Shown: one piece after another, positions 1 through 64,000 of the stretch
Layout of the letters: every line of letters starts with the position of its first letter
Position numbering within the stretch: the first letter of the stretch is position 1
Origin: a virus
Virus record (IMG/VR): IMGVR_UViG_3300033146_000857
Coordinates: 1-64,000 of that record
Length of the DNA stretch: 64,000 nt
Direction: 5' to 3' (one strand)
Notes under the pieces: generated by a model
Seen by the model: only the letters and a program-made list of their open reading frames with translations
What the model was told of the DNA's origin: nothing
Database searches by the model: none
Translations under genes and position numbers: made by a program

Positions 1-21
1 TTTTCTTTATAGGAGAAAGCC

Positions 22-603
22 ATGGAATTAATTAGAGAACCAGGAGCTATATTTAGACGAGAATGCTGGAGAGATAGTTTAACTTTAAACTATGAGCGTG
101 GTGAGTTTATCTATAGACGCAATGGAAATAAAGAAGGTAGACCTTCAAGTACAATGCTTAAGGTTGGAGATTTTATAAGACTAGATAAAAAAATTGGAGA
201 AACAAAAATGAAAGATTTAAACTACATTGGAAAAGACTACTCATTAGTAACACTATCTGGAAGAAATACATTTCATAAGGCGGACATTAGTCTTGATCTT
301 AAAGAGGGTGACTTAGTTGTTGTAGAGTTTAACTCTGGTTTTCAAGTTTGTAAGATTAAAAATATCTGTGGAGAACTTATAGACAATCTTGAAGACTATA
401 CTGACGGTAAGTCTTGGGTAGTGGATAAAGTGTCTACAGAAGCTCATGAACTTCGTAAGAGTAATACAGAAAGAAAGAATTTAATTCTTAGAGAACTTCA
501 TAGACGTAAGAAAGAAACTAGTGAGATAGAGCTTTTTGAGGTAATGGCTAGTTCAGACAATGTGGCTAAGAGTCTATTAGCCGAATTTAAGAAACTTATT
601 TAA
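22..603 (+). CDS. hypothetical protein, possible internal start
   Basis: Unrecognised 193-residue protein. The upstream ribosome binding site AGGAGA sits 8 bases before the ATG. The C-terminal third is rich in Lys, Arg and Glu. A second in-frame ATG at 208 (codon 63) has its own GGAGA 7 bases upstream, so a shorter 131-residue product is possible. The N-terminal part contains many basic and aromatic residues and the central part looks beta-rich. It is the first gene of the rightward series in the window; whatever drives it lies beyond the left edge. No function is proposed. Confidence 0.75.
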   Translation: MELIREPGAIFRRECWRDSLTLNYERGEFIYRRNGNKEGRPSSTMLKVGDFIRLDKKIGETKMKDLNYIGKDYSLVTLSGRNTFHKADISLDLKEGDLVVVEFNSGFQVCKIKNICGELIDNLEDYTDGKSWVVDKVSTEAHELRKSNTERKNLILRELHRRKKETSEIELFEVMASSDNVAKSLLAEFKKLI

Positions 604-615
604 TAAGGGAATAAT

Positions 616-1101
616 GTGAGACAACTAATTGCCTTACTAATGTTAATTCAATTTACACACGGATCAGATTTGGAGTCACTACAAGCTGCGTATAGTCAAT
701 TTAGTGCTAAACAAAAAGGTGTTTTAAAAAAATCTTATGCCTATGGCAAAGAGTTTAACTTAGGTTATACTCTTTCAGCTATAGCTTGGATAGAGTCTTC
801 AGCCGGTTTATACAAGATTAATCTAGGTTCTAAAGACTGTGGTACTTATCAAAAAAATATGCCATACTACCTTAAATCTCAAGATATACTTAAAACAAGT
901 TTCAACTATAATAGACTTTGCCAAAGATTTGTTGATGATCAGGAGTTTGCCGCAGCAGTAGCCGTTACGGACTTGCTTTACTGGAAAAGAGGCAACACTT
1001 GGTGGACCACTTGGAAAAGCTATCATTGCGGCTATGGCCAATGTCATAGCTATGCTAAAGAAATCTGGCTTAGAATTCAGGTACTTAAGAAAGTTTTGTA
1101 A
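616..1101 (+). CDS. secreted lysozyme/lytic transglycosylase-like protein
   Basis: A 161-residue protein beginning at GTG with AAGGGA just upstream; no in-frame ATG lies nearby. Residues 1-16 form a short hydrophobic signal peptide (MRQLIALLMLIQFTHG). The mature part has a goose-type lysozyme/SLT-like layout: a helical lead-in, the motif AWIESSAG with candidate catalytic Glu60, then a segment KDCGTYQKN resembling the G-(L/T)-x-Q substrate strand. Such enzymes cut peptidoglycan glycan strands, either in the virion during DNA entry or at lysis. Four Cys in the mature region could form disulfides in the periplasm. The fold assignment is from motifs only. Confidence 0.6.
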   Translation: MRQLIALLMLIQFTHGSDLESLQAAYSQFSAKQKGVLKKSYAYGKEFNLGYTLSAIAWIESSAGLYKINLGSKDCGTYQKNMPYYLKSQDILKTSFNYNRLCQRFVDDQEFAAAVAVTDLLYWKRGNTWWTTWKSYHCGYGQCHSYAKEIWLRIQVLKKVL

Positions 1102-1799
1102 TGGCTGAATTTATAGACCTATTTGAACTAACTAAAGATATGGACTGTAAGTTCAACTTTACCTTACCTGAGGCTTCTAAGTGGATTGAGTCAGATGTTT
1201 ACTGCTTTCTATATGGTAGAGCTGCCTTAAATCAGTCTAGTCCTAGATGTACGCAAGATTGGAGAGAGACTAAGACTTTAAAACATGGAAGAAACACAAT
1301 AAAGAAAAGACTAAAAAGACAAGATGCTGTTAAACCTGTTAAGACTAGGCAAGATTGGAGAACAAGTAGAAACTACCAGCCAGGATATAGAACTCTAGCT
1401 GAAAAAGGTATTAAAGATTGGAGAAAAACCAAAGTTAAGCTTCCTGGAGAAAAAGAAAAAAGTGTTCTAATGCCCTATGGATACAGGGGAGCAGACTTTA
1501 AGCCCGTGGTTGGATTTAATCCTGTCTATGCAGCTAGAAAACAGGCTTACTGTTACTACTTTGCAGGAGAGTTCTATTGTTTTGGCTGGGCTAGAGCTCG
1601 AAACTTCATAGATGTTACTGACGTGCTAATGGGCCGCTGTGACTGGCCAATAGACTTAAGATCAATAATGTATGACTTTAACCTAGATTTAAGTTACCTT
1701 GGGGCTTATCCTTTTTTAGCTTACTGTGTAAGAAAACACATAAGAATACTTAAGTATCAACACTATGTTGATTACTTATCAAAAGGGTTTGCACTATGA
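1101..1799 (+). CDS. hypothetical protein with DWR repeats
   Basis: A 232-residue unknown protein whose ATG overlaps the previous TAA by one base (TAATG), indicating translational coupling. Residues about 50-115 are very basic and contain three copies of a DWR-x-(T/S)-(K/R) motif (QDWRETK, QDWRTSR, KDWRKTK) spaced by roughly 30-40 residues. The C-terminal half is rich in Tyr, Phe, Trp and Cys. The following gene starts inside its stop codon (ATGA). Co-transcription with the lysozyme-like gene and the 450-residue gene suggests a virion or assembly role, but this is inference. Confidence 0.7.
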   Translation: MAEFIDLFELTKDMDCKFNFTLPEASKWIESDVYCFLYGRAALNQSSPRCTQDWRETKTLKHGRNTIKKRLKRQDAVKPVKTRQDWRTSRNYQPGYRTLAEKGIKDWRKTKVKLPGEKEKSVLMPYGYRGADFKPVVGFNPVYAARKQAYCYYFAGEFYCFGWARARNFIDVTDVLMGRCDWPIDLRSIMYDFNLDLSYLGAYPFLAYCVRKHIRILKYQHYVDYLSKGFAL

Positions 1800-3148
1800 T
1801 AGAAACTTCACCTAGAACACCATTACCAAGCTTACCAGACATTTTAGACGGTAATCTAGACCTATGGGAGCCTCAACAGCTGAAATACTTAGATGGTAAT
1901 AATAGCTGGCCTAGTCTGGTCAATGAGCCGATAAGCTATGTTGTAGCCTATAGAGAAATTCCATTTGTAGAAGCCTATCATTTTGAGGACACTGGAGCTT
2001 TGATTGAAAGTTCTAATACGGTTGACTTTAATATAAGTCTAGGAAAGTTCTACTATAAGGGAACAGAAATAGACTTAAGTAAAGATTTTCAACTTATGGA
2101 GGATGAACTTATAATACTTAAAGCTAGAACTCCCGGCTATTACGTTTGGACAAGAATTAACGACTTTGGGGATTTTAAGATAAATAATGGAAAATTAACC
2201 AATCGTAAGTCTATGGCTGGTACAGATGAGACTTTTATTAGTCTATGGCCAAAGAATAGAGACTATAGTTTAACTAGTTCTATTGAGGATAAGGTTTTCA
2301 GCTCAGCAGCTATACCCGTGTCTGGATTTTTAAAAACTACCGAAGATAGGCCGCTTACTTATCCTGAGTACACCCTTACAGATGAGGAAAGACTCATATT
2401 AGAAGAAAGTAACAGTTTTCTTGACTATAAGGATTCTTTTCCTTATAATAGTAGCGATGGTCAAGTAGTTACAATAGCACAAGAGTTTGAAAGACTAAAA
2501 GCTTTTGTTCTTTGGAACAATGTGTTCTACTGGTGTAATCTGTCATTTAAAAAAAGACATTATACTGAAGAAGCTATACCAGACGTACCTTGGGCTGGTA
2601 TTAGAGAAATAATATTCTCAAGGGTAGACAGTACTCCAGATCCAAGTAACCCTGAGGTTAATATAGCTTATATTTGGGTAGAGGCCAGTTCAGTTAACAG
2701 ATATTTAAGTTTTTTTTGTGACTCTGCTGGGTCGTATAATCAAAATAGAGTTACTATATCTTTTAATGGAACTACACGGTCAACTGATTACTCTGGCCAT
2801 ACTGGGATATATTCTAGTGCTTCCGGATGGTTAGAGATTAAACAGGCTTACCCAAATGCTATATTAACAGGCTTAAGACAAGTCAGTACTCATAGACATA
2901 AACTCAGATCTTATGAATATGGACACTATGATCAGTTAGTTTCCAGTTTTGGACAACTAAGAACAATGCCTCTTTTGGACTATCCATCTAAGAGAATACC
3001 AGCCTTTAAGACTATAAAAAATTATACTCAAGAAATAGACTATAACATAGACACTAAGTCTATAACCCCTACAGGTAGAGTTAAATCTTGGGGAACAAAA
3101 TTACTACCAGTTAAAAAGTTTAATAAGCATGCAGAAGAGTCAGTCTAA
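1796..3148 (+). CDS. hypothetical protein, possible virion protein
   Basis: A 450-residue unknown protein, coupled to the preceding gene by an ATGA overlap. It has no signal peptide or membrane segment. The composition (many Tyr, Trp, Ser, Asn, Thr and alternating polar/hydrophobic stretches) is typical of beta-rich phage structural proteins. It ends with a basic tail. It closes a four-gene run; an intergenic gap with a promoter follows. No family recognised. Confidence 0.7.
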   Translation: MIETSPRTPLPSLPDILDGNLDLWEPQQLKYLDGNNSWPSLVNEPISYVVAYREIPFVEAYHFEDTGALIESSNTVDFNISLGKFYYKGTEIDLSKDFQLMEDELIILKARTPGYYVWTRINDFGDFKINNGKLTNRKSMAGTDETFISLWPKNRDYSLTSSIEDKVFSSAAIPVSGFLKTTEDRPLTYPEYTLTDEERLILEESNSFLDYKDSFPYNSSDGQVVTIAQEFERLKAFVLWNNVFYWCNLSFKKRHYTEEAIPDVPWAGIREIIFSRVDSTPDPSNPEVNIAYIWVEASSVNRYLSFFCDSAGSYNQNRVTISFNGTTRSTDYSGHTGIYSSASGWLEIKQAYPNAILTGLRQVSTHRHKLRSYEYGHYDQLVSSFGQLRTMPLLDYPSKRIPAFKTIKNYTQEIDYNIDTKSITPTGRVKSWGTKLLPVKKFNKHAEESV

Positions 3149-3163
3149 AGTTCATTTAATCGT

Positions 3164-3177
3164 ACTTAGTATATAAT
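3164..3177 (+). promoter_or_regulatory. phage promoter, ACTTNNNATATAAT class
   Basis: ACTTAGTATATAAT lies 22 bases before the ATG at 3200, in the short gap after the previous stop. It is one of seven sites in the rightward arm sharing ACTT, a 3-base spacer and (A/G)TATAAT. No TTGACA-like -35 box is visible at the usual distance. Confidence 0.65.
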
Positions 3178-3199
3178 AATAAACTTAAAGGAGATTACA

Positions 3200-3838
3200 A
3201 TGGCTGATACAGGTATACTACTTCGTGGTAGTACTCATGAAGACATAATGGCAGATAAGCCAATACACAGAGAGGTCTGTGTAACCGAGAAAGGTCTAGT
3301 CATAGGCTATGACAGTGGCTCTGGTATTGATGTTAAGACCTTAAATTTAGAAGTACTAGCTAAGATAGGTAAGGTGGCTGAAGATGGGGCTGTAGAAGAA
3401 GGCTTGAAGACTAGTCAAATACCAATTATTTTTGATGGTCTAGGCGATATAAAAGTTACTGATGATTTTCTTACTCTTAGAGACTCTCATAAGCTTTCAA
3501 CAACTCTTAGATTTATCAAAAGTGTTTCTTATAATGGTATTACCCTTACAGACTTAGGTGATCCAGAGACTACTAGGTATGTTTCTTGGAAAGCTCTAGA
3601 AGCTATTTCAGGCTTAGCTTCTCCAGAACTGAATTTACCAACGACCACTAAGGTCAACATTGATCAAGTAGTAGGCACAGTTGAAGTTGTTGATGAGGCT
3701 GAACTTTCCTTGGGAACTTTAACAGCCATAGGCGAGCTAACCTTTAGTACTCCTCAAATAGTAGGTGCTAAGATATATGCTTATAACATAGATGAACATA
3801 AAAATAAATCAAATAGAGTATCAATACTGATACCATAA
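3200..3838 (+). CDS. possible tail fibre/virion protein
   Basis: A 212-residue protein with a strong ribosome binding site (AAGGAG, 8 bases upstream). The N-terminal segment (LLRGSTHEDIMADKPIHREVCVTEKGLVIGYDSGSG) resembles the short beta N-terminal modules of tail-fibre proteins such as Mtd-type tropism determinants, with RG(T/S), a stretch of polar residues and a final (L/I)G(D/Y)-GSG. The rest is beta-rich and acidic, and ends in IPIS-like strands with a Lys-rich turn. It starts a new transcription unit. Virion role is inferred from composition and that N-terminal resemblance only. Confidence 0.5.
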   Translation: MADTGILLRGSTHEDIMADKPIHREVCVTEKGLVIGYDSGSGIDVKTLNLEVLAKIGKVAEDGAVEEGLKTSQIPIIFDGLGDIKVTDDFLTLRDSHKLSTTLRFIKSVSYNGITLTDLGDPETTRYVSWKALEAISGLASPELNLPTTTKVNIDQVVGTVEVVDEAELSLGTLTAIGELTFSTPQIVGAKIYAYNIDEHKNKSNRVSILIP

Positions 3839-3847
3839 GGAAACAAG

Positions 3848-4201
3848 ATGAAGAAAGAAAATGCTTATACTAAGCTAGCTGATGGGTTTACTCAGATAGG
3901 TCAAGCTTTTAATGACATAAATGAAGATACAGAGAACCCACCTTCAGTAAAGATTATAGTTATGCAGATAGCTAATAAAATGAACTTGGGTGATGCAGAG
4001 TTAACAGAGCTTATTGGTTTTTTACAATACTGTACAGCTAATGATGACCTGGATATGAAAAAGTTAACTAAAGAGTTATCTACAGGTGCTGCTGAGGAAG
4101 AGGCTAAGGAAACTTTAGAAACTAAAGAGTTATCTACAGGTGCTGCTGAGGAAGAGGCTAAGGAAACTTTAGAAACTAAACCAGACACAACTGAAGAGTA
4201 G
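3848..4201 (+). CDS. acidic protein with tandem repeat tail
   Basis: A 117-residue unknown protein following the previous gene by 9 bases, with AAGGAAAC upstream of the ATG. Residues 1-70 are predicted helical (MKKENAYTKLADGF onward). The C-terminus consists of two exact 18-residue repeats beginning TKELSTGAAEEEAKE, giving a strongly acidic disordered tail. The repeat is exact at DNA level (54 bp twice), so copy number may vary between isolates. No function is proposed. Confidence 0.7.
   Translation: MKKENAYTKLADGFTQIGQAFNDINEDTENPPSVKIIVMQIANKMNLGDAELTELIGFLQYCTANDDLDMKKLTKELSTGAAEEEAKETLETKELSTGAAEEEAKETLETKPDTTEE
4067..4174 (+). repeat. 54-bp perfect tandem duplication
   Basis: Two identical 54-bp units (4067-4120 and 4121-4174) sit in frame inside the 117-residue gene and encode 18 residues each. 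Perfect identity at every position, including third codon positions, indicates a recent slippage or unequal exchange event. Confidence 0.95.
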
Positions 4202-4205
4202 CTGT

Positions 4206-4448
4206 ATGAACATATTTGAGCTTTGTCCTAAAGGTATGGTTACTGGAGAAAATTGTAAAAAACTTATTTGCCAGTACAAAAATACGAGAGGGCAATGCTC
4301 ACTTATGGGAGCTACAGAAGATAGAGAATACTCTATCGAAGAGATTGCTGAAATTCTTCAAATATCTAGACATAGAGTCTGGAGAATTTACAACAATGTC
4401 TTGGATAAGTTAAAGACCGTCACAAATGAATTTAACTGGGGTAACTAA
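4206..4448 (+). CDS. sigma-70 region 4-like HTH protein with Cys cluster
   Basis: An 80-residue protein. Residues about 41-70 (YSIEEIAEILQISRHRVWRI then a Leu/Lys helix) match the region 4.2 helix-turn-helix of sigma-70 factors: T/S-(L/I)-EEI-A, a turn, then SR-x-RV-x-(R/Q)-I. The N-terminal half has four Cys (positions 7, 17, 22, 31) that could bind zinc. It overlaps the next gene by one base. An overlapping +2-frame reading at 4216-4413 is a shadow. Region 4 normally contacts -35 DNA, the RNA polymerase beta flap or an activator. The phage sigma factor at 18.2 kb ends before this module, so the two could cooperate. A plain transcriptional regulator is the alternative. Confidence 0.65.
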   Translation: MNIFELCPKGMVTGENCKKLICQYKNTRGQCSLMGATEDREYSIEEIAEILQISRHRVWRIYNNVLDKLKTVTNEFNWGN

Positions 4449-5182
4449 TGCCTCGGTTAAATCTACCTTTATTAGAAATTCCTGAAAATAGAATTGTTAC
4501 TAGTCCTACTAATAAAGGATTAACCCCTAGTGTTAATCTAACTGGACTCAACTTGTTTAAGCCTTTTGGTGAAGACATAGTTGATCTAGGAGTACTCTTC
4601 ACTGAAAAACGCTATGAGGTTATAGGCGAAAAAGAACAAACCTCAGAGTGTTCTGATAAATGTCCAGAAGGTATGTATTGGGATTGCTCGGAAGGTCGAT
4701 GTAAGGCATACTCGAGCTATACGGCCACAAAGATTATAGACACCTATGAAGTTATTTTTGAGACTGGAGATGGAACTAAGGCCTATAATATAGAAGGTCT
4801 AAGAGGGTCAATAGATCCTTATGACTTTGGGTATGGACCTCCACAGCCTTGGTCAAGAACAACTCCAACATTAGAAGAACTTTTCTTTATAAATACTACT
4901 GAACAAAGATGTCATGACGTTTCTCCATCTGAAGAGCACCTAGCTCATGGAGCTCAGCCTGATGCGATAGCCTTAAGTACAGAAAGCTTAAATAGCTCTA
5001 GTTACGAGCTAGTAGTAGATAATTTTGGTTATGAGTATAATAGATGCTATGTTGGGTCTGCTTGGGACTATATGAATTTTAGTATGAATATAACTATTCC
5101 AGGAGAAGAGGGCCATAATGGGTCAAATGGTATATATAAGTATACTCATAGATTTAGTGTAACAGTCAAGGGCAATAAATAA
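4448..5182 (+). CDS. cysteine-motif virion-like protein, copy 1
   Basis: A 244-residue protein and the first member of a local tandem family. The N-terminus (MPRLNLPLLEIPENRIVTS) and the FKPFGED region align with the next gene. Residues about 67-86 contain a Cys-rich module, CSDKCPEGMYWDCSEGRCK, with four Cys in a C-x3-C-x8-C-x4-C pattern. The remainder differs strongly from copy 2, so the module may act as a fixed hinge joining a conserved N-terminus to a variable C-terminal part. Function unknown; extracellular or virion-surface use would suit the Cys motif. Confidence 0.7.
   Translation: MPRLNLPLLEIPENRIVTSPTNKGLTPSVNLTGLNLFKPFGEDIVDLGVLFTEKRYEVIGEKEQTSECSDKCPEGMYWDCSEGRCKAYSSYTATKIIDTYEVIFETGDGTKAYNIEGLRGSIDPYDFGYGPPQPWSRTTPTLEELFFINTTEQRCHDVSPSEEHLAHGAQPDAIALSTESLNSSSYELVVDNFGYEYNRCYVGSAWDYMNFSMNITIPGEEGHNGSNGIYKYTHRFSVTVKGNK
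4649..4706 (+). repeat. 58-bp perfect direct repeat (copy A; copy B at 5377-5434)
   Basis: The 58 bases encoding the Cys module are identical in the two adjacent paralogous genes, whereas flanking sequence has diverged considerably. This points to gene conversion or strong recent homogenisation of this module. Copy B lies at 5377-5434. Confidence 0.9.
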
Positions 5183-5988
5183 TGCCTAGTATAATATTAC
5201 CTCCATTCACCTTAGATGATGACCTTGTAGTAACCTCTAACACGAATAAGGGGTTAATTATACCTCCCACAATGCCAAATATCTTCAAACCTTTTGGAAA
5301 AAATCCAACTAGACTTAATATCAAGTATGCTACTAGTAAGTATGAAATTTTGGGTGATGTTCCAGATACTACTAAATGTTCTGATAAATGTCCAGAAGGT
5401 ATGTATTGGGATTGCTCGGAAGGTCGATGTAAGGAATACAGTAGTTATGTTTATTCTTTTACAGAAACTAGGATATGCTTAAAAGCTGTAAGTGTGGAGT
5501 GGACAGGCGGATCATACTCTGGAGAAGGAGAAATTCAGGAAGATAACGAAACTTATGGCTATGCTTATGAACAAGTGGATAAAACAGTCACTATGCCTGG
5601 ACATTACACGGATTTTATGATGATCGGGTATAAACCTGTTCCAGACCACGTACGTAGCGCCGTTCCAGACTTTTCACAGTCGGGTATGTTAACACTACTA
5701 GATATCTATGACTATCACTATGACCCTAGAGACTATCTTACCTATGGCTTAGTAGAGCTACCAGAGTTTCTTTTGGGCAAAGATATTACTCCTGGTAGTC
5801 AACCTGGAGCCCCACTAGCTAAAGGTGTCTATCAACAGACTGTAGATAAATTTAGTGTTGCTGGGCTACCTTTATATGAATGTGAACAAGGCGGAGATGA
5901 CCTATTCTCTGAGTATTGCTCAGGACCCCTGACCTGGGCAGCTAAAATACAAAATAACTGGCTTTTTAATGTCTATGGAGTCAAATAA
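5182..5988 (+). CDS. cysteine-motif virion-like protein, copy 2
   Basis: A 268-residue paralogue of the preceding gene, starting in its stop codon (TAATG). It shares the N-terminus (MPSIILPPFTLDDDLVVTS, then NIFKPFGKN) and the C-x3-C-x8-C-x4-C module at residues about 66-85, identical in DNA to copy 1 over 58 bp. The C-terminal two thirds are unrelated in sequence to copy 1 and contain many Tyr and Pro. The stop overlaps the start of a third, broken copy. The function is unknown. Confidence 0.7.
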   Translation: MPSIILPPFTLDDDLVVTSNTNKGLIIPPTMPNIFKPFGKNPTRLNIKYATSKYEILGDVPDTTKCSDKCPEGMYWDCSEGRCKEYSSYVYSFTETRICLKAVSVEWTGGSYSGEGEIQEDNETYGYAYEQVDKTVTMPGHYTDFMMIGYKPVPDHVRSAVPDFSQSGMLTLLDIYDYHYDPRDYLTYGLVELPEFLLGKDITPGSQPGAPLAKGVYQQTVDKFSVAGLPLYECEQGGDDLFSEYCSGPLTWAAKIQNNWLFNVYGVK

Positions 5989-6265
5989 TGCCCCGTATAA
6001 CATTACCTCCATTCACCCTAGATGATGACTTAATAATAGCCTCTAACATGAATAGCTATTCATACACCAACTTTACTTAGGGTGTTTAAACCTTTTGGAA
6101 ATAAACCAAACTAGACTTAATATCAAGTATGCTACTAATAAGTATGAACTTTTGGGTGATGTTCCAGATACTACTAATTTTCCCGCCTATGCACAGGTTA
6201 GTACTATGAGTTTAAGTATGACTCAAATAACCTTTTCACCTAATGCTGTTGGACCAAATTGTTAG
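5988..6265 (+). pseudogene. decayed third copy of the cysteine-motif gene
   Basis: Starts with ATG overlapping the previous stop and repeats the family N-terminus (MPRITLPPFTLDDDL), then hits a stop at about codon 30 after a stretch that does not match. Downstream, a frame that has shifted resumes family sequence (LNIKYATNKYELLGDVPDTT), closely matching copy 2, but the Cys module is deleted and the reading ends at 6265. The N-terminal ORF is 29 residues. The gap to the next gene (6266-6351) holds only a promoter and leader. Confidence 0.8.
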
Positions 6266-6311
6266 CAATAACTTGTTCTAGCCTTAAGAAGATTTAAGAT
6301 CCCAGTCACAA

Positions 6312-6325
6312 ACTTGTTATATAAT
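6312..6325 (+). promoter_or_regulatory. phage promoter, ACTTNNNATATAAT class
   Basis: ACTTGTTATATAAT followed by TA is identical over 16 bases to the site at 12598. It lies 26 bases before the ATG of the DUF932 gene at 6352, in a non-coding gap behind the decayed gene. No -35 box visible. Confidence 0.75.
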
Positions 6326-6351
6326 TAGAGTATCAAAAATAAGGATATAAG

Positions 6352-7080
6352 ATGATAACAGACTTAGACAGTGCTAACAATACGGAGCATAACCGTTCTG
6401 GGAGCTATAACCTGATTAACACAGATGATGTACTTAGTAAACTTACAGATACTGGCTGGACAATAGCATCGGCCTCTGAAAAGATGGTAAGAGTTATGGA
6501 AAACATTGGTAAACAATTTCACATTATTAAACTAGAACACCCCGACTTGTATGTTGGTGATGATCCTATAAACTTAGTGTTTTCAAATAGTCATGATGGC
6601 AAGAACGCTGCTAAGTTTAGACTTGGGCTATTTAGAATGGTTTGTAGCAATGGCCTGGTCGCGGGCGATGAACTAGTTCCTAGTATATCAGTACCTCATG
6701 CACAAAAACAAATTTCAAAAGCCATAGACATGGTAATAAATTACATGATTAGTAAAGCCTCAGATATGCACGAGGTGGTTCAGGTAATGCAAAAGACAAA
6801 ATTACTTGAAGACCAAAAGAAGCAGCTAGCACGTGAAGCTCTTATGATTAAGGGTTTTAAGGATGTTAATGACTTTCAAATTGACAGTGTTCTTATAGCC
6901 AACAGACCTGAAGATGAGGGAGATGACTTATGGAGAACTTACAACACGGTTCAAGAGTCAATTGAAAATGGCCTGTACATGCTTGATGAGGCTGGCAAGG
7001 GTCGTGTTATAAAGAGTGAAGTCAAGAAGCTTGATTTTAATACCAAGTTATTTGATACTGCAGTAAGGCTGGCTGCATAA
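6352..7080 (+). CDS. DUF932 family protein
   Basis: A 242-residue protein with the hallmarks of the DUF932 (phage/plasmid-like, TIGR03299) family: the central motif FRMVCSNGLVAGDE, followed by a conserved His (VPHAQ) and, near the C-terminus, a W-x-x-Y-N-x-x-Q-E-S motif (LWRTYNTVQES). Members are common on phages and plasmids; the biochemical role is unsettled. It is the first gene of a promoter-led run of small genes, suggesting early expression. The next small gene starts in its stop codon (TAATG). Confidence 0.8.
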   Translation: MITDLDSANNTEHNRSGSYNLINTDDVLSKLTDTGWTIASASEKMVRVMENIGKQFHIIKLEHPDLYVGDDPINLVFSNSHDGKNAAKFRLGLFRMVCSNGLVAGDELVPSISVPHAQKQISKAIDMVINYMISKASDMHEVVQVMQKTKLLEDQKKQLAREALMIKGFKDVNDFQIDSVLIANRPEDEGDDLWRTYNTVQESIENGLYMLDEAGKGRVIKSEVKKLDFNTKLFDTAVRLAA

Positions 7081-7217
7081 TGTTCATACTTATTGCCGAT
7101 GGTTCTGTTATAGCCTCTGGTTCATTAGATAAACTAGAGGCCTTACAAACTGAGACTAAATTTTATACTATAGAGGACTCAAAAGGCTGTATAGTAAGTT
7201 ATAAGGATAGAAGATAA
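7080..7217 (+). CDS. small hypothetical protein (45 residues)
   Basis: A short gene running MFILIADGSVIASGSLDKLE to a final YKDRR. Both ends overlap neighbours by one base (TAATG at 7078-7082 and at 7215-7219), which strongly supports real translation. The sequence looks like a small beta hairpin-helix fold. No family recognised. Confidence 0.7.
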   Translation: MFILIADGSVIASGSLDKLEALQTETKFYTIEDSKGCIVSYKDRR

Positions 7218-7627
7218 TGTATATATGTAAGAATTGTAAAACAGAGATGACTTGTCTAAAGAATGGCTTTGGTGCTAGATGGCATGAAGCTCATTACTAT
7301 GCTGGAGATCTTTATAAGTGTAAAAGATGTGGTACTGAAATTATAGCTACCGATTCTACACCTATACAAAGTACTGATGACCCTGGGATAGACATGACAA
7401 GTCCTATAGCTTACCATGAACCTGAAGAGAGCGTTTATAATCTTGGTGAAAAAATATACATTCGTGTAGGAGCTTATGGTATTGATGATATAGAAATAAC
7501 TGAGTCTATGCCTATTAATGTTAAGTTGGCTAATGGTAGAAGTTATCCAAATTTACAAACAGCCTATGAAAAAGAGAATAGAATCTGGATATTACAAGAA
7601 GAGCTGCAGGAGTTAGTAAATGAGTAA
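7217..7627 (+). CDS. zinc-ribbon protein
   Basis: A 136-residue protein. Residues 4-39 hold two CxxC knuckles (CKNC and CKRC) in a zinc-ribbon arrangement, with two His between them. The C-terminal part carries an S/N-LQTAYEKEN motif also present in the protein at 7843-8043 (SLEEAYEKEN), hinting at a shared small domain. Overlaps the next gene by 8 bases. Function unknown; zinc ribbons often bind nucleic acid or proteins. Confidence 0.65.
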   Translation: MYICKNCKTEMTCLKNGFGARWHEAHYYAGDLYKCKRCGTEIIATDSTPIQSTDDPGIDMTSPIAYHEPEESVYNLGEKIYIRVGAYGIDDIEITESMPINVKLANGRSYPNLQTAYEKENRIWILQEELQELVNE

Positions 7628-7850
7628 AATGGCTAAAACTGACTCAGACTGGGAGAGAAAACTTCTAGAAGTAGAGGAACTACTAATCAAGTTTAATATC
7701 GTTATATCAGTTAAAGATATATCGATAGACGGAATGGATTTTAATTTAGTAGGTCCAGAAATTGGCTCCGGTTACAATGATCATACTGAGGACCTGCCTA
7801 GATGGTCAGACGATATAAGACTATATTTAAAGGAGTCGGAAGATGACTAA
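7620..7850 (+). CDS. small hypothetical protein
   Basis: A 76-residue acidic protein overlapping both neighbours by 8 bases. No motif recognised. It belongs to the run of small early-type genes behind the promoter at 6312. Confidence 0.65.
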   Translation: MSKMAKTDSDWERKLLEVEELLIKFNIVISVKDISIDGMDFNLVGPEIGSGYNDHTEDLPRWSDDIRLYLKESEDD

Positions 7851-8043
7851 CCTACATGCACCACTAGCCTGGCAGTACACTGAGAATGGAAAGAGATACA
7901 TAAAGATAGGTCCAAGGAAACAGTTTGACCTTGAGTATGTTTCTAACTGTTTAGGTGAAGCTATTATAGTGCAGACTAGAAAGAGATACAAGTCTTTAGA
8001 AGAGGCTTATGAGAAAGAGAACTTAGTTTACCAACAAAAATAA
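7843..8043 (+). CDS. small hypothetical protein
   Basis: A 66-residue protein. The C-terminal SLEEAYEKEN motif matches the end of the zinc-ribbon protein two genes upstream. The start is supported by AAGGAG further upstream inside the preceding gene and by an 8-base overlap. Function unknown. Confidence 0.65.
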   Translation: MTNLHAPLAWQYTENGKRYIKIGPRKQFDLEYVSNCLGEAIIVQTRKRYKSLEEAYEKENLVYQQK

Positions 8044-8079
8044 ATTAAGTATAAATCACAAATAATTCAAGGAGACCAA

Positions 8080-8316
8080 ATGACAGAACAAGATTTACAC
8101 TTGTTTGATACTTATGAAAGTACAAAACACGGAGAAGTTGTTTTAAGAGACATAGGAATATACGATGGAATAAAATCATACCATTTCTTTTCACTGGGAT
8201 ATAATGAGCATCTATACTGGGGTAAAAAACAACTCAAGAGTAATCTTAAAGAGTTTGAGTTTGAAGATACTAGAAAGAAAAAAGACTGGGTAAAACCAAC
8301 AACAATGGAGGCTTAG
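8080..8316 (+). CDS. small hypothetical protein
   Basis: A 78-residue protein with a good ribosome binding site (AAGGAG, 6-7 bases before ATG). The 36-base gap upstream contains GTATAAAT, a possible weak -10 element. Rich in Tyr, Lys and Glu. No family recognised. Confidence 0.65.
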   Translation: MTEQDLHLFDTYESTKHGEVVLRDIGIYDGIKSYHFFSLGYNEHLYWGKKQLKSNLKEFEFEDTRKKKDWVKPTTMEA

Positions 8317-8317
8317 C

Positions 8318-8497
8318 ATGTATGTTTTAATCATGTTCTTGTCTTTGTCCAGTTGGGAAGCTGGTGGAGTGTCTATGCAGGAGTTTAATACTTATGAAAG
8401 TTGTATTTCAGCAAAGCAACAGGTTCTTAAACAGATTGAGGTTCCTAGAAGAGGCAGTAAAATTACGGTAAAGATACTTACCTGTGTTAAAAAATAA
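8318..8497 (+). CDS. small protein with hydrophobic N-terminus (59 residues)
   Basis: Starts one base after the previous stop; GGAGG lies just upstream (8307-8312). Residues 1-12 (MYVLIMFLSLSS) are hydrophobic and could be a signal peptide. Two Cys (29 and 56) lie in the remaining part, which ends KILTCVKK. The two Cys and the leader suggest a small periplasmic disulfide protein of the kind often encoded by phages. Confidence 0.6.
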   Translation: MYVLIMFLSLSSWEAGGVSMQEFNTYESCISAKQQVLKQIEVPRRGSKITVKILTCVKK

Positions 8498-8507
8498 AGG
8501 ATAGAAA

Positions 8508-8714
8508 ATGGCAGCAGTACAGAGTAGTAATATCAGCGATATTACTTACATAGAGTCAGAGCAAGAGTTATCAGTAGAGTTCAATAGTGGTTCTACGTAT
8601 GTATATCAAAAAGTACCTTCTGAAGTTCATGAAGCTTTAATGGAAGCTGATAGTCATGGTAAGTACCTAAATAGCCATATTAAGGGCAATTATGACTTTG
8701 AGAGACTAGATTAA
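8508..8714 (+). CDS. KTSC domain protein
   Basis: A 68-residue protein matching the KTSC domain throughout: SSNISDITY, then LSVEFNSGSTYVYQKVPSEV, then a SHGKYLNSHIKGNY end. This small domain is widespread in phages and bacteria, alone or fused to nucleic-acid enzymes; its role is not established. Coupled to the next gene by a one-base overlap. Confidence 0.85.
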   Translation: MAAVQSSNISDITYIESEQELSVEFNSGSTYVYQKVPSEVHEALMEADSHGKYLNSHIKGNYDFERLD

Positions 8715-8953
8715 TGATTAGACTATCATCTAATGATAATAATAAGTTTATCTCTGGCAAGATAGTGATAGTAAAATTAACTCTTTCTTATCTAGAAGAT
8801 AACAAAGGGTTAATGATTGACGATATAGTCAAAGTCGGCTATACCAATCAAGATACACTAATGGGCACTATAGTCAGTCGTCATTTAATAGAGGACCATG
8901 AAACCACAGATCAATTTACAATAGCTTTAACTATCAAGAAAAATGAATGTTAG
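8714..8953 (+). CDS. small hypothetical protein
   Basis: A 79-residue beta-rich protein, starting in the stop codon of the KTSC gene and overlapping the next gene by 7 bases. No family recognised. Confidence 0.6.
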   Translation: MIRLSSNDNNKFISGKIVIVKLTLSYLEDNKGLMIDDIVKVGYTNQDTLMGTIVSRHLIEDHETTDQFTIALTIKKNEC

Positions 8954-9237
8954 AGTTATCTTGGGTAGAGGATGCTAGGCCTGTAGATAATTTTTTAGGC
9001 ATAAAAGAATGCTCAGAGTACATTTTGGTTTTAAACGGAACTGATGTGGGGATCTTAGAAGCCAAAATAACAGCTAGTGAAATATATATCTTTAATGTTA
9101 TGCTAGAGGCTGAATTTCAAGGACATGGTTATTTTCAAGCATGGCTTGAAGCTCAAGGTAAAAAGATAATAGCTTTTTGGCCAAAAGAGGGTGTTAAAGA
9201 ATATTGGGGCCGAGTGGCTGATGAAGTTATATTTTAA
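8947..9237 (+). CDS. GNAT-like protein (short)
   Basis: A 96-residue protein that resembles a minimal GNAT acetyltransferase core. A beta strand (IYIFNVMLEAEF) leads into FQGHGYFQAWLE, similar to the acetyl-CoA-binding (Q/R)-x-x-G-x-(G/A) loop and helix, followed by KKIIAFWPKEGVKEYWGRV, similar to the C-terminal strand and aromatic helix. GNAT enzymes are usually 140-170 residues, so the N-terminal part is reduced and activity is uncertain. Substrate unknown. Confidence 0.5.
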   Translation: MLELSWVEDARPVDNFLGIKECSEYILVLNGTDVGILEAKITASEIYIFNVMLEAEFQGHGYFQAWLEAQGKKIIAFWPKEGVKEYWGRVADEVIF

Positions 9238-9246
9238 AGGAATATT

Positions 9247-9645
9247 ATGCTAAATAAGATACTAAATGCTGGAGTTTTACTAGGCAGTAGAGCTTTTGAC
9301 TGTTCTGTGACTGAGAGTGACTATGACATAGGCATAACTGAAGAGAAACTAACTAGTCTTGAGCTTAAAGGTTTTACACTTATGACTGTAAAGTCAAATT
9401 ATCACCCTGAAGTATATGGAGATGACTTATCAAGACTATTTTGCTTAGTTACTCCAAATGGCGAGAGCATAGACCTGTTTGTTTTCAACTCTGCAGATTC
9501 TATACAAAAGCTTAGTAAAGCTAACGATATAATGAGAATGTTTATACCAGATATATATCACAAGGCTTTTAGAATTCATCAATGGCGTATAACTTTATAC
9601 TTAGTTGGGTTATCAAAAGAATACATATCTTATGAAGCAGATTAA
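9247..9645 (+). CDS. nucleotidyltransferase-fold protein
   Basis: A 132-residue protein with the Pol beta/MNT-type signature near the N-terminus: LLGSRAFDCSVTESDYDIGI, that is GSR, spacing of about ten residues, then SDYDI carrying the two metal-binding Asp. A third acidic residue follows in ESIDLFVF. The layout resembles phage-encoded RlaP-type predicted nucleotidyltransferases (T4 NrdC.11-like) but is much shorter. The target is unknown. The 3' end overlaps the next gene by 14 bases. Confidence 0.65.
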   Translation: MLNKILNAGVLLGSRAFDCSVTESDYDIGITEEKLTSLELKGFTLMTVKSNYHPEVYGDDLSRLFCLVTPNGESIDLFVFNSADSIQKLSKANDIMRMFIPDIYHKAFRIHQWRITLYLVGLSKEYISYEAD

Positions 9646-10546
9646 AGATAAAGAGACTGGCGAGACCTTTGAAGCTTACGACTTTGGGGGTCCAGATGTT
9701 TTTCAAGTTGATAGCTATTGGATCTATGGGCAAAAAAGACTAAACTATACTGGAGTTAATAAGACTAAAAACAGTATTACTCTTAATCCTTTTAATCTTA
9801 CCATTGACCTTATGGATGACAATCCTTGGGAAGTAATAGACTATGGAAATCCAGATAGCTGTACTTGGCGAATAACTGTTAAACACCTAGGCACCGGACA
9901 AGAAATTTCTGGTGTCTATCCGTTTAATCTAGAAGGGACTGTTTATCAACTTCCTTGTGGAGGGGAAGAGTGGGTCATGGCCAGTTGTGGAGGGTTAGAG
10001 ATCTCTGAAGGGGATGGAAGTCCTATTTGCTATACTCTTGTTGGGACTGGTGAGACAATAAGACTTGTTAATTTTAGGACCTATGGCAGGAAATACATAA
10101 GGCTACTGACTCCGATGTCCTGGTCGCATGCTCCGAGGGCTGACTTTCCTGTTGAGTATCAAACTATGACTTTTCAATGGTTTGAAGATACAAATGGAGG
10201 AGTTAAGAACTGGATATTTGGTGACATTATCGTTTCTGTAGAACACGTACCAACAACAGACTATTACCCATATGAGACTACAAATGATGCCGGGCTAGCC
10301 TTGATATTGGCAAAAGCCATAGAGAGCTACCCCTTGTTTATTGAACGTTACCTTTATACAAGTTGGATTTATCTTTCACACGAAGCTTACGACTATGTTG
10401 CGGTATTCGATAATCATCACACTCCTATGACTGATGAGCTCTATGAGCATACATTTATTCTAGGCAGTTCCGTGATAGTCCAAGTGCCTAGCGGTACACC
10501 TCATGGGTTAGTTATTGCGTGGGTAAGGGCAAATAATGGTGTTTAG
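9632..10546 (+). CDS. virion-like protein, intact paralogue A
   Basis: About 304 residues from the ATG at 9632 (MKQIKDKETGETFEAY). A longer reading from TTG at 9605 is possible but lies deeper in the upstream gene, and the paralogue at 11632 supports the later start. The N-terminal two thirds align with the broken gene at 11632-12569: SYWIYG, NPFNLTIDL, PWEVIDYGN, SGVYPFN, then GGEEWVMASCGG. Beta-rich, no signal peptide. The C-terminal part is not shared, so a constant scaffold with a variable end is likely, as in tail-fibre or decoration proteins. Confidence 0.6.
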   Translation: MKQIKDKETGETFEAYDFGGPDVFQVDSYWIYGQKRLNYTGVNKTKNSITLNPFNLTIDLMDDNPWEVIDYGNPDSCTWRITVKHLGTGQEISGVYPFNLEGTVYQLPCGGEEWVMASCGGLEISEGDGSPICYTLVGTGETIRLVNFRTYGRKYIRLLTPMSWSHAPRADFPVEYQTMTFQWFEDTNGGVKNWIFGDIIVSVEHVPTTDYYPYETTNDAGLALILAKAIESYPLFIERYLYTSWIYLSHEAYDYVAVFDNHHTPMTDELYEHTFILGSSVIVQVPSGTPHGLVIAWVRANNGV

Positions 10547-10599
10547 CCTAAAATGAACTACCAGCTGGAACTTACTAAGACCAAAGTTCCAAAGACAAA

Positions 10600-10613
10600 A
10601 CTCAAAATATAAT
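10600..10613 (+). promoter_or_regulatory. phage promoter, ACTTNNNATATAAT class
   Basis: ACTCAAAATATAAT lies 22 bases before the DNA ligase start at 10636. It differs from the consensus at one position of the ACTT block and keeps TATAAT. Confidence 0.6.
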
Positions 10614-10635
10614 ATGCAAAATTAAGGAGCATTAA

Positions 10636-11622
10636 ATGAAATTAAAAATGGCATCACAGATACCCGAGGCTTTCAAGCCTAAAGAAGACTTTGAATATGA
10701 CTTTGCTAAAGCTAAGAAGTCAATAACTTTACCATTACTAAGTAAGCATGACCCAGAGACCACTATCATAGAAGAGAAATATGATGGCTCAAGATACGGA
10801 GGAGTTATTACTGATACAGTTGGAATTATTTCTAGAAATGGCATAGACAGAGCCAAGAACGTTCCCTATTTATGCAAGGTTTTAAAAGAGGTATTTCCAG
10901 CAGGCTCAATAGTTGATGGCGAGGTCGTGCATATAAATGAACCAAGACGTGTTAGATGGGAATTGGCTCGTTCAGTAATGGGTACAAAAGAGTTCAATGC
11001 TAGTGTAAAACCTGCACAATATGTTATATTTGATATTCAATACTTAGGTGGTGAATGTCTTAGAGATAAAACGCTATCTGAGAGAAGAAAGATCTTACAG
11101 AACTTGCTTGCTAGTAAGCTACCTGAAGGTTTAGTTAAACTAGAAACAACTTTAGCTACCAGTACTCTATGTATGCCAAGACAGTTTCCATTAAGCATGG
11201 GTGAAGAACTTTATGTTAGTATTCTTGCTGATAAGGGTGAAGGTATCATGATTAAGTCTGTAAATGAAAAGTATGCTAAGTCATGGACTAAGCTTAAAAA
11301 AGTGTTCACTATTGATGCTTTTATTACTGGTATCGAAAAAGGCAAAGGTAAGTTTCAAGGACTAATAGGGGCTCTAAAACTGGGCGTTATGCAAGGTGAT
11401 ACTAAGATTGATATTGGTAAGTGCTCAGGTATGACTGACGATGAGAGAAAAGAACTTACACAGATGGCCCTAGACGGTGAATTACTTCATAAAGTAGTAG
11501 AAGTTAAAGCTAATGAGGTCACTAAGAACTATAAGCTTAGACATCCAAATTTTGTTAGAGCTAGATATGACAAAGATATGTCAGAGTGTCTTAAATCACA
11601 GCTAGAAGAACATTTAAAGTAA
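10636..11622 (+). CDS. ATP-dependent DNA ligase
   Basis: A 328-residue enzyme that seals nicks in DNA using ATP through a lysyl-AMP intermediate. Visible nucleotidyltransferase motifs: I, EKYDGSR with adenylated Lys48; III, YVIFDIQYL; IV, GEGIMIKS; V, SWTKLKK. A C-terminal OB-like region follows (FITGIEKGKGKFQGLIGALK). The length is typical of compact phage ligases. The gene has its own promoter (10600) and ribosome binding site (AAGGAG), and sits between two paralogous virion-like genes. It should act with the polymerase and 5'-3' exonuclease in Okazaki fragment joining and repair. Confidence 0.95.
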   Translation: MKLKMASQIPEAFKPKEDFEYDFAKAKKSITLPLLSKHDPETTIIEEKYDGSRYGGVITDTVGIISRNGIDRAKNVPYLCKVLKEVFPAGSIVDGEVVHINEPRRVRWELARSVMGTKEFNASVKPAQYVIFDIQYLGGECLRDKTLSERRKILQNLLASKLPEGLVKLETTLATSTLCMPRQFPLSMGEELYVSILADKGEGIMIKSVNEKYAKSWTKLKKVFTIDAFITGIEKGKGKFQGLIGALKLGVMQGDTKIDIGKCSGMTDDERKELTQMALDGELLHKVVEVKANEVTKNYKLRHPNFVRARYDKDMSECLKSQLEEHLK

Positions 11623-11631
11623 GGACTTTCA

Positions 11632-12569
11632 ATGAGCAGGATGAAAATAGTCAGGGATAAGAAACCGGTACGACCTTTGAAGCTCACGACTTTGGAGGCC
11701 CTGATATCTTTCAAGTTGACGGCTATTGGATCTATGGTCTTGAGAACCTAACCTATTCCGGGGTTACAAAAAATAAGGATAGTATAACACTTGATCCTTT
11801 TAATCTTACTTTAGAACTAGAAGAGCCCAGTTGGGAGATAGTAGACTATGGGAATGTTGGAACTTGTGATTGGAGAATAACTGTTAGGCATAAGATTACA
11901 GAACAGGTAATTAGTGGTGTATACCCATTTAATCTTAACGGTAATGTATATCAACTTCTGTGTGGCGGAGAAGAATGGGTCATGGCCAGCTGTGGAGGAA
12001 CAGAGATAGCTCCTGGTACTGGGGATATATGCTATATTTTGATAGGCACTGGTGAGGTTATCAATGAAAGACTTAGAGCCTATAATTTACACACCCATAA
12101 CAGCTTTGATACCGTAGATATTACTCCATCAGACGTGTCTATTGCAGACTCCACTGTGACTGCTGGAAATTATGCTGGAACCTACCCTTCAGTGTTTGTA
12201 GGTTCTCCAATAATAGACGACTTTTACTTTTCTGGAGGTTTAAGCATCTTTACTGGGCTAAATGAGCCAGAATGTTCTAAGTTTATAAATTTACTAGCTG
12301 GCCAAAGTGTTGAACCCGCGCCTGGTCCAGTAGAGGGACTAATTAACCCAATTCCTAGTATTGGAGACTCTTTTAGAGGAGGAACTGTAATGGGCTATGG
12401 TGCTAAAACTCAGTCGTGGGAAAATTATTCACATGGATATTCTAACGTAGCCGATTTACCCGATAGCCAAAGACCTATGAACTATGAACATGCTCATTAT
12501 AGTAGTATACTAACGTGGGTACAGAGAAGAATAACTAAGAGGGCAGTAATATATTATCTTTTACCTTAA
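11632..12569 (+). pseudogene. frameshifted paralogue B of the 9632 gene
   Basis: A good ribosome binding site (AAGGA) precedes ATG 11632, which reads MSRMKIVRDK. At about 11660 one G is missing relative to paralogue A (GATAAAGAGACT versus GATAAGAAACC), so this frame stops at about codon 41. The frame that matches paralogue A (ETGTTFEAHDFGG, GYWIYG, NPFNLTLEL, SWEIVDYGN, SGVYPFN, then GGEEWVMASCGG) stays open from 11661 to 12569 but has TAA immediately upstream. An ATG at 11982 could start a 195-residue remnant. The long open frame suggests a recent lesion or a sequencing error. Confidence 0.75.
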
Positions 12570-12597
12570 GACTAATCTTATAAGCCTCTAGATCAAT

Positions 12598-12611
12598 ACT
12601 TGTTATATAAT
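12598..12611 (+). promoter_or_regulatory. phage promoter, ACTTNNNATATAAT class (distal)
   Basis: ACTTGTTATATAAT followed by TA matches the 6312 site over 16 bases. It is the upstream member of a tandem pair in front of the gene at 12719 and would give a leader of about 100 bases. Confidence 0.7.
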
Positions 12612-12666
12612 TAATTTCAATTCAGATGATACTATTATTAAGAAGCCTTAAAGTCATTTTAATGTT

Positions 12667-12680
12667 ACTTAAGATATAAT
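12667..12680 (+). promoter_or_regulatory. phage promoter, ACTTNNNATATAAT class (proximal)
   Basis: ACTTAAGATATAAT lies 38 bases before the start at 12719. Together with the distal site it suggests strong expression of one gene. Confidence 0.7.
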
Positions 12681-12718
12681 ATTATTCTGAAACAAATCAA
12701 ACCCAAAAAGGAGCCAAG

Positions 12719-13198
12719 ATGAGCATGAACAAAACTCAACTTATTGCAGCAGCAGCTAAACTAGACGTAGAGATAGGCGACAAGCCCACAAAAGAGACTC
12801 TAATCGAGAGTATCGCAAACTTCCATAACGAAGCAGGTAACACAGAAGAGTTGAAAGCATTCTTAGAAGAGAATGGTTTTACACTAAATGAAGAAGGTGA
12901 AATTGTTAAAGCTAAAAAAGTTAAAAAACTTGGAGAGAATCCAAACACTAAAGCTTATCATACAATCAAAGTTCTTCAAGATGAGAGCCTTGCTGGTCTT
13001 TCTTACAAAGAACTTAAAGACTATCTAGCTGAGTCTGAAGGTATTGAGACAACTTCTTCAAGCATCGCTTGGTATGCTAACTGGATGAAACAAAAAAATA
13101 TGAACCCAGTTCCCAGAGCTAAAAAGCCTAAGGCTGAGAAACCAGCTAAAGACGAAGCTCCAGTAGAACCTGGTGAAGATACAGAAGACGCTGAGTAA
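12719..13198 (+). CDS. small HeH/LEM-like putative DNA-binding protein
   Basis: A 159-residue protein with a strong ribosome binding site (AAAAGGAG). Residues about 3-36 (MNKTQLIAAAAKLDVEIGDK onward) resemble the HeH/LEM/SAP type helix-extended loop-helix. A second helical module (residues about 75-125) looks like a winged-helix unit. The C-terminus is Lys/Pro-rich, then acidic. Codon use is noticeably more regular than in neighbours. Two promoters upstream and a terminator downstream make it a stand-alone, probably abundant transcript. A nucleoid-like, DNA-binding or host-takeover role is plausible but unproven. Confidence 0.6.
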   Translation: MSMNKTQLIAAAAKLDVEIGDKPTKETLIESIANFHNEAGNTEELKAFLEENGFTLNEEGEIVKAKKVKKLGENPNTKAYHTIKVLQDESLAGLSYKELKDYLAESEGIETTSSSIAWYANWMKQKNMNPVPRAKKPKAEKPAKDEAPVEPGEDTEDAE

Positions 13199-13206
13199 AA
13201 TCAGTT

Positions 13207-13229
13207 AATCAAGATTTAGCACCTTGATT
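13207..13229 (+). other. small hairpin downstream of the 12719 gene
   Basis: AATCAAG and CTTGATT form a 7-bp stem with a 9-base loop just behind the stop codon and ahead of the terminator. It may protect the mRNA end. Confidence 0.4.
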
Positions 13230-13236
13230 GAGTAAT

Positions 13237-13267
13237 TGACAGGGCATGGTCCCTGTCATTTTTATTT
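13237..13267 (+). terminator. rho-independent terminator
   Basis: TGACAGGG, loop CATGGT, CCCTGTCA, then a T-rich run (TTTTTATTT). The 8-bp stem with three G-C pairs at its top and the U-tract are classical. It ends the single-gene unit at 12719-13198. Confidence 0.9.
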
Positions 13268-13320
13268 ACTACTGGGTTCACTTCACTTCAACCTAATATT
13301 AAGTAAAACAAAGGGCAAAC

Positions 13321-13875
13321 ATGAAAGAAATATACAATAGACAGGTTAATTTTCAGAAGCACATGAAGTCTAACAGTGATGTTATGTACAAGGCACTGGT
13401 AGAAGAAATTGGTGAGTGGGTAGCAAGCTTTGGATATGCTGATTGGAAAGAGACAGAGCGTGATGAAGAGAACATTCTAGTTGAAGCTATGGATATATGT
13501 ATATTTGCGATGAACCTATGCTACTATGATTATGTACCTTTTTGGTCTACAACTAGTTTTGACAAAGATTCCAAGACCAAAACGGCCGATATATACTTAG
13601 TTAAGAACGTTAATAAGCTATTGAGTTTAAATAAGTATGCAGATATAGTCTATTATCTTTTCTCTAACTATCCTGAGCTCAAGAGTAGAATAATTTGTAA
13701 GCAAGCTCTAAACACCTTTAGACAGGATAATGGCTATAAGATTGGAAAATATACAAAAATTTGGAATGGCAAAGAAGATAACGTAACAGCCATGGAGTTA
13801 ATAGAAGCTGACCCTGAGCTAAGCTTTGAGGACTTATATACAGCCTTAGATGAAAGGTACTCATGTATCCAATAG
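13321..13875 (+). CDS. dimeric dUTPase (all-alpha NTP pyrophosphatase)
   Basis: A 184-residue enzyme hydrolysing dUTP to dUMP and pyrophosphate. It matches the dUTPase_2 family: EEIGEW (Glu28, Glu29, Glu32) and ENILVEAMDICIF (Glu55, Asp58) supply Mg2+ ligands, and the C-terminal FRQDNGYKIGKYTKIWNG segment followed by KEDN is the family signature. It keeps uracil out of phage DNA and feeds dUMP to nucleotide metabolism. It begins the replication block; the spacer 13268-13320 has a weak TAATAT-type -10. The 3' end overlaps the HTH gene by 13 bases. Confidence 0.85.
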   Translation: MKEIYNRQVNFQKHMKSNSDVMYKALVEEIGEWVASFGYADWKETERDEENILVEAMDICIFAMNLCYYDYVPFWSTTSFDKDSKTKTADIYLVKNVNKLLSLNKYADIVYYLFSNYPELKSRIICKQALNTFRQDNGYKIGKYTKIWNGKEDNVTAMELIEADPELSFEDLYTALDERYSCIQ

Positions 13876-14099
13876 AAACTGTAGAAGAGCTAACTGGCTA
13901 TTCTAAAAATACTTTATACAATCTCACTAGTGAGCTAAACATAAAGCCTTTTAAGAATAGAGTTGTTGGTAATCCTTCTAAGGGAGTTTATGACAGCAAA
14001 GCTCTTGATGCTTTACTTCTATATAGGAAGTTGACTCAAGAGGACCAACTAAAGAAAAAAGAAGCTTTAGTGGTGGTGCTAGATGCTAAAATACTATAA
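13863..14099 (+). CDS. small MerR-like HTH protein
   Basis: A 78-residue protein with an N-terminal helix-turn-helix of MerR/excisionase type (YPIETVEELTGYSKNTLYNL) followed by a short basic wing (FKNRVVG) and a Lys/Glu-rich helix. It overlaps dUTPase and primase genes by 13 and 17 bases. Likely a DNA-binding accessory factor, possibly at the replication origin; unproven. Confidence 0.55.
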   Translation: MYPIETVEELTGYSKNTLYNLTSELNIKPFKNRVVGNPSKGVYDSKALDALLLYRKLTQEDQLKKKEALVVVLDAKIL

Positions 14100-16758
14100 G
14101 GGCAATGGACAGGCACAATGGAAATTGTCCGACGAGCATAGTCCTGTAAATAATGCAGTATTTGAAACAGTACTTGCGCTAGACAGAAATCCAAATGATA
14201 TAGAGACTAGTTTAGAACAGAGCTATTGGGGTCCTTTTTACATTGATATTGATGATGATAAAGACTTTGCTAATGCTCATAGTATCACTAAACAAATTCT
14301 TAGATACCTAGTTAAGTCTTATAATCTAAATGTAGACACAGACATACAAGTGTTTGCTACAGGTAAAAAAGGTTTTCACATACTACTTAATCCATATTTA
14401 TTCATGGACCATAAGCCAAAGAAACAATTAGCTTACAGGTATAAGTTAATGGCAGCTATGATTCAAACTAATCTAGAAGTTAAGTTAGACATGGTTGTTT
14501 ACTCTGGTAAGAAAGGTAGAATGTGGAGAATACCTAATGTAGTTAGAGAAGATAATGGTAAATTTAAAGTTCAACTAACTTTTCTTGAGGCTATATCAGA
14601 AGACTCTAAGTATATTATAGACACACTTTGTCTAGAGCCTAGGACTGGTTTAAATACTGGTTGGACTAAAATACCTAGAAATCCCCTAGCTGTATCTTGG
14701 TTTAAAGCTTGTGAGATTCCAGTTATACAAAACAAGATGATAATAGAGGAAGAAGATCTAAGAAACCAGGAGATACCTGAGGGTATAAGTAAACTAGCCG
14801 CTTTGAAAGATATAAATATAAATGCTAGATTTAACTTGTTGATCCTTAATGCTGCAGTCTATGGAGCTAGAGCTGGTTGGACAGAAGCTGATACACTAAA
14901 GTATTTTACTAAGACACTAACTTATGATTCTTCTGTCTATACGACTAAAGATTCGAAGATTGATCATTTTAGAAATGTTTTTGGCTTTGTTAGAGAAAAC
15001 AAAGACTACAAGTTTGATTGTCATTTTTTATCTACTGTTGTAGACAAAATAGACTGTAAGAAAATAGCTGCTTCAACAGATGGAGCTGATGACTATGACG
15101 AAGATTTCGGGATCTACTCAAAAGATTTTAACTACTACCTAGGTAGTGACACTGGTCCTAGAAGGCTTACCGGCTTTACTATGACTATCCTACATGACGT
15201 AGCTGATAAGGATAAGATATCTTATGAGATTCGTCTTAAGAATGCTAGAAAGAGAGTTAAGACTATTATAGTCCCAGAGAACAGCTTTGCAACCAAAAGT
15301 GGGTTTGCAAAGTTTCTATCTCCAGATTACCCACTATTTTGTTCAGAAAAGGAGTTCGCCATGATTGCTTGGCATATAAGAAAAGATGAGCCAAACATTC
15401 AAATTGGTAGAGACTTTATTGGGTTACACTATCAAGATAAAAAGTGGCATTATGCAAATGCTGAAGGGTCTATATCTTTAGACAACGACATAGACAGGAT
15501 CAAAGTTAATGCTAAGTCATTGACCATTGTTAATACCAAGCTAGATTATAACTGGCCTGATGTTACCAAAAAGCAATTAAAAGACTCAATTGTTCCTTTA
15601 ACTTCTTTTAACCAGCCACAGATAGTAGTTCCAATGATTAGTTGGTTCTTTGGTAGTTTCTTTAAGCCACATTATAATGAAGCTTTTAGTCAGTTCCCAC
15701 TGCTATTTATCTTTGGTGAAGCAGGGGCTGGAAAAACAGCTACCGGTTTAAAACTTAGAAGATTATTTGCTATGGAAGATAAAGCTCTTAAGTCTATTAC
15801 AGACGTTACTCAGTTTAGTCTGATGGCTGCTTGTAATAGTTCAAACTTAATTCCTTTAATCCTAGATGAGTACAAACCAATGATGATGAAAGAGGCTCAA
15901 ACACATTTAGTGTCTAGACTGATAAGGGGGGCATACAATGCTTCAAGAGGTGAAAGAGGTACAGCTTCTCAAGAGATCATAGCTTATTACTATAGAGCCC
16001 CAATAGTTCTTTTAGGAGAACAGTCTATAATTGAAACAGCTGTTCAGCACAGAGTTATCGAAGTTCAGCTGTCAAGACAGTTTATTCAAAGTGGTAAGTA
16101 TACAAAGAATTTTAACAAGATAGATGATTTAGCTTTAGAGTCTATTGGTAAAGGCTTTTTAACCTTAGCTATGTCAATCAGTCCTGCAGAAGTAAAGGAA
16201 AGAACTAATAAGCATTTGTCCTATTTACAGACTCAGATAAAGCTCCCAGAAAGACCTATGTTTAACTTAGCTGTTGTTAGAGTATCTTTAGACTTTATTA
16301 CTGAGTACTACGCGCAGCATGGGATTAACATCAAGACTACTATTGATGACCTATTTGATGACTATTTTGAGCATTTAAAGAAAGGCAATGGTGTCATAGA
16401 CAGTATAGCCAATAAGAATGATATTATTAAGATAATTGAGACATTTAGTCAAATGGCAGACTTCAATGCAAGTCCCGTACCTATAACTAATAATGTACAC
16501 TATGTGCATAAAGATGGTCAAATTCATCTTAATATACAAGCTATCTATCCTCTGTTTTCTAAGTATAATAGAGACTATAGTTTAGGCATATTTGATCCAG
16601 GTTATATAAGTTTCTTAAAGATGCTTCAAAAGGAACCTTTTTGTACTGATGTTAAGAATACTACCTTGATTAGTAGGTCTAAAAACTTAACTGTTTCACT
16701 TGGAGTTAAGGCGCTTCAAGATAGAGACATACAAATTAGTCGATTTATTGGAGAATAA
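14083..16758 (+). CDS. AEP-type primase and SF3-like helicase fusion
   Basis: An 891-residue replication protein. The N-terminal domain is an archaeo-eukaryotic primase: GPFYIDIDDD with metal-binding Asp55 and Asp57, and ATGKKGFHI with the conserved His99. The C-terminal ATPase has Walker A GEAGAGKT near residue 545-551 and a Walker B strand LILDEY near 596, consistent with an SF3/D5-like replicative helicase. It should prime and unwind at the fork for the family A polymerase. The middle segment (about 230-520) is unassigned. It lies directly upstream of the SNF2 helicase. Confidence 0.85.
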   Translation: MLKYYKGNGQAQWKLSDEHSPVNNAVFETVLALDRNPNDIETSLEQSYWGPFYIDIDDDKDFANAHSITKQILRYLVKSYNLNVDTDIQVFATGKKGFHILLNPYLFMDHKPKKQLAYRYKLMAAMIQTNLEVKLDMVVYSGKKGRMWRIPNVVREDNGKFKVQLTFLEAISEDSKYIIDTLCLEPRTGLNTGWTKIPRNPLAVSWFKACEIPVIQNKMIIEEEDLRNQEIPEGISKLAALKDININARFNLLILNAAVYGARAGWTEADTLKYFTKTLTYDSSVYTTKDSKIDHFRNVFGFVRENKDYKFDCHFLSTVVDKIDCKKIAASTDGADDYDEDFGIYSKDFNYYLGSDTGPRRLTGFTMTILHDVADKDKISYEIRLKNARKRVKTIIVPENSFATKSGFAKFLSPDYPLFCSEKEFAMIAWHIRKDEPNIQIGRDFIGLHYQDKKWHYANAEGSISLDNDIDRIKVNAKSLTIVNTKLDYNWPDVTKKQLKDSIVPLTSFNQPQIVVPMISWFFGSFFKPHYNEAFSQFPLLFIFGEAGAGKTATGLKLRRLFAMEDKALKSITDVTQFSLMAACNSSNLIPLILDEYKPMMMKEAQTHLVSRLIRGAYNASRGERGTASQEIIAYYYRAPIVLLGEQSIIETAVQHRVIEVQLSRQFIQSGKYTKNFNKIDDLALESIGKGFLTLAMSISPAEVKERTNKHLSYLQTQIKLPERPMFNLAVVRVSLDFITEYYAQHGINIKTTIDDLFDDYFEHLKKGNGVIDSIANKNDIIKIIETFSQMADFNASPVPITNNVHYVHKDGQIHLNIQAIYPLFSKYNRDYSLGIFDPGYISFLKMLQKEPFCTDVKNTTLISRSKNLTVSLGVKALQDRDIQISRFIGE

Positions 16759-16760
16759 CC

Positions 16761-18212
16761 ATGGCTGAGTTCAAAATGGAACCTTTTGGATACCAAATGG
16801 AAGATGCAAAGTTTATCCTATCAGACAAACGTGTAGGAATATTACACGAACCTGGTGTAGGTAAGACTTTTGGGGTACTTATAGCAGCTGTATATCTCGC
16901 TGAAAAGCATAACTTACAGACTTTAGTTGTAGTGCCTCCTATTTTAATTGAAGAATGGATAGACAAAGCCAATGCCTACTTTGATCACTCCTTAACCTTG
17001 GTAGCTTACAAGGGTTCTCCTAAGGAGAGAACTAATTTCAAATTGGCAAAGGCAGACATAGTTATCTGTTCATATAATATACTGCAACGAGAAGGTTATT
17101 CAAATGCAAAAGGTAAATCTATATTTGAAAGAATGCCTAGACTTGGTATGTTAGTTGGTGATGAGACTAAATTTATAAAAAATCCAAAGTCTAAGGCTTT
17201 TAAGGCTTTTCAGTCTATAAAACATAGAACTAAGTATTTAGCCTTGATGAATGGTACACCAGTGGTTAAAAACCCAGGAGATATCTTCTGTATTATACAA
17301 CTGATTAACCCAAATAGGTATGTTACGCATAAAAACTTTATGACCCATCATGGTAAGTACATAAAGAATGATGAAGGCTTTCCACTACTAATTGGTTGGA
17401 AAAGACTGGATGATATAAAAGCCTTTTTAGACGTTAGCTGTAGGCGACTGATAAAGAAAGATGTTCTAGACTTACCTCCTAAGCAGTTGATAGTTAAGAT
17501 GTTTTCTTTAGAACCAAAGCATTACTCAGTTTTAAAGAGGTACTGGGAGACTGGCTTAATAGAACTGACTGAAAATGGAATTGATCTAGTCGGAAGACCT
17601 TTAGAAGTAATCTTTGACCAGGCTATGTCATTAGCCATGAAAGTTAGACAAGCTCTGTTTGACCCAAGTATTCTTGGTTTAGACATGGAATCAATCTATT
17701 TTGAACATTTAAGACACCAATTAGACGAACTAGGAGATGAGCAAACTATTATTTGTACTCACTTTCATAATACTTTAAGCATGGTCAAAAAAGTAATAGA
17801 AGAACGTGGAGGTACCTATAGTGAAATACATGGACAAATAAGCGCTGTAAAGAAAGAGAAGGCTAAAAAAGATTTTAAGTCTGGAAAAGTTCAATACCTA
17901 TTAGGTAATCCTAAGAGCATGGGAGTTGGGCTTGACTTTCAGCAATGTAGAAATATGATATTCTTTGAACAAGACTACGAAGTGGATTCTTTTTGGCAAG
18001 GTCAAGATAGAATACATAGACCTGGACAAGACAGAGACGTAAGATACTATGTGTTCTTAGCTAAGAAAACAATAGCTATAGACCTAATGAAGTCTATAAT
18101 GACTAATGCTGATTTTGTTAAAAAGCTCCTGGACAAACAGTCTAGCTCAGAGTTTTTTGATAATAGTATAACTGAAGATGAGGTTGCAGCATGGCAAAAG
18201 AAGATGAACTAG
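16761..18212 (+). CDS. SNF2-family helicase/translocase
   Basis: A 483-residue SF2 ATPase. Walker A is HEPGVGKTFG (Lys about 34), motif Ia is VVVPPILIEEW, the DExx box is GDETKF (about 132), motif III is LMNGTPVVKNP, and motif VI is QGQDRIHRPGQ (about 412). The compact form without accessory domains is common in phages. These proteins translocate on duplex DNA and remodel protein-DNA or branched structures. It starts 2 bases after the primase-helicase and overlaps the sigma gene by 22 bases. Confidence 0.9.
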   Translation: MAEFKMEPFGYQMEDAKFILSDKRVGILHEPGVGKTFGVLIAAVYLAEKHNLQTLVVVPPILIEEWIDKANAYFDHSLTLVAYKGSPKERTNFKLAKADIVICSYNILQREGYSNAKGKSIFERMPRLGMLVGDETKFIKNPKSKAFKAFQSIKHRTKYLALMNGTPVVKNPGDIFCIIQLINPNRYVTHKNFMTHHGKYIKNDEGFPLLIGWKRLDDIKAFLDVSCRRLIKKDVLDLPPKQLIVKMFSLEPKHYSVLKRYWETGLIELTENGIDLVGRPLEVIFDQAMSLAMKVRQALFDPSILGLDMESIYFEHLRHQLDELGDEQTIICTHFHNTLSMVKKVIEERGGTYSEIHGQISAVKKEKAKKDFKSGKVQYLLGNPKSMGVGLDFQQCRNMIFFEQDYEVDSFWQGQDRIHRPGQDRDVRYYVFLAKKTIAIDLMKSIMTNADFVKKLLDKQSSSEFFDNSITEDEVAAWQKKMN

Positions 18213-18754
18213 TAACAACCCATCTATACATAGCTAAATACCTGGCTCGTAGGTACTCTAGAAGCAGTGCACCTTTTGACGATCTATACCAAGAAGGCTG
18301 CATAGGCCTTATAAAAGCTAGTAAAAAATTCGAAGTCGAGCGTGGCTTTAAATTCTCTACTTATGCTACCTGGTGGGTAAGACAAGCTATACTAAGTTCG
18401 CTAACCACTAGTACTAGAACAATAAGACTACCTAGCCATATTGTTCAACTTAAGCTTAAAATATTTAGATTTAGTGAAGCTTACTTAAATCAACATGGTA
18501 AGGAACCTAGTCTAGAGGAAATTGGTACAGAAATAGACCTAGAAGTTCATAAGGTTGAAAAAATCTTGAACCTGCAACTAGAGGTGGACATAGACAACTT
18601 TGAAGCCTTCATGACTAAAGATGAAGATAACGAACTAGAGAAACTTGAAAAGGAGGAAGAGCATGACCATGTGGTAAATAAGTTAACAAACTTGACCCTA
18701 AAAGAGAAGATTGTTATAGGCCTACAGTATGGCCTATTAAGTAAAATTAAGTAA
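18191..18754 (+). CDS. phage sigma-70 factor lacking the region 4.2 HTH
   Basis: A 187-residue sigma factor. Region 2 is intact: FDDLYQEGCIGLIKASKKF (2.2) and GFKFSTYATWWVRQAI (2.3/2.4), which melts and reads the -10 element, followed by RTIRLPSHI. Region 3 follows (KEPSLEEIGTEI onward). The C-terminus reaches only the first helix of region 4 (LTLKEKIVIGLQYGL) and stops, missing the helix-turn-helix that binds the -35 box. No downstream frame restores it. This fits the phage promoters, which show a long -10 block but no -35. A separate region-4-like protein is encoded at 4206-4448. Confidence 0.9.
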   Translation: MAKEDELVTTHLYIAKYLARRYSRSSAPFDDLYQEGCIGLIKASKKFEVERGFKFSTYATWWVRQAILSSLTTSTRTIRLPSHIVQLKLKIFRFSEAYLNQHGKEPSLEEIGTEIDLEVHKVEKILNLQLEVDIDNFEAFMTKDEDNELEKLEKEEEHDHVVNKLTNLTLKEKIVIGLQYGLLSKIK

Positions 18755-18770
18755 AAGTATCTAGTTAAAG

Positions 18771-18784
18771 ACTTGAGATATAAT
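18771..18784 (+). promoter_or_regulatory. phage promoter, ACTTNNNATATAAT class
   Basis: ACTTGAGATATAAT lies 42 bases before the gene at 18827 and just behind the sigma gene. It would start the transcript for the polymerase block. Confidence 0.7.
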
Positions 18785-18826
18785 TATTTAACATTTGAGA
18801 GAATGAAATTAAACTAAGGATTAGAA

Positions 18827-19477
18827 ATGGCAAAAGCAAAGATTGAAGATATGGAATTAGAAGCACCTACAAAGAATGTTAAGACAGCAGTAGCTTCAGA
18901 TGAAGAGGTAATTGAAACAGAAGTTTCTGGAAACTCAGCAGTAGCTGTTAGAGGGGCTTCAGCAGTAGCTTCATTAAACACAGGTTTTGAGGGTATAGCC
19001 ACTATAGCTAACTTCATGCCTTATTTTATACTCGATGGTACTGAGCTTTTAAATAAGGTTTCTGAAGAGTCTCATAAGACTATTGAAGTAGTCATTACTG
19101 GTGGAAAGCCTGTATGGCAATTATGGAACATGGAACAAGCGTTGGTAGCTGAAAGTTCTGACGGTGTAACTTCTACTGATGGAGTTAACATGCAGCAGGC
19201 TTTAGCCGAGACAAAGGCTAAGTATCCTGGCCAAGAAGAGAAGATTAAAATTCAAGGTAGATACGATTTATACTTTGACTGGGACTATCCTGAGGATGGA
19301 TCAAAGCTTACTAAAATAAGTTTAAGTCCTTCTAGTAAGTATGCTTTTAGTGCTTATTCACAAGATCTAGCAAAACAAGGCCTAGGTGTAGACAAGGTAA
19401 CTACTTGTATTGGTGCAAAACGTACTGTTTCTAAGCAAGGCTATAGATATTCTTTAGCTACTTTTGAGCAGGCTTAG
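18827..19477 (+). CDS. putative ssDNA-binding/replication accessory protein
   Basis: A 216-residue protein with its own promoter and AAGGAT leader. Residues 1-45 are low-complexity acidic/Ala/Val. The core is beta-rich with YFILDG, WQLWNMEQ, a YDLYFDWDYPEDG segment and a C-terminal motif TVSKQGYRYSLATFE. Promoter-led strong expression next to DNA polymerase and exonuclease genes suits a single-stranded DNA-binding protein, but no acidic C-terminal tail of the usual kind is present and the family was not recognised with certainty. Confidence 0.45.
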   Translation: MAKAKIEDMELEAPTKNVKTAVASDEEVIETEVSGNSAVAVRGASAVASLNTGFEGIATIANFMPYFILDGTELLNKVSEESHKTIEVVITGGKPVWQLWNMEQALVAESSDGVTSTDGVNMQQALAETKAKYPGQEEKIKIQGRYDLYFDWDYPEDGSKLTKISLSPSSKYAFSAYSQDLAKQGLGVDKVTTCIGAKRTVSKQGYRYSLATFEQA

Positions 19478-19479
19478 TC

Positions 19480-19887
19480 ATGAATAAGATAGCTGAAACT
19501 ATCTTAAGTAATCTCCAGCTTAAAGCTGGAGATCTAAATGAAGATGGTAAGTTTTTAAAGGTTGTAGAAGCCTATGAAGGTATTCTAGACAAGCTTGTGG
19601 TTTATGCTGATACTCTAAGTAAGAACCACCGATGTGGCGGATGTGGTAAACATAAGACAGCTATCAGCCATGAGGAAGTGTACGCCTCAGACAGGGCTAG
19701 CTATGCTTCTGAGATCCCCGAGCCTGAAGCTAGACCTTATGCCCAGCCTGAGCATAAAGAGTTTATTGGGCCTATAGATGATCCAGAACCAGGCTTTGTA
19801 CGAGTAAGTACTGAAGTTTCTAGCCCTACCTTAAGTACCCCAGATGGACTTCCTCAGCCAAAAGCCTATCCTAGAGGTGAAAAATAA
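19480..19887 (+). CDS. small CxxC protein with Pro-rich tail
   Basis: A 135-residue unknown protein. A predicted helical N-terminus leads to RCGGCGKH, a single zinc-knuckle-like motif, then a disordered Pro/Glu-rich tail. Starts 2 bases after the preceding stop and abuts the next gene. No function proposed. Confidence 0.6.
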   Translation: MNKIAETILSNLQLKAGDLNEDGKFLKVVEAYEGILDKLVVYADTLSKNHRCGGCGKHKTAISHEEVYASDRASYASEIPEPEARPYAQPEHKEFIGPIDDPEPGFVRVSTEVSSPTLSTPDGLPQPKAYPRGEK

Positions 19888-20271
19888 ATGTCTGAGTTTA
19901 TGAAAGACTCTTTGGTAAATTCAAAGCCTAAAATGGCTTTGATACCTCCAGAGTTTAAAATTGATCTAGCTAAACTGCTAACTTTAGGTGGCTATAAGTA
20001 TAACTTTAACAACTGGAAGTTAGCTGCAGAAGATCAGGTAGAAGAATACAGAGATGCTCTAGAACGACACTTGTTAGCTCGTGATTCCGGAGAATACATA
20101 GACAAAGATACAGGTATGCCTCACATAATCTGTGTAGCTTTTAATTCTATGGCTTTACACTATTTTGACCATAAGTTCAAAAATGTAAACGTAGATGAGG
20201 AGTCTTATATAACAAGACTTAAAAATTATAAGGAAAAGAAAAATGCAAGAGACAAAGACCGTATTAGTTGA
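19888..20271 (+). CDS. DUF5664 (dATP/dGTP diphosphohydrolase N-terminal-like) protein
   Basis: A 127-residue protein matching DUF5664: PKMALIPPEF, a GGYKYNFNNWK motif, a long helix with ERHLLARDSGEYIDKDTG, then a conserved (H)IICVAFNSMAL helix. Related domains are annotated as the N-terminal part of dATP/dGTP diphosphohydrolases and are common in phage nucleotide-metabolism clusters. Here only that domain is present. Its role in shaping dNTP pools is inferred from family and neighbours. Overlaps the exonuclease gene by 29 bases. Confidence 0.7.
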   Translation: MSEFMKDSLVNSKPKMALIPPEFKIDLAKLLTLGGYKYNFNNWKLAAEDQVEEYRDALERHLLARDSGEYIDKDTGMPHIICVAFNSMALHYFDHKFKNVNVDEESYITRLKNYKEKKNARDKDRIS

Positions 20272-20983
20272 CGTTAATAACTACTTGAAAAGAATCTACC
20301 ATGGTGGTGGAGACCCTTATAGCCTTTTTACTGGTTTAATGAACAAGAATTTATCAAATGAAGTAACTCTTGTTTGTGACACATTTTCATCTAGAAATCA
20401 TAGAAAAAATATTTTAAATACCTATAAGGCTGGTAGACCCCAAGGTGATGATCCTATCTACTGGGAGCTCTATAACAATGCCATAACTATAGGCAGGCAT
20501 TACCCAAATGTAACAGTCATAAATGTGACTGACGGTGAAGCCGATGACTATATCCTATTAAACGCTAAGGCTGGAGATGATGTAATTTCAAATGATAAAG
20601 ATCTATGGCCTTTAATAGCCAAAGACGTGAATATCTTATTAAACGCAACTTCTAAAGTTGATAGACAATTAATAGAAACTAAATTTTATTACCCGGACCC
20701 AGAGTTAATAGTTGCTTATAAATGTCTTGTTGGAGACTCTAGTGATAAGATAATTGGTAAGTACAGATTTGGTATTGCAGCCTATAAAAAATTATCCATA
20801 GATGAACTAAAGTTCTTTCTAGCTTGCCTAAAGAGTGGTATGGAACATGACTTAATTGATGAAAATGTAAAGACTAGTTATGCACTAGTTAAAACATTTC
20901 ACGACATCTCTTATGAGGCTATGGAGCCTTTAGAATTTAGTGACTTAAATAGTTTTTACTCTTCTAAAGGAATAATATGCTAG
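20243..20983 (+). CDS. 5'-3' exonuclease (FEN/T5/T7-type)
   Basis: A 246-residue nuclease of the FEN superfamily. The metal-binding acidic residues are visible in order: VLVDVNN (Asp10), VTDGEADDYIL (Glu and Asp near 97-100), SNDKDLWPL (near 117) and GDSSDKIIG (near 162). Such enzymes remove RNA primers and flaps and resect DNA ends. Its position immediately before DNA polymerase supplies the 5' nuclease that the polymerase lacks. Overlaps the polymerase gene by 7 bases. Confidence 0.9.
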   Translation: MQETKTVLVDVNNYLKRIYHGGGDPYSLFTGLMNKNLSNEVTLVCDTFSSRNHRKNILNTYKAGRPQGDDPIYWELYNNAITIGRHYPNVTVINVTDGEADDYILLNAKAGDDVISNDKDLWPLIAKDVNILLNATSKVDRQLIETKFYYPDPELIVAYKCLVGDSSDKIIGKYRFGIAAYKKLSIDELKFFLACLKSGMEHDLIDENVKTSYALVKTFHDISYEAMEPLEFSDLNSFYSSKGIIC

Positions 20984-22890
20984 TTACATCTAAAAACATA
21001 CAAGAAGCTTTGGATATACTAAAAGAAGACGAAGATGTGATATGGTCTATAGACCTTGAAACATTTTGTCCCATGGATAACTTTGCGCAGATAACAGGTA
21101 AGACTAAGCCTCTAGATAGAATAAACTCTAAGATAGCTTCTTTACAGATAACTACGGCTAAAGAGCATAACTTATATTTTAACTTTGCTCATCTAGATGG
21201 AGACCTAGATTATAAGTATCTTAAAGATATCTTTGAACTAAAACAATCTAACCTACATCTTATAGCTCATAACTTTAACTTTGAGTGGACACTGTTATAC
21301 CTACATGGAGTTGACTTAACTAGGTTTACTTTATGGGATACTATGATAATGGGCTGGTTGAGAAATGAGAATGAGCCTCAAGGACTTAAGCCTAGTATTA
21401 AGAAATATTTTGGGTATGAAATGGCAAGTTATAAAGCTACTGTTGGCGAAGGAACAATGGCTATGATAACTGGAGAAGAAGGTTATGACTATGGTATGGA
21501 TGATGCTATATGGACACTTAAACTTTTCGATTTATACTATGAGTCTATAGATGTTAACTATTATTTAACTTTTGATGAGCCTATAATAAAGTATATAGCT
21601 ATGCACCATGTAAAAGGGCAGCAGGTTAATACTGATATTATAGCTCAGTTTGTAGTAGATGATGAGTCAAAAGCCCAAAAACTACTTAGTGAATTCCCTG
21701 TCTTAAGAGGAGTTAACTTAAATAGTCCAAAACAAATGGCTAACTTACTCTTTAATGAGATGAAACTTCCTCCAGTTAAAGTATCTAGAAAAACTGGTAA
21801 TCCTAGTACAGACAAAGAGACTTTAAATACTCTTATACTAGAACATTCCAAGACTAACCCAGAGTTAGAAGCTTTTGCTGAGATAAAAAAGATAGAAACT
21901 AAGAAAAAATTATACTACAAGCCTTACCCTAGACTAGTTTATCCAGATGGCAGATGGCATAGTGAGATTAGACACTCTGGAACGGTCACTGGTAGATTTA
22001 GCATGAGTAGTCCAAACTTACAACAAATGGCTAAACGTGGTGAGAGTGTTAAAGTGCGAAGAGTCATTGTGCCTAATAAAGAACATGAGTTTATACTGTG
22101 TATTGACTGGTCTCAAATTGAGCTAAGAATGGCTGCTCACATGTCACAAGATCCAAAATTGTTAGACGCCTATAGAACTGAGAAAGACTTACATACGGTT
22201 TCTGGTACTAATATTCTTAACTGCTCTTATGAAAAAATGAAAGAACTACTAGAGACTGGTGACCTAGAAGCCAAAAAGGCTAGGCAAAAGGGTAAAACAC
22301 TAAACTTTGCTGCTCTATATGGCGCAGCTGCAGGTAGACTTAGTAAGTATGATCTATTAGACTGTTCAGTCGGTGAAGCGGAATATTTTTTACAGGCACA
22401 TAAAGAAGGTTATTCTAAGTACTTCTACGACTTTGTTAATGACACTTTAATTGAGGCTAGAAATAAACTTTTTGTAGAAACTATATTCAAGCGTAAGAGA
22501 AGACTTCCAAATTTGACTTCACCTATAAAAGCTCTAAGAATTGATGCTGAACATCAGGCTGTTAATGCTAGAGTTCAAGGTTCTTGTGGAGAACTAATGA
22601 AACTCAGCTTTGCTAGACTTGGTGATGAAGACTTACTATACAATGGTGAATTAGAATTTGTATGCCCAGTACATGATGAATTTGTGTATTCTACTACTCG
22701 TGAAGGAGTACATAAGTATCTAAGACGCATAAAGGAAATAATGGAAATGACTCCTAAAGGTTTCTCAGTTCCTATCATTGCAGCAGCCTCTGTTGGGGTT
22801 AACTTTGCTGACCAAATAGAAATAGAAGATTTAGACAACTTAGACAAGTATCTAGATGAAGCTTTAGCTTATCAATCAAAAGGAAACTAG
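20977..22890 (+). CDS. family A DNA polymerase with 3'-5' exonuclease
   Basis: A 637-residue replicative polymerase. Exonuclease motif I is WSIDLETF (residues about 23-30) and motif II HNFNFEWTLL. Polymerase motifs are GTVTGRFSMSSPNLQQM, motif A CIDWSQIELRMAAH (near 375), motif B RQKGKTLNFAALYG (near 437) and motif C VHDEF (near 564). Motif A has Trp where most family A enzymes have Tyr (DYSQIELR). Motif B carries Phe in NFA, as in E. coli Pol I, not the Tyr of T7. No 5' nuclease domain; that activity is the separate upstream gene. Confidence 0.97.
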   Translation: MLVTSKNIQEALDILKEDEDVIWSIDLETFCPMDNFAQITGKTKPLDRINSKIASLQITTAKEHNLYFNFAHLDGDLDYKYLKDIFELKQSNLHLIAHNFNFEWTLLYLHGVDLTRFTLWDTMIMGWLRNENEPQGLKPSIKKYFGYEMASYKATVGEGTMAMITGEEGYDYGMDDAIWTLKLFDLYYESIDVNYYLTFDEPIIKYIAMHHVKGQQVNTDIIAQFVVDDESKAQKLLSEFPVLRGVNLNSPKQMANLLFNEMKLPPVKVSRKTGNPSTDKETLNTLILEHSKTNPELEAFAEIKKIETKKKLYYKPYPRLVYPDGRWHSEIRHSGTVTGRFSMSSPNLQQMAKRGESVKVRRVIVPNKEHEFILCIDWSQIELRMAAHMSQDPKLLDAYRTEKDLHTVSGTNILNCSYEKMKELLETGDLEAKKARQKGKTLNFAALYGAAAGRLSKYDLLDCSVGEAEYFLQAHKEGYSKYFYDFVNDTLIEARNKLFVETIFKRKRRLPNLTSPIKALRIDAEHQAVNARVQGSCGELMKLSFARLGDEDLLYNGELEFVCPVHDEFVYSTTREGVHKYLRRIKEIMEMTPKGFSVPIIAAASVGVNFADQIEIEDLDNLDKYLDEALAYQSKGN

Positions 22891-22891
22891 C

Positions 22892-23707
22892 ATGAGCGCC
22901 TTTGACCTAGTCTATAAAAATGCTCTAGACCACGTGCTAAACACTGGAGTTAAGACCAAAAATAAGCGTACTGGAAGTATCATGTTAGAAACACATGGAT
23001 ATTCATTTGACTACGACATGAGTGTCTTACCAAGGCTGTTCATAAGAAAAACCTGGATTAGTTCTGCTGCGGCTGAGCTAGCTTGGTTTTTATCTGGTAC
23101 AAAAGATGCTACATGGGTAAACAGTCGTACTAATATCTGGAAAGATTTTACTGACCAAGATGGGAATATTCCCACTGCTTATGGCTACAGATGGTCACAC
23201 CTATGGGGATACGACCAAGTTAGCAACATCTTAGTTAAACTTAGAGCTGACCCAACTTCTAGACAACAAGTTTTGTTAACTTGGGATCCTATGAACGACA
23301 ACAGAATAGGCTCTAAGAATATTCCTTGTCCATTTGTCTACGTGGTGAATACTGTAGGAAACAGGCTGAATTTACACTTAACTGTTAGATCAAACGACAC
23401 TTGGTTAGGCTTACCTTATGATGTAATGACTGCTTGTTTGCTTGGTAGAGCTTTAGCCAACAGTTTAAACATTGACCTGGGCAGCTTGCATTATTCAGTG
23501 GCTAATCTACATCTGTATGAAAATCAGTTTGAATTAGCCAAAGAAGCTGTTGATATAGAAATACTACATGATGTGTCTGTGCCTAATGAGTCTTTAAAGA
23601 CTATCTTAGATATAAGATCAGACATGGACAGCTACCATGAAAGCTTCAAATGCCTAGATGAGTATAACTTCTCTGGTTGGAAACCAAAAGTTAATGTGGT
23701 CAAATAA
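22892..23707 (+). CDS. thymidylate-synthase-family enzyme, probably dCMP-specific
   Basis: A 271-residue member of the ThyA fold. It aligns without gaps to E. coli numbering around the active site: Cys146 nucleophile (NIPCPF), Arg166, Asp169 (RSNDTWLGLP), His207 and Tyr209 (NLHLYE). Two key residues differ: His147 is Pro, and Asn177, which hydrogen-bonds the uracil ring in ThyA, is Asp (GLPYDV). Asn-to-Asp at this site is the known hallmark of dCMP selectivity, as in T4 dCMP hydroxymethylase. The product could be 5-methyl- or 5-hydroxymethyl-dCMP; the DHFR-like gene nearby favours a methyl-transfer route. An ordinary thymidylate synthase cannot be excluded. Confidence 0.85.
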   Translation: MSAFDLVYKNALDHVLNTGVKTKNKRTGSIMLETHGYSFDYDMSVLPRLFIRKTWISSAAAELAWFLSGTKDATWVNSRTNIWKDFTDQDGNIPTAYGYRWSHLWGYDQVSNILVKLRADPTSRQQVLLTWDPMNDNRIGSKNIPCPFVYVVNTVGNRLNLHLTVRSNDTWLGLPYDVMTACLLGRALANSLNIDLGSLHYSVANLHLYENQFELAKEAVDIEILHDVSVPNESLKTILDIRSDMDSYHESFKCLDEYNFSGWKPKVNVVK

Positions 23708-24128
23708 TTTCTGGATGGACCTAGTCTATAAGTTTGCTACTCAAAGTTACGCTAAGAAGAAAAAAGTAGCTTGTATCTTAGTGAAGAACAAGCATTTTGT
23801 CTCGGCTGGAGTTAACGGAACTTTAAGTGTTTTATCTAACTGCTGTGAAGATAAGCAGGGTAGAAGCATGCACGATGTAGTCGTGCATGCTGAAATGAAT
23901 GCAATAGCCAATGCTAGCAACAAAAATGATATAGCTGGAAGTACTGCTTATCTAAACTATGGACCTTGTGAAAACTGTGCAAAAACCCTCTTACAGTTTG
24001 GAATAAAAAAGCTCTATATAAAAGGGGATATAAAATATCCTGAAGTGATCCAAACGTGTATAGATTATTTAGGAGTAGAAAATGTTGAAATTGAAGAGCC
24101 CTGTGAAGAAGACAGAGACTGGTGTTAG
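23694..24128 (+). CDS. deoxycytidylate (dCMP) deaminase
   Basis: A zinc-dependent deaminase converting dCMP to dUMP. Counting from the ATG at 23694 (144 residues), the motifs are VVVHAEMNAIA (zinc His65, catalytic Glu67) and GPCENCAK (zinc Cys92 and Cys95). An in-frame ATG at 23658 would add 12 residues but overlaps the previous gene by 50 bases; the later start is preferred. With dUTPase upstream it would supply dUMP. It competes for dCMP with the predicted dCMP-modifying enzyme next door. Confidence 0.9.
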   Translation: MWSNNFWMDLVYKFATQSYAKKKKVACILVKNKHFVSAGVNGTLSVLSNCCEDKQGRSMHDVVVHAEMNAIANASNKNDIAGSTAYLNYGPCENCAKTLLQFGIKKLYIKGDIKYPEVIQTCIDYLGVENVEIEEPCEEDRDWC

Positions 24129-24393
24129 CAATAAAATAGTTAATAAGCCTTTAAAAATGAGCTTTGGTAGCTCAAAAGAAGTAGATCAAAGCTATAAGAT
24201 TGACCAAATGAAAAATCCTTACATAGAAGAGGCAAAAAGAATGAGTTTGGTTAGGCTGGTAGATATCTGGAAAATAGCCTTTGAAAGGTTGAAAGATAGA
24301 AGACTATTAGGAGATGACCTACTTAGGTATAAGGCTGTAAAATCTATACTAACGTTTAAACACAGAGTCGAACTACCTAAAGATGGTAAATAA
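24082..24393 (+). CDS. hypothetical protein
   Basis: A 103-residue basic protein overlapping the deaminase gene by 47 bases; AGGAG lies 6 bases before the ATG. The C-terminal half is helical with many Lys, Arg and Leu (LVDIWKIAFERLKDRRLLGDD). No family recognised. It ends just before a promoter. Confidence 0.65.
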   Translation: MLKLKSPVKKTETGVSNKIVNKPLKMSFGSSKEVDQSYKIDQMKNPYIEEAKRMSLVRLVDIWKIAFERLKDRRLLGDDLLRYKAVKSILTFKHRVELPKDGK

Positions 24394-24407
24394 GATTCTA
24401 TGCTTAA

Positions 24408-24421
24408 TCTTGTAGTATAAT
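24408..24421 (+). promoter_or_regulatory. phage promoter, ACTTNNNATATAAT class
   Basis: TCTTGTAGTATAAT lies 18 bases before the start at 24440 in a 46-base gap. It differs from consensus at two positions and keeps TATAAT. Confidence 0.6.
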
Positions 24422-24439
24422 TTATGAATAGGATATGAA

Positions 24440-24913
24440 ATGGTAGGCTTAATGTTAGCTAATCAACTAAACATAGTTGCTGGCAAAGATGGCAAGATAA
24501 TAGAAGGACCTGTAGAAGATAAGAAGTGGCTTAGAGAAACAATAGCTTCTAAGGTAGTGGTAGTTGGTAAGACTACCTGGGATAAAGATATATCTAAATA
24601 TCCTAAGTTAGTCGAACAAGCACTACTCTGGCTGGTATTGACTACTAAAGCATACCAGCCTGCTGGACACATAAATGTTAAATTTGTGTCCGCCAAAGAA
24701 CTTAAAATCTATAAGGTTAAATACTGCCTAGGAGGTCCTAAGACAATAGAAATACTAAAGCCGGATCGTTTGATAATTCATAGAGTTGTGGATAAAACCA
24801 CTAAAGGAACAAAGATCAACCTTGAGGATTATCTCCTAACTAAATGTAGACGGAGAGACTCTTATACTCAAGAATACTATGATCTAATTAAGGATAAAAA
24901 TGCCAAAGCTTAA
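24440..24913 (+). CDS. divergent dihydrofolate reductase-like protein
   Basis: A 157-residue protein with a DHFR-like outline. The start has NIVAGKDGKI, akin to the A-x-(D/N)-x-x-G-x-I strand and loop. The motif VVVGKTTWDK matches (M)G-(R/K)-x-T-(W/Y), the cofactor-binding helix. KYCLGGPKTIEIL matches the late GG-x-x-(I/L) nucleotide-binding turn, and DRLIIHRV a final strand. DHFR regenerates tetrahydrofolate after a thymidylate-synthase reaction, which fits the neighbouring ThyA-fold enzyme. Divergence from standard DHFR is large. Confidence 0.6.
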   Translation: MVGLMLANQLNIVAGKDGKIIEGPVEDKKWLRETIASKVVVVGKTTWDKDISKYPKLVEQALLWLVLTTKAYQPAGHINVKFVSAKELKIYKVKYCLGGPKTIEILKPDRLIIHRVVDKTTKGTKINLEDYLLTKCRRRDSYTQEYYDLIKDKNAKA

Positions 24914-25343
24914 TGATGGTATGGCTAGTCAGAGAATATACCTAGAATTACTAAAGGACGAAATGAAATTTGATATAAACTTTGTAGTGTCAGAATTTGT
25001 GGACACTAGAAAGGCTAGAAATTTTGTTGCCGCAAACCCTTCAGACTTATTTGCATGCTATAAGGCTGCTCCGTGGTTAATAGAGGTTAAATCAACTATC
25101 GATAGAGCTAGATTTCCTATGAAAAATATCAAAGGAACTCAATTTGGTATAGGACGTAGATATAGGTTATCTGGATGGAACTACATGTTTGTTATTCATC
25201 ATGTCTCTTGGGATACTTGGTATTTCGTACCCTTTGACTTTATGTATGAGAAGTCTACCTCTGGTATAAAGTCTTTAAAATGGGAAGACTTAAAGGTGTT
25301 CGCTAAGAACAAAGATCATAAATTTTGGAGTATACATGAGTGA
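24900..25343 (+). CDS. PD-(D/E)XK nuclease, Holliday-junction resolvase-like
   Basis: A 147-residue protein with the nuclease core NPSDLFACYKAAPWLIEVKS: Asp followed at about 15 residues by E-x-K. A following basic stretch and a GTQFGIGRRYRLSGWNYMFVIHH segment resemble RecU/Hjc-type resolvases that dock a Gln/Tyr helix next to the active site. In context with SbcCD-like proteins it likely processes recombination or packaging intermediates. Substrate specificity is inferred. Overlaps both neighbours (14 and 8 bases). Confidence 0.7.
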   Translation: MPKLNDGMASQRIYLELLKDEMKFDINFVVSEFVDTRKARNFVAANPSDLFACYKAAPWLIEVKSTIDRARFPMKNIKGTQFGIGRRYRLSGWNYMFVIHHVSWDTWYFVPFDFMYEKSTSGIKSLKWEDLKVFAKNKDHKFWSIHE

Positions 25344-26235
25344 AACAATTATTATAGGTGATTTACACCTAGACAAGATTAGAAAAGTGACTTACGGTGA
25401 GGCCTCTCTATGGAACGAGCGCCCTTTTAAACTACTGGAGACTATTATAAAAAAGGAGTCTCCAAAGAATATAATCTTTCTTGGTGATATCTTTGACAAG
25501 CATAAGCCAGATAGCCTATCAGTAGTGAAATTTTTAGCTTTACTGAAGGGGATTAATATCTTTATAGTCGAAGGTAATCATGATAGACCAAAAATGGAGC
25601 AAGACTACTGTTTTCAAGAACTAGACAAGTTGGGTAGCATAAACATAATCAGCCGTAATGAGATTAGTTGTTTTATGCCAAACTTTTATGGCCTTGGCTG
25701 GTGTGATACTCAAGAGATGTTTTTATCTAAGTTAGAACTAGTAGTTGATGAAATAGCTGAAGATAGTATTCTATGCTTGCACTGTAATCATAGCGATTGG
25801 CGTAATGAGATGGACAATTACATACCAAATAGTATAATAGAAAAACTTGATGATAAGGGCGTAACTATATTTGCTGGTCATGATCATAGTCATTTTGTAG
25901 CTAAAAATTTTATTAGTCTTGGTTCTATAATGCCTAATAACATAGGAGAACTAGGTGAGAAAAAGTATTGGACTATAAAAGATGGTCTAATTAATATAGA
26001 CCATAGAGTTGGAACTCACAAAGAAGACTTGGTACTACTACTTAGAGAAGAACCAGTTGGTATTATAGAGACAAAAGCCTACTACATAAAGTCTTCAGGA
26101 ACTATAGACACAGAAGATCTTAAGCTTCAGGCAAAGGACCTTCATGTAGACATTTTAGCTGATTTCAATAGAGAAGCTCAAAAAGCAGGCTATGACCTGG
26201 AGTACGTGTCAAAATTTCTAGGAGGAATAGCATGA
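25336..26235 (+). CDS. SbcD/Mre11-like nuclease subunit (T4 gp47-like)
   Basis: A 299-residue metallophosphoesterase. Metal-binding motifs are visible in order: GDLHLDK (Asp9, His11), FLGDIFDKH, EGNHDRP, LHCNHSD and GHDHSH. The partner ATPase follows with a 4-base overlap (ATGA). The complex resects and opens DNA ends for phage recombination-dependent replication. The C-terminal helices (about 250-299) would bind the coiled-coil base of the ATPase. Confidence 0.92.
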   Translation: MSETIIIGDLHLDKIRKVTYGEASLWNERPFKLLETIIKKESPKNIIFLGDIFDKHKPDSLSVVKFLALLKGINIFIVEGNHDRPKMEQDYCFQELDKLGSINIISRNEISCFMPNFYGLGWCDTQEMFLSKLELVVDEIAEDSILCLHCNHSDWRNEMDNYIPNSIIEKLDDKGVTIFAGHDHSHFVAKNFISLGSIMPNNIGELGEKKYWTIKDGLINIDHRVGTHKEDLVLLLREEPVGIIETKAYYIKSSGTIDTEDLKLQAKDLHVDILADFNREAQKAGYDLEYVSKFLGGIA

Positions 26236-28178
26236 TAAGTAGAGTAATACTAAGTAACTATAGATCTTATGAGTCTCTTGATAGAACTTTTAAAGATGAT
26301 CTTAATGTTATACAAGGCAGAAATGCCACAGGAAAGTCAACTATAGTTGAAGCTATAGGCTATGCCTTACAAGGGAGCTCCCTACAGAAAGGAACTGCTA
26401 CTTCTTGGATAAAAACAGGCTGTTCTGATGGCCTAGTTACTCTTTACATAGATGACTTTATTATTGCTAGAGGTAACAAGAAGCAACTGGTAAAGGACAT
26501 AGAAGGCAATATTCTAGCTCGTGGTCATACGGGCATAAATGAATGGGTACTAGGTCAATATGGCCTTATGCCAGAGTTATATAAAACGTCCTTTCATATT
26601 GCTCAAAAAGAAATAGCTTCATTTGCGGCTTTAGGTCCAATGGAGAAAACAAAAAGAGTAGAGAAACTTCTCAAACTTGACGTAATAGATAAAATTAAGA
26701 TTGCTGCTCTTTCAGATAGAAAAACCTTGGTCACAGCTGTTAGCCGTCTAGAGTCTAAGCTAGTAGACGTAAAGAGCTATACTGAAGAAGACTTAAAAGA
26801 CTATCAAGAACAATTAGAAAAGTCTAATGAAGATTTAAGCCTACTTAGAGGCAAAGAATTAGCTCAGGCTCAATTGGTGATTAAATATGAAAAAGAACTT
26901 GACTTATGGAATAAAAAAATATCTCTAAGACAACGTTTGATTGACCCTAAAGCAATTTTAGAAACTGTGGAAGATAGAATAGCAACCACCGAAGCCGGGA
27001 TAAAATCTAATGAAGCTCTAGAACAAAACTTGGCTTTATATAGGAAAAAACAACAGTTAGAGAATAAAATTGCTAACTTAGATATTAACAAAGAATATTT
27101 CACCATACGTATAGAAGATGCAATGGATCTTAAGAACAGTCTTGTTAAAAGCGATAATGCCAAAAAGATACTAACTGAAGACTATAGTACTTTTGATTAT
27201 AGTAAAATTGACTTTGATTTAACCAAAGAAGACATACTAGGCTTAGAAAAAGACCTTTATAGTCACACCCAAAACTTGGCTGATTTAGAGGCCCTTCCAA
27301 GTTGCTGTCCTACTTGTAAGCAGGACATGCCTGACATGTCAAAAGAGATACTCATTCTGGGTAAAAAGGTAGCTAAGAAGAGAAAAGACTTAGAGGCTAA
27401 GAAAACTATCCTAGCTGTTTCTAGCTTAAATAACCAGTTATACAAGGGTAAGCATACCCTAAAAGTAGTAGAATCTATGTTAGTATCTATAGTGAACAAA
27501 GAAACTTATCTTAGTCTACAAGAAATGACTGAGGTTACTGAGCCGGAAAAAAGTACTGTTAGTACTAGTTTTCTTAAAAGTCAATTAGTTGATCTTAAGT
27601 TTGATCTTGGTATGTTAGGACGACTAGACGAATATTCAGATGTAACTCAACCGGAGAAAGTTGCCTTTATAGATTATAAGCGTTCTATAAGAGTGCTCTC
27701 AGGTAAAATAGAATCTCTTAGAGTAGACGTAAGTACAATAGAAAACTCTTTAGCCGTTTTAGCTGAGTATAAAAAAGACTTAGACGCAACTTTAGAAGAA
27801 AAAGAAACTCTTGATGCGTTTATAAAATTTATTGGAGAATACAGAGCTGCCTTTAGTGCTAAGATAATACCAATGCTTGAGGAAAATGCAAATAAGATAA
27901 TAAATTATCTGTCTGATGGTAAGCTTAAAAAACTTAACCTAGACTCAAGCTATATAATTCAAGGATATGACTTATATAGTGGCTCTGAAGAGGACGCAGC
28001 CAATTTTGCTCTAAGATTGGCTATAGCTCAGATATCTCGTATAGGTAGTTATAACACTATAATACTAGACGAAATAGCTGCAAGTTATGACTCTGTAAGA
28101 GAAGACAGACTTCTTGAGGTCTTAAAGGCTACGGAAATGCAAATAATTTATATCTCTCATGGAGATATAAACTACTAA
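26232..28178 (+). CDS. SbcC/Rad50-like ATPase (T4 gp46-like)
   Basis: A 648-residue SMC-like protein. Walker A GRNATGKST (near 29-37), long coiled coils (about 155-340 and 370-540), zinc hook CPTC near residue 359, and a C-terminal Walker B TIILDEIAAS (near 609). The coiled-coil arms are short compared with bacterial SbcC but like T4 gp46. It is the last rightward gene; its stop overlaps the stop of the opposing gene at 28175-28178. Confidence 0.92.
   Translation: MISRVILSNYRSYESLDRTFKDDLNVIQGRNATGKSTIVEAIGYALQGSSLQKGTATSWIKTGCSDGLVTLYIDDFIIARGNKKQLVKDIEGNILARGHTGINEWVLGQYGLMPELYKTSFHIAQKEIASFAALGPMEKTKRVEKLLKLDVIDKIKIAALSDRKTLVTAVSRLESKLVDVKSYTEEDLKDYQEQLEKSNEDLSLLRGKELAQAQLVIKYEKELDLWNKKISLRQRLIDPKAILETVEDRIATTEAGIKSNEALEQNLALYRKKQQLENKIANLDINKEYFTIRIEDAMDLKNSLVKSDNAKKILTEDYSTFDYSKIDFDLTKEDILGLEKDLYSHTQNLADLEALPSCCPTCKQDMPDMSKEILILGKKVAKKRKDLEAKKTILAVSSLNNQLYKGKHTLKVVESMLVSIVNKETYLSLQEMTEVTEPEKSTVSTSFLKSQLVDLKFDLGMLGRLDEYSDVTQPEKVAFIDYKRSIRVLSGKIESLRVDVSTIENSLAVLAEYKKDLDATLEEKETLDAFIKFIGEYRAAFSAKIIPMLEENANKIINYLSDGKLKKLNLDSSYIIQGYDLYSGSEEDAANFALRLAIAQISRIGSYNTIILDEIAASYDSVREDRLLEVLKATEMQIIYISHGDINY
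28148..28170. terminator. possible bidirectional hairpin at the convergence point
   Basis: TTATATCTC, loop TCATG, GAGATATAA forms a perfect 9-bp stem within the last codons of the gp46-like gene. Read leftward it is followed by ATTATTT, a weak U-tract, so it could end the leftward late transcript. Read rightward there is no U-tract. AT-rich stem, so uncertain. Confidence 0.35.
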
Positions 28179-29467
28179 ACCTCTATAGGTATACTAGGGT
28201 CTAGATAACCTTGGTATACCGCGTATACATAGGCGTCTCCAGATATAAGCCACTTAACTTGCTCACTGTACAGATCATAGTTTTCTTGTAAAGCTAAAAC
28301 ATCTAACCCTTCTTTATATATACTAGGAATAAAATTATTTGTAAACTTAAAATACCTAGTTACTTTTATACTACTACTAGTAACATGAGTTTTTATAGTA
28401 ACATAAGAGCTAGGCTTAGTATAGAAATACCCGTTGTGCGTAGCCATCTTAACTGGTCTATCCCAGTCAAACTTTGTAGTTGTTAAAGAGGGCAAGATTG
28501 TTAATAGCACAGCTAGATCCAGCATACCTCCCCTGTAGGCCTGAGCTTGAGGCAGATCCATGTCTAGGTATTTTAAAGCTATAAAAGTGAATAAGTCTAC
28601 GGTCTTTGTTACATGCCCATCAGTATAGGCCTTTAGTTGTATATAGTCAAATAAGTTTAAAAGATTTATTCTCATACTACGTGGATGCTCTGAGTAGTCT
28701 GAAGGGAAATGTGCCACTATGGTTCCATTGTGTAATAGTTCAAACTCTTCCATAGAGCCTATACCTTGGTTAAAAAGGTAATAACCTTGTGAGTCAGTCT
28801 CTAGAATTTTTCCTAGGTCTAAGGGAGTTAGTAAGTAGTCTATGGCCTCTTCTGAAGCTATGATAGTTTCTGGAAAGTTTAAAAAATCTAGCGGGTGTTG
28901 CTTAGGTGTGTAACTTCCATCCTTGAGTATACACCCATACTCAGTACACACGTAGCCTGTTTCACAACCGTCAACTATGTTTGATACATCACCCATTGGG
29001 GCGTCTAGGCTTGAACCAGTACATGGATAAAGTTCCTCTCCTTTATAGATAAACTTTTCACAGAAAGACAGGGTTCTACCAAAGTCTTCTGGAAGGTTAT
29101 AGCAGGGGATAGAATCGCACTCTGTTAGATGTCTAAATGGAATTACTTGTTTCTTTGAATACTTTCCAGCTTTTAAAATTAGTTCTAACCCCGTAGTTCC
29201 TTTTATTAGAGCAAGTTCGGGTTTTAAGTCCGTCGCAGCCCCTAGTAGTTTAACTTTTCTTAGCCTAAAAGCACTATTAGACAAAGTTTGACTTATTGGA
29301 TCATAAGTAGTTTCAAAGAAAAAAGGGTTCCTTAGTATTAATAAATTTTTAACTCTGTCATAGCAGTCTACAATATCGGATAGAAACGTAGCATAAGTAA
29401 GCTTACACTGTTCTTGTTTTACAAGATCAAGTCCTGAGTAATTTGGCATTTTATTCCGGCTCCACAA
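28175..29467 (-). CDS. tail/receptor-region protein, unknown
   Basis: A 430-residue protein, last gene of the leftward arm, overlapping the preceding fibre gene by 17 bases. A Cys-rich middle part (near 130-180: SFCEKF, YPCTGSS, CETGYVCTEYGC) could form disulfides. Flanking regions are beta-rich. Some resemblance in style to the rightward Cys-motif family but no clear alignment. Probable tail-fibre accessory or receptor-binding protein by position only. Confidence 0.6.
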   Translation of the reverse strand: MWSRNKMPNYSGLDLVKQEQCKLTYATFLSDIVDCYDRVKNLLILRNPFFFETTYDPISQTLSNSAFRLRKVKLLGAATDLKPELALIKGTTGLELILKAGKYSKKQVIPFRHLTECDSIPCYNLPEDFGRTLSFCEKFIYKGEELYPCTGSSLDAPMGDVSNIVDGCETGYVCTEYGCILKDGSYTPKQHPLDFLNFPETIIASEEAIDYLLTPLDLGKILETDSQGYYLFNQGIGSMEEFELLHNGTIVAHFPSDYSEHPRSMRINLLNLFDYIQLKAYTDGHVTKTVDLFTFIALKYLDMDLPQAQAYRGGMLDLAVLLTILPSLTTTKFDWDRPVKMATHNGYFYTKPSSYVTIKTHVTSSSIKVTRYFKFTNNFIPSIYKEGLDVLALQENYDLYSEQVKWLISGDAYVYAVYQGYLDPSIPIEV

Positions 29468-30584
29468 TAGTTACATTATTATTATCAAATAACGGTTTAA
29501 GGTCTAGAGGTGTTAGCACGTCTGACCCGTCGTAGTTTACTAGACCAAGTAGTTTAGTTCTTTCATCAGGCTTAAGCCCATTATACAGACTTAACAGTTT
29601 GGTTCTTTCATCAGCTAATAGTCCATTTAGTAGACTGAACAATTTAACCCTTTCATCAGCTTTTAACCCTGTAGGTGTGGAAGTATCTAAAGACATTAAG
29701 TGGGCTCTCTCAGTAGGAGTTAAGCCTGGAGCACTGGTTAAAGTTCTGTCAGAATGATCCCATATTTTAGAGACTAACTTTGTTAAGCAGCTTGGTACCA
29801 CTTGTGTAGCTATTTGTTCCATTATGTACCCCTCAGTAGCATAGCCTACTTCTACGTATCTACCAGTAGACCCTGGAGCACTTCCTTGAGCAAAACCTGG
29901 AGCTACATAGCCTACTTCTACGTAATTTCCTATAGGTAGTCCTACGTAACCTGGAGCTGTATACCCTTCTAGTCCATAAGTTTCAACACTACCAGAGCCC
30001 ACGTAACCTGGATCTACGTAGCCTGGAGATAAGTATAGTATTTCATTTACTGTACCTTCAATTATTTTATCCTCACATAACTCTTTCACTATATCAGCTG
30101 CTGACGGTAAGCTTAGTAATTTATCTTTTTCATCTTCAGTTAACCCAGAACCACTCTGGTTTGTAAGACTCATAAGTTTTGTATGTTCTTCAGAAGTCAG
30201 TCCAGAACCCACACCAGTACCACCTGATACTATAGTAGTTTCAGACTTGATAGGTAGGACTGAATTTATGGTTATCCTAAACATACCAATAGTATCAACG
30301 AACACTTCAGATTGATCTTCTGTGAGCAATGTTCCAATAACATTGAGTTTATGATTAGCTTCTTGAGGACGAACTCTCCAGCCATTTGTTAGAAAGTAAT
30401 AGGCTGTGATAAAAGTATCTTCTAGAATAGGATTTCCGCCGACTATAGAAAAAGCGTCTAAGTATTTTGCATTATCTGACTGCACCATCCAATGTTTCCA
30501 TAGGCTATATAGCTTTTTAACATCAAGCTCTACAGTACCAGGGTTACATAGGATTAACTTATTTGCTCCATCAAAAGTTACCAT
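29451..30584 (-). CDS. tail fibre-like protein with two repeat classes
   Basis: A 377-residue protein. The N-terminal part (about 1-110) is unique. A central section repeats PGYV-type units (PGYVDPGYVGSGS, TAPGYVG, VEVGYVAPGF), and both ends of it carry copies of a GL-(T/K)-x-x-E-(R/E)-x-K-L-x-S-L motif, six in all, similar to the short helical repeats of phage tail fibres. These give an elongated, probably trimeric stalk. It sits between two other fibre-region genes. Confidence 0.65.
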   Translation of the reverse strand: MVTFDGANKLILCNPGTVELDVKKLYSLWKHWMVQSDNAKYLDAFSIVGGNPILEDTFITAYYFLTNGWRVRPQEANHKLNVIGTLLTEDQSEVFVDTIGMFRITINSVLPIKSETTIVSGGTGVGSGLTSEEHTKLMSLTNQSGSGLTEDEKDKLLSLPSAADIVKELCEDKIIEGTVNEILYLSPGYVDPGYVGSGSVETYGLEGYTAPGYVGLPIGNYVEVGYVAPGFAQGSAPGSTGRYVEVGYATEGYIMEQIATQVVPSCLTKLVSKIWDHSDRTLTSAPGLTPTERAHLMSLDTSTPTGLKADERVKLFSLLNGLLADERTKLLSLYNGLKPDERTKLLGLVNYDGSDVLTPLDLKPLFDNNNVTIVEPE

Positions 30585-30592
30585 CTAAGAAC

Positions 30593-30754
30593 CTATATGA
30601 TTACACGATGGCCATTTTTAGCGTAGACCTTTTTACCGTTTTTGCCCTTTAAGTGTACATACCCATCTGCAAGAAGTTTTTCTTCTAAGTTCAAAACCGG
30701 TGGGTCTATTTCTTTTTTCTTAGTCTTAAATAGTTTAGTAATAAAATTTATCAT
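30593..30754 (-). CDS. small basic protein (53 residues)
   Basis: Starts MINFITKLFKTKKKE and ends KNGHRVII. Its ATG overlaps the stop of the upstream 160-residue gene (ATGA), and it ends 8 bases before the next gene, so it fits the operon exactly. The C-terminal half is beta with GKNGKKVYAKNG turns. Function unknown. Confidence 0.7.
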   Translation of the reverse strand: MINFITKLFKTKKKEIDPPVLNLEEKLLADGYVHLKGKNGKKVYAKNGHRVII

Positions 30755-31233
30755 ATGTTTCTCCCAGATTTGTCTATTCTAGAGTAGCTTCCAGCTGTCA
30801 TTAGTTGTAAAGACCCCTGAGAAAAATTCCACTCATCTTTAAAAGTAAAAAGTTTAAGTTCTTGGTTATATTCAAAAGGAAGGCTAACTTTCATTAGCTT
30901 ACCAGCTAAATTCCATTCGCTCTTAAGCACGTTGAAAAGTTCTTCGTAAGTACATTTTATGCCTATTAATATTTCCTTTGTCTCAAAAAAGATCTCTAAA
31001 TTCTTATTTATAACTAGAGAAGGCACTTTAGTCTCTTCAGGTGTTATATCTTGTAAAGTTAGACACCAGTCTGGATTAACTAGGACTAGAATTGGTCCAT
31101 TTTGAGTTATACTAAAGGTTCCTCCAAGAACCTTAATCTCAGTTCCTATAGAGTCATCTTCTAAAACTAAGTTTATTTCAATGCCCATAAGCTCTTGTCT
31201 ACTTGATCCTTGCACTTTATATTTTCTATTCAC
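30751..31233 (-). CDS. hypothetical fibre-region protein
   Basis: A 160-residue beta-rich protein with AAAGGAG upstream. No signal peptide. No family recognised. A possible late-type promoter (31258-31267) lies just ahead. Presumed fibre accessory or chaperone from its position. Confidence 0.6.
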   Translation of the reverse strand: MNRKYKVQGSSRQELMGIEINLVLEDDSIGTEIKVLGGTFSITQNGPILVLVNPDWCLTLQDITPEETKVPSLVINKNLEIFFETKEILIGIKCTYEELFNVLKSEWNLAGKLMKVSLPFEYNQELKLFTFKDEWNFSQGSLQLMTAGSYSRIDKSGRNI

Positions 31234-31257
31234 CTAAGCTCCTTTAAGATTAAACAC

Positions 31258-31267
31258 TATTTATATC
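31258..31267 (-). promoter_or_regulatory. possible late promoter, GATATAAATA
   Basis: On the minus strand GATATAAATA lies 25 bases before the 31233 start. TATAAATA equals the T4 late promoter core. A similar GATATAAAT occurs before the gene at 38627. No ACTT block is present. Confidence 0.45.
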
Positions 31268-31299
31268 TAACACCTATAGAAGCTTTTGGTTACCTACTG

Positions 31300-33978
31300 C
31301 TAAGCTGGATTACTATAGCTATAGTCTTTTTCCTGAGTTATGGGTATAAGAGTATCTCCTGAAGTTTGAATATCATAAATCTGTAATAGCTTATAGTTAT
31401 CAGCTATGACCACTAGGTCTATGCTTAAGGCTAAAATTGAGAAACCATAGCTCCCTGAGCTACTCTCTGTACTAGATAATAAATCACCGGTTAAGTGGTC
31501 AAAAGCTACTATTTTAGACCCCTCGGCTGCTCCTGTTATTACTATGTGTTTATAATCTTTAACCAAGATAGTTCCTCCATAAGGAGCTGAACATTTTGAT
31601 AATTTACAGTCACTACCATTAGTATTAAGCAATGTTAGTTGTCCAGACTTAGCTGTAGATTGTATATGTATTGAACAACGGTCATCAAAAGTTATCCCAC
31701 CAAGACTAAGACTAAAATTAGCCTTATCTAGGCACTTTGGAATAGTTAATGCCAACACTTCATCAGAATAACCTTTTGCACCAAGAGTGTCTAACTGGGC
31801 TTGTAACTCAGCTTCTGTACCGGCTGTTAGGCTATCTAGGGTCTTTGCGCCTTTTTCAAAAAGTTCAACTCTGATAGTCTCAGCGCTTAAAGGTGCTCCA
31901 CCGCCTATTTCTGACCAAGTAGCAAAATGGCTTATTAACGTTCCAGGAGCCCCTGGATAAGCTATGTCTGTTCCACCTGTATCTAGGCTACTATCTGGTT
32001 TACCGTAAGACCAGTTACCTGAGTGTAACGACATATTAGCATCTGTGATTGGATTGCCATCTGTTTTAACTACCTCTAGTCCGTCTATAAACATAGTAAA
32101 TCTGCCTTCACCACTAGAGTCTTCATATTTTAGTATTACATGGTAGGGCCTATTAATGCTTAGTTTTATATCAGAGTAAGCTTGGACCTTAAAGTCTGGC
32201 GTACCACTAGAATCAGCTATGTTACCTAAGAGAGTATTTCCAAAGCCAACAACCATATAAATGTTATTAATTCCCCCGCCCTCCTCATAGATACCAGAAG
32301 GAACCAAATGAACCCTGTCTAGTTGTATCCATCCGCCTACGTATCTTTTAGCATGTTTGTTTGTAATATTAGTATAATCTGAGTCACTCATGACTATCCT
32401 TGAGTTATTATCATTAACAGACCAACTGTGCGTAGAAGATAAAGCTATTGGAGTAGCTTTAAAACTAACTGATCCAGTTGTTGATTGACTATTGGCATTA
32501 GCCTCTCCCATTACATCTACATAGGTATTATTAAAAGTATGGTATATGTCTGGGTTAAGATTTTTGATTAACAGATCATAGGCTACGGCACCAATGGTTA
32601 CTTTAAAACTACTAGAACGATTGCCTAAGTCATCAGTAATGAATATATACCCAAAGCCATTGGCTATCCCAGTTAAGTCTACGTTAAATACTATGGCTAT
32701 GTCAGTCCAGTTAGTTGTTACTTGAGTAACTTTGGTAGCACTAGCATAGTTCATTGAATCAGCTAGTTCTATTTTGCCAGTTCCTTTTAGAGCTCCAAAA
32801 CCTGTGCCGTTTATTTTCTCATTAGTATCTCCTGTATCAAGTTGTGTGTCATTATCTAGACTAGATATTTTTACCGAAGATACAAAAAAGTTTATTATTT
32901 GAGCCCTACTCTGAACGGTATTTCCTGTTCTATGGGCCCACACATTGGCTTGAGTAAGTGAATTTAACTTTATATTTCCCCAACCTCTACCATAGGCTGT
33001 ACCATTACCACTAGAGTTTCTACTTAGTATTGGTAAAGACTGTCCTAGGTCTGATAGTCCAGCTGTAGATATGTCTAAGTCTGTGCTTATAGCTCCAGCA
33101 TCGTTTATTACATGTCTGGTCACAGATATGTCTGTGTGTTCTACTATATGAACAAGATGATTACCAGAGTCATCTCCAGAGGTTATGCTATCAACATGGT
33201 CTGAATGAAATTTAAACGTAACCGTGCTAAGATCTTTAGGATAGTATACTGCTGAAGTATCTGATATTGCATCATCTACACCGTTTGCATTGTTAGCTTT
33301 GAACTGATGAACTATAAAAGCTTTATCCCAAGTAGTCACAGACTTACTAGTTCCACCAAGACCATCTGCGGCTGTTCTTAGGTTAATATCTCCTGTGTCA
33401 CTGTTATCCTTAACTAGACCATGTCCTATGCTCCAGTTAGACCCAGTAAACTCCACTACGGAGACAAACACTTTGACAGTGTTATTAGAAGCGCTACCTC
33501 TTTTTACATTTAGAGTACCATTAGTCATCCAGGCCATAGCTGTTCCACTGTCAGCACCATCTACTGTTGAGTTACTATGCACACCAGTTATGAAAGGTAC
33601 ACAGTTGTCTATGTTAGATATGCCACTAACGGCTTGAGTCTGTGACTCAGAGGACAAATCTAGTTCATAGGTGCCTCTAACTATAAATTCATCTAGGCCA
33701 CTAGCCGTCCCTGTATATTCTAGTATGGCCCACGGTATAGTCTGACTCTTAGTTGCTAACTGCTTTTTGGCTACCACTGTTGTACTGTTTAGTATTTCAA
33801 TACTACCAGACATTTCAGCTACATCTTGGTTACCACTGTCACCAACTGGTCCCCCACCCATGTATCTATTATTAAGGTTTACTACAAAAGCTTTTGTAAG
33901 ATCAACGGTTGTTATGGTAGTATTGTCTGTTAAGCCTGTAAAAGTGCTCTCACCGTGCTGGATTTTTATAAATGACAC
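31300..33978 (-). CDS. modular adhesin with LamG-like domain
   Basis: An 892-residue virion protein. Residues about 1-370 hold tandem beta modules with recurring VKRG and KAFIVH elements; 370-460 resembles an IPT/TIG Ig fold (KINGTGFGALKGTGKIEL); 465-700 is a LamG/concanavalin-like domain (HTFNNTYVD, RYVGGWIQLDR, RPYHVILKYEDSSG, FTMFIDGLEVV); then a beta-rich end finishing YSYSNPA. The LamG and C-terminal modules are paralogous to those of the next upstream protein. Likely side fibre or receptor-binding adhesin; LamG folds often bind glycans. Confidence 0.75.
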   Translation of the reverse strand: MSFIKIQHGESTFTGLTDNTTITTVDLTKAFVVNLNNRYMGGGPVGDSGNQDVAEMSGSIEILNSTTVVAKKQLATKSQTIPWAILEYTGTASGLDEFIVRGTYELDLSSESQTQAVSGISNIDNCVPFITGVHSNSTVDGADSGTAMAWMTNGTLNVKRGSASNNTVKVFVSVVEFTGSNWSIGHGLVKDNSDTGDINLRTAADGLGGTSKSVTTWDKAFIVHQFKANNANGVDDAISDTSAVYYPKDLSTVTFKFHSDHVDSITSGDDSGNHLVHIVEHTDISVTRHVINDAGAISTDLDISTAGLSDLGQSLPILSRNSSGNGTAYGRGWGNIKLNSLTQANVWAHRTGNTVQSRAQIINFFVSSVKISSLDNDTQLDTGDTNEKINGTGFGALKGTGKIELADSMNYASATKVTQVTTNWTDIAIVFNVDLTGIANGFGYIFITDDLGNRSSSFKVTIGAVAYDLLIKNLNPDIYHTFNNTYVDVMGEANANSQSTTGSVSFKATPIALSSTHSWSVNDNNSRIVMSDSDYTNITNKHAKRYVGGWIQLDRVHLVPSGIYEEGGGINNIYMVVGFGNTLLGNIADSSGTPDFKVQAYSDIKLSINRPYHVILKYEDSSGEGRFTMFIDGLEVVKTDGNPITDANMSLHSGNWSYGKPDSSLDTGGTDIAYPGAPGTLISHFATWSEIGGGAPLSAETIRVELFEKGAKTLDSLTAGTEAELQAQLDTLGAKGYSDEVLALTIPKCLDKANFSLSLGGITFDDRCSIHIQSTAKSGQLTLLNTNGSDCKLSKCSAPYGGTILVKDYKHIVITGAAEGSKIVAFDHLTGDLLSSTESSSGSYGFSILALSIDLVVIADNYKLLQIYDIQTSGDTLIPITQEKDYSYSNPA

Positions 33979-33990
33979 TGTTTAGTCCTT

Positions 33991-36900
33991 TTATTCATTT
34001 TTATAATTCCTATCATAAAATTGTTCAACTTTTATAGAAGTGTTCTTGTCTATATCAAGGGCCTTAAAAAAAATATTCTTATACTTAACTGATACTACTT
34101 TTATGTCTACTATTTGACCTTCTATAGAAGTACTAAAGGTACCTGTAGTATTCTCTTGACCGGCTATTTCTATAGAGGTATTATGCTTGTAAACCCTAAT
34201 CTCTGAATTAGCCTGTAGATTAGTTAGTTCAAGGACGTAAGGATTTATAAGATTAATAAGTCCTCCTCCAAGGTTACTAATTTTTGTTGCATTTGAGCCA
34301 TTAAGATTAGTCCAGTTTAATGTTCCAGAGCCTAGCCATTGAATATGTATAGTGCTTAGAGTATCAAAAGTAACATTGTCGGCTACCAAGTCTAAGTTTG
34401 TTCCAGTTAAGCTTATACAGCAAGGAGCATTAGCTCTATGAGTACCAGCAATATCATCTAGGTCTGATTGAGAAGTGACAGATATGTCAGACAGTACTCC
34501 TTTTTCAAACAGTTTAAGTTTAATATCTTGGTCTGTTATTAAGCTATTGTGCCACATACACCAATTATTATAATACCCATTAACACTGGCTACTAAGAGT
34601 ATTTGTGTGCCCCCTAAGGCCACATTAGCACCGCTTTTGCCAAAGGCTGCTGGAGACCTGGCGGGTAGAGTGATTATATTAGGAACTACATTAGCACTCT
34701 CTAATTGCTTGACCCCGTCGATAAAAGCACTGAATTCATTATTACCTCCAGAGCCATCAAACTTTAGAGTCAAATGATATATTCTATCTTGAACTAAAGA
34801 CACATCTCCATAGATTTGTAAAGTTACCGCATCACAATCTAGCTCGAATAGAATGTTATTACCAAAGCCTAGTATAAAAGCTAATGAGTTTGTTACCCCA
34901 CCTTCCCCATAGACTCTACAAGGAGGCTGCTGTATCTTGCTAGTCTTAAACCAGCCAGCAATTACTCTTTGAGTTTGATCAGAATTTGACACTGTAGTTA
35001 CTTTACCTAAGTCTACAGTGTCTGCAGTAGAACTTGAAAAGATACTTTTAGTCACTCCTGAACATAAGGCTGGTCCTGTAGCTACACAACCAGTATTTGT
35101 GCCATGGGCTGTTCCATAGTCATCAGTATAAACTCCATCAAAAGTGTATAAATGATTTGGTCCTAGAGCCTGAATTGTTTGTTTGTAGTCTAGTCCTGAG
35201 TCATTGTCTGTTATGGTTCCTGTAGCTGTGACCCCTCCGATAATAAGCGTATAAGTCTCAGTTGGCTCTGGAATAGTATCGTCTACTACCTGTACAATCA
35301 CGCTGAAAGAACTAACTCCTGATGGGACACTAAGAGTATCTAGGCTAAGGGTTACTCCGTTAGAATAGCTTACCGTTCCAATATCCGAGCCGGTAGTTTC
35401 ATTGTGAGTCAGGCTCATTAGGTATGTTTCAGTAGCTTCTGTAGCATGACTAAGGGTTACTAGATGAACTAGGTTTAAGTTCTCAAGGTTACTATCATTA
35501 CTAACAGTTGAGACCGTAGGCTTAACATAAGCGGCTATTATACTTGTGGAATAGCCTGATCCACCAATTCTTCCAGCTGCTGTCTCTACATATAGATAGA
35601 CAGTTCCAAGAGACAATGTATCTTGAATACATCTTATGTTTATTTCTGTGTCATTCCAAGTATTAACTGTTTGTTCTACTAAGATCCCAGAACTGCTAGC
35701 TTCAGCATAAGTGTTTTTATTTCCAAGCCATATCTTACCTTGAGCAGCATCAAAAGTAGTACCAGTGACCATTAGGTTACTTTCGTTGTTAAAGATATCC
35801 CCATCAGCAAAGGCTGTTGTTATTGGTTCTATGTCATCGTTTATAACAGTTCCAGTACCGTAAGTACTATCAATGTTTAGTCTAAAAGTCTCATTAGTCT
35901 CTTGAATTACATCTTGATTAATTCCTAGGGTAATACTAAAAGTTGTAACTCCATCTGGGACGTTTAAGGTTCCTACTGGACTCTCAGTCACTCCGTTTGA
36001 AAAACTAAACCCAGCGTAGTCTTCCGAGTCAAAACCAGAACTAAAGGTATTCATTGAAATAGTGTACGTTTCTACCCCTTGGGTAGCATGAGTTAGACTT
36101 ACACCAAATACTAAGCCTGTTCCTTCATTTTCTGATGGACTACTTATTGAATCAATTGTAGGTTTTACGTAGGGAAGGACTAAATTGAATTGAATGGCCT
36201 CAGCATAGGCCGATCCATTGTGACTTTCCTTACTCCAAGTTATTTTAGTGTTTGACACCAAGTCATACCTAGTTGACCTACAAGATACGTCCCAAGCTTT
36301 ATTATACTCAGAACTATTATTATGTGCCATCATATGTCCAGCATGAGCTACTGTTCTGTTTAGATCTACGGCTGTACCAAGGTTTAAATCTCCTGATGAC
36401 CCAGTGTTTCTAACTACAGCTCCTCTTTGTACTAACAGAGAACTATCTGTTATAACCTGCCAGTAATATGTATGACTACCCGAGGTATAGCCTGTAGACA
36501 CTTCTAGGTTTGTACTAGTAGTTATCCTACCTGCGGAATTACCCTCGTCCTCATATTGATCTTCTATAGTGGTATCAGACAGGACTAAAAAAGACTTTGC
36601 TGTGTCTATAGAGCTAAGAGTTATATTAGCCGGTGAGGCATCACTAGGGGTTACTCCTCTTTGAACTGTCAAAGTATTATGACTTATCGTATACCAGTGT
36701 CCCGATTGAGCCACTCCAGAAGTGTTAACATTAAAAGCTATATTAGTGGTTGTACTTAACCTAGAACTTAGGTTTACTTGCCTTGGGGCTTTTAGGCTTC
36801 CATCTGTGGTCTTTACAAAATGCCAACAGAATGAATTAGCCAATGTTAAAGCACTTAAACTTACATTTTTTGATGTGTCTGAAGTAGTGAAATCAAAAGT

Positions 36901-37179
36901 TCCTTTTTGAACAAGGACATCCGCTGCAAGTTCAATAACATAAACAACAACAATAGCTGAAACAGCACTAGCTACTCTAGAAACTTTTACACTAGGACCA
37001 GCTAGTATCTCTACATCAAAGTTACCATCTTGAGACAATTGTGTGTCGCCACCAAGGCTAGCTGACGCTGTAAAAGGAACTATTTGAGCTAGGCTAGTAA
37101 AACCAGTTAAGCTAGCTGTTTTTGTTGTCTCTGAAGTGCTTAAGTTTAATATTACCTTTTCTAGCTTAACTATATTCAT
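33991..37179 (-). CDS. modular adhesin with Calx-beta and LamG-like domains
   Basis: A 1,062-residue virion protein. Tandem N-terminal beta modules with VQRG elements (about 1-330) are followed by a Calx-beta domain (about 335-455: NEGTGLVFGVSLTHA, TYTISMNTF, DVIQETNETFRL), an IPT/TIG-like unit, a second Calx-beta domain (about 560-660: DTIPEPTETYTL, TITDND), and a LamG-like domain (about 670-860). The C-terminal region is paralogous to that of the 892-residue protein. The acidic turns of Calx-beta domains usually bind Ca2+. Probable long adhesive fibre. Confidence 0.78.
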   Translation of the reverse strand: MNIVKLEKVILNLSTSETTKTASLTGFTSLAQIVPFTASASLGGDTQLSQDGNFDVEILAGPSVKVSRVASAVSAIVVVYVIELAADVLVQKGTFDFTTSDTSKNVSLSALTLANSFCWHFVKTTDGSLKAPRQVNLSSRLSTTTNIAFNVNTSGVAQSGHWYTISHNTLTVQRGVTPSDASPANITLSSIDTAKSFLVLSDTTIEDQYEDEGNSAGRITTSTNLEVSTGYTSGSHTYYWQVITDSSLLVQRGAVVRNTGSSGDLNLGTAVDLNRTVAHAGHMMAHNNSSEYNKAWDVSCRSTRYDLVSNTKITWSKESHNGSAYAEAIQFNLVLPYVKPTIDSISSPSENEGTGLVFGVSLTHATQGVETYTISMNTFSSGFDSEDYAGFSFSNGVTESPVGTLNVPDGVTTFSITLGINQDVIQETNETFRLNIDSTYGTGTVINDDIEPITTAFADGDIFNNESNLMVTGTTFDAAQGKIWLGNKNTYAEASSSGILVEQTVNTWNDTEINIRCIQDTLSLGTVYLYVETAAGRIGGSGYSTSIIAAYVKPTVSTVSNDSNLENLNLVHLVTLSHATEATETYLMSLTHNETTGSDIGTVSYSNGVTLSLDTLSVPSGVSSFSVIVQVVDDTIPEPTETYTLIIGGVTATGTITDNDSGLDYKQTIQALGPNHLYTFDGVYTDDYGTAHGTNTGCVATGPALCSGVTKSIFSSSTADTVDLGKVTTVSNSDQTQRVIAGWFKTSKIQQPPCRVYGEGGVTNSLAFILGFGNNILFELDCDAVTLQIYGDVSLVQDRIYHLTLKFDGSGGNNEFSAFIDGVKQLESANVVPNIITLPARSPAAFGKSGANVALGGTQILLVASVNGYYNNWCMWHNSLITDQDIKLKLFEKGVLSDISVTSQSDLDDIAGTHRANAPCCISLTGTNLDLVADNVTFDTLSTIHIQWLGSGTLNWTNLNGSNATKISNLGGGLINLINPYVLELTNLQANSEIRVYKHNTSIEIAGQENTTGTFSTSIEGQIVDIKVVSVKYKNIFFKALDIDKNTSIKVEQFYDRNYKNE

Positions 37180-37202
37180 TAATGGCTCCTGTATGCTTAA
37201 TA

Positions 37203-37222
37203 GAACTCTCCGTAGAGAATTC
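37203..37222 (-). other. stable hairpin with cUACGg tetraloop
   Basis: On the minus strand GAATTCTC, TACG, GAGAGTTC forms an 8-bp stem (one G-U) closed by C(UACG)G, an exceptionally stable RNA tetraloop. It directly follows the stop of the 464-residue gene and lacks a U-tract, so mRNA 3'-end protection or partial termination is more likely than full termination. Confidence 0.55.
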
Positions 37223-37232
37223 TATAAGATTA

Positions 37233-38627
37233 CTACAATGGGTTAGAGTAGTTTCTTTCTAAACTGGCAACCAAAGATACTGAGTTAGCATTTGATCTAC
37301 CAATAGCTGAAGTAGCTTTTACATACTGAGCTTTATCAAGCCCAATTGCTACAACTGTAATAGCAGCGTCTTGAGCTGCTGTTCTTCCACCTTGAACATT
37401 TCCATCATAGTCAAATGTAAAGGATATACTTCCAGAAGCGATAACTCCAGAGATATCAACACCGGCATTATCTTTAACAATTAGAGCATCAGAGTCACCA
37501 AAGTTATTTCCATTAGCATCTGTAAAGAACATTCTATAGACTGCTCCAGAGTCATCTACCAAGTTCTGATTGAAGTTTATAGTTCCCGCTGCCATGAATG
37601 GGAACGTTCTTTTAGTGTTAGTTGAGTCATAAAACTCGATTCTATTGATATCCGTACTTGAGAAGTCATCTATAAATACTCCTTGAGAAGTAACTAAAGT
37701 ATCACCTACGAACTTAAGTAAACTATCAGCTGTGTTACCTGAGACACTACCAGCACCTGCGTCTATATCAGAAGTCTGTCTTAGTGAATACTGTACATAT
37801 TCATAAATTTCCTCTGCAGTAGGCAAGCTACCATTGTCGGCTACATCAGCATCAATTATAACATCAAAGTCATAGCTTGAAGCTCCAATGGTTCTACTTT
37901 GAGCTGTACTGTAGTAAGTAATGTTCATGTCTGTATAAGGCAAGTTACCGGCTACAGCAACATCATTGTTTGTAATCTTAAGATCAACACTATTTTGAAG
38001 AGGAAAACGATACGCTTGGTAGTTGAACTTTGTAAGACCAATGTCTGAAAGCTGTGACTGAGCGTATTGTTTTTGATACTCACGAACGAATATTTTAAAA
38101 TAGTCACCAGTAGCTGAACTAGTTGCGTTGTCTATACCATGTCCACCACCATCTCCAAAATACTTGACGCACTGATTAACAACACCAGTTAATACTATGT
38201 TAGTAGAACTTCCATCAGCTACTTGTTGAAAGTAAACTTGATCACTACCCCCTAGAGCACCTAGAGTAATAACTCCTGCGTATTCTTCAGCTGATGAACC
38301 ATCACCATTCTTTATAGCATACCCACCATCTCTAAACAAATCTGATGTATTCTTACTAGCTGGTGCCCAGCCGTCAACAAATTCAAATTGCTCTGGTGTA
38401 ATTGCTACCATAGGGAAAGGAAATTTAATCAGATTTGCATCAGATTTCCATTCCTCTTTTAAGTATGAGTATACTGCTTGTAAACTTACACCATCTGTTG
38501 TTAATGCTCCATGTGCTGCTAAAGAAACACTTAAAGCTGTTGTGTCTATCCAGATACTCCCGTCTGTGCCTAACTGTCCTGAGGTAGAACTTCTAACTAG
38601 ACTATCTGGGTCGGTTATTTTTGACAT
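37233..38627 (-). CDS. probable abundant virion protein (tail/fibre region)
   Basis: A 464-residue protein with a strong ribosome binding site (AAAGGAG), its own candidate promoter and a stable downstream hairpin. Sequence style is structural: Ala/Ser/Gly/Asp-rich, LGTDGSIWIDTTA start, VYFQQVADGSSTN and a DADVADNGSLPTAEEIYEYVQYSLRQT section that resembles virion proteins of marine phages. It ends SLERNYSNPL, similar to the last residues of the 892-residue adhesin. The exact structural role is unknown. Confidence 0.65.
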   Translation of the reverse strand: MSKITDPDSLVRSSTSGQLGTDGSIWIDTTALSVSLAAHGALTTDGVSLQAVYSYLKEEWKSDANLIKFPFPMVAITPEQFEFVDGWAPASKNTSDLFRDGGYAIKNGDGSSAEEYAGVITLGALGGSDQVYFQQVADGSSTNIVLTGVVNQCVKYFGDGGGHGIDNATSSATGDYFKIFVREYQKQYAQSQLSDIGLTKFNYQAYRFPLQNSVDLKITNNDVAVAGNLPYTDMNITYYSTAQSRTIGASSYDFDVIIDADVADNGSLPTAEEIYEYVQYSLRQTSDIDAGAGSVSGNTADSLLKFVGDTLVTSQGVFIDDFSSTDINRIEFYDSTNTKRTFPFMAAGTINFNQNLVDDSGAVYRMFFTDANGNNFGDSDALIVKDNAGVDISGVIASGSISFTFDYDGNVQGGRTAAQDAAITVVAIGLDKAQYVKATSAIGRSNANSVSLVASLERNYSNPL

Positions 38628-38651
38628 CTTTTTCTCCTTTTTAGTTTCTAA

Positions 38652-38665
38652 TTTATATCCTGAAA
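38652..38665 (-). promoter_or_regulatory. possible promoter, GGATATAAAT
   Basis: On the minus strand TTTCAGGATATAAAT lies about 24 bases before the 38627 start, in an 84-base gap behind the outer-membrane protein gene. It matches the -10 half of the rightward motif with A for T at the last position and lacks ACTT. Confidence 0.45.
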
Positions 38666-38711
38666 CCTAACTTAGACTGTCTAGTTAAGCGGCTAGTTTG
38701 TCCTCCTAGTG

Positions 38712-39809
38712 TTAAAATGTGTAACTCAGCTTTATCAACACATGTTTATGGTCTGTTCTGTGTCCAAGAGGGCTTAAACCTGTACTTTCTAAATATTCTA
38801 GATGAACTCTTGATCTCTTATTGTATACGAAGTCTGAATAAATTTTATAAGATATCTTATCTGTCCCAAAAGAATTATAGTCATTCTCCCATAGATCTCC
38901 AAAGATAAAAGATGTATAGTCTTCGTAAGTTTTAAACTGTTCAACACCGATAGACACTTCCTGAAGCCATATCTCTGTGTAATATTTTAGGCCTATTAGA
39001 CTTGAGTAACCTGTGAGGTTATCTTTAAGAGCTGGTAAAGGTACTGTGTTATCTAGTAGTTTTCTATGGCTATACCCTAGTACTGTATAGCCAATAAAAC
39101 CTGAGTTTAAAGAGTCATCAAATGAGTAACCAAGTCCTATAAGTTCTGTTTTAAACAATTCTTTAGGTCCCCCAAAGTTAGGTATAGCTAATTTAACTTT
39201 AGTTAAAGCTTCTATGTAGTTTAGTTCAAAGAAATGCCTTCCATAGGAATATTCAAGCGCCGAGAATAGCCCTCCTGAACCGTCGAATTCATCAGATATC
39301 TTAGTCGTTCTGCCTAGAGTATCTTGGTCTACAAAGGCCTTTCCTATTTTAAACCTCAAATCTTCATAGGATATGACTATGAAGCCTCCTAGGCCTGTGG
39401 TGTCTATTAGCGTAAACAACATATTTCCTTGTATTTCGTCTGACTTTGAGTATTGCTTAAAGTTTCCTCCAGCTAGCTGTATTACTCCATAGACAAGATC
39501 AACACTAAGCTTACCTTTGGTTAAGACCCTTCCTTGTAAGTAAAGTCTGGTTAGCATTAGCTCACTTTTTTCACGACTGCCATGCATGGAATAAAGACCA
39601 GTAGCATAAGAAGAACTAGTAGTCCTAGCTTCGAAACTCCCCTTAAGACTGAGCCTACCAGCTTGTATGTCTGTATGATTTCTTAAACCTGCGGAGTAGA
39701 ACTGCTGCCCATTAAAGGCTCTATAGGCTGAGAATATCTCCGACTCTGAGGTTAATTCTGCGAATAGACTAGTATAGCCTAAGATTAAGCATATAAGTAT
39801 TTTATTCAT
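38712..39809 (-). CDS. phage-encoded outer-membrane beta-barrel protein
   Basis: A 365-residue protein. Signal peptide MNKILICLILGYTSLFA with cleavage before ELTSES. The mature part has alternating amphipathic strands rich in Tyr, Gly and Leu, separated by polar turns, and ends KHVLIKLSYTF with a C-terminal Phe and aromatic at the -3 position, the signal used by the BAM machinery. This is the pattern of bacterial porins and OMPs, not of virion proteins. It is co-transcribed with the histidine kinase and holin genes. A role in changing the infected cell surface (receptor masking, superinfection exclusion) or feeding the sensor is inferred. Confidence 0.75.
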   Translation of the reverse strand: MNKILICLILGYTSLFAELTSESEIFSAYRAFNGQQFYSAGLRNHTDIQAGRLSLKGSFEARTTSSSYATGLYSMHGSREKSELMLTRLYLQGRVLTKGKLSVDLVYGVIQLAGGNFKQYSKSDEIQGNMLFTLIDTTGLGGFIVISYEDLRFKIGKAFVDQDTLGRTTKISDEFDGSGGLFSALEYSYGRHFFELNYIEALTKVKLAIPNFGGPKELFKTELIGLGYSFDDSLNSGFIGYTVLGYSHRKLLDNTVPLPALKDNLTGYSSLIGLKYYTEIWLQEVSIGVEQFKTYEDYTSFIFGDLWENDYNSFGTDKISYKIYSDFVYNKRSRVHLEYLESTGLSPLGHRTDHKHVLIKLSYTF

Positions 39810-39815
39810 CTCTTT

Positions 39816-40064
39816 TTACCTCATTTTTCTGTTATTAGTATTTTTGGCTAAGTCTTTTAGCTCTTCTAGGTATAATTCTAGTTCTATACTATTAAGTTCT
39901 ATAGAATATGTCTGTCTTTTTGAAGGACTTGATAGTACCCTTGCCCAACCTAAGTAGGTTTTGCTACCTAGATCAAGCCCTTCTAGGGCTAGCCTTTCTT
40001 TAATAGCTGTTACTCCTGAAGCGTTACAGAAAGTTAACAGTATGATTATAAACAGCTTTTTCAA
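39816..40064 (-). CDS. small secreted protein in the envelope cassette
   Basis: An 82-residue protein. Residues 1-20 (MKKLFIIILLTFCNASGVTA) form a clear signal peptide; Cys13 is not in a proper lipobox. The mature part is helical (ERLALEGLDLG, then SIELELYLEELKDLAKN) and ends basic. It lies one base after the kinase gene and 6 bases before the OMP gene, so it probably works with one of them in the periplasm. A spanin-like or sensor-ligand role is possible but unsupported. Confidence 0.65.
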   Translation of the reverse strand: MKKLFIIILLTFCNASGVTAIKERLALEGLDLGSKTYLGWARVLSSPSKRQTYSIELNSIELELYLEELKDLAKNTNNRKMR

Positions 40065-40065
40065 C

Positions 40066-41355
40066 TTAACTCCTTTTTACAGGTATTATAATACTGACTA
40101 CAGTACCAGTAATACTAGTCTTGATTATATTTATGTCTCCGCCTATAGAAGTTACTAAATGTTTATTCAAATACATCCCATTACCTCTGGTTATCATAGA
40201 ACCACTTTCTTTTGTACTATAGTTTGGCTCAAATATTTTATCTACTATATCTTCTTTTATACCATTACCATTGTCCTCTAGGTTAAAGGTTAGGTACCTA
40301 CCTCGCAGGCTAACAAAGATTATCTTTATGTCCGTAGCACACGCTTCAAGAGAATTTTTCAAATGGTTAATTAAAATACTTCTTAAACCACTAGCCCTTA
40401 GATCCTTGCTGTCTAGGTCGAACACTTTGAGTCTTTCGTCTACTGAATATTTAAAAAGATTATTAGAAATAGCTACCATGCCAAAAGAGTCCGTTACTGA
40501 GTCATAGACATTTTTTGCTCCACTGTTTAGTCTAATCTGTTTAAACTTACGCATTTTGCCAAGAACTCCGAAGATTTGATCTATGGATAATTTTATAAAC
40601 TCAAAGTCTTTTTCTAAACCTACAAGTTTTTTATTAAGCGCTAGTCTGTCGGCTGATAAGGGTCTAAAACCATTCTCTTTGTCTTCTAAGATTAGGTATC
40701 TATTTATTAGTCTGTGTATTTTTTCTATTTTGTTTTCGACTACTTCTATGGGCGTGTTCATTTCATGATGAGCATGCTCTGTCATTAAAGATATAGACTT
40801 GTTGTTTAATAGAGCCTCAGACCCAGATAGTTGGACTAAAAGTTCCAATCTTTCTTTTTCAAAAGCACTTCTCATTACTCTTAGAAAGATAAAAAATACA
40901 AAGACTGAAACTATAGCATACATATAGAACAGGTTTATAAGATAGTTTGTAAAAGTTAGCCTAAAGAAAATATGCTTATCAGTTTTGTTAAAATCATCTA
41001 TTTGGATTAATATACTATTTTGGTTGTAGTAGAGTCCATCGGTTATTCTTAGAAGGTCTATTTTTCCTAGGTTAATTGGTCTAAGTACACTAGCTACATT
41101 TCTATACCTAGCTATCATCTTTCCACTCTTACGGTCTATGATTAACACTTCTTCACAGTCAACTAGTCTACATAGGTATTCTATGTCAACTATTTCAAAC
41201 TCATAGGAGTAATCCTGTAGTTGTTTTATTGCAAATAGACTATAAGAGTATATAGTATTACCTATGTTAAGAATAAAGGTTAGAAATAGTAATGTTGCTA
41301 CACTGAGCAAGGCTTTAAGGTGCTTTCTAAACAGCCATCTTAGGTAATCTTTCAT
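40066..41355 (-). CDS. transmembrane sensor histidine kinase
   Basis: A 429-residue kinase with full two-component architecture. TM1 is about 14-38, a roughly 100-residue periplasmic sensor follows (with Cys62 and Cys67), TM2 is about 138-160. The DHp H-box is HHEMNTPIE with phospho-acceptor His197. The HATPase domain has the N-box ILINHLKNSLEA (Asn330, Asn334), G1 DNGNG (361-365), F-box IFEPNYSTKE and G2 RGNGMYL. All catalytic motifs are intact. It is 4 bases downstream of the response regulator gene. Autophosphorylation in response to a periplasmic signal and transfer to that regulator is the family expectation; the signal is unknown. Confidence 0.9.
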   Translation of the reverse strand: MKDYLRWLFRKHLKALLSVATLLFLTFILNIGNTIYSYSLFAIKQLQDYSYEFEIVDIEYLCRLVDCEEVLIIDRKSGKMIARYRNVASVLRPINLGKIDLLRITDGLYYNQNSILIQIDDFNKTDKHIFFRLTFTNYLINLFYMYAIVSVFVFFIFLRVMRSAFEKERLELLVQLSGSEALLNNKSISLMTEHAHHEMNTPIEVVENKIEKIHRLINRYLILEDKENGFRPLSADRLALNKKLVGLEKDFEFIKLSIDQIFGVLGKMRKFKQIRLNSGAKNVYDSVTDSFGMVAISNNLFKYSVDERLKVFDLDSKDLRASGLRSILINHLKNSLEACATDIKIIFVSLRGRYLTFNLEDNGNGIKEDIVDKIFEPNYSTKESGSMITRGNGMYLNKHLVTSIGGDINIIKTSITGTVVSIIIPVKRS

Positions 41356-41359
41356 AAAT

Positions 41360-41938
41360 TTAGTCTTTGAACAGAGTTGCGTGTATGTAGGCTCTTCTAG
41401 GATCCATGGTTATTTCTGTTTTGTAAAGAACCTTGTCCTCTAGATTAAGCTTTGTCACCTGGTTATACTGGTCTATAATATTTTTTATAGGATTAATTGG
41501 ATCACTGATAAGATTTCCAGTATAAAAGAAATACTTAACTAGTGGGTTAATCTCATGTAGTACCTCAAAAACGTCCATGCCTGTAAGTCTGATGTTACCC
41601 TCTGGGGTTAGGATGCTTCCACCAAGTGTTAGATCTATTATAGCATAGTCTATGTTTAAATCAGCATGCTCTTTAACTAGGGTTAAAAATTCATACACTG
41701 CGTGTTCTCCAACGAAAGATAATATATTATACTTTGATTCATCCATGTCATAGTCTTCAAAAATAGTCTCTAGGTCATCTTCTAAAAAAGAGACTATGCC
41801 TGCATTATCGTCTATCAAGAGTATAGTTTTGTTATTAAAGTCAAAATCACTAGGTAACTCTCTAGTATATTCTAAGTCTGATGGCCTTAGGCTTTCATCG
41901 CCTAGTTTAAACACTAGGTCTAAAGGTGATAGTTTCAT
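41360..41938 (-). CDS. receiver-only response regulator
   Basis: A 192-residue protein with one REC domain (about 36-180): acidic pair TILLIDDN (Asp43, Asp44), phospho-acceptor IIDLTLGG (Asp102), switch residue YFFYTGN (Thr140) and Lys173 in VLYKTEI. All catalytic positions are conserved. A 35-residue N-terminal extension precedes it and no output domain follows, so it should act by protein-protein contact, as CheY does, rather than by binding DNA. ATG overlaps the upstream stop (ATGA). The nearest candidates for output are the coiled-coil membrane protein and holin in the same operon. Confidence 0.88.
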   Translation of the reverse strand: MKLSPLDLVFKLGDESLRPSDLEYTRELPSDFDFNNKTILLIDDNAGIVSFLEDDLETIFEDYDMDESKYNILSFVGEHAVYEFLTLVKEHADLNIDYAIIDLTLGGSILTPEGNIRLTGMDVFEVLHEINPLVKYFFYTGNLISDPINPIKNIIDQYNQVTKLNLEDKVLYKTEITMDPRRAYIHATLFKD

Positions 41939-42447
41939 TTTGGGACTCCTAAAAGAATATTCATGACTGTAAGTAGTGTTGGCCCAGCCAGTACTAACAC
42001 GATGCTCACACAGACTGTTATTACTGTGATAAACAATAGCTTAGAACTAGTGATTAAAGCATACACTTTACCAAAACTTGGTAAAGACTTTTTCTTTGGT
42101 TTTAAGAGCTGTTCAAGCATTTCTTTAGTAAGGCTAAGATCTGAGCTAGTGGTTTTTCTAGCTTCTAGATCTTTGATCAACTTGTCCATTAAAGCTCTTT
42201 TTGTTTCTATGATCTCTTTTAGAGTATCATACACTAAGTCTCTAAAATGGCTATTCTTAGTTTCTAGCTTGTCATTTATAGCCACAATAAACTGAATAAT
42301 TTCTTTCTGTTCAGAATGGTCACTCATAAGGGCCATTAATGCTTTATGAAAGGTAGCTTGATCAGACCTACCAAGTTTACTCATTTGAACGTCTAAAGTT
42401 TTTAGGGCACTAGATAGTCTAACATCTAGTTGTTGAAGTTCTTTCAT
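41935..42447 (-). CDS. coiled-coil membrane protein in the lysis/two-component cassette
   Basis: A 170-residue protein. Residues about 1-120 are helical and charged (coiled coil likely); a Lys-rich PKKKSLPSFG stretch leads into a hydrophobic segment about 132-166 (LLFITVITVCVSIVLVLAGPTLLTVMNILLGV) forming one or two membrane passes. It overlaps the holin gene and the regulator gene by 4 bases each, giving strict translational coupling. It could be an antiholin, a holin accessory or the effector contacted by the regulator; no family recognised. Confidence 0.65.
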   Translation of the reverse strand: MKELQQLDVRLSSALKTLDVQMSKLGRSDQATFHKALMALMSDHSEQKEIIQFIVAINDKLETKNSHFRDLVYDTLKEIIETKRALMDKLIKDLEARKTTSSDLSLTKEMLEQLLKPKKKSLPSFGKVYALITSSKLLFITVITVCVSIVLVLAGPTLLTVMNILLGVPK

Positions 42448-43061
42448 ATTTGTACCTTAGCACTTTTTTGATATCTTCTGCTCATTGCTTTGTCTGAAAA
42501 CCAGAATGAAATTACTGTAGAAGCTGCAAATAGTATCAGTTGTAAAGCTGGTTTAATCACGGCTAACATTAAGTTCTCTGTTCCAAAGTCGTCAAGTAGG
42601 TATTCCTCTAGGGCTGTATCTATAATTACCATTACATACCATACTATGCCTATTGTAAGCACAGGTCTTATAAGACCTCTTATAGCGTCCATAGCCAGTA
42701 AGTGTAAGTAGATTAAAGGTCTAAATACTAGCCCTATCTTAGTTTTATCACTTATCATCATCTTAACTACATCGTCTTTAAGGTACTTGCCAGTTAGTCT
42801 CTCTATAAGTCCTGCTCTATTAGTAGCTTCAGCTGTGTCTGCTGCTGCTTCCTCTAGGCTTATGGCTCCTTCAGTTATTACTTTATCAACTTCTATTTGA
42901 GCTTTTATTTCATTTAAGTTAGCTTCACTTTCGGCTTTGAACTTCTTTAGTTCAAACTCGTTCTGTTCTTTCTGTTGTTTATAGCCGAACCAAGTGGCAA
43001 AAATAGAAGTAACTGATCCTAAAAGGCCTCCACTTAGTATGTTAGTAAAAAAGTCCATCAC
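42444..43061 (-). CDS. 3TM holin (GTA_holin_3TM-like)
   Basis: A 205-residue protein with the outline of the 3TM phage/GTA holin family: an N-terminal hydrophobic helix (about 6-27, LSGGLLGSVTSIFATWFGYK), a charged coiled coil rich in Glu and Lys (28-75), then two hydrophobic regions (about 115-150 with AIRGLIRPVLTIGIVWYV, and 160-192). The RP-containing segment is typical. Holins permeabilise the inner membrane at a set time. It follows the DUF5675 gene by 6 bases. Confidence 0.75.
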   Translation of the reverse strand: MMDFFTNILSGGLLGSVTSIFATWFGYKQQKEQNEFELKKFKAESEANLNEIKAQIEVDKVITEGAISLEEAAADTAEATNRAGLIERLTGKYLKDDVVKMMISDKTKIGLVFRPLIYLHLLAMDAIRGLIRPVLTIGIVWYVMVIIDTALEEYLLDDFGTENLMLAVIKPALQLILFAASTVISFWFSDKAMSRRYQKSAKVQI

Positions 43062-43067
43062 ATCCCC

Positions 43068-43508
43068 TTATATGTTTGATATTATGAGCTTAAATGGCTC
43101 ATTTTTTGTTAGTTTATTCATCTCTCTTATTGCTTGTCTACTTCTAAACACGCATCTTTGCATTTTTCCGTGTTTGTTTTTAGCTCTTCCAATAGCTTTA
43201 CCTAGAGTTATACACCCCTGTAGGTGCGTCTGCCACCCAAGCTTAGCGTCTCCTGCAAAGTTAGCCCCGTGAATAAGTATAAAACTTCTTTTAGACACTT
43301 CTTGTATATGGTATAACTTTTTCTTAAAGTGCGGAGAATATCTTAATTTTACGTGGTACTCTCCAGTAGGAATACAACTTAGGTTAGGCTTATTGTCTCT
43401 ATCTGGTAGTTCTAATGAATTCCAAAACATACCATTGTTAGCCAGTATACCAAAAGTCCCCTCTTGAGTACTTTGTAGTCTATATAAGTATAACGTTTTC
43501 ATACACAC
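43068..43508 (-). CDS. DUF5675 family protein, probable lysis-related
   Basis: A 146-residue protein matching DUF5675: QSTQEGTFGIL, SLELPDRDNKPNLSCIPTGEY, SFILIHGANFAGD and QGCITLGKAIG. His, Cys and Gly positions around HGAN and GCI resemble the active-site layout of L,D-transpeptidase-like cysteine enzymes, though catalysis has not been shown for this family as far as I know. Phage members are often next to holins. It starts at 43508 or, more simply, at the ATG two codons later. Confidence 0.75.
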   Translation of the reverse strand: MCMKTLYLYRLQSTQEGTFGILANNGMFWNSLELPDRDNKPNLSCIPTGEYHVKLRYSPHFKKKLYHIQEVSKRSFILIHGANFAGDAKLGWQTHLQGCITLGKAIGRAKNKHGKMQRCVFRSRQAIREMNKLTKNEPFKLIISNI

Positions 43509-43542
43509 CCCAGGTTTAATTATTTGAACTTAAACAGTTATA

Positions 43543-43553
43543 AGTTTATATAT
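43543..43553 (-). promoter_or_regulatory. possible promoter for the lysis/envelope cassette
   Basis: The 62-base gap before the DUF5675 gene contains TATATAAACTT on the minus strand, about 35 bases from the start codon. It is the only gap of this size between the tail-tip genes and the cassette. Weak -10 match, no ACTT block. Confidence 0.35.
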
Positions 43554-43570
43554 GGCTTTATCCTCAAGGG

Positions 43571-44437
43571 TTATCTGGTAATAGTTAAACTCTTAGTAAA
43601 GACATTCCCATCTTCCTCTACTCTTATGGTAAAGTTGTTAATGCCCCTATTAAGTATTTTAGTATAAAGTATTTCTTTATTTGGGTCTAGAACTCTAAGA
43701 GGTATGTGTATCCATGGGCGAGTACAGGTAGTTCCTGATATATTTGGAACAATCATTCTAGAACCAGGAGTCGGATTATATGTAAAACTAAGAGTATCTT
43801 TATCAGTCTTAAGGTCTATTGTATCTCCTATAGAAGCTTTTAGCTCTATCACGTGGCTTAGAGATATACTTGTTGGAGAATTACCACTAAAATAGTCCAT
43901 ATTAGTTGGTTCTACTAAGTTTGGTAGTTCACTCACATTTAGGACTATTTCAGACCTATTGAATAGCCGTTGTTCCTCTAGAACATTCCAGAGACTAGTG
44001 GTGTTAACATTGTCTGGACGCTGTTTAAACAGTTTCTTCCATAAATAGTCTGAGTCAAAGTAGTACGGATTAAAGAAAAACCTTGACTTAAAGGTCTCTT
44101 CCCAGCTAAGTATTTTTTCTGGACTTAAGTATAAAAACTTATCATCAGACTGTCTTTTTATAAATACTTTATTGGTGGGTCCAAAGATCACCCTGTTTAG
44201 CTCTAGTGTGTAATCTTGCAGTGTTCCAGAGTAAATTAAGTCTAGTACTTCCTGGTCTGAGAGCTGTTTTTTATTTGTTGTAAATAGTATCTTATCAGTA
44301 TAAGATACATTTGGTGAAGCTATTTCTTGTAGGTTGCTATTAACATAGATGGCCACGTTTGTAGAATCACTATTTATGCAGGCTATATTATAAGGATACT
44401 TTATATCTTGGTTATACACATGTGAGTAAGTTAACAT
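43571..44437 (-). CDS. tail-tip/baseplate protein, unknown
   Basis: A 288-residue beta-rich protein, last gene of the tail-tip block, two bases behind the previous gene. N-terminal YSHVYNQDIKYPYN and a C-terminal Ig-like stretch (KEILYTKILNRGINNFTIRV). No family recognised. Virion role by position. Confidence 0.6.
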   Translation of the reverse strand: MLTYSHVYNQDIKYPYNIACINSDSTNVAIYVNSNLQEIASPNVSYTDKILFTTNKKQLSDQEVLDLIYSGTLQDYTLELNRVIFGPTNKVFIKRQSDDKFLYLSPEKILSWEETFKSRFFFNPYYFDSDYLWKKLFKQRPDNVNTTSLWNVLEEQRLFNRSEIVLNVSELPNLVEPTNMDYFSGNSPTSISLSHVIELKASIGDTIDLKTDKDTLSFTYNPTPGSRMIVPNISGTTCTRPWIHIPLRVLDPNKEILYTKILNRGINNFTIRVEEDGNVFTKSLTITR

Positions 44438-44438
44438 T

Positions 44439-45104
44439 CTAGTCTCCTTTAATTACCACTAAAGCTTCGTAGTTAATCCCAGAGTCTCTTAGGACTACTG
44501 AGGTTATTAGAAGTTTTAACTGTCTGTCTGAAATAGCTATTACTGTGCCTTTTGGTAAATATTCTGCCATTGTAAAGGTTGCCTTGCCCTTAAGGTTAGC
44601 AAATTTAAAATGTTGTAAGAAAAACTCTTTTACCTCAGCTATGTTGGCGGTTATCTTTGTGTCTATGGCCGTGTTAGCTGTATGACCAAAGGGCTTATAT
44701 ATAGACCTTTCTCCTTGGTAAGCAAAGTCTTGATAAGCAAGCAACATATCATCTGTAAATTTTAGTGGTTTGAATAAAAAAGTCTTCTTAAGATCAACTG
44801 TTGTTAGTCTTGTAAACTTATCAAAAGAATACTCAAAGTCTATACTTAGTTTACTTAGATTTTTAAGTTCATTAAACTCACCAAAGACTGGTTCTAATGC
44901 GTGTACTCCAAGGAAATATAGGAAAAACTGTTGTAATTTTTGAAACTTAAGATTCATTCCCCAAGGCTCTCCATTGTCATTGACTACTTCTAAGGCTGTA
45001 CATGACATAGAGTAACTTACCTCGTTTAAAATGTCTAATGAGTCAATAGACTCGAGTCTAGAAGTGAACTTAGCTCTCGTGTCTAGTAGTACTGAAATAT
45101 TCAT
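44439..45104 (-). CDS. tail-tip protein, unknown
   Basis: A 221-residue protein overlapping the upstream gene by 4 bases (ATGA). Mixed alpha/beta composition; no motif recognised. Virion assembly role inferred from its place between hub and lysis genes. Confidence 0.6.
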   Translation of the reverse strand: MNISVLLDTRAKFTSRLESIDSLDILNEVSYSMSCTALEVVNDNGEPWGMNLKFQKLQQFFLYFLGVHALEPVFGEFNELKNLSKLSIDFEYSFDKFTRLTTVDLKKTFLFKPLKFTDDMLLAYQDFAYQGERSIYKPFGHTANTAIDTKITANIAEVKEFFLQHFKFANLKGKATFTMAEYLPKGTVIAISDRQLKLLITSVVLRDSGINYEALVVIKGD

Positions 45105-47365
45105 GATACCATGTCCTCTGCTCTTATTAAGAATTCTATCTCTGGAACTTTAAAACCGCTCCCTAGAGGTAAGTCTATAAATTCTACCATAGACAGGTAA
45201 GGATAGTTATTTGCTTCCTCAACATTAAGCCCCTGGGTAGCGTCTGGATTGTTATCTTCTATAGGAACTAAAGTTCCTTGTAAAGTAGCTTTAAGGTAGT
45301 ATTTCAGATCTTTAGATGTTATGACTTCACCAGCTATTAGACTAGATGAGTTAGTTAGACTAACTATCTCTTTCTGCAAAAATGCTTCAGTACTGTCTTT
45401 GTCTAGGTCTGGCTTTGATAAGTCTATAGCATTTAGACTGGCTGTTCCAAGATTTATTATCTCATCAACTGTGTTGTCTAAGGGCTTATAGCCTTTGAAT
45501 AGATAAAGTGCTGTGTCAGTGCCTTCTGAAGAAGGGTCCTTTAACAGTTTAGTGAATAGGCCTGAATATTTGTTTGCCTTAAAATTATGGTACTTATTCA
45601 TGGTTGGGCAGTAAGGTTGGTCTGGTGTCCCGGGATAGATATATAGTTCTAACTCTTTAAGGTTACTGTTGTTAGCAACGTCTGGAAATAGTTTAAACTT
45701 AATCTTGTACCTGGTACACCCAGAGTCTGATATGCCAGTTACTACTTCACCGTCTAAATTTGTAAGACTATCAGTGTTATAAATAGCACCATTTATGCGT
45801 ATAGAGTATATATTTGTTAGCTTGCCATAGCCTAACGCATAGGCAACATTAGCAAAATAGTACCTTCCAGAGTCTTTAAAACTTCCCCCTAAGTTAACTT
45901 CAGTAACAGGCTTGGCTGTAAGTCCTAGAATGCCTTGAAGTCTTCCGTACAAAGAACTAAGGTTTACTAATATTTGATTTCCAGTTGATGAATAAAAAGT
46001 ATCTAGTTGCTTCTCAGCAACTGTACTACCTAGGGTATTAACAAATGATCTAACTGAGTTAAATGATCCGTCTACATTTGCTGCTTGATCTATCAAAAAC
46101 ACTATATCTGAGTTTAAATTTTCAGCTTGATTAAAGAAACTTCTTGGTGATGTGGCCCATAGCCATTTAGTTGTTGTGTATAAATCGTATATAGCTATCT
46201 TTTCTTTTAATTCGGCTATCTTTTGTGAACCATTACTTTGCGTATAGAGCTCGTGAATTTTTGTAAGTATAATACTAACTAGATTATATCTTTCAAAAAT
46301 AAAACTTAAAGCCAGGTCTGTGTTTAGTCTTACATGCTCTTCTGAATCAACTAGCTTGACTTCAGGAACATAAGCAAAAGTGTTCAATAATTTTATAGCT
46401 ATTGAGCAATTATTTTGAACAGATATATATCCAGAAGTTTTTCTATACTGAGTCATATACTCAGCCAAGGTGTCTAACTCTGTGTAGTATTGAAAACTTA
46501 CCCAATTTTCGTGTTCATTCACATGGGTGTTAATTACTGTTATTACATTGCTATTAAGCTTATCTATTTCTGTTTGAAGTTCAGTTCTATTTGGCATAGT
46601 CTGGAATACAGCTGTTGGAATACTAACTACTAAGTCTAGATAGGGTGTGCCTTTAGCTACCTGCAGTATATCAGTATATATTTGAACCCAGATATCATGT
46701 ACAGCTAGAATATCAGTAAGACTCTCTGCTGCTTCAAGTGCTTTTGGTCTGAGATTATCATAGTTGCCATTTGAACTTATTAAGTTGCCTATGGCATCAC
46801 AGTTAGCTAATACAGTCTGGTACTGATTGTTTAGCCTAATAGTGTAGTTTTTAAAATTGTATATTAGAGATTCAAGAATACAAGCTTTGTCTGTAAGATT
46901 ACATCTCTCAGGACATTTTACAGGAATTCCGGCTAAGTATCCATGAGCTGGATCACAGAGATTTTCTTGAGTTTCGTTAGAAGGTAGACTAATACTGTTT
47001 AGTACTACTAAAGGTTTGTCCTCTAAGCCTAGGTCTGTAAGGTCCATAAGAGGTAACATTGGTTTGGCTGCCACGTCTAGGCATCTAAATTTAACTTGGC
47101 CATAATCATTCTTTTGAAGTACCCTAACGGCCGTATCAGATAGTGCTATAGGCTGGCCGGTAACATAGGTTTTACCCTCAAGGTAGGATATATCCCCTTT
47201 TGTAATCAAACCTGCATTAGTAGTTAGCAACGCTTCAGCTCTATCATTCATGTAAGGAAGAAATCTAAGATTATTCAGTATGCAGGTAGAATAATTCTCA
47301 TCTCCAAGAGTACCTTTACAAAGGTTATCGGCATGTGAATAGGACACTATTCTATTTTCACTCAT
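45101..47365 (-). CDS. large tail-tip protein
   Basis: A 754-residue protein, 4-base overlap with the hub gene. Cys-rich section about 137-160 (LCDPAHGYLAGIPVKCPERC then LTDKACIL) followed by long helices (about 170-460) and beta-rich C-terminal parts. In gpL/BR0599-type tails the next large gene is usually the central fibre or megatron; this one is shorter and not clearly homologous. It may form part of the tail tip or central spike. Confidence 0.6.
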   Translation of the reverse strand: MSENRIVSYSHADNLCKGTLGDENYSTCILNNLRFLPYMNDRAEALLTTNAGLITKGDISYLEGKTYVTGQPIALSDTAVRVLQKNDYGQVKFRCLDVAAKPMLPLMDLTDLGLEDKPLVVLNSISLPSNETQENLCDPAHGYLAGIPVKCPERCNLTDKACILESLIYNFKNYTIRLNNQYQTVLANCDAIGNLISSNGNYDNLRPKALEAAESLTDILAVHDIWVQIYTDILQVAKGTPYLDLVVSIPTAVFQTMPNRTELQTEIDKLNSNVITVINTHVNEHENWVSFQYYTELDTLAEYMTQYRKTSGYISVQNNCSIAIKLLNTFAYVPEVKLVDSEEHVRLNTDLALSFIFERYNLVSIILTKIHELYTQSNGSQKIAELKEKIAIYDLYTTTKWLWATSPRSFFNQAENLNSDIVFLIDQAANVDGSFNSVRSFVNTLGSTVAEKQLDTFYSSTGNQILVNLSSLYGRLQGILGLTAKPVTEVNLGGSFKDSGRYYFANVAYALGYGKLTNIYSIRINGAIYNTDSLTNLDGEVVTGISDSGCTRYKIKFKLFPDVANNSNLKELELYIYPGTPDQPYCPTMNKYHNFKANKYSGLFTKLLKDPSSEGTDTALYLFKGYKPLDNTVDEIINLGTASLNAIDLSKPDLDKDSTEAFLQKEIVSLTNSSSLIAGEVITSKDLKYYLKATLQGTLVPIEDNNPDATQGLNVEEANNYPYLSMVEFIDLPLGSGFKVPEIEFLIRAEDMVS

Positions 47366-48231
47366 AGTTCAACTCCAAAGATATGATTATCACTAGTGCA
47401 CTCTTCCTGAGGTTCTCCAGGCTCTCCACAGTAAGTAAGCGCTTCAGAAGTGAATATGTTATAGTTTTTACTTTGTTTACCTAGATTGGCAAACCCATAA
47501 AAATGTTTAGTATTACCAAATTTTGCATGACACCCTCCATAAGTCTTATCACAGGATAATATTATATTAAGATCAAAAGTTAGCATGTCGTCTATAAAGT
47601 TTAAGTCTATGGCTAAGTGGCTAGCAGTTACCTTCAGTATCTTTGACCTAAAAGACCCCCCTAGGTCTATAAAAGCTAGGTTATAGTTTCTCATGGTCTT
47701 AAACTTTTCTTTACCTACTAGACTAATTGTTTTCCCGCCTAGTATAATCTCATCGTCTGAAAGGCTATATGGAATTAAGCCTGTGAGTGTATCTATAGGA
47801 ATACTAGTACAGGCTAAAGTATTATTAACTTCTTGAGCTCCACATAGTTCTGAGTATACCTGTAGTTGGCAAACGTTCTCTATTCGAGGTAAAAATAATT
47901 GCTTCATATAAAAAGAAGCCTTAGAGCCTATGTTTAGAGTTATATTTTGACTTACTGTGCTACTTATAGTTAAGATTATACCATCTAGTACTGTCTTAAA
48001 TTCATCCCCAGTAAAAATACTAACTCTAACAGAATAACCATTGGTTAGGTATATTAGAGGGTTTATGCCTCTTAGTACACTCCTAGGCATTGAGACACTT
48101 ATGGTGTCTTCGGCTAGTCCACTCTTAATATTCATAGATTTTAATTCTAATGAGCTAATAAAAGTTACCTCTGGGTCTTTGTTATGGTTACCTATCTTAA
48201 TGCTATTAGCAATCTCTAAAGTTACTAGCAC
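47362..48231 (-). CDS. tail hub protein, BR0599/DUF2163 (gpL-like)
   Basis: A 289-residue protein with the family end signature SCDKTYGGCHAKFGNTKHFY followed by GFANLG, closely matching the C-D-K-T, C, F-G-N, F-x-G-F pattern of BR0599 proteins. An earlier Cys pair (NVCQLQVYSELCG) completes a four-Cys set, as in lambda gpL and GTA Orfg13, where it holds an iron-sulfur cluster. It forms the hub linking the tail tube to the tip. Overlaps the Dit-like gene by 26 bases and the next gene by 4. Confidence 0.8.
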   Translation of the reverse strand: MLVTLEIANSIKIGNHNKDPEVTFISSLELKSMNIKSGLAEDTISVSMPRSVLRGINPLIYLTNGYSVRVSIFTGDEFKTVLDGIILTISSTVSQNITLNIGSKASFYMKQLFLPRIENVCQLQVYSELCGAQEVNNTLACTSIPIDTLTGLIPYSLSDDEIILGGKTISLVGKEKFKTMRNYNLAFIDLGGSFRSKILKVTASHLAIDLNFIDDMLTFDLNIILSCDKTYGGCHAKFGNTKHFYGFANLGKQSKNYNIFTSEALTYCGEPGEPQEECTSDNHIFGVEL

Positions 48232-48778
48232 TAGATGCTCCTATTTGTTGGTTAACTAAGACTGTTGGTTGAAAATATTCCTTGAACTTAGCACTAAGTT
48301 CAAAAAAGTTGTTAAACTTATGGTCTAATTTTAAAGTTCCATCCAGATAATGAACTCTGTGGGGTATTCTTAAACCGCTTGAAAGTATACTACTAGTAGT
48401 AATATCGAAAGTATTATTTTCATAAACTAGGTTATTTCCAAGTAAACTATGAGATAGCCTTCTATTTATGTCAAAGGTGTTTTCACCATAGAACTTTGCC
48501 TCATGAGGGTACTTATAAGATAGTCTATCACCAGTTTGGTCATAGACTAATTTCATACTAGGATGAATTTGAGTAACAAGATCAAAAGACTCTTCCTCAA
48601 CCAGTAGTTCTTCTAGGTAGTTCTTAAACTCATGATCGATCAGTCCAAAGTTTATCTCCCACTCTACATAGGGTACAGTAGTGTAATTGTCTACTTTTAC
48701 TCCGTCTACTAATAAAGGATTTTTACCCATATTTATCGTATATCTTAGATCTGAGTATAAAAATGTGTCTATCACCAT
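48206..48778 (-). CDS. distal tail (Dit-like) protein
   Basis: A 190-residue protein directly behind the tape measure (one-base overlap) and ahead of the hub, the place of GTA Orfg12/DUF2460 or lambda gpM. Sequence is beta-rich with FGLIDHEFKNYLEELL and a repeated (F)DI(N/T) pattern. Homology is not certain; the call rests on gene order. Confidence 0.5.
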   Translation of the reverse strand: MVIDTFLYSDLRYTINMGKNPLLVDGVKVDNYTTVPYVEWEINFGLIDHEFKNYLEELLVEEESFDLVTQIHPSMKLVYDQTGDRLSYKYPHEAKFYGENTFDINRRLSHSLLGNNLVYENNTFDITTSSILSSGLRIPHRVHYLDGTLKLDHKFNNFFELSAKFKEYFQPTVLVNQQIGASSASNFRDC

Positions 48779-51700
48779 TACAGGTACTCCTCGAAAACTT
48801 TTTTAACTCCATTTGCTATCATAGGAAGATTTCTTTCTATTGAAGCTAAAGAAGCATCTGGAGCCACTGGGATGGTAATGTTAAAATTATTACCACTGTC
48901 CTGACTCACTTGATTGTTACTACTGCTTATAGTGTTTATATTAACCTTTGGTATACTCATGGTTGATTTATTTAGACCATTAAAATAGTCCGCACCTAAA
49001 GCTCTAACAGTCTCTTTTCTTACTACGGCTTCTCCGTCCTCCAATAACGTAGGTCTTCTGTCTCCTCCGCCGTAGCCTGGTAAAACTCCTCCAGTAGACA
49101 TGCCGACACTACTACTATGTCCAGCTATGTTACTACTGGCTGCTATTGTTCTTGCAGCTCTTGCTGATGCTGCTCTTGCTCTGGCCAAATCTCTATTTAA
49201 GCTAGCCATAGCTTGACTCACGGATCTGGTCATGGTTCTGGCTGCCTCGTTAGCTCCCTTAGTAACGTCTCTCCCTACAGAGCTAAAACCTCGGTTTATT
49301 GAAAGAGTACTAGTTTTTAAACTTCTAGTTAGCCAGTCTGCTTGTTTAGTAAGTTCTGCCGCCATTGGCTTATAGAAATTTTTATTCTTAATGGCTTGAG
49401 TAGTCTTTTCTCCAGTTTTGTCTACTAGATCAACTACTGCTTTGGAAGTTTCATCACTAGTCTTAGATAGTCTTTTTACTAGGTTTTCTTTTATGTCTTT
49501 TAACTTTATGGTCCCTTTTTCAAGTCCTGCTATAAGTTGTTCAGCTGTTGTGGCCCCTAGGTCATTAGCCACTTTTTGTAGCATTTCGTTATTAAAAAGA
49601 TTTTGAAACACAGATTGCATTTTGTCATTGATATTCTCAGTATTAACGTCTACCTTTTGTAGGGTAGTTTGTATAGAGTCTTCTATTTTTTGTTGCAGAA
49701 TAACAGCATCAAAAGTAGCTACTTTCATAGAGTCTCTAAAAGACTCTTCATATTTATTGGCCATAGCTATGGCGTCAAAGGTAGCTAATGCTACTGCATC
49801 AATTTGACTTTGTTCTAAGGCCTCTTTAGACTGTTCAACGTCTATAGCTAGTGTATTAAGCATTTCAGTTAGTTGTCTGCCTAGGGCCGCACTTAGTCTA
49901 TCAGAGTTAATCTCCATGCCTTCTAGGTTAAAACTCAACGCCCTAGCTAAATCAGCTTTAGCATCTGCTGCATGAATTGCTATCTGTCTAAATGAGTCTC
50001 TAACAGAGTCTGCTATCTTAGTCATATTTTCTGAGAAAGAAATGCCTAGTTCTTCTAGTTGTCTAGCTGTATTTCTATTAATGTCTTCTATGCCCTGCTC
50101 AAACCCGCGAGCTATGTCCTCTAAACCAAAGCTTTTGCCAATGCCAAGTTCTTCAGTCTTTATGTCTTTGTTTATTTGAATATCTTGCATGGACTCAGCT
50201 AATTTTATACTTAAGTCTTCTAAGGCTCTTTGAAAGTCTAAAGACAATTTTGTCATATTTCTGTTAAATTGAGTAGCTATGTCAGAAAGATCTCTAGAGT
50301 ACTTTCTATGAGCATCCTGTAGATCATAGGCTAATTTTATTCCAGCGTCTCTTATACTAAGGTCATATTTTAACATGGCTGTTTGTAAGTCAAATAAAGC
50401 CGCGCCCATTTCTCCTTTAGCCCCTGTTACATCTCCAACTGTGGTAGTAGTTCTGTAAGCTCCATTAGCTGCTCCATAGAGCAAGTCTACTAGCTGTTCT
50501 ATAGACACTGAGTTTCCAGTTGCTGCAGATGCTGCTGTAGGTGCAGTCTCTGGGGCTGCTACCATTTCCTTCATATACTCTGGGTCTGTTAGAGCTCTAG
50601 TTGCATCAAAACTGAACCCAGCTTGAGCCTTGGTTACTCCCTGATCAACGATTACGTCTATAAGCTTGTCTGAGTTTTTATCCATATAGTCTAGATAAGT
50701 CTTATTAAAGATTTCACTGTTTACGTCTCCACCAGCCACTTTGTAAGCTTCTTTATAAGCTTCTTTTACCAGATCTTCTTTTGTTTTGTTTATATTTATC
50801 CACTGTTTAATCGCAGAAGTATTTTCACTAAGTTTAGCTTTATTAGCATCCATAGCTAGACTAATATTTGACATCTTATCAGCTAAGCCTAAGAGAGTAT
50901 CAGCATTTACAGTAAGCACAACTGGCTTTTGTAAGTTTCGGCTAAATAGCGTGTTAGTGTCGGCTATAGCTCTGTTTATAGCCGCAAGAGTTCTACCGTA
51001 GTTTCTGTTTAGGTCATTAACTTGCCTAGCATAGTTCTTTCTAGCATCATGTCTAGCTTGGTTAGTGCTAGTCTTTAAGTCTGCTACTGATCTTCTAAAG
51101 TTTATCCCAACTTGTTTAAGACTTCTAGCATAGTTTAATAGTGCACTAGCTTGTTGGTTTTGAACACTTCTATCTAAAGCTTGTATGTTTCTATTATAGT
51201 TTCTATTATTAGCTTCTACTTTTCTTTCTTTAGATATGCCTAAGTCTTCTACAGAATACTCTTTTGAACGACCAATTTTTTGCCCAGAAAAGCCTACATC
51301 TCTACGTAGGTTTCTCTCTGAAGAAACTCTATTGATGGTAACGTCTCTCCTGGATCTGTCTGTATTAAGATTAAGCTTATCTAGATTAAATCTGTACTGC
51401 CTTACTGCGTCTTCACGTTTGTTTCTAGCACTTATGTTAAGTTCTTGCTGTTGGAATGCAACCTGACGTATCTTAGCTTCCTTAATGTTAGCTGTTCTTA
51501 TGTCTAGATTTTTAATAGCTATCTGCTTAGTTAGTGTCTGTCTATTTCTGTAATCTTCGCTCATATTATTGGCTAGCCCTGACCTATCGGTCATGTTAAC
51601 TATGTCTGAGGTACTCATACTACTAACTGTCTTAAAGCTGTCTTTGGCTATGTTAGCATTTCTAAGAGTTCTATTAAGACCTTCTGCAAATCTATAGTTC

Positions 51701-54700
51701 TTAAGATCTTTAGCTTTTGTTATGTCTCTTTCTAGGCTTAAGTTATCTACAAAGTCACTAATAGCTGTAAGTTTAGCTATGTCCATTTTTCCAAGTTTAG
51801 TAGCTAGTTCTTCCATTGGCTTAAGCATTGTTACTCCACCGGCTGTCTTCACGGCCTCTGGATCTTCATTAGATAATACTTGCTTGTGTAGTTTGTCTGG
51901 GTCTGCTTGACTTAGTAATTTTCTGTACTGTTTATCTCCACCTAGTCTGTCATCTAGAACACTCGCAAAGGTATCTCCAATGCTCTTACTAAAACTTTGA
52001 TCATTTGTAAAAGTATCCGCAGCAAGCTTATTAGCAAATTCTGACAAGTCTCCTCCAAGAGACCTGTTTAGGCTTGTAAAAGTAGACCTTATCTGACTGT
52101 CCATTTGTTTCAAAGGAACTTGCATAACTTTACCAAGTTTATCAGCTAAGTTTTCTAGCTCTCCTTTGTCCGAGAGTAGTTTTGTATATCCCCCTTTGTC
52201 AGCTAAGACTGTATCGGTTCTTTCAGATATCTCTTTACGATTTGCATAGAACACAGACTCTTTACCATTTGACGCTATATCTTTCTGTACCTGACCTAGA
52301 ATCTCTAGGTCATTGGTTGCTAATACAGCTACATTTGCTAGATGCTTATAAGATTTTTGCATGTTTGTGATAACACTTTTTAATTCTTTATCACTTAGCT
52401 TATCTTTATCTTTTGTCTTATTATTAAAGCTTATAGCTTTATCAGATATTGCTTGGTCAAAATTTTGTTTATTCTCTGTGGCTGCAATTGGGTTAAGCCT
52501 AACAATCTTGGCTATTGCCTTTGGTAAAGCACCAGTTAAAAGGATACTTTCTACTGATGCTTTATTAGTTACTTTGTCTACCTCTTCTTGTTTAGCTACT
52601 GAGTATAATTTTAAACCACTTAAAAAATTATCCTTAACACTAGTTGTATTGGCTTTTGCACTTAGCTCTTTGAACTCTTGTATATTTTTTAGTAGTTGTT
52701 TTTGATTATTCCCAGCTAAGTCTAGTCCTTTTATAAAAGAGAAATTTTCATCTAAGTAGTTATTCAGGTCTGCTATCTCAGAACTGTACTGTTTCTCCAT
52801 TTCTAGGGCTTTTTTACGGGATATTAGGTTCTTTTGAGCATTACCTGCCTCTATTTCAGAATTCTCGGCTAAAACACTCTTTAGCTCTTCTCCTGATAAG
52901 TCTGTAGTATTCTTTGTCTTTTTTAAGACTAGGGCTTTATCTTTAGATATTCCTGCATAAGTTTTACCTAAGTTACTTTGAAGTTCCGAATAAGCCTCTG
53001 CAGTAGTTGCCATGTGCTCGAATACTTGTTGAGAATTAAACCCAGCATCTTTTTCTGCACTTAGAGCTACGCTTCTATCTATACTGTCGTTTACTCCAAG
53101 TCCTTCTGATATCATTCCAGCACTTAGGCTACCAAGGACTGCTGCTACGGGTATACCAAGTCCAGTTGCTCCTGCCATAGTTGCACCAGCACCAGCTAAA
53201 ACTCCACCAATAATACTTGGTGCTGCTTTAAGCATTGAGGCCCAGAAAACAGAACTTTCAACGTCCTCGTTTTCTGTTTCTTCATAGGCTTTTTTACCTA
53301 AGCTCCATGACTGAGCCGCTGTAGTTAATACAGCCAATGCTGGTAGTTTTGGTATTTTACTTGTCCACTTGCCTACGAAACCTGTGAAAGTCTTTATAGA
53401 AGGAGTTAGTTTTCCAACAGCCTCACCTAATGATTTAGTCAGCCCTGGAGCCATTTTAGCCATCTTATCTCCAGCAGTTATACCAGCCAAGCCTACACCA
53501 GTGCTTAAAGACCCCTTAGATAAGTAATTTGCCCCATAGATTCCGGCTGCAGTTAAGCCTAGCATTAAGCCACTGGTCTCACCTTCTGGAGGTCTAAAAG
53601 ATTCTAAGTAGTCTTCTTTTGACTTGGCATACATTGGCTTCTTTTTTACATCTCCTTCTAAGGTTAGTTGTTTAAATAGATCTCCTGAGCCATCTAGAGA
53701 ACTTTCTAGTTGTGAATAAAAGCCTATTGACCAGCTATTTATCATGTTCTTAAATCTGTTCTTTGTTGAGCTAAGTTGAATTTCATTTGCATCTTCTGCA
53801 GCTGATGTGCCTATTATGCTAGACCTAAAAGCATCTGCTTTGTCTATCTGGTTTGATATGGCTGCATAGGCAGTTCTTTCTCTAACTTCCATACCTCTTG
53901 TGGCGTGCTGAAAAGTGTACCCAGAGTCTTTCATAAACTTAAAGACTCCAATTACTCCCTCATCATTAAAAACCTTATTAAAGTCTTTAAGAGAGATATT
54001 AGCTGCTTTCAATGATTTAGCAAATTTTGCTGAAGGAGCTATAATGTCAGAAAATAACATTCTTTGTCCAGTACCTAGAGTAGAACCTCTCTTTATACCT
54101 GCGTCTTTCATAAGAGACGTAAGTGTTAGTACATCTTCTACAGGTATATTACCTTGAGCTGCGATGTTACCTGAATATTGTAAGGCAAGTCCTAGTGAAT
54201 TTATATCAAGTTTAGACTTGTTAACTGCTGCTGTAAATTGATTAGCCACTACTTCTGACTCAGAGAAAGACTTATCCCAAATGGTTAAAGCTGATGTAAT
54301 AGTCTGAGTAGAATCTTCTAGAGATGAACCTGTTGCTGTTGCCAGTTTAACTACACCACCAAGTGACCCACTAATACTGTTAGCTGTATAGCCTGCTTGT
54401 CCGAGAATAGTCGCTGCATCTGAGATCTCTGAGGCCGAAAACTTAGTAGTCACTGCTACTTTTTTTACAGAGTCTGTTAGTAATCCCATTTCTGTACTAG
54501 ATGACCCAGTTATGGCTTGTAGGTTCTTTAGCCTGTCTTGAAACTCTACAGCACTACCGAGGGTTCCGGTTATTAAGGCTGTGCCTGCTCCAAGTGCTGC
54601 GTATGATCCCATGAAAACTGCATTGTTCATCATCTGCTCTTTAAAGTTATCAACCCTGTTAGCTGCTTGAGCTTGTAAGTTTTTCTTACCAGAGTAAACA

Positions 54701-57700
54701 TCTCTTGTAGCATTTAGTTTATCTTTACTTTGTTGAGAGTTATTTAATTCTTGGTCTATAGATTGTATATGACCTAGGGCACCCAGCACTTGAGTAGTCT
54801 CCCCAGCCCCTTTTGTTTGATAAGTCTTAGCTTTACCTATGTCAGCAGATAGAGATGCTATTTGTTTTTTGTCTAGGCTTAATTTAGTTCCATATTTTTT
54901 AGTAAACTCTTTTTCATTAAGACCTGTAAGCTTTCTAACAGGCTCTAAATTTTCATTAAGCGCATTTATCTCTTTTGAAAGATCTTTTAGAGGTTTAAAC
55001 ACTTTAGATAATTCTTGAGTAGCTATAGACGATCCAAGTTGGTTTGATACTGCATTTTTCTCTGTCCCGCTAAGTTTGTTATATTTATCTACAGTAGTCT
55101 GCTTGACAGTCTCCCCAGCTATTCCTGAATTAAACACTTCTTCTATGACTGCTTTAGCCGGATTATTTTCTTCAAAAGCACTAACTATTAAATCTTTCTG
55201 AAGCTTAAATAATTCTTTCTGCTGCTTTGTCCCTGCAGTCATAAACATAGCACTCTGGTTTATATTTGACACACTTTGGCGCCTATCTGAGTGTGTTGAT
55301 ATATTTTTTGGGTCTATAAGTCTTTTACCCCTTAAGTGTCCTTTAATGTCCCCTTCGCCCACGATTTCTGAATAACTGCTAATTTGTTCTCTTCCAGCCT
55401 GTTCTAATGTTTCGTTTATATTCTGCTTAGCATCTGCTTTACTTTTATTCTCTGTAGTTTTACCTTTGTCTCCATTTTTCTTCTTTTGTGAGGCTATTAA
55501 GTCTTCTTTTTTCTCTGATTCAGACAGATAGTTATCCATAAGTTTTGTAACATCATTAAGCATGTCGTTAGGATCTAGGTCTAGGGGTCTAAAGGTGTAT
55601 TTTGACTTGTCTTTCTTAACTTGTTCTGTCCAGTCTTTCCAACCGGTAACCAAGCCTCCAGTTTCATATTTGCTAAACTTACCTTCCGCTGCGGCCGATT
55701 GAAATCTGTCAAAAGAAGCTTTATCAGTTATGCCTAGACTTTTTGTTGTCTTCTGGTTTAGGACCGACTCACCTTTCATTAGAAGTGCTGGTACTTCATC
55801 TTTAGTTGACTTACCAGGAATAAACCCTCCCTTAGCGAATTTTAATACCCCTCTAGACCTAAATGGAATTTTACCTTTAAGACTCTTATATTTAGCTTGT
55901 GGAAGAACTCTATGCCAGTTGTTATATATTAAATTATCTTCATCGTCTAGTAGGGTTCTTAGAAACTGTTGTTTTCTTTTAAAAGCTGTCTGTTTACTAA
56001 CATCTTTAAGTTCTTCTTTGACATTACTAAGTTTTATCGCTTCCAATCTAGTATTTTTACTGGCCTTAGTTTCAGTAACTAAACTGTTAAATTTTGCATA
56101 GGCTCTATCAAGTGTTTCTTTTGTTGCTTCTGGTTGATAGTTAGCCTTAAAGTAGTCATTGAAACTTTCTCGTTTCTTTAGTCTTTTTTCTTTTTCCAGG
56201 TTAATTTTATCAAGTTTATTTCTGTCTTCTCTTGTTTTTCTCTCTTTAAAGAGTTCATCCGTATTTGTCACTACCGTTGGATCTAGCTTTGTATTACTTG
56301 AAGCTTGAGTCTTATGTTTAGCTAAAGTCTCATCACTGAGAGTTCCTGCTTTTTTATTTACGCCCTCTCTACCGGGTCTTAGCGCACTAGTCTCTTCAGA
56401 ATTTATAAGCTCTTCCATAGAAACCATCTTACCTCTTACGGCTCTTTTCTTATACTTATCCTCTATGTTTATCTGGCCTATTCGTTCATTTAACTCCTCA
56501 GAATAACTCTCTCCTAGTACATGATTAGCTTTTGACTTAGTATGATACTCTCCTAAGCCTGTCTTAGCTAATCTTTCATTTAAGCCATGGTTAAAAGCAC
56601 TAGATATTTGCCTAATCTCATTTGTGCTGTACTCAAGATTACTATCTAAGTAAGGAGTCATACCTTTAAAAGTTTCCTTAGTATTCTGTCTTAGAGCTTT
56701 TCTATACATATTAGCTATAGTTTTCTTAGGATCTTTCCATACTCTTTTTAGCGTCTTAGCTTCTTTACCATCAGTCAGTCTCTGTGTGTAACTGTTTACT
56801 TGGTCTATTACTCTTAAAGCCGCCGCTTGTTGTATAGGATCTTTGTGTAGGTCTTTTGCCATGCTTGCAATAGCCTTTGCCATTATAGGTATCTGTACTC
56901 TATCAACCCCCATACTAGGGCCTATGGCCTGTAGCTTTTGCATCACTCTGCTATATTTTGTAACAAATCTGCCCATTTGGTCTCTGTCCGACATACCCTC
57001 AAGTCCCAGACTCTCAGTTGCTGCTTTTAGTTGTTCTTTCTTTCCTCTAGCTGAATTGGCTTGTTGCTCATATTCTATTTTTCTAAGATATGAACCTTTA
57101 TATTTTTTAGTTTTATAAGTATCCTTGTCTATGAGCCCTGGGTTAGTTGGAACTATGTAGTCTTCTGGATGTCTATTCTCAAATAGACTCTTTCCAAGTT
57201 GTAAAGAGTCTATGTCATCAAAAGGTACGTTAGCAATTCCACCATGAGCTCTTATAAGACTCTCTACTTTATTAGCTTGTATATATTCCTCTTTAGTTAG
57301 ACTTTTCAGCTCTGTATACTTTCCTGATGCTTCTTTTGATAGTTCTGTTTGAGGGCCTCTTAACCTTTTTAGTTGTTCTGGATGCTGAGTTTTTATTTGC
57401 TCGTTTTCAAGAGTATAAAAATCTGCCATTTCTGAGGCATATCCAATTTTATTTCTACTTAAAGCTTGAACTAAAGCATTACGTTTTTGCCATGCCCAGT
57501 CGTCCTTATAATTTTCTCCATTCCAATGATTAAACCTTACTCTTCCAGAACTACCCTTTAAGCCCCCAAGATTTGATGTACCTTGACCTTTTGCGTAGTC
57601 TTCAGCTATCTTAGCTTGTGCTATAAATTTACCTGAGGTTCCTTGATTACTTGTAGATACTGTATTCCAATCTTTGTTATAATCGTAATTTGCCTGTAGG

Positions 57701-60219
57701 TCATAGAGCTGACTAAATAGGCTTTTATAAAAAGTGGTTCCAAGTTTATCTTGCCCAGGTGATGAGGTCATTCCTAACGCTTTTCCTAGATTAACTAATT
57801 TTAGTATTTCTGAAGTATTTGCCTCTTTACTTCTAACTTTACTTATCAGCCTCTCTAGGGCTGTTTTTGACTGTAACTTTCCATTCTTGTCTCTAGTAGT
57901 ATCTTTCTTTAGTAGCTTTTCTAGCTCTCCCTTGCGTATACCTTTAGTTTCAGCATCTCCAGTTAGCACACTGTCTAAATAACTATCTTCTGGACCACTA
58001 TTAGTAGTTAGTTGATAACCAAGGCTATTTGTGTCACTATCTTTCATGTGAGTTATTTCTTTTTCTATCTCAAAAGAGTCTAACCCATAGCCTTCAAGTT
58101 TTTTCCTTTGCTTATCATACTTAGCATCATCGGCCATATTTTTTAAAGACTCTTTAGATCCTAGTAGTCCATATTCTGAACTACTACTAATCTCAGTAGC
58201 TTTATTTAGTTCATCTTGAAATGTAACTACTCCTGAAGGTGAAGAAAAGGAATTCTCCATAGTTTTAGCTATTTGAGGATTAGCTGTTGTAAAGCCGTCT
58301 TCTATGGACCCTCCTATAGAGGTTAATAATCTACTGTATTTTCTTTTAAATAAAGTTGGATAGGCGCTATCAGACACATGCTTCAGCCTTCCAGTAAACA
58401 TTAGATCTTTTTGTAATGTTTCAAAAGTATCTTGGTCTAGCATCCCGCCTATAGTTTTGAAAGTTTTGTCTAACTTCATGTCTTTAAACTTGGTTTTGTT
58501 ATTTTGTCCATAACCCATTATGTTATTCAGAAGTTTCTGCTCAGGACTAGTAGTTACCCTTCTTCGACTATCTTCGTACTCAGCTCTCTTAGCTCTTACT
58601 ACTTTTGATAGTATTGACTGCATGAAATCTTTTCTAGTATTTCCTTGTAGATTGGTCATTCCTTCTTGTAAGAAAGGTTCAAAACCTTTAGGTATCCCAT
58701 TCTTTAGTATAAAAGATGCTGCTTTGGCTGGATTATCCATTGTGTATAGGTTTAGTAGTTTTTTAACACTAGAACTATCTTGACCAAAAGTTTTTACCGC
58801 TTGTCTAAGTGCTCCCTTATGGTTTATGCCTAGACTATTGCTATGTTTTACATCCTTAGCTCTTTGACTCATGTTATGGATTGTTCTAAAAGTATCTTGT
58901 GTAGGTCTATTATTATCTCTTGTGTTAAATATCTCTTCTTTCATACTGTCTGTTAAACTTCTACCAGTAAGTTTTTCTAGTTTATTTATCTCAGCTAGCA
59001 TAAAAGAATTTTCTCTTATTCTAGACCCTTTTCGCCTGTCTAGTTTTATGTCAGCCATCTCTCTAGTGGGTAATGCTTTGTATACTGACACCTCATCGTC
59101 TATTATGTAGTCTTCAAAAGAAGTCTTAAAATCTTTTGAGCTAAGTCTGCTTATATGTTTAAAATCTCCAACTGTAGTAGCTTTTAACTTTGCAGTTGCC
59201 TCATCTGGTGACATACCACTAGTTAGTTCAGAGGCTATTTTACGAAGTTCATTCTGGTATCTAAGTTTCATACCAGCTTGATCAGTCTCAAATTTGCTTA
59301 GGCTGACTCCCAGGTTAGCTGTTCTATATTCTGTAGGTGAACCAATATTTTTTAATAGTGGTAAATTTCTAAGAACTGGAGACTCTCCTTCAAAAGAATT
59401 TCCTAAGTTATTTAAGGTTTTTTCTAAATTTTTATCTAAAGTTCCTCCCAGGGACACAGTTGAAAGACTAGACTCCTTTTCTCTATATCCCACCCTCTGT
59501 CTATCAGCTTGGGCTATTCTTGTTATGCTCTTAGAACCTTTTGGACTAACAAAGGATATATTGTTCATGTCTTTGTGCATGTGAAGTAATGACATAGCTA
59601 ACTTACTTGGTTTAGTGGTATCAAAGCCTGTTGTTGTTGGAATTATAAACTGCTTGGTATCTCTGTTATAAACAAAGCTATCCGCAGTTTTTGCTGCCCC
59701 TCCACTAATTGGACTACTAAGTTGTCTTACTTCTAAGCTCCCGTCAAAAGACCCTGGAGTACTAAGACCCATTTTCTCTATAGTACCTCTTATTCTATTT
59801 TTTAGCTTATGTGTAACATTTCTAGCTTGTGAGTCTGTTATGTTATAGCCTGCTATGAAGCTTTTCCAACTTTTATCAAAACTTTGAGGCTTTTTAACTT
59901 GATGGATGATAAAATCATTAGCCATTTCATCAAAGTTATTTCCTATGTCTAGATTACTAAGTAATTTCTTAGTTCTCTGAGCTGTACTGTTTACTCTCTT
60001 TGGATAGGCCGCGGCTGAAAACTCTTCTAATTTTTCTCTGCCCTCTGAAGGGCTAAATAAATGTTTAAGATCTTTATTGGTGGTTATATGTTTGTACAGA
60101 CGTGCTTTTGTTTTATGTATCTTCTTTGATACTGCGTCTAAAGCTTCAGAGCTATCTGGAGCATCTGGGCTGTTAAGTTCAAGGTTTAGTAAATCATTTA
60201 TGTCATCTATATTAGGCAT
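48778..60219 (-). CDS. giant tape measure protein
   Basis: A 3,813-residue protein setting tail length. Residues about 1895-2130 are the TP901-like tape measure core (EFQDRLKNLQAITGSS, FSASEISDAATILGQAGYT). Membrane-type segments lie near 1880 and 2328-2380 (APSIIGGVLAGAGATMAGA). Two copies of the G-G-x-(I/L)-P-G ... D-x-x-P-(A/T)-L-L ... GE motif occur near 1465 and 3715. Residues about 2920-3120 and 3220-3420 are Arg/Asn-rich amphipathic repeats with roughly 11-residue spacing. No peptidoglycan hydrolase motif seen. Scaled from lambda (about 0.15 nm per residue) the tail would be near 0.55-0.6 micrometre. Opposite-strand ORFs inside are shadows. Confidence 0.93.
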   Translation of the reverse strand: MPNIDDINDLLNLELNSPDAPDSSEALDAVSKKIHKTKARLYKHITTNKDLKHLFSPSEGREKLEEFSAAAYPKRVNSTAQRTKKLLSNLDIGNNFDEMANDFIIHQVKKPQSFDKSWKSFIAGYNITDSQARNVTHKLKNRIRGTIEKMGLSTPGSFDGSLEVRQLSSPISGGAAKTADSFVYNRDTKQFIIPTTTGFDTTKPSKLAMSLLHMHKDMNNISFVSPKGSKSITRIAQADRQRVGYREKESSLSTVSLGGTLDKNLEKTLNNLGNSFEGESPVLRNLPLLKNIGSPTEYRTANLGVSLSKFETDQAGMKLRYQNELRKIASELTSGMSPDEATAKLKATTVGDFKHISRLSSKDFKTSFEDYIIDDEVSVYKALPTREMADIKLDRRKGSRIRENSFMLAEINKLEKLTGRSLTDSMKEEIFNTRDNNRPTQDTFRTIHNMSQRAKDVKHSNSLGINHKGALRQAVKTFGQDSSSVKKLLNLYTMDNPAKAASFILKNGIPKGFEPFLQEGMTNLQGNTRKDFMQSILSKVVRAKRAEYEDSRRRVTTSPEQKLLNNIMGYGQNNKTKFKDMKLDKTFKTIGGMLDQDTFETLQKDLMFTGRLKHVSDSAYPTLFKRKYSRLLTSIGGSIEDGFTTANPQIAKTMENSFSSPSGVVTFQDELNKATEISSSSEYGLLGSKESLKNMADDAKYDKQRKKLEGYGLDSFEIEKEITHMKDSDTNSLGYQLTTNSGPEDSYLDSVLTGDAETKGIRKGELEKLLKKDTTRDKNGKLQSKTALERLISKVRSKEANTSEILKLVNLGKALGMTSSPGQDKLGTTFYKSLFSQLYDLQANYDYNKDWNTVSTSNQGTSGKFIAQAKIAEDYAKGQGTSNLGGLKGSSGRVRFNHWNGENYKDDWAWQKRNALVQALSRNKIGYASEMADFYTLENEQIKTQHPEQLKRLRGPQTELSKEASGKYTELKSLTKEEYIQANKVESLIRAHGGIANVPFDDIDSLQLGKSLFENRHPEDYIVPTNPGLIDKDTYKTKKYKGSYLRKIEYEQQANSARGKKEQLKAATESLGLEGMSDRDQMGRFVTKYSRVMQKLQAIGPSMGVDRVQIPIMAKAIASMAKDLHKDPIQQAAALRVIDQVNSYTQRLTDGKEAKTLKRVWKDPKKTIANMYRKALRQNTKETFKGMTPYLDSNLEYSTNEIRQISSAFNHGLNERLAKTGLGEYHTKSKANHVLGESYSEELNERIGQINIEDKYKKRAVRGKMVSMEELINSEETSALRPGREGVNKKAGTLSDETLAKHKTQASSNTKLDPTVVTNTDELFKERKTREDRNKLDKINLEKEKRLKKRESFNDYFKANYQPEATKETLDRAYAKFNSLVTETKASKNTRLEAIKLSNVKEELKDVSKQTAFKRKQQFLRTLLDDEDNLIYNNWHRVLPQAKYKSLKGKIPFRSRGVLKFAKGGFIPGKSTKDEVPALLMKGESVLNQKTTKSLGITDKASFDRFQSAAAEGKFSKYETGGLVTGWKDWTEQVKKDKSKYTFRPLDLDPNDMLNDVTKLMDNYLSESEKKEDLIASQKKKNGDKGKTTENKSKADAKQNINETLEQAGREQISSYSEIVGEGDIKGHLRGKRLIDPKNISTHSDRRQSVSNINQSAMFMTAGTKQQKELFKLQKDLIVSAFEENNPAKAVIEEVFNSGIAGETVKQTTVDKYNKLSGTEKNAVSNQLGSSIATQELSKVFKPLKDLSKEINALNENLEPVRKLTGLNEKEFTKKYGTKLSLDKKQIASLSADIGKAKTYQTKGAGETTQVLGALGHIQSIDQELNNSQQSKDKLNATRDVYSGKKNLQAQAANRVDNFKEQMMNNAVFMGSYAALGAGTALITGTLGSAVEFQDRLKNLQAITGSSSTEMGLLTDSVKKVAVTTKFSASEISDAATILGQAGYTANSISGSLGGVVKLATATGSSLEDSTQTITSALTIWDKSFSESEVVANQFTAAVNKSKLDINSLGLALQYSGNIAAQGNIPVEDVLTLTSLMKDAGIKRGSTLGTGQRMLFSDIIAPSAKFAKSLKAANISLKDFNKVFNDEGVIGVFKFMKDSGYTFQHATRGMEVRERTAYAAISNQIDKADAFRSSIIGTSAAEDANEIQLSSTKNRFKNMINSWSIGFYSQLESSLDGSGDLFKQLTLEGDVKKKPMYAKSKEDYLESFRPPEGETSGLMLGLTAAGIYGANYLSKGSLSTGVGLAGITAGDKMAKMAPGLTKSLGEAVGKLTPSIKTFTGFVGKWTSKIPKLPALAVLTTAAQSWSLGKKAYEETENEDVESSVFWASMLKAAPSIIGGVLAGAGATMAGATGLGIPVAAVLGSLSAGMISEGLGVNDSIDRSVALSAEKDAGFNSQQVFEHMATTAEAYSELQSNLGKTYAGISKDKALVLKKTKNTTDLSGEELKSVLAENSEIEAGNAQKNLISRKKALEMEKQYSSEIADLNNYLDENFSFIKGLDLAGNNQKQLLKNIQEFKELSAKANTTSVKDNFLSGLKLYSVAKQEEVDKVTNKASVESILLTGALPKAIAKIVRLNPIAATENKQNFDQAISDKAISFNNKTKDKDKLSDKELKSVITNMQKSYKHLANVAVLATNDLEILGQVQKDIASNGKESVFYANRKEISERTDTVLADKGGYTKLLSDKGELENLADKLGKVMQVPLKQMDSQIRSTFTSLNRSLGGDLSEFANKLAADTFTNDQSFSKSIGDTFASVLDDRLGGDKQYRKLLSQADPDKLHKQVLSNEDPEAVKTAGGVTMLKPMEELATKLGKMDIAKLTAISDFVDNLSLERDITKAKDLKNYRFAEGLNRTLRNANIAKDSFKTVSSMSTSDIVNMTDRSGLANNMSEDYRNRQTLTKQIAIKNLDIRTANIKEAKIRQVAFQQQELNISARNKREDAVRQYRFNLDKLNLNTDRSRRDVTINRVSSERNLRRDVGFSGQKIGRSKEYSVEDLGISKERKVEANNRNYNRNIQALDRSVQNQQASALLNYARSLKQVGINFRRSVADLKTSTNQARHDARKNYARQVNDLNRNYGRTLAAINRAIADTNTLFSRNLQKPVVLTVNADTLLGLADKMSNISLAMDANKAKLSENTSAIKQWININKTKEDLVKEAYKEAYKVAGGDVNSEIFNKTYLDYMDKNSDKLIDVIVDQGVTKAQAGFSFDATRALTDPEYMKEMVAAPETAPTAASAATGNSVSIEQLVDLLYGAANGAYRTTTTVGDVTGAKGEMGAALFDLQTAMLKYDLSIRDAGIKLAYDLQDAHRKYSRDLSDIATQFNRNMTKLSLDFQRALEDLSIKLAESMQDIQINKDIKTEELGIGKSFGLEDIARGFEQGIEDINRNTARQLEELGISFSENMTKIADSVRDSFRQIAIHAADAKADLARALSFNLEGMEINSDRLSAALGRQLTEMLNTLAIDVEQSKEALEQSQIDAVALATFDAIAMANKYEESFRDSMKVATFDAVILQQKIEDSIQTTLQKVDVNTENINDKMQSVFQNLFNNEMLQKVANDLGATTAEQLIAGLEKGTIKLKDIKENLVKRLSKTSDETSKAVVDLVDKTGEKTTQAIKNKNFYKPMAAELTKQADWLTRSLKTSTLSINRGFSSVGRDVTKGANEAARTMTRSVSQAMASLNRDLARARAASARAARTIAASSNIAGHSSSVGMSTGGVLPGYGGGDRRPTLLEDGEAVVRKETVRALGADYFNGLNKSTMSIPKVNINTISSSNNQVSQDSGNNFNITIPVAPDASLASIERNLPMIANGVKKVFEEYL

Positions 60220-60220
60220 T

Positions 60221-60804
60221 CTACCCTCCGATTAAAAAGTTTTCAAAACTTGCAAAACCTGCTTCAGGGAGTTTCTTCTTATTAGTGCTCTTTTTACTAG
60301 AGTCTAACTTATGCCCATTTGCTTTTGCTGTCAGTATAAACATATCATATAGGTTTGAGTTGGTAACCCTCAGTCTAAGCTGGGAGGCGTGAATTAAGCT
60401 ATCCTTAGTTAGTATAAAAGCTACTTTCATAAGGTCTACTTCTCTAAAGTCATACAGCCATAAAAAGAGATCATTTAGGTCTAAGTCTGAGACGGTTTCT
60501 ATGATTTCGAAGCTGTCTCCTCCATCCTCTGATTTATCTTCTTCGTTCTCTCTTGGTTTTGGAAAAAAAAATCTGTAAAATAGTCTGAGACTTCCTCTAA
60601 GTATTCTTTACACTGCTCCATACTAAGACTGTCTGTATTAAAGGGTAAAGTTATTTTGCCCAGATCATCTCTTGGTGATAGTACTATTTGTAGTACTTTT
60701 TCATCAAAAACCGGATCATAGAATAATCTTGCAAAGTTGTCTTGGTCTTCTAGGAATAAAGAGTATAATTCTCTGTGCAATCCCCAGGTTATTGTTAGTT
60801 TCAT
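60221..60804 (-). CDS. tail assembly chaperone GT (frameshift product)
   Basis: Reading starts with gpG at 60804 and shifts -1 on the T9 run (60563-60571), changing TTT TTT TTC CAA to TTT TTT TTT CCA. The new frame stays open through the G stop (PKPRENEEDKSED, then FEIIETVSDLDL) and continues into the reading that encodes MKVAFILTKDS, ending at 60221. The total is 194 residues; the arithmetic (584 bases plus one re-read base) is divisible by three. G and GT together coat the tape measure during tail assembly, as in lambda. The 69-residue reading 60221-60430 is the T part and need not be translated alone. Confidence 0.85.
60499..60804 (-). CDS. tail assembly chaperone G
   Basis: A 101-residue protein between the tail tube and tape measure genes, position and size of lambda gpG. 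Mostly helical and acidic (LSMEQCKEYLEEVSDYFTDF). Its final codons include the slippery U9 tract; the zero-frame tail is RTKKINQRMEETASKS. Start codon lies 5 bases behind AGGAG, which can be sequestered by an RNA structure (see 60809-60883). Confidence 0.82.
   Translation of the reverse strand: MKLTITWGLHRELYSLFLEDQDNFARLFYDPVFDEKVLQIVLSPRDDLGKITLPFNTDSLSMEQCKEYLEEVSDYFTDFFFQNQERTKKINQRMEETASKS
60563..60571 (-). promoter_or_regulatory. -1 ribosomal frameshift slippery site
   Basis: Nine consecutive U in the mRNA give the heptamer U UUU UUC in the G reading frame. Both tRNAs re-pair fully after a -1 slip. The downstream frame is open for the whole T segment. Confidence 0.85.
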
Positions 60805-60808
60805 AGTT

Positions 60809-60883
60809 GGCTCCTATTAGTATTAGAAGAGACCAGGAGCCATGGCCTCATCTAATACTAATAGTGTCCCTAAGGACACTATT
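60809..60883 (-). promoter_or_regulatory. structured RNA leader over the G ribosome binding site
   Basis: Three inverted repeats in 75 bases: a perfect 10-bp hairpin AATAGTGTCC/GGACACTATT (60860-60883) right behind the tail tube stop; a perfect 12-bp stem ATTAGTATTAGA/TCTAATACTAAT (60816-60827 with 60851-60862); and GGCTCC (mRNA, 60836-60841) complementary to AGGAGCC (60809-60815), which holds the Shine-Dalgarno of gene G. The last pairing interleaves with the 12-bp stem, so it forms either a pseudoknot or an alternative fold. This could lower chaperone output relative to tail tube. Confidence 0.65.
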
Positions 60884-60893
60884 ATTTTGTTGA

Positions 60894-61727
60894 CTAGCAC
60901 CCTGCACTAGACAGTTTCTTAGCCAATCTTCCCATTGGGAATTTCTTGATTAGCGCCTTTGTTACAGCATCTGCACCAAACTTACCACCGTTAATATCAC
61001 AAGCAGTTGGTTGTAAAGGCTCTATTGTAAACGATAATGCACCAAAAGCATCAGTAGTTGAAGCTACCTCAGCTGAGCCAGAAATTGTACCTTTCCAAAT
61101 GTCATATACGAATGGACTATTATCAAGAGGCATAACACCAACAACTTGAATAGTCAATGGTGGAACGTTATCTTCAGAACCAAGTTTAATAGCTGTTACT
61201 TTAGCTACCTTGAAATCTGCTGAAACACTTCTAGGAATGTTCTGAGTAAATGTTAAAGTGTTAGCCGCGATAGAACCTATCTCAAGAACAATAACATCAT
61301 CAGGAGCATATTTATCATAGACATAGACTACATCATCAGCTAAAAAGCCTGTTGCGTCTGCTATTGTTAGTTCCATGCCAGGTGTTGCCACATCATAAGG
61401 TGTTGATACAGTAGACTCAGCCGAACTTGCTGATACTGCCTCTGCTAGAGCTGCGTTATCACCATAGATCATTGCGAGGTTACTGATACTATACTCATTC
61501 AAGTTTCCTTCAACTGTCATCTCTCTAGAAGTTACTGCTGTCGCATAAGTCTTCTGAGGAAAACCTGCTTGAAGTTTACTTTGGTTAGTAGTCATAGATA
61601 CTTTCGCATCTTGTAAAAGACCAATAGTGTCTTCAGGGCCTAGTTTGCCGGCTTTTGACAAATCGCTTGAAACACGAATGTCTAAATCGCCCATGAAAAA
61701 TTCTTGGGTCTTTGCTGTGTTAGCCAT
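60894..61727 (-). CDS. major tail tube protein
   Basis: A 277-residue protein directly upstream of the tail chaperones, the place of the tail tube gene in siphoviruses. The N-terminal MANTAKTQEFFMGDLDIRVSS, a REMTVEGNLNEYSISNLAMI segment and a late GALSFTIEPL strand fit the tube fold, with an inserted beta domain in the middle (about 100-170). Strong ribosome binding site (AAAGGAT). A stable hairpin behind the stop suggests an abundant, protected transcript. Confidence 0.75.
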   Translation of the reverse strand: MANTAKTQEFFMGDLDIRVSSDLSKAGKLGPEDTIGLLQDAKVSMTTNQSKLQAGFPQKTYATAVTSREMTVEGNLNEYSISNLAMIYGDNAALAEAVSASSAESTVSTPYDVATPGMELTIADATGFLADDVVYVYDKYAPDDVIVLEIGSIAANTLTFTQNIPRSVSADFKVAKVTAIKLGSEDNVPPLTIQVVGVMPLDNSPFVYDIWKGTISGSAEVASTTDAFGALSFTIEPLQPTACDINGGKFGADAVTKALIKKFPMGRLAKKLSSAGC

Positions 61728-61773
61728 ATTTTATCCTTTATAATTTTGTTACTCTAAGTTATTAGTTGTTAAG

Positions 61774-62250
61774 CTAGCATAGATGGCCTATAAAAGTGAT
61801 CTTCAAGGAATTAAAGTTACTCTGTAATTGACCAGCACCAAGTGTTTCTTGTTCTAGGTCTTGAATAACCAGCTTAGTTCCAGTCGGGTTCAAAACTGTA
61901 GTTGTTGCTTCAAGTCCTGCTGCTTCATAAATAGGTATTGCTGAGTATTTTTTATAGAGTACTTCAAAGGCTGAAAATACTTTTAATGTTAGCATAGCAT
62001 TCAAATCTTTTGTAGTAGCGAACGAAGGAACTAAGTTATAGACTATAGTATTAAACTTATTCTTCTCAGTTTTTGACTTTTGCATTACCACTATCTTATC
62101 CGTTTCAGTGTCTAAAAGCGCTGCTGTAGCCTCAAGAGACGTCGTACTTGTAAAATCAAAGTCTGGTAATGAAGAATCACTCTTTAGTTCTTGGATAAAT
62201 GTATTGAATAGATAGTATAAACTAGCTACTGCGTCTATATGTGTTGCCAT
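61774..62250 (-). CDS. tail terminator-like protein
   Basis: A 158-residue protein in the place of the tail terminator, between the joining genes and the tail tube. Sequence: a helical N-terminus (HIDAVASLYYLFNTFIQEL), then beta strands ending LKITFIGHLC. The overlap with the upstream gene is one base. Assignment by position and size. Confidence 0.5.
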   Translation of the reverse strand: MATHIDAVASLYYLFNTFIQELKSDSSLPDFDFTSTTSLEATAALLDTETDKIVVMQKSKTEKNKFNTIVYNLVPSFATTKDLNAMLTLKVFSAFEVLYKKYSAIPIYEAAGLEATTTVLNPTGTKLVIQDLEQETLGAGQLQSNFNSLKITFIGHLC

Positions 62251-62846
62251 TATTGCTCCCTAGTTACTTGTAGTACAGTAGCTCCAGAGGTTACTCCTAG
62301 AGTTTTCTGTTTATATCTTAGTCCTTGGTAATAAACTATATAGCTTTTGTTAAGCTTTATAGGTAATCTTGTTGGTATTAGAAAAATTAACCTTGTAGTG
62401 TCTACTACTTGGCTTGTATCTGTAGCCAGACTATCTTTCACGTGTACAGGAAAAATACCATCTATAATATGTAGGTCATCACCATCAAGCTTATCTTTGT
62501 TGCCGTCTGTAGTCATAACTACTGACCCTCCGATAGCATTCTTAGAAGCAATTATTTCTCTAAGATGAATAAACTCTGACATAAATAAAAGATCATAGGC
62601 CCACTGATGTTTACTCTGAGGTTCTATGAGTCTTTTATATACTAGATACTTTTGACCTTCAACCTCTATATACCGTCCTTCTAGGTCCGGATTAGTCTTA
62701 GATGTAATAAAAAGCTGTATATTATTGGCAGTTGTCGTGTCCTGCTGTAAGCTGTAACGCAAATGAATTTTTTTGTTAGTATAATTGCTACTTACAAAAA
62801 AATCCACTTTTTTCTGAAACCTAGACCTAACTGATCTTACATCCAT
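62250..62846 (-). CDS. head-tail joining protein
   Basis: A 198-residue beta-rich protein between the adaptor and terminator positions. GRYIEVEGQKYLVYKRLIEP and YIVYYQGLRYKQKTLG are typical of small connector/neck barrels. No exact family recognised. Confidence 0.5.
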   Translation of the reverse strand: MDVRSVRSRFQKKVDFFVSSNYTNKKIHLRYSLQQDTTTANNIQLFITSKTNPDLEGRYIEVEGQKYLVYKRLIEPQSKHQWAYDLLFMSEFIHLREIIASKNAIGGSVVMTTDGNKDKLDGDDLHIIDGIFPVHVKDSLATDTSQVVDTTRLIFLIPTRLPIKLNKSYIVYYQGLRYKQKTLGVTSGATVLQVTREQ

Positions 62847-62849
62847 AGC

Positions 62850-63254
62850 TTATCCTTGAGTCACTGGATCTACAGCCGCTGGTACTACGGTTAATAGCTC
62901 ATAGTCTGCTGTTCCAGTATCTGGGTTCTCAATCTGAGCTACAAAGTTATCTGCATGTTCAAATAGTCCTTCTATAGAATCAAATCTAGTGAAAGAGTTA
63001 AAGTTATCTTTCATTGTCTTTGGCATAGCAATAAGTATAGCTCTTCTAAGTAAAGAAATAGCCTTATAGGCCATATAGTCTAGTTGTGTAAATGCTTCAG
63101 TTGTAGGATTATCTTCGTCTAGTTCGACAACGGTCTCGAAAAACCGTTGTCTAAGTAGTTTGACCTTTGGTATTATCTTAGAGTTATCTAAGATATCATC
63201 TGAAAGCTCTGCCTCAGTTAAGCCACAGAGGCTTCTGATGTAATCATTGGTCAT
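62850..63254 (-). CDS. head-tail adaptor-like protein
   Basis: A 134-residue mostly helical protein with N-terminal MTNDYIRSLCGLTEAELSDD, a pattern seen in gp6-type head-tail connector proteins where a short N-terminal helix leads into a helical bundle. Located three genes behind the capsid gene. Assignment from position and helix content. Confidence 0.5.
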   Translation of the reverse strand: MTNDYIRSLCGLTEAELSDDILDNSKIIPKVKLLRQRFFETVVELDEDNPTTEAFTQLDYMAYKAISLLRRAILIAMPKTMKDNFNSFTRFDSIEGLFEHADNFVAQIENPDTGTADYELLTVVPAAVDPVTQG

Positions 63255-63268
63255 GTTAGTCCTTTAGA

Positions 63269-63535
63269 CTATTTTGCAGCTTTGGCTATTGCTGCCGCTT
63301 TGGCTATTGCTGCCGCTTTTTTCTCAGCCGCTTTTTTCTCAGCGTCTGTAGGTTCTTTGACTGGTTCAGCTACTTCTACTCTAGCTGGTTCAGAAACTTC
63401 AACTATTAGACCTTCAGCGATTGCTTCACGTATAGTTGATGTAACTTTAACGTTCACGGCTTTTTTGCCATGGACTACTTTTCCCTGCTCTGCACAGTAT
63501 ACAACTCTTCTAGGATCTTTAGCTTTGACTCTCAT
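63269..63535 (-). CDS. small virion protein with Ala/Lys repeat tail
   Basis: An 88-residue protein. The N-terminal half (MRVKAKDPRRVVYCAEQGKV and a later EGLIVEV) resembles small DUF2635-type phage proteins found near capsid genes. The C-terminal half is low complexity: Pro/Glu/Val then AAAIAKAAAIAKAAK, encoded by two near-exact 21-base direct repeats at about 63280-63318. The opposite-strand reading of equal length is a shadow. Confidence 0.6.
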   Translation of the reverse strand: MRVKAKDPRRVVYCAEQGKVVHGKKAVNVKVTSTIREAIAEGLIVEVSEPARVEVAEPVKEPTDAEKKAAEKKAAAIAKAAAIAKAAK

Positions 63536-63544
63536 GGCTTACCC

Positions 63545-64000
63545 CTAGTCTAGTTCAAGCATCATTATAGCATCATCAAAAATCTTAGAGATTTCGTCAG
63601 AGATACTAATAACTACGCTTGTGAACTGTTGAGTTATAATCTTTTCAGTTTCTTGAAGGTCAGTTCCAGCTTGAATAACTCTCTCAAGAGCATATCTTCT
63701 ATCTAGTGTTAGAATGAAGTCATCAGGAAGTGTATTGTCTGTGAATGGGAAAATTGTTACATTCTTCCATAAGCCTCTACCCATCTGAATTTCTTGAGTT
63801 ATTGGACCTCTTTCAAGTGCTGCCATCATAGCTACTGGATCAACATTTGGCTTCTCCATCATGATAATCTTAAGAGCTGTATCAACGCTACAGTAGTAAG
63901 TATCAGGCGCATAAGGAGCAAAACTTGCAGTCCACTTTAACCAAGCTTCATAGTTTAGTTTATGGTCTCCACTAGAAATAGCTGTAGATAATGTTGATGC
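63545..64000 (-). CDS. probable major capsid protein, C-terminal part (cut by window edge)
   Basis: The reading is open to the right edge; the Met at 63862 is internal, since the 46 codons before it continue in frame (NYEAWLKWTASFAPYAPDTY and on). The visible 151 residues end with FILTLDRRYALERVIQAGTD, ETEKIITQQFTSVVISI and a final DDAIMMLELD, in the style of the C-terminus of HK97-fold coat proteins of this type. Gene order (capsid, small protein, connectors, tail tube) agrees. The N-terminal part lies beyond 64,000. Confidence 0.6.
   Translation of the reverse strand, partial: ASTLSTAISSGDHKLNYEAWLKWTASFAPYAPDTYYCSVDTALKIIMMEKPNVDPVAMMAALERGPITQEIQMGRGLWKNVTIFPFTDNTLPDDFILTLDRRYALERVIQAGTDLQETEKIITQQFTSVVISISDEISKIFDDAIMMLELD

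Follow-up and report, generated by a model that had tools for sequence, protein, structure and literature searches.

Late transcription in phage SPO1 needs two proteins, gp34 and gp33. Expression of the late genes of this Bacillus phage depends on gp34, a sigma factor (PMC9429907), and SPO1 would parallel the locus reported here in its use of two proteins for phage late transcription. Phage T4 couples gp55, a sigma factor with region 2 function, to a separate beta-flap protein, gp33, and the pair has been called a 'split sigma' (PMC2988020). T4 gp33 has no structural relation to region 4 and recognizes no DNA sequence (PMC2988020, PMC7892883), and the T4 system needs the gp45 clamp. In Bacillus subtilis, the sigma2 and sigma4 domains are found in separate proteins, SigO and RsoA (YvrI-YvrHa) (PMC8103513); this pair is cellular, is encoded in one yvrI-yvrHa operon and is split between domains 2 and 4. 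Group 2 jumbo phages encode minimal sigmas together with gp33 orthologues, that is, reduced sigmas with HTH partners, and these sigmas are described either as one HTH domain on its own or as a fuller RpoD-like protein, descriptions that do not include a form ending at region 4.1 (PMC7824862). Such a form has been engineered: sigma70 residues 1-553 keep the 4.1 helix and lack region 4.2, and this protein is active at extended -10 promoters (PMC7948647). Region 4.2 holds on to the tip helix of the beta flap, and a holoenzyme whose sigma70 is missing this region and nothing else is defective at a -10/-35 promoter and shows early pausing (PMC7948647). A substitute for region 4.2 would thus be useful. 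Sigmas without region 4.2 were made in the laboratory to probe that region; phages appear to keep the same cut naturally. Among open-licence papers we found no 4.1/4.2 cut conserved across uncultured phages, which is weak evidence of novelty.

The DNA analysed here, which we call the window, is a 64-kb stretch of an IMG/VR virus record of 96,471 bases (G000) from a virus that infects bacteria. It encodes a sigma factor that is cut at the 4.1/4.2 border and has a conserved end, and the same record encodes a separate protein with a 4.2-like HTH. Two complementary sigma parts are therefore found on separate genes of one genome, at 18191-18754 and 4206-4448. The window sigma belongs to a different family from T4 gp55, which matches phrog_234 whereas no protein of G000 does; a split sigma of the T4 kind, with a subunit homologous to gp55, was not found in G000. 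Unlike the T4 pair, the window combines a sigma that is RpoD-like up to region 4.1 with a candidate partner that has a true 4.2-type HTH. In contrast to SigO-RsoA, domain 4 is itself divided, with the split between 4.1 and 4.2, and 14 kb separate the two genes. By analogy, the window pair would mechanistically resemble both T4 gp55/gp33 and SigO/RsoA.

Domain content and end point of the sigma factor

The truncated sigma-70-family gene runs from ATG to TAA at 18191-18754 on the plus strand and encodes 187 amino acids. A helicase gene (phrog_62; 16761-18212, plus strand) overlaps its start by 22 bases, and the same helicase-sigma gene order is found in the relative G001. The sigma identity of the protein is clear from Pfam Sigma70_r2 (PF04542; E=1.3e-20 to 2.3e-22) and from phrog_351, 'RNA polymerase sigma factor' (E=6e-44), while NCBIfam RpoD-type models match it only as far as the end of region 4.1. 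With a 613-aa RpoD encoded on an E. coli-like contig as the reference for numbering, the protein has no region 1; it begins at the start of region 2 and extends just past residue ~565 of E. coli sigma70, that is, after 4.1. Region 2, responsible for core binding, -10 recognition and melting, was placed at 18209-18418 (plus strand) by PF04542 and a residue table. It retains the -10 melting residues of an RpoD-like sigma-70, with equivalents of E. coli F427, T429, Y430, W433, W434 and Q437 kept and T440 and R441 replaced by L and S. The region 4.2 HTH that an RpoD-like sigma-70 has in the same chain is missing. The sequence-only reading had described regions 2 and 3 as well kept, which is right for region 2; region 3 (18458-18622, plus strand) is weakly conserved, its Pfam score of 23.1 bits falling below the cut-off of 25.3, and its region 3.2 'finger' is shorter and has a rewritten sequence. 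The equivalent of E458, the extended -10 contact, is Q. Region 4.1 and the natural C-terminus, '..NKLTNLTLKEKIVIGLQYGLLSKIK*', occupy 18677-18751 (plus strand), with the same end in L001. The protein thus ends before the -35-binding module, as that reading had proposed, and lacks all of region 4.2. It had also put the stop after the first helix of region 4 and suggested aligning the protein with sigma-70 families to define the truncation. This alignment could be made, and it corrects the position: the whole of 4.1 is kept and the stop lies at the 4.1/4.2 border.

Several trivial causes of the early stop were considered and rejected. Neither the other frames nor the 72 bases between the stop and the next gene hold a region 4.2 that could be reached by frameshift or read-through. 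A sequencing error does not explain a stop that falls at the same residue in the relative L001 (contig G001), whose sigma is 65-67% identical to that of the window and ends '..GLQYGILSKIK*', at nearly the same residues. From about 17 to 70 kb the window record is collinear with the 45-kb G001, and searches with the helicase, the DNA polymerase and the gene at 18827 brought up no other close relative of the window phage. Beyond this pair, 12 further aligned phage sequences from two or more other groups of uncultured phages have equivalent ends, bringing the stop on the 4.1/4.2 border to 14 aligned sequences. These sigmas end in 'KFGLxD*' or 'KFGISD*' (L006, L010, L011, L019, L102, which is itself cut at its 5' end, L103, L108 and L106) or in 'YGIK*' or 'FGIK*' (L012, L023, L110, L113 and L115), and near-copies occur among the contigs, for example L103, L105, L106 and L107. 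The sigma of L057 ends at the same border plus a short acidic tail. Region 4.2 is present in all 80 of 80 bacterial RpoD relatives from GTDB genomes and in the six of six isolate-phage sigmas inspected, none of these cultured-phage sigmas having the truncated form. With the stop on a known domain border in 14 sequences and full-length proteins in 80/80 bacteria, chance is not a sensible explanation. The alignments support a truncation that is natural, conserved and placed exactly at a functional border.

An intron with a second exon downstream was likewise rejected, as nothing 4.2-like follows the sigma gene in the relatives inspected, except for a weak ORF in L057. In that contig (L057:2305-3338), the sigma with the acidic tail is followed 26 bases on by a 90-aa HTH-like ORF (TYHEIAKIMNEAGFKMNHSTARNLFVNALIKVADEI) that has no Pfam match above the cut-off and no significant family match. 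When a tree was built from regions 2 to 4.1, the truncated sigmas formed two groups, with long branches. A single origin of all of them is not rejected (p-AU 0.363), and the tree therefore establishes neither a common origin of the truncation nor several. The description of the split as 'independently derived' goes further than this tree allows, yet G000 is without a match to the gp55 family.

The free-standing HTH protein and its distribution

The candidate partner, at 4206-4448 on the plus strand, is a protein of 80 amino acids with an N-terminal part containing four cysteines (residues 7, 17, 22 and 31) and a C-terminal region-4.2-type HTH. Pfam Sigma70_r4 (PF04545) matches it above the cut-off (E=1.8e-6 to 1.5e-7; 27.8-28.2 bits against 24.1) at 4320-4415 (plus strand), over profile positions 18-49 of 50, and so covers region 4.2 without 4.1. 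The earlier identification of a standalone region-4.2-like HTH at this locus is thereby upheld, and the match is the only one to Sigma70_r4 across the whole 96-kb record. As the sole 4.2-like protein in the record, it is the obvious partner candidate. In a phmmer search of solved structures, its top matches were T. aquaticus sigmaA region 4 (E 0.06), where the ranking and not the E-value counts as evidence. That alignment starts at 'GLIDGREHTLEEVG', just past the FGL/YGL where the truncated sigmas end. In the AlphaFold model the HTH (residues 41-70) is confident, at pLDDT 94-97, and residues 1-36 are poorly predicted; the best Foldseek matches of the model were sigma chains of RNA polymerase holoenzymes, none of them significant. 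A direct search for relatives of the protein gave none in viral contigs and insignificant matches only among annotated phages. The protein encoded by the preceding gene (3848-4201) carries two exact copies of ELSTGAAEEEAKETLETK at its end.

Searching two large contigs with Sigma70_r4, G010 (166 kb) and G011 (168 kb), also revealed in each a separate small protein in which conserved cysteines are followed by a 4.2-like HTH at the C-terminus; both contigs encode truncated sigmas as well. In both, the Cys/HTH gene adjoins a head-maturation-protease-like gene; the two contigs are related in this gene and so are not fully independent. About 3/28 control records have a region-4 match standing alone in an ORF of <200 aa, a comparison that favours a pairing of truncated sigma with free 4.2-like protein but draws on a small sample of records unequal in size and completeness. 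The Cys/HTH family comprises 61 loci (alignment A4) on contigs of up to 177 kb, its members (L116:1234-1674, L117:1468-1818 and L122-L182) joining a Cys module, CPR..C..GCPW..NHQ..NYCFF, to a 4.2-like HTH; structure prediction for the family gave a model too weak to classify. It is commoner in large T4-like contigs from which a truncated sigma is absent, and a truncated RpoD-like sigma was present in 2/23 family contigs, G010 and G011 only. Several of the other contigs encode a degenerate sigma-2-like domain within a long protein, of which G010 and G011 have a short version, so that a different sigma may be the partner of the Cys/HTH protein there. Proteins of ~500-550 aa ending in such a degenerate region-2-like domain (L185:1363-2862, minus strand; L202; L208) are common to many contigs of the family.

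The 80-aa protein of the window is not demonstrably a member of this family, as judged from alignment. It aligns over the HTH only (hhalign 36% probability), the Cys module does not precede its HTH, and the family alignment gave no match in G000 at E<=1. Co-occurrence in related phages, which the sequence-only reading had made a condition of a split factor, gives a mixed picture: G010 and G011 carry a truncated sigma and a free 4.2-like protein, whereas no partner was detected in G007 (81 kb), G012 (97 kb) or other truncated-sigma contigs, which may be fragments. The G001 contig does not cover the region that would correspond to 4206-4448 and so does not bear on co-occurrence. Two partner candidates from other phages had no match in 50,697 phage records.

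Promoter motifs and readings of the truncated sigma

A promoter-like sequence, CTTGAGATATAAT, lies at 18772-18784 (plus strand), just past the sigma gene and upstream of the gene at 18827. Its core, CTTGnnnTATAAT, occurs at five sites in the window against 0.45 expected, the others being at 6313, 12599 and 24409 on the plus strand and 21909 on the minus strand. The motif is not conserved in G001 and is therefore a lead, no more. Sites of the form TTGACA-N17-TATAAT show no excess in the window, the late-promoter motif TATAAATA, with 15 occurrences in the 96-kb record and 15.6 expected, shows no enrichment, and upstream regions common to the window record and G001 share no clear conserved element.

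Our leading explanation, which we hold tentatively, is that a sigma without region 4.2 obtains its flap and -35 half in trans, most plausibly from 4206-4448. The truncated sigma would bind the host core RNA polymerase through region 2 and melt AT-rich -10 elements with its conserved aromatic residues, leaving the 4.1 helix in the RNA exit channel. It would have no grip on the beta flap tip and would not read a -35 box, functions that the 80-aa Cys/HTH protein could supply from its separate gene. The two proteins would then act as a split sigma on one class of phage promoters, and if one half were made after the other, the phage could control the timing of expression. The lack of an excess of TTGACA-N17-TATAAT counts for this explanation. 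Against it stand the 14 kb between the genes, a Cys/HTH family mostly without truncated sigmas and a match to that family over the HTH only; the lone HTH of 4206-4448 could be an ordinary regulator. The proposal of a split factor like that of T4 accordingly gains from the natural cut at the border, the sigmaA-like HTH and the pairs in G010 and G011, and loses from the distance between the genes and from a family found mostly elsewhere.

Close behind comes the possibility, itself somewhat doubtful, that the truncated sigma alone directs core to promoters with only a -10 or extended -10 element and that 4206-4448 is an unrelated HTH regulator. Laboratory sigma70 without region 4.2 still transcribes extended -10 promoters (PMC2613000; also PMC7948647), T4 late promoters have no -35 element (PMC2988020), and it is the -10-centred CTTGnnnTATAAT and not the -10/-35 arrangement that is enriched in the window. 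The substitution at the E458 equivalent speaks against it, however, as does the TG of CTTGnnnTATAAT, which lies 3 bases from TATAAT and not 1; loss of region 4.2 causes initial pausing in vitro (PMC7948647), and the sole 4.2-like protein of the record would stay unexplained. It is unlikely, in our judgement, that a different phage or host protein clamps the beta flap in trans as T4 gp33 does. The flap is bound by gp33 even though this protein does not share the structure of sigma region 4 (PMC7892883), so a partner of that kind would be missed by a region-4 search, and most scanned proteins of the phage are without annotated relatives; but G000 lacks a gp55 match, and its DNA polymerase is polA-type (phrog_17), for which a T4-style clamp-coupled system is not expected. 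Least probable by a wide measure is a decoy that blocks the sigma site of core and so shuts off host promoters, or a decaying gene. The degraded region 3.2 would fit, and a 499-aa sigma-2-like protein of G020 shows that phage sigma-2 domains can drift, but intact -10 melting residues, 65-67% identity and the same end in a diverged relative indicate a sigma that is under selection and looks able to initiate.

Should the missing half come from another gene, the window would represent a second way in which a phage split sigma has arisen in nature. If the split-sigma explanation is true, this sigma would be built from true sigma-70 parts and not from look-alikes as in T4, and would offer a test system for the functions of domain 4 in trans, namely flap grip, -35 reading and relief of early pausing. 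We would extend it more hesitantly to a widespread and previously undescribed class of phage sigmas that are cut exactly between 4.1 and 4.2 and whose domain 4 is restored on the beta flap tip by a Cys-containing 4.2 protein from another gene, which would leave promoter choice to two independently timed products.

Some further features of these genomes deserve mention. At ~71.1-75.0 kb of G000 (L082:7000-11000), near-identical copies of AGTTTACTGGTAAGAGCTTTAAAACCAGA..TCTGAGGAGATT precede several genes; in them, the inverted repeat CTGGT/ACCAG lies immediately ahead of the ribosome-binding site and may form a regulatory hairpin common to these genes. The structural genes form a cluster at 28-70 kb. 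On the late strand of the window, a single ORF of 3813 aa (48778-60219, minus strand) corresponds to several shorter ORFs in G001. Directly behind the sigma gene of G001 lies a gene (L001:1383-2327) related to the window ORFs at 9605 (9605-10546) and 11982, and from this position the 9605-related gene seems to move within the genome.

Follow-up and report, generated by a model that had tools for sequence, protein, structure and literature searches.

A complete, highly divergent two-component pair predicted in the late operon of a virulent siphovirus, behind a conserved DUF5675/three-TM gene pair

Phages are known to sense through repressors, small peptides, periplasmic antiholins and borrowed host two-component proteins. 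Can a virulent phage also carry a kinase and a receiver of its own among its late genes, and what would these be used for? This question is raised by positions 38712–43508 of the window analysed here, which takes in the opening 64 kb of an IMG/VR virus record 96,471 bp long. An earlier note on this DNA described a complete two-component system inside a phage lysis/envelope operon, and proposed that it senses a periplasmic or surface state and tunes holin action or host envelope physiology. The structural part of this reading holds: judged from sequence, a complete pair is borne by the phage, lies within the late operon directly behind a conserved DUF5675/three-transmembrane (3-TM) gene pair, and is absent from relatives; the functional part is kept below as a tentative proposal.

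The virus of the record is a long-tailed, virulent siphovirus of 96 kb. Its terminase, portal, tape-measure and major tail protein matched PHROG families in profile comparisons, its capsid-region genes are common to relatives, and its late genes run leftward and its replication genes rightward. The tape measure protein (48778–60219) has 3813 residues, compared to 3702–4181 in relatives, which implies a very long tail. In the early region, two ORFs of 123 and 137 codons (71653–72024 and 76769–77182 in contig positions) match a single ORF of relatives and are probably a gene duplication. The seven leftward ORFs of the locus have the coordinates previously given, and the gaps between them (+6, −4, −4, +4, +1 and +6 nt) confirm the reported spacing of −4 to +6. 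Two of these are 4-nt stop/start overlaps, joining (i) the 3-TM gene with the coiled-coil gene and (ii) the coiled-coil gene with the receiver gene. This late, tightly spaced operon is placed between tail and fibre genes. On its right lies a tail-region protein (43571..44437, minus strand) kept in all four syntenic relatives, with identities of 51% in G004, 33% in G002 and about 30% in G011 and G012; on its left lies a 464-aa fibre-region protein (37233..38627, minus strand) that matches positions 14158–15531 of G004.

The 429-aa product (40066..41355, minus strand) reads as a genuine transmembrane histidine kinase, complete but very divergent. It matched HATPase_c in Pfam (PF02518; E-value 8.7e-13; 49.1 bits against a gathering cut-off of 26.4), and many NCBIfam kinase models match the catalytic domain, one of them spanning residues 173–427; no HisKA family was matched in Pfam. 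H197 lies in HHEMNTP (196–202), an HExNTP-type H-box that aligned with the HEINTP/HEINNP of rhizobial and Burkholderia kinases. The N box (N334, in LKNSLEA), G1 box (D361-x-G363-x-G365), F box (IFEPN, 374–378) and G2 box (G391-x-G393) were also found, and His197, N, G1 and G2 are thus all located as the earlier note had them. TM segments were predicted at 13–31 and 139–157, leaving a periplasmic part of about residues 32–138; a third prediction (408–426) falls within the HATPase domain and the count was taken as two. The translation places C62 and C67, five residues apart, in the predicted periplasmic segment, where they could form a disulfide. A T4 rIIA-like GHKL protein was ruled out by the TM helices and the H-box (rIIA match at E 5). 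The AlphaFold single-sequence models of the kinase and of the receiver were too poor and were set aside; the low-confidence kinase model has a helix and strands between the TM segments, and WalK and CzcS sensor domains were among its non-significant fold matches.

The gene next to the kinase (41360..41938, minus strand), whose start overlaps the stop of the preceding gene by 4 nt, encodes a 192-aa protein without match in Pfam, PDB (phmmer) or NCBIfam; PF00072 (Response_reg) gave none even at E 10. Its assignment rests on profile-profile similarity and residues, not on Pfam membership. When compared by hhalign to a profile of 17 bacterial receivers, the protein scored 64.5 and ranked first of about 135 phage proteins, the next scoring 4.6, and none of 300 shuffles reached this value (best, 16.7). 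In the alignment, D43/D44, D102, T140 and the GMD that follows the phospho-site fall on the matching receiver positions, and K173 was assigned by position only; the residues listed previously (Asp43/44, Asp102, Thr140, Lys173) are all present. The protein is extended by 37 residues at its N-terminus, carries additional residues between D102 and the helix that follows, and ends soon after K173. As no other domain was recognised with Pfam and NCBIfam, no DNA-binding output is apparent. Its single-sequence model (pLDDT 52) retrieved methyltransferases as top Foldseek matches, at an rmsd of about 8, a likeness that was rejected as the underlying model is too poor. Taken together, the profile match and the residues identify a highly divergent stand-alone receiver.

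What precedes this pair in the operon? The first gene (43068..43508, minus strand, GTG start) encodes a 146-aa DUF5675 protein, as proposed before, matching PF18925 above its gathering score (6e-25; 87.8 bits against 26.7) and phrog_1501 (1.4e-21). H80, N83, G98 and C99 are invariant in all 69 aligned sequences, and four of four DUF5675 members gave a weak Tlde1_dom match (E 0.03–0.07); the sequence suggests a peptidoglycan enzyme of the L,D-transpeptidase-like cysteine type, and the protein is a candidate lysin. The second gene (42444..43061, minus strand) encodes a 205-aa membrane protein that had been called a 3TM holin. Its three TM segments are indeed predicted; the holin label is not established, as the family that it matches (phrog_6637, 4.5e-14) is annotated 'unknown function' and no holin family of Pfam or PHROG was matched. 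Gene pairing and TM count make it a candidate holin. Of the 66 IMG/VR DUF5675 loci having a downstream ORF, 35 have the 3-TM gene directly next, and the tail module closes with the same two genes in the vibriophages VHS1, 1.215.A and KarBoss. DUF5675 and 3-TM genes thus form a widespread adjacent pair of siphophages, which may represent an undescribed endolysin/holin pair; here the pair sits like a lysis cassette and is probably a cell-lysis gene pair. No spanin pair was recognised near these genes (37000–44600 of the window), and a probable one is present in a relative.

The third gene (41935..42447, minus strand) encodes a charged 170-aa protein that is probably coiled-coil with a single predicted C-terminal TM helix (137–155), in agreement with the coiled-coil membrane protein described earlier; it is weakly similar (34% over 55 aa, uncorrected) to a tail-anchored protein at the same place in G004. 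Behind the kinase, the 82-aa product (39816..40064, minus strand, TTG start) is preceded by a strong AAGGAG site (upstream sequence, AAAAAGGAGTTAAG). A signal sequence is predicted (hydrophobic N-terminus, 3–21), as expected for the secreted protein previously proposed, and the product is probably periplasmic; no meaningful family, and none of the RI type, was found in Pfam and PHROG. The last, 365-aa protein (38712..39809, minus strand) has a signal-like N-terminus and a terminal Phe (LIKLSYTF), and has no family or phage match in Pfam, PHROG, NCBIfam or the phage collections. Its barrel amphipathicity is weak, 51 of 500 shuffles equalling or exceeding it (not distinct at 5%). The outer-membrane barrel announced by the earlier note is thus not established, and such a barrel is weakly indicated.

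We asked whether this arrangement is shared. With terminase identities of about 30%, the relatives include vibriophages of 80 kb and siphophages of Pseudomonas, Achromobacter and Caulobacter; uncultured contigs reach 48–77%, G004 being the closest syntenic relative (77%). The same interval in G004 encodes a holin-like protein of small size, a transglycosylase-like product, a probable spanin pair and a tail-anchored coiled-coil-like protein ahead of the fibre genes, and in G002 it encodes an M15 peptidase-like product among other small proteins; neither relative has a kinase or a two-component system there. The left-side fibre-region genes match across genomes, and the left-flank homologue in G004 marks the left edge of the insertion. 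None of the 21 records related through the terminase or to vibriophages, many being fragments, contained HATPase_c, which was found once in 50 DUF5675 records, in a gyrase B-like protein of the jumbo contig G061. No kinase was found in the 71 related or lysis-pair records, and the block of four genes encoding the receiver, the kinase, the 82-aa protein and the possible surface protein is absent from all relatives compared. By these comparisons the block is a lineage-specific insertion behind the lysis pair, in an interval that is a hot spot of non-orthologous exchange. The lysis block (14000–20000 in G004, 11464–19580 in G002, 28175–43508 in the window) is swapped for unrelated genes among otherwise syntenic relatives, the replacement lysis genes being a transglycosylase and a probable embedded spanin pair in G004 and an M15 peptidase in G002. 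No mobile-element-type repeats were recognised around the block, and defence-system models gave no meaningful match.

Because relatives lack the kinase, fibre genes match on the left, and the block is close to the phage late genes in GC and codon usage, assembly error, which the earlier note had raised as an alternative, is unlikely: the block is borne by the phage and absent from related phages. Searches of IMG/VR, isolated phages and plasmids retrieved no near relative of the kinase, the receiver or the surface protein, and nothing beyond generic kinase similarity, and an IMG/VR scan with the right-edge tail gene returned only two relatives, both already known. Scanning IMG/VR DNA with a degenerate H-box motif gave two matches, and neither of the ORFs bearing the motif was part of a kinase. 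Nor was the gene order seen in host chromosomes: the scan of genome contigs, the only one of its kind and one that detects near relatives only, gave weak catalytic-domain matches.

What might the block do? Control of lysis is the reading that we place first, while holding it tentatively. A block of receiver, sensor kinase, small secreted protein and surface protein would have been inserted behind the DUF5675/3-TM pair, and its genes would be made late, with the tail proteins. The kinase would read a periplasmic or envelope state, possibly via the co-encoded secreted protein, and phosphorylate the receiver on D102. Lacking a DNA-binding domain, the receiver would act by protein contact, and since 4-nt overlaps run from the receiver gene through the coiled-coil gene to the 3-TM gene, the lysis apparatus in the membrane offers the most economical target: the receiver would most likely bind either the tail-anchored coiled-coil protein with which it is co-translated or the 3-TM protein, and the contact would advance or delay lysis. 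The stricter proposal, in which lysis is timed or inhibited through a phosphorelay encoded by the phage, the phosphorylated receiver directly gating a membrane lysis protein without transcription, is more doubtful. A switch that acts late and after translation is favoured by the operon position, the periplasmic sensor and the lack of an output domain in the receiver. Three observations from sequence speak for lysis control: (i) relatives have recognisable lysis genes in the same slot (transglycosylase, spanin-like pair, M15 peptidase), (ii) the DUF5675/3-TM adjacency is conserved at the ends of tail operons, and (iii) the kinase motifs are complete and the active-site residues aligned in a receiver-only protein. 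Against it, the block contains a possible surface protein that would be superfluous for lysis timing, the holin and lysin assignments are themselves predictions, and the link between receiver and lysis proteins is putative; as no homologues of the block were found, gene order and residue conservation across relatives lend no support.

The lack of a DNA-binding output and the late position fit control of superinfection or of the envelope equally well. The kinase, the 82-aa protein and the surface protein would alter or monitor the surface of the infected cell, for example to block superinfection, with lysis unaffected and the place in the late operon a mere sharing. In its favour, the four genes form an unbroken run downstream of the coiled-coil gene, the entire run is missing in relatives, export signals are carried by two of its products (82 and 365 aa), and phage kinases beside outer-membrane export genes are known from the curli T8SS of pelagiphages (PMC9599517). 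However, the barrel assignment of the 365-aa protein is weak and the receiver gene shares its 4-nt overlap with the coiled-coil gene rather than with the exported genes, and we consider this explanation somewhat less likely. Rewiring of host networks is less probable again: the receiver, which has no output domain, would serve as a phosphate sink or donor, or the kinase would phosphorylate a host regulator, altering late host stress responses. Phage use of host circuits is documented for CtrA-controlled phages (PMC9437464), R8W (PMC8228385) and phiCDHM1 (PMC6127314); here, however, kinase and receiver genes are adjacent, as is usual for cognate pairs, each protein is remote from every host sequence found, and the late position leaves little time for transcriptional effects. 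It is improbable that the block is a recently acquired host two-component operon carried as a passenger with no role in infection, as its presence in this phage only among relatives might suggest, given the intact catalytic motifs, the tight operon overlaps, the GC and codon usage near those of late genes and the very large divergence from bacterial homologues. If lysis control is correct, a kinase and receiver of the phage's own in a lysis block would provide a direct signalling route from the envelope to lysis, and whether virulent phages measure the cell before lysing it would become testable.

How unusual is such a pair? The bacterial kinase core matched 91 of 50,697 phage records, and among the matches listed most were unannotated fragments or seemingly host-contaminated; generic receiver searches of the phage collection likewise returned mostly unannotated or host-contaminated records. 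Microcystis phage MaAM05 is a doubtful carrier, its neighbouring genes looking chromosomal: its record (MW495066.1), where a SasA-like kinase accompanies aspS, coaE, rnhC and sigE, may be a piece of a bacterial chromosome. A second apparent phage kinase belongs to a mycobacterial prophage. In the literature searched, no described phage carries a kinase and a receiver inside its lysis block, in line with the earlier statement that no phage system of this layout was known, and no paper contained the exact phrases phage-encoded histidine kinase or two-component.

The published phage signalling genes that we found are single partners. They resemble the present pair as signalling proteins encoded by phages, and none is described inside a lysis block: phiCDHM1 has AgrC without AgrA and thus lacks the receiver partner (PMC6127314), the pelagiphage text names only kinases, which precede the curli T8SS cluster, i.e., outer-membrane export genes (PMC9599517), and that of R8W only a PhoB-like regulator (PMC8228385), so that these two are set apart by their descriptions. 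In CtrA-controlled phages, it is host two-component circuits that are exploited (PMC9437464). Lysis inhibition in T4, with holin T and the periplasmic antiholin RI, is a precedent for periplasmic sensing in lysis (PMC8385771); it shares a small exported protein near membrane lysis genes and, with the proposed reading, a phage that senses state in the periplasm, but it works by direct binding without kinase or receiver, and the 82-aa protein has no sequence relation in Pfam or PHROG to known families, RI included. VHS1-type vibriophages and IMG/VR siphophage contigs likewise end their tail module with adjacent DUF5675/3-TM genes, whereas no receiver, kinase, 82-aa or surface protein follows the pair. 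Bacterial systems of an NtrB-type (HExN-P) kinase and a single-domain receiver share the H-box, N, G1, F and G2 boxes, two TM helices with a periplasmic segment, the receiver active-site residues and the adjacency of the genes; in contrast, the phage pair lies in a late operon and its receiver, with a 37-aa N-terminal extension and extra residues after D102, has no family-level similarity. In Gram-positive bacteria, LytSR controls the holin-like lrgAB. Two-component control of holin-like proteins is thus common to LytSR and the proposed reading, but LytSR is chromosomal and transcriptional, and its receiver carries a DNA-binding domain.
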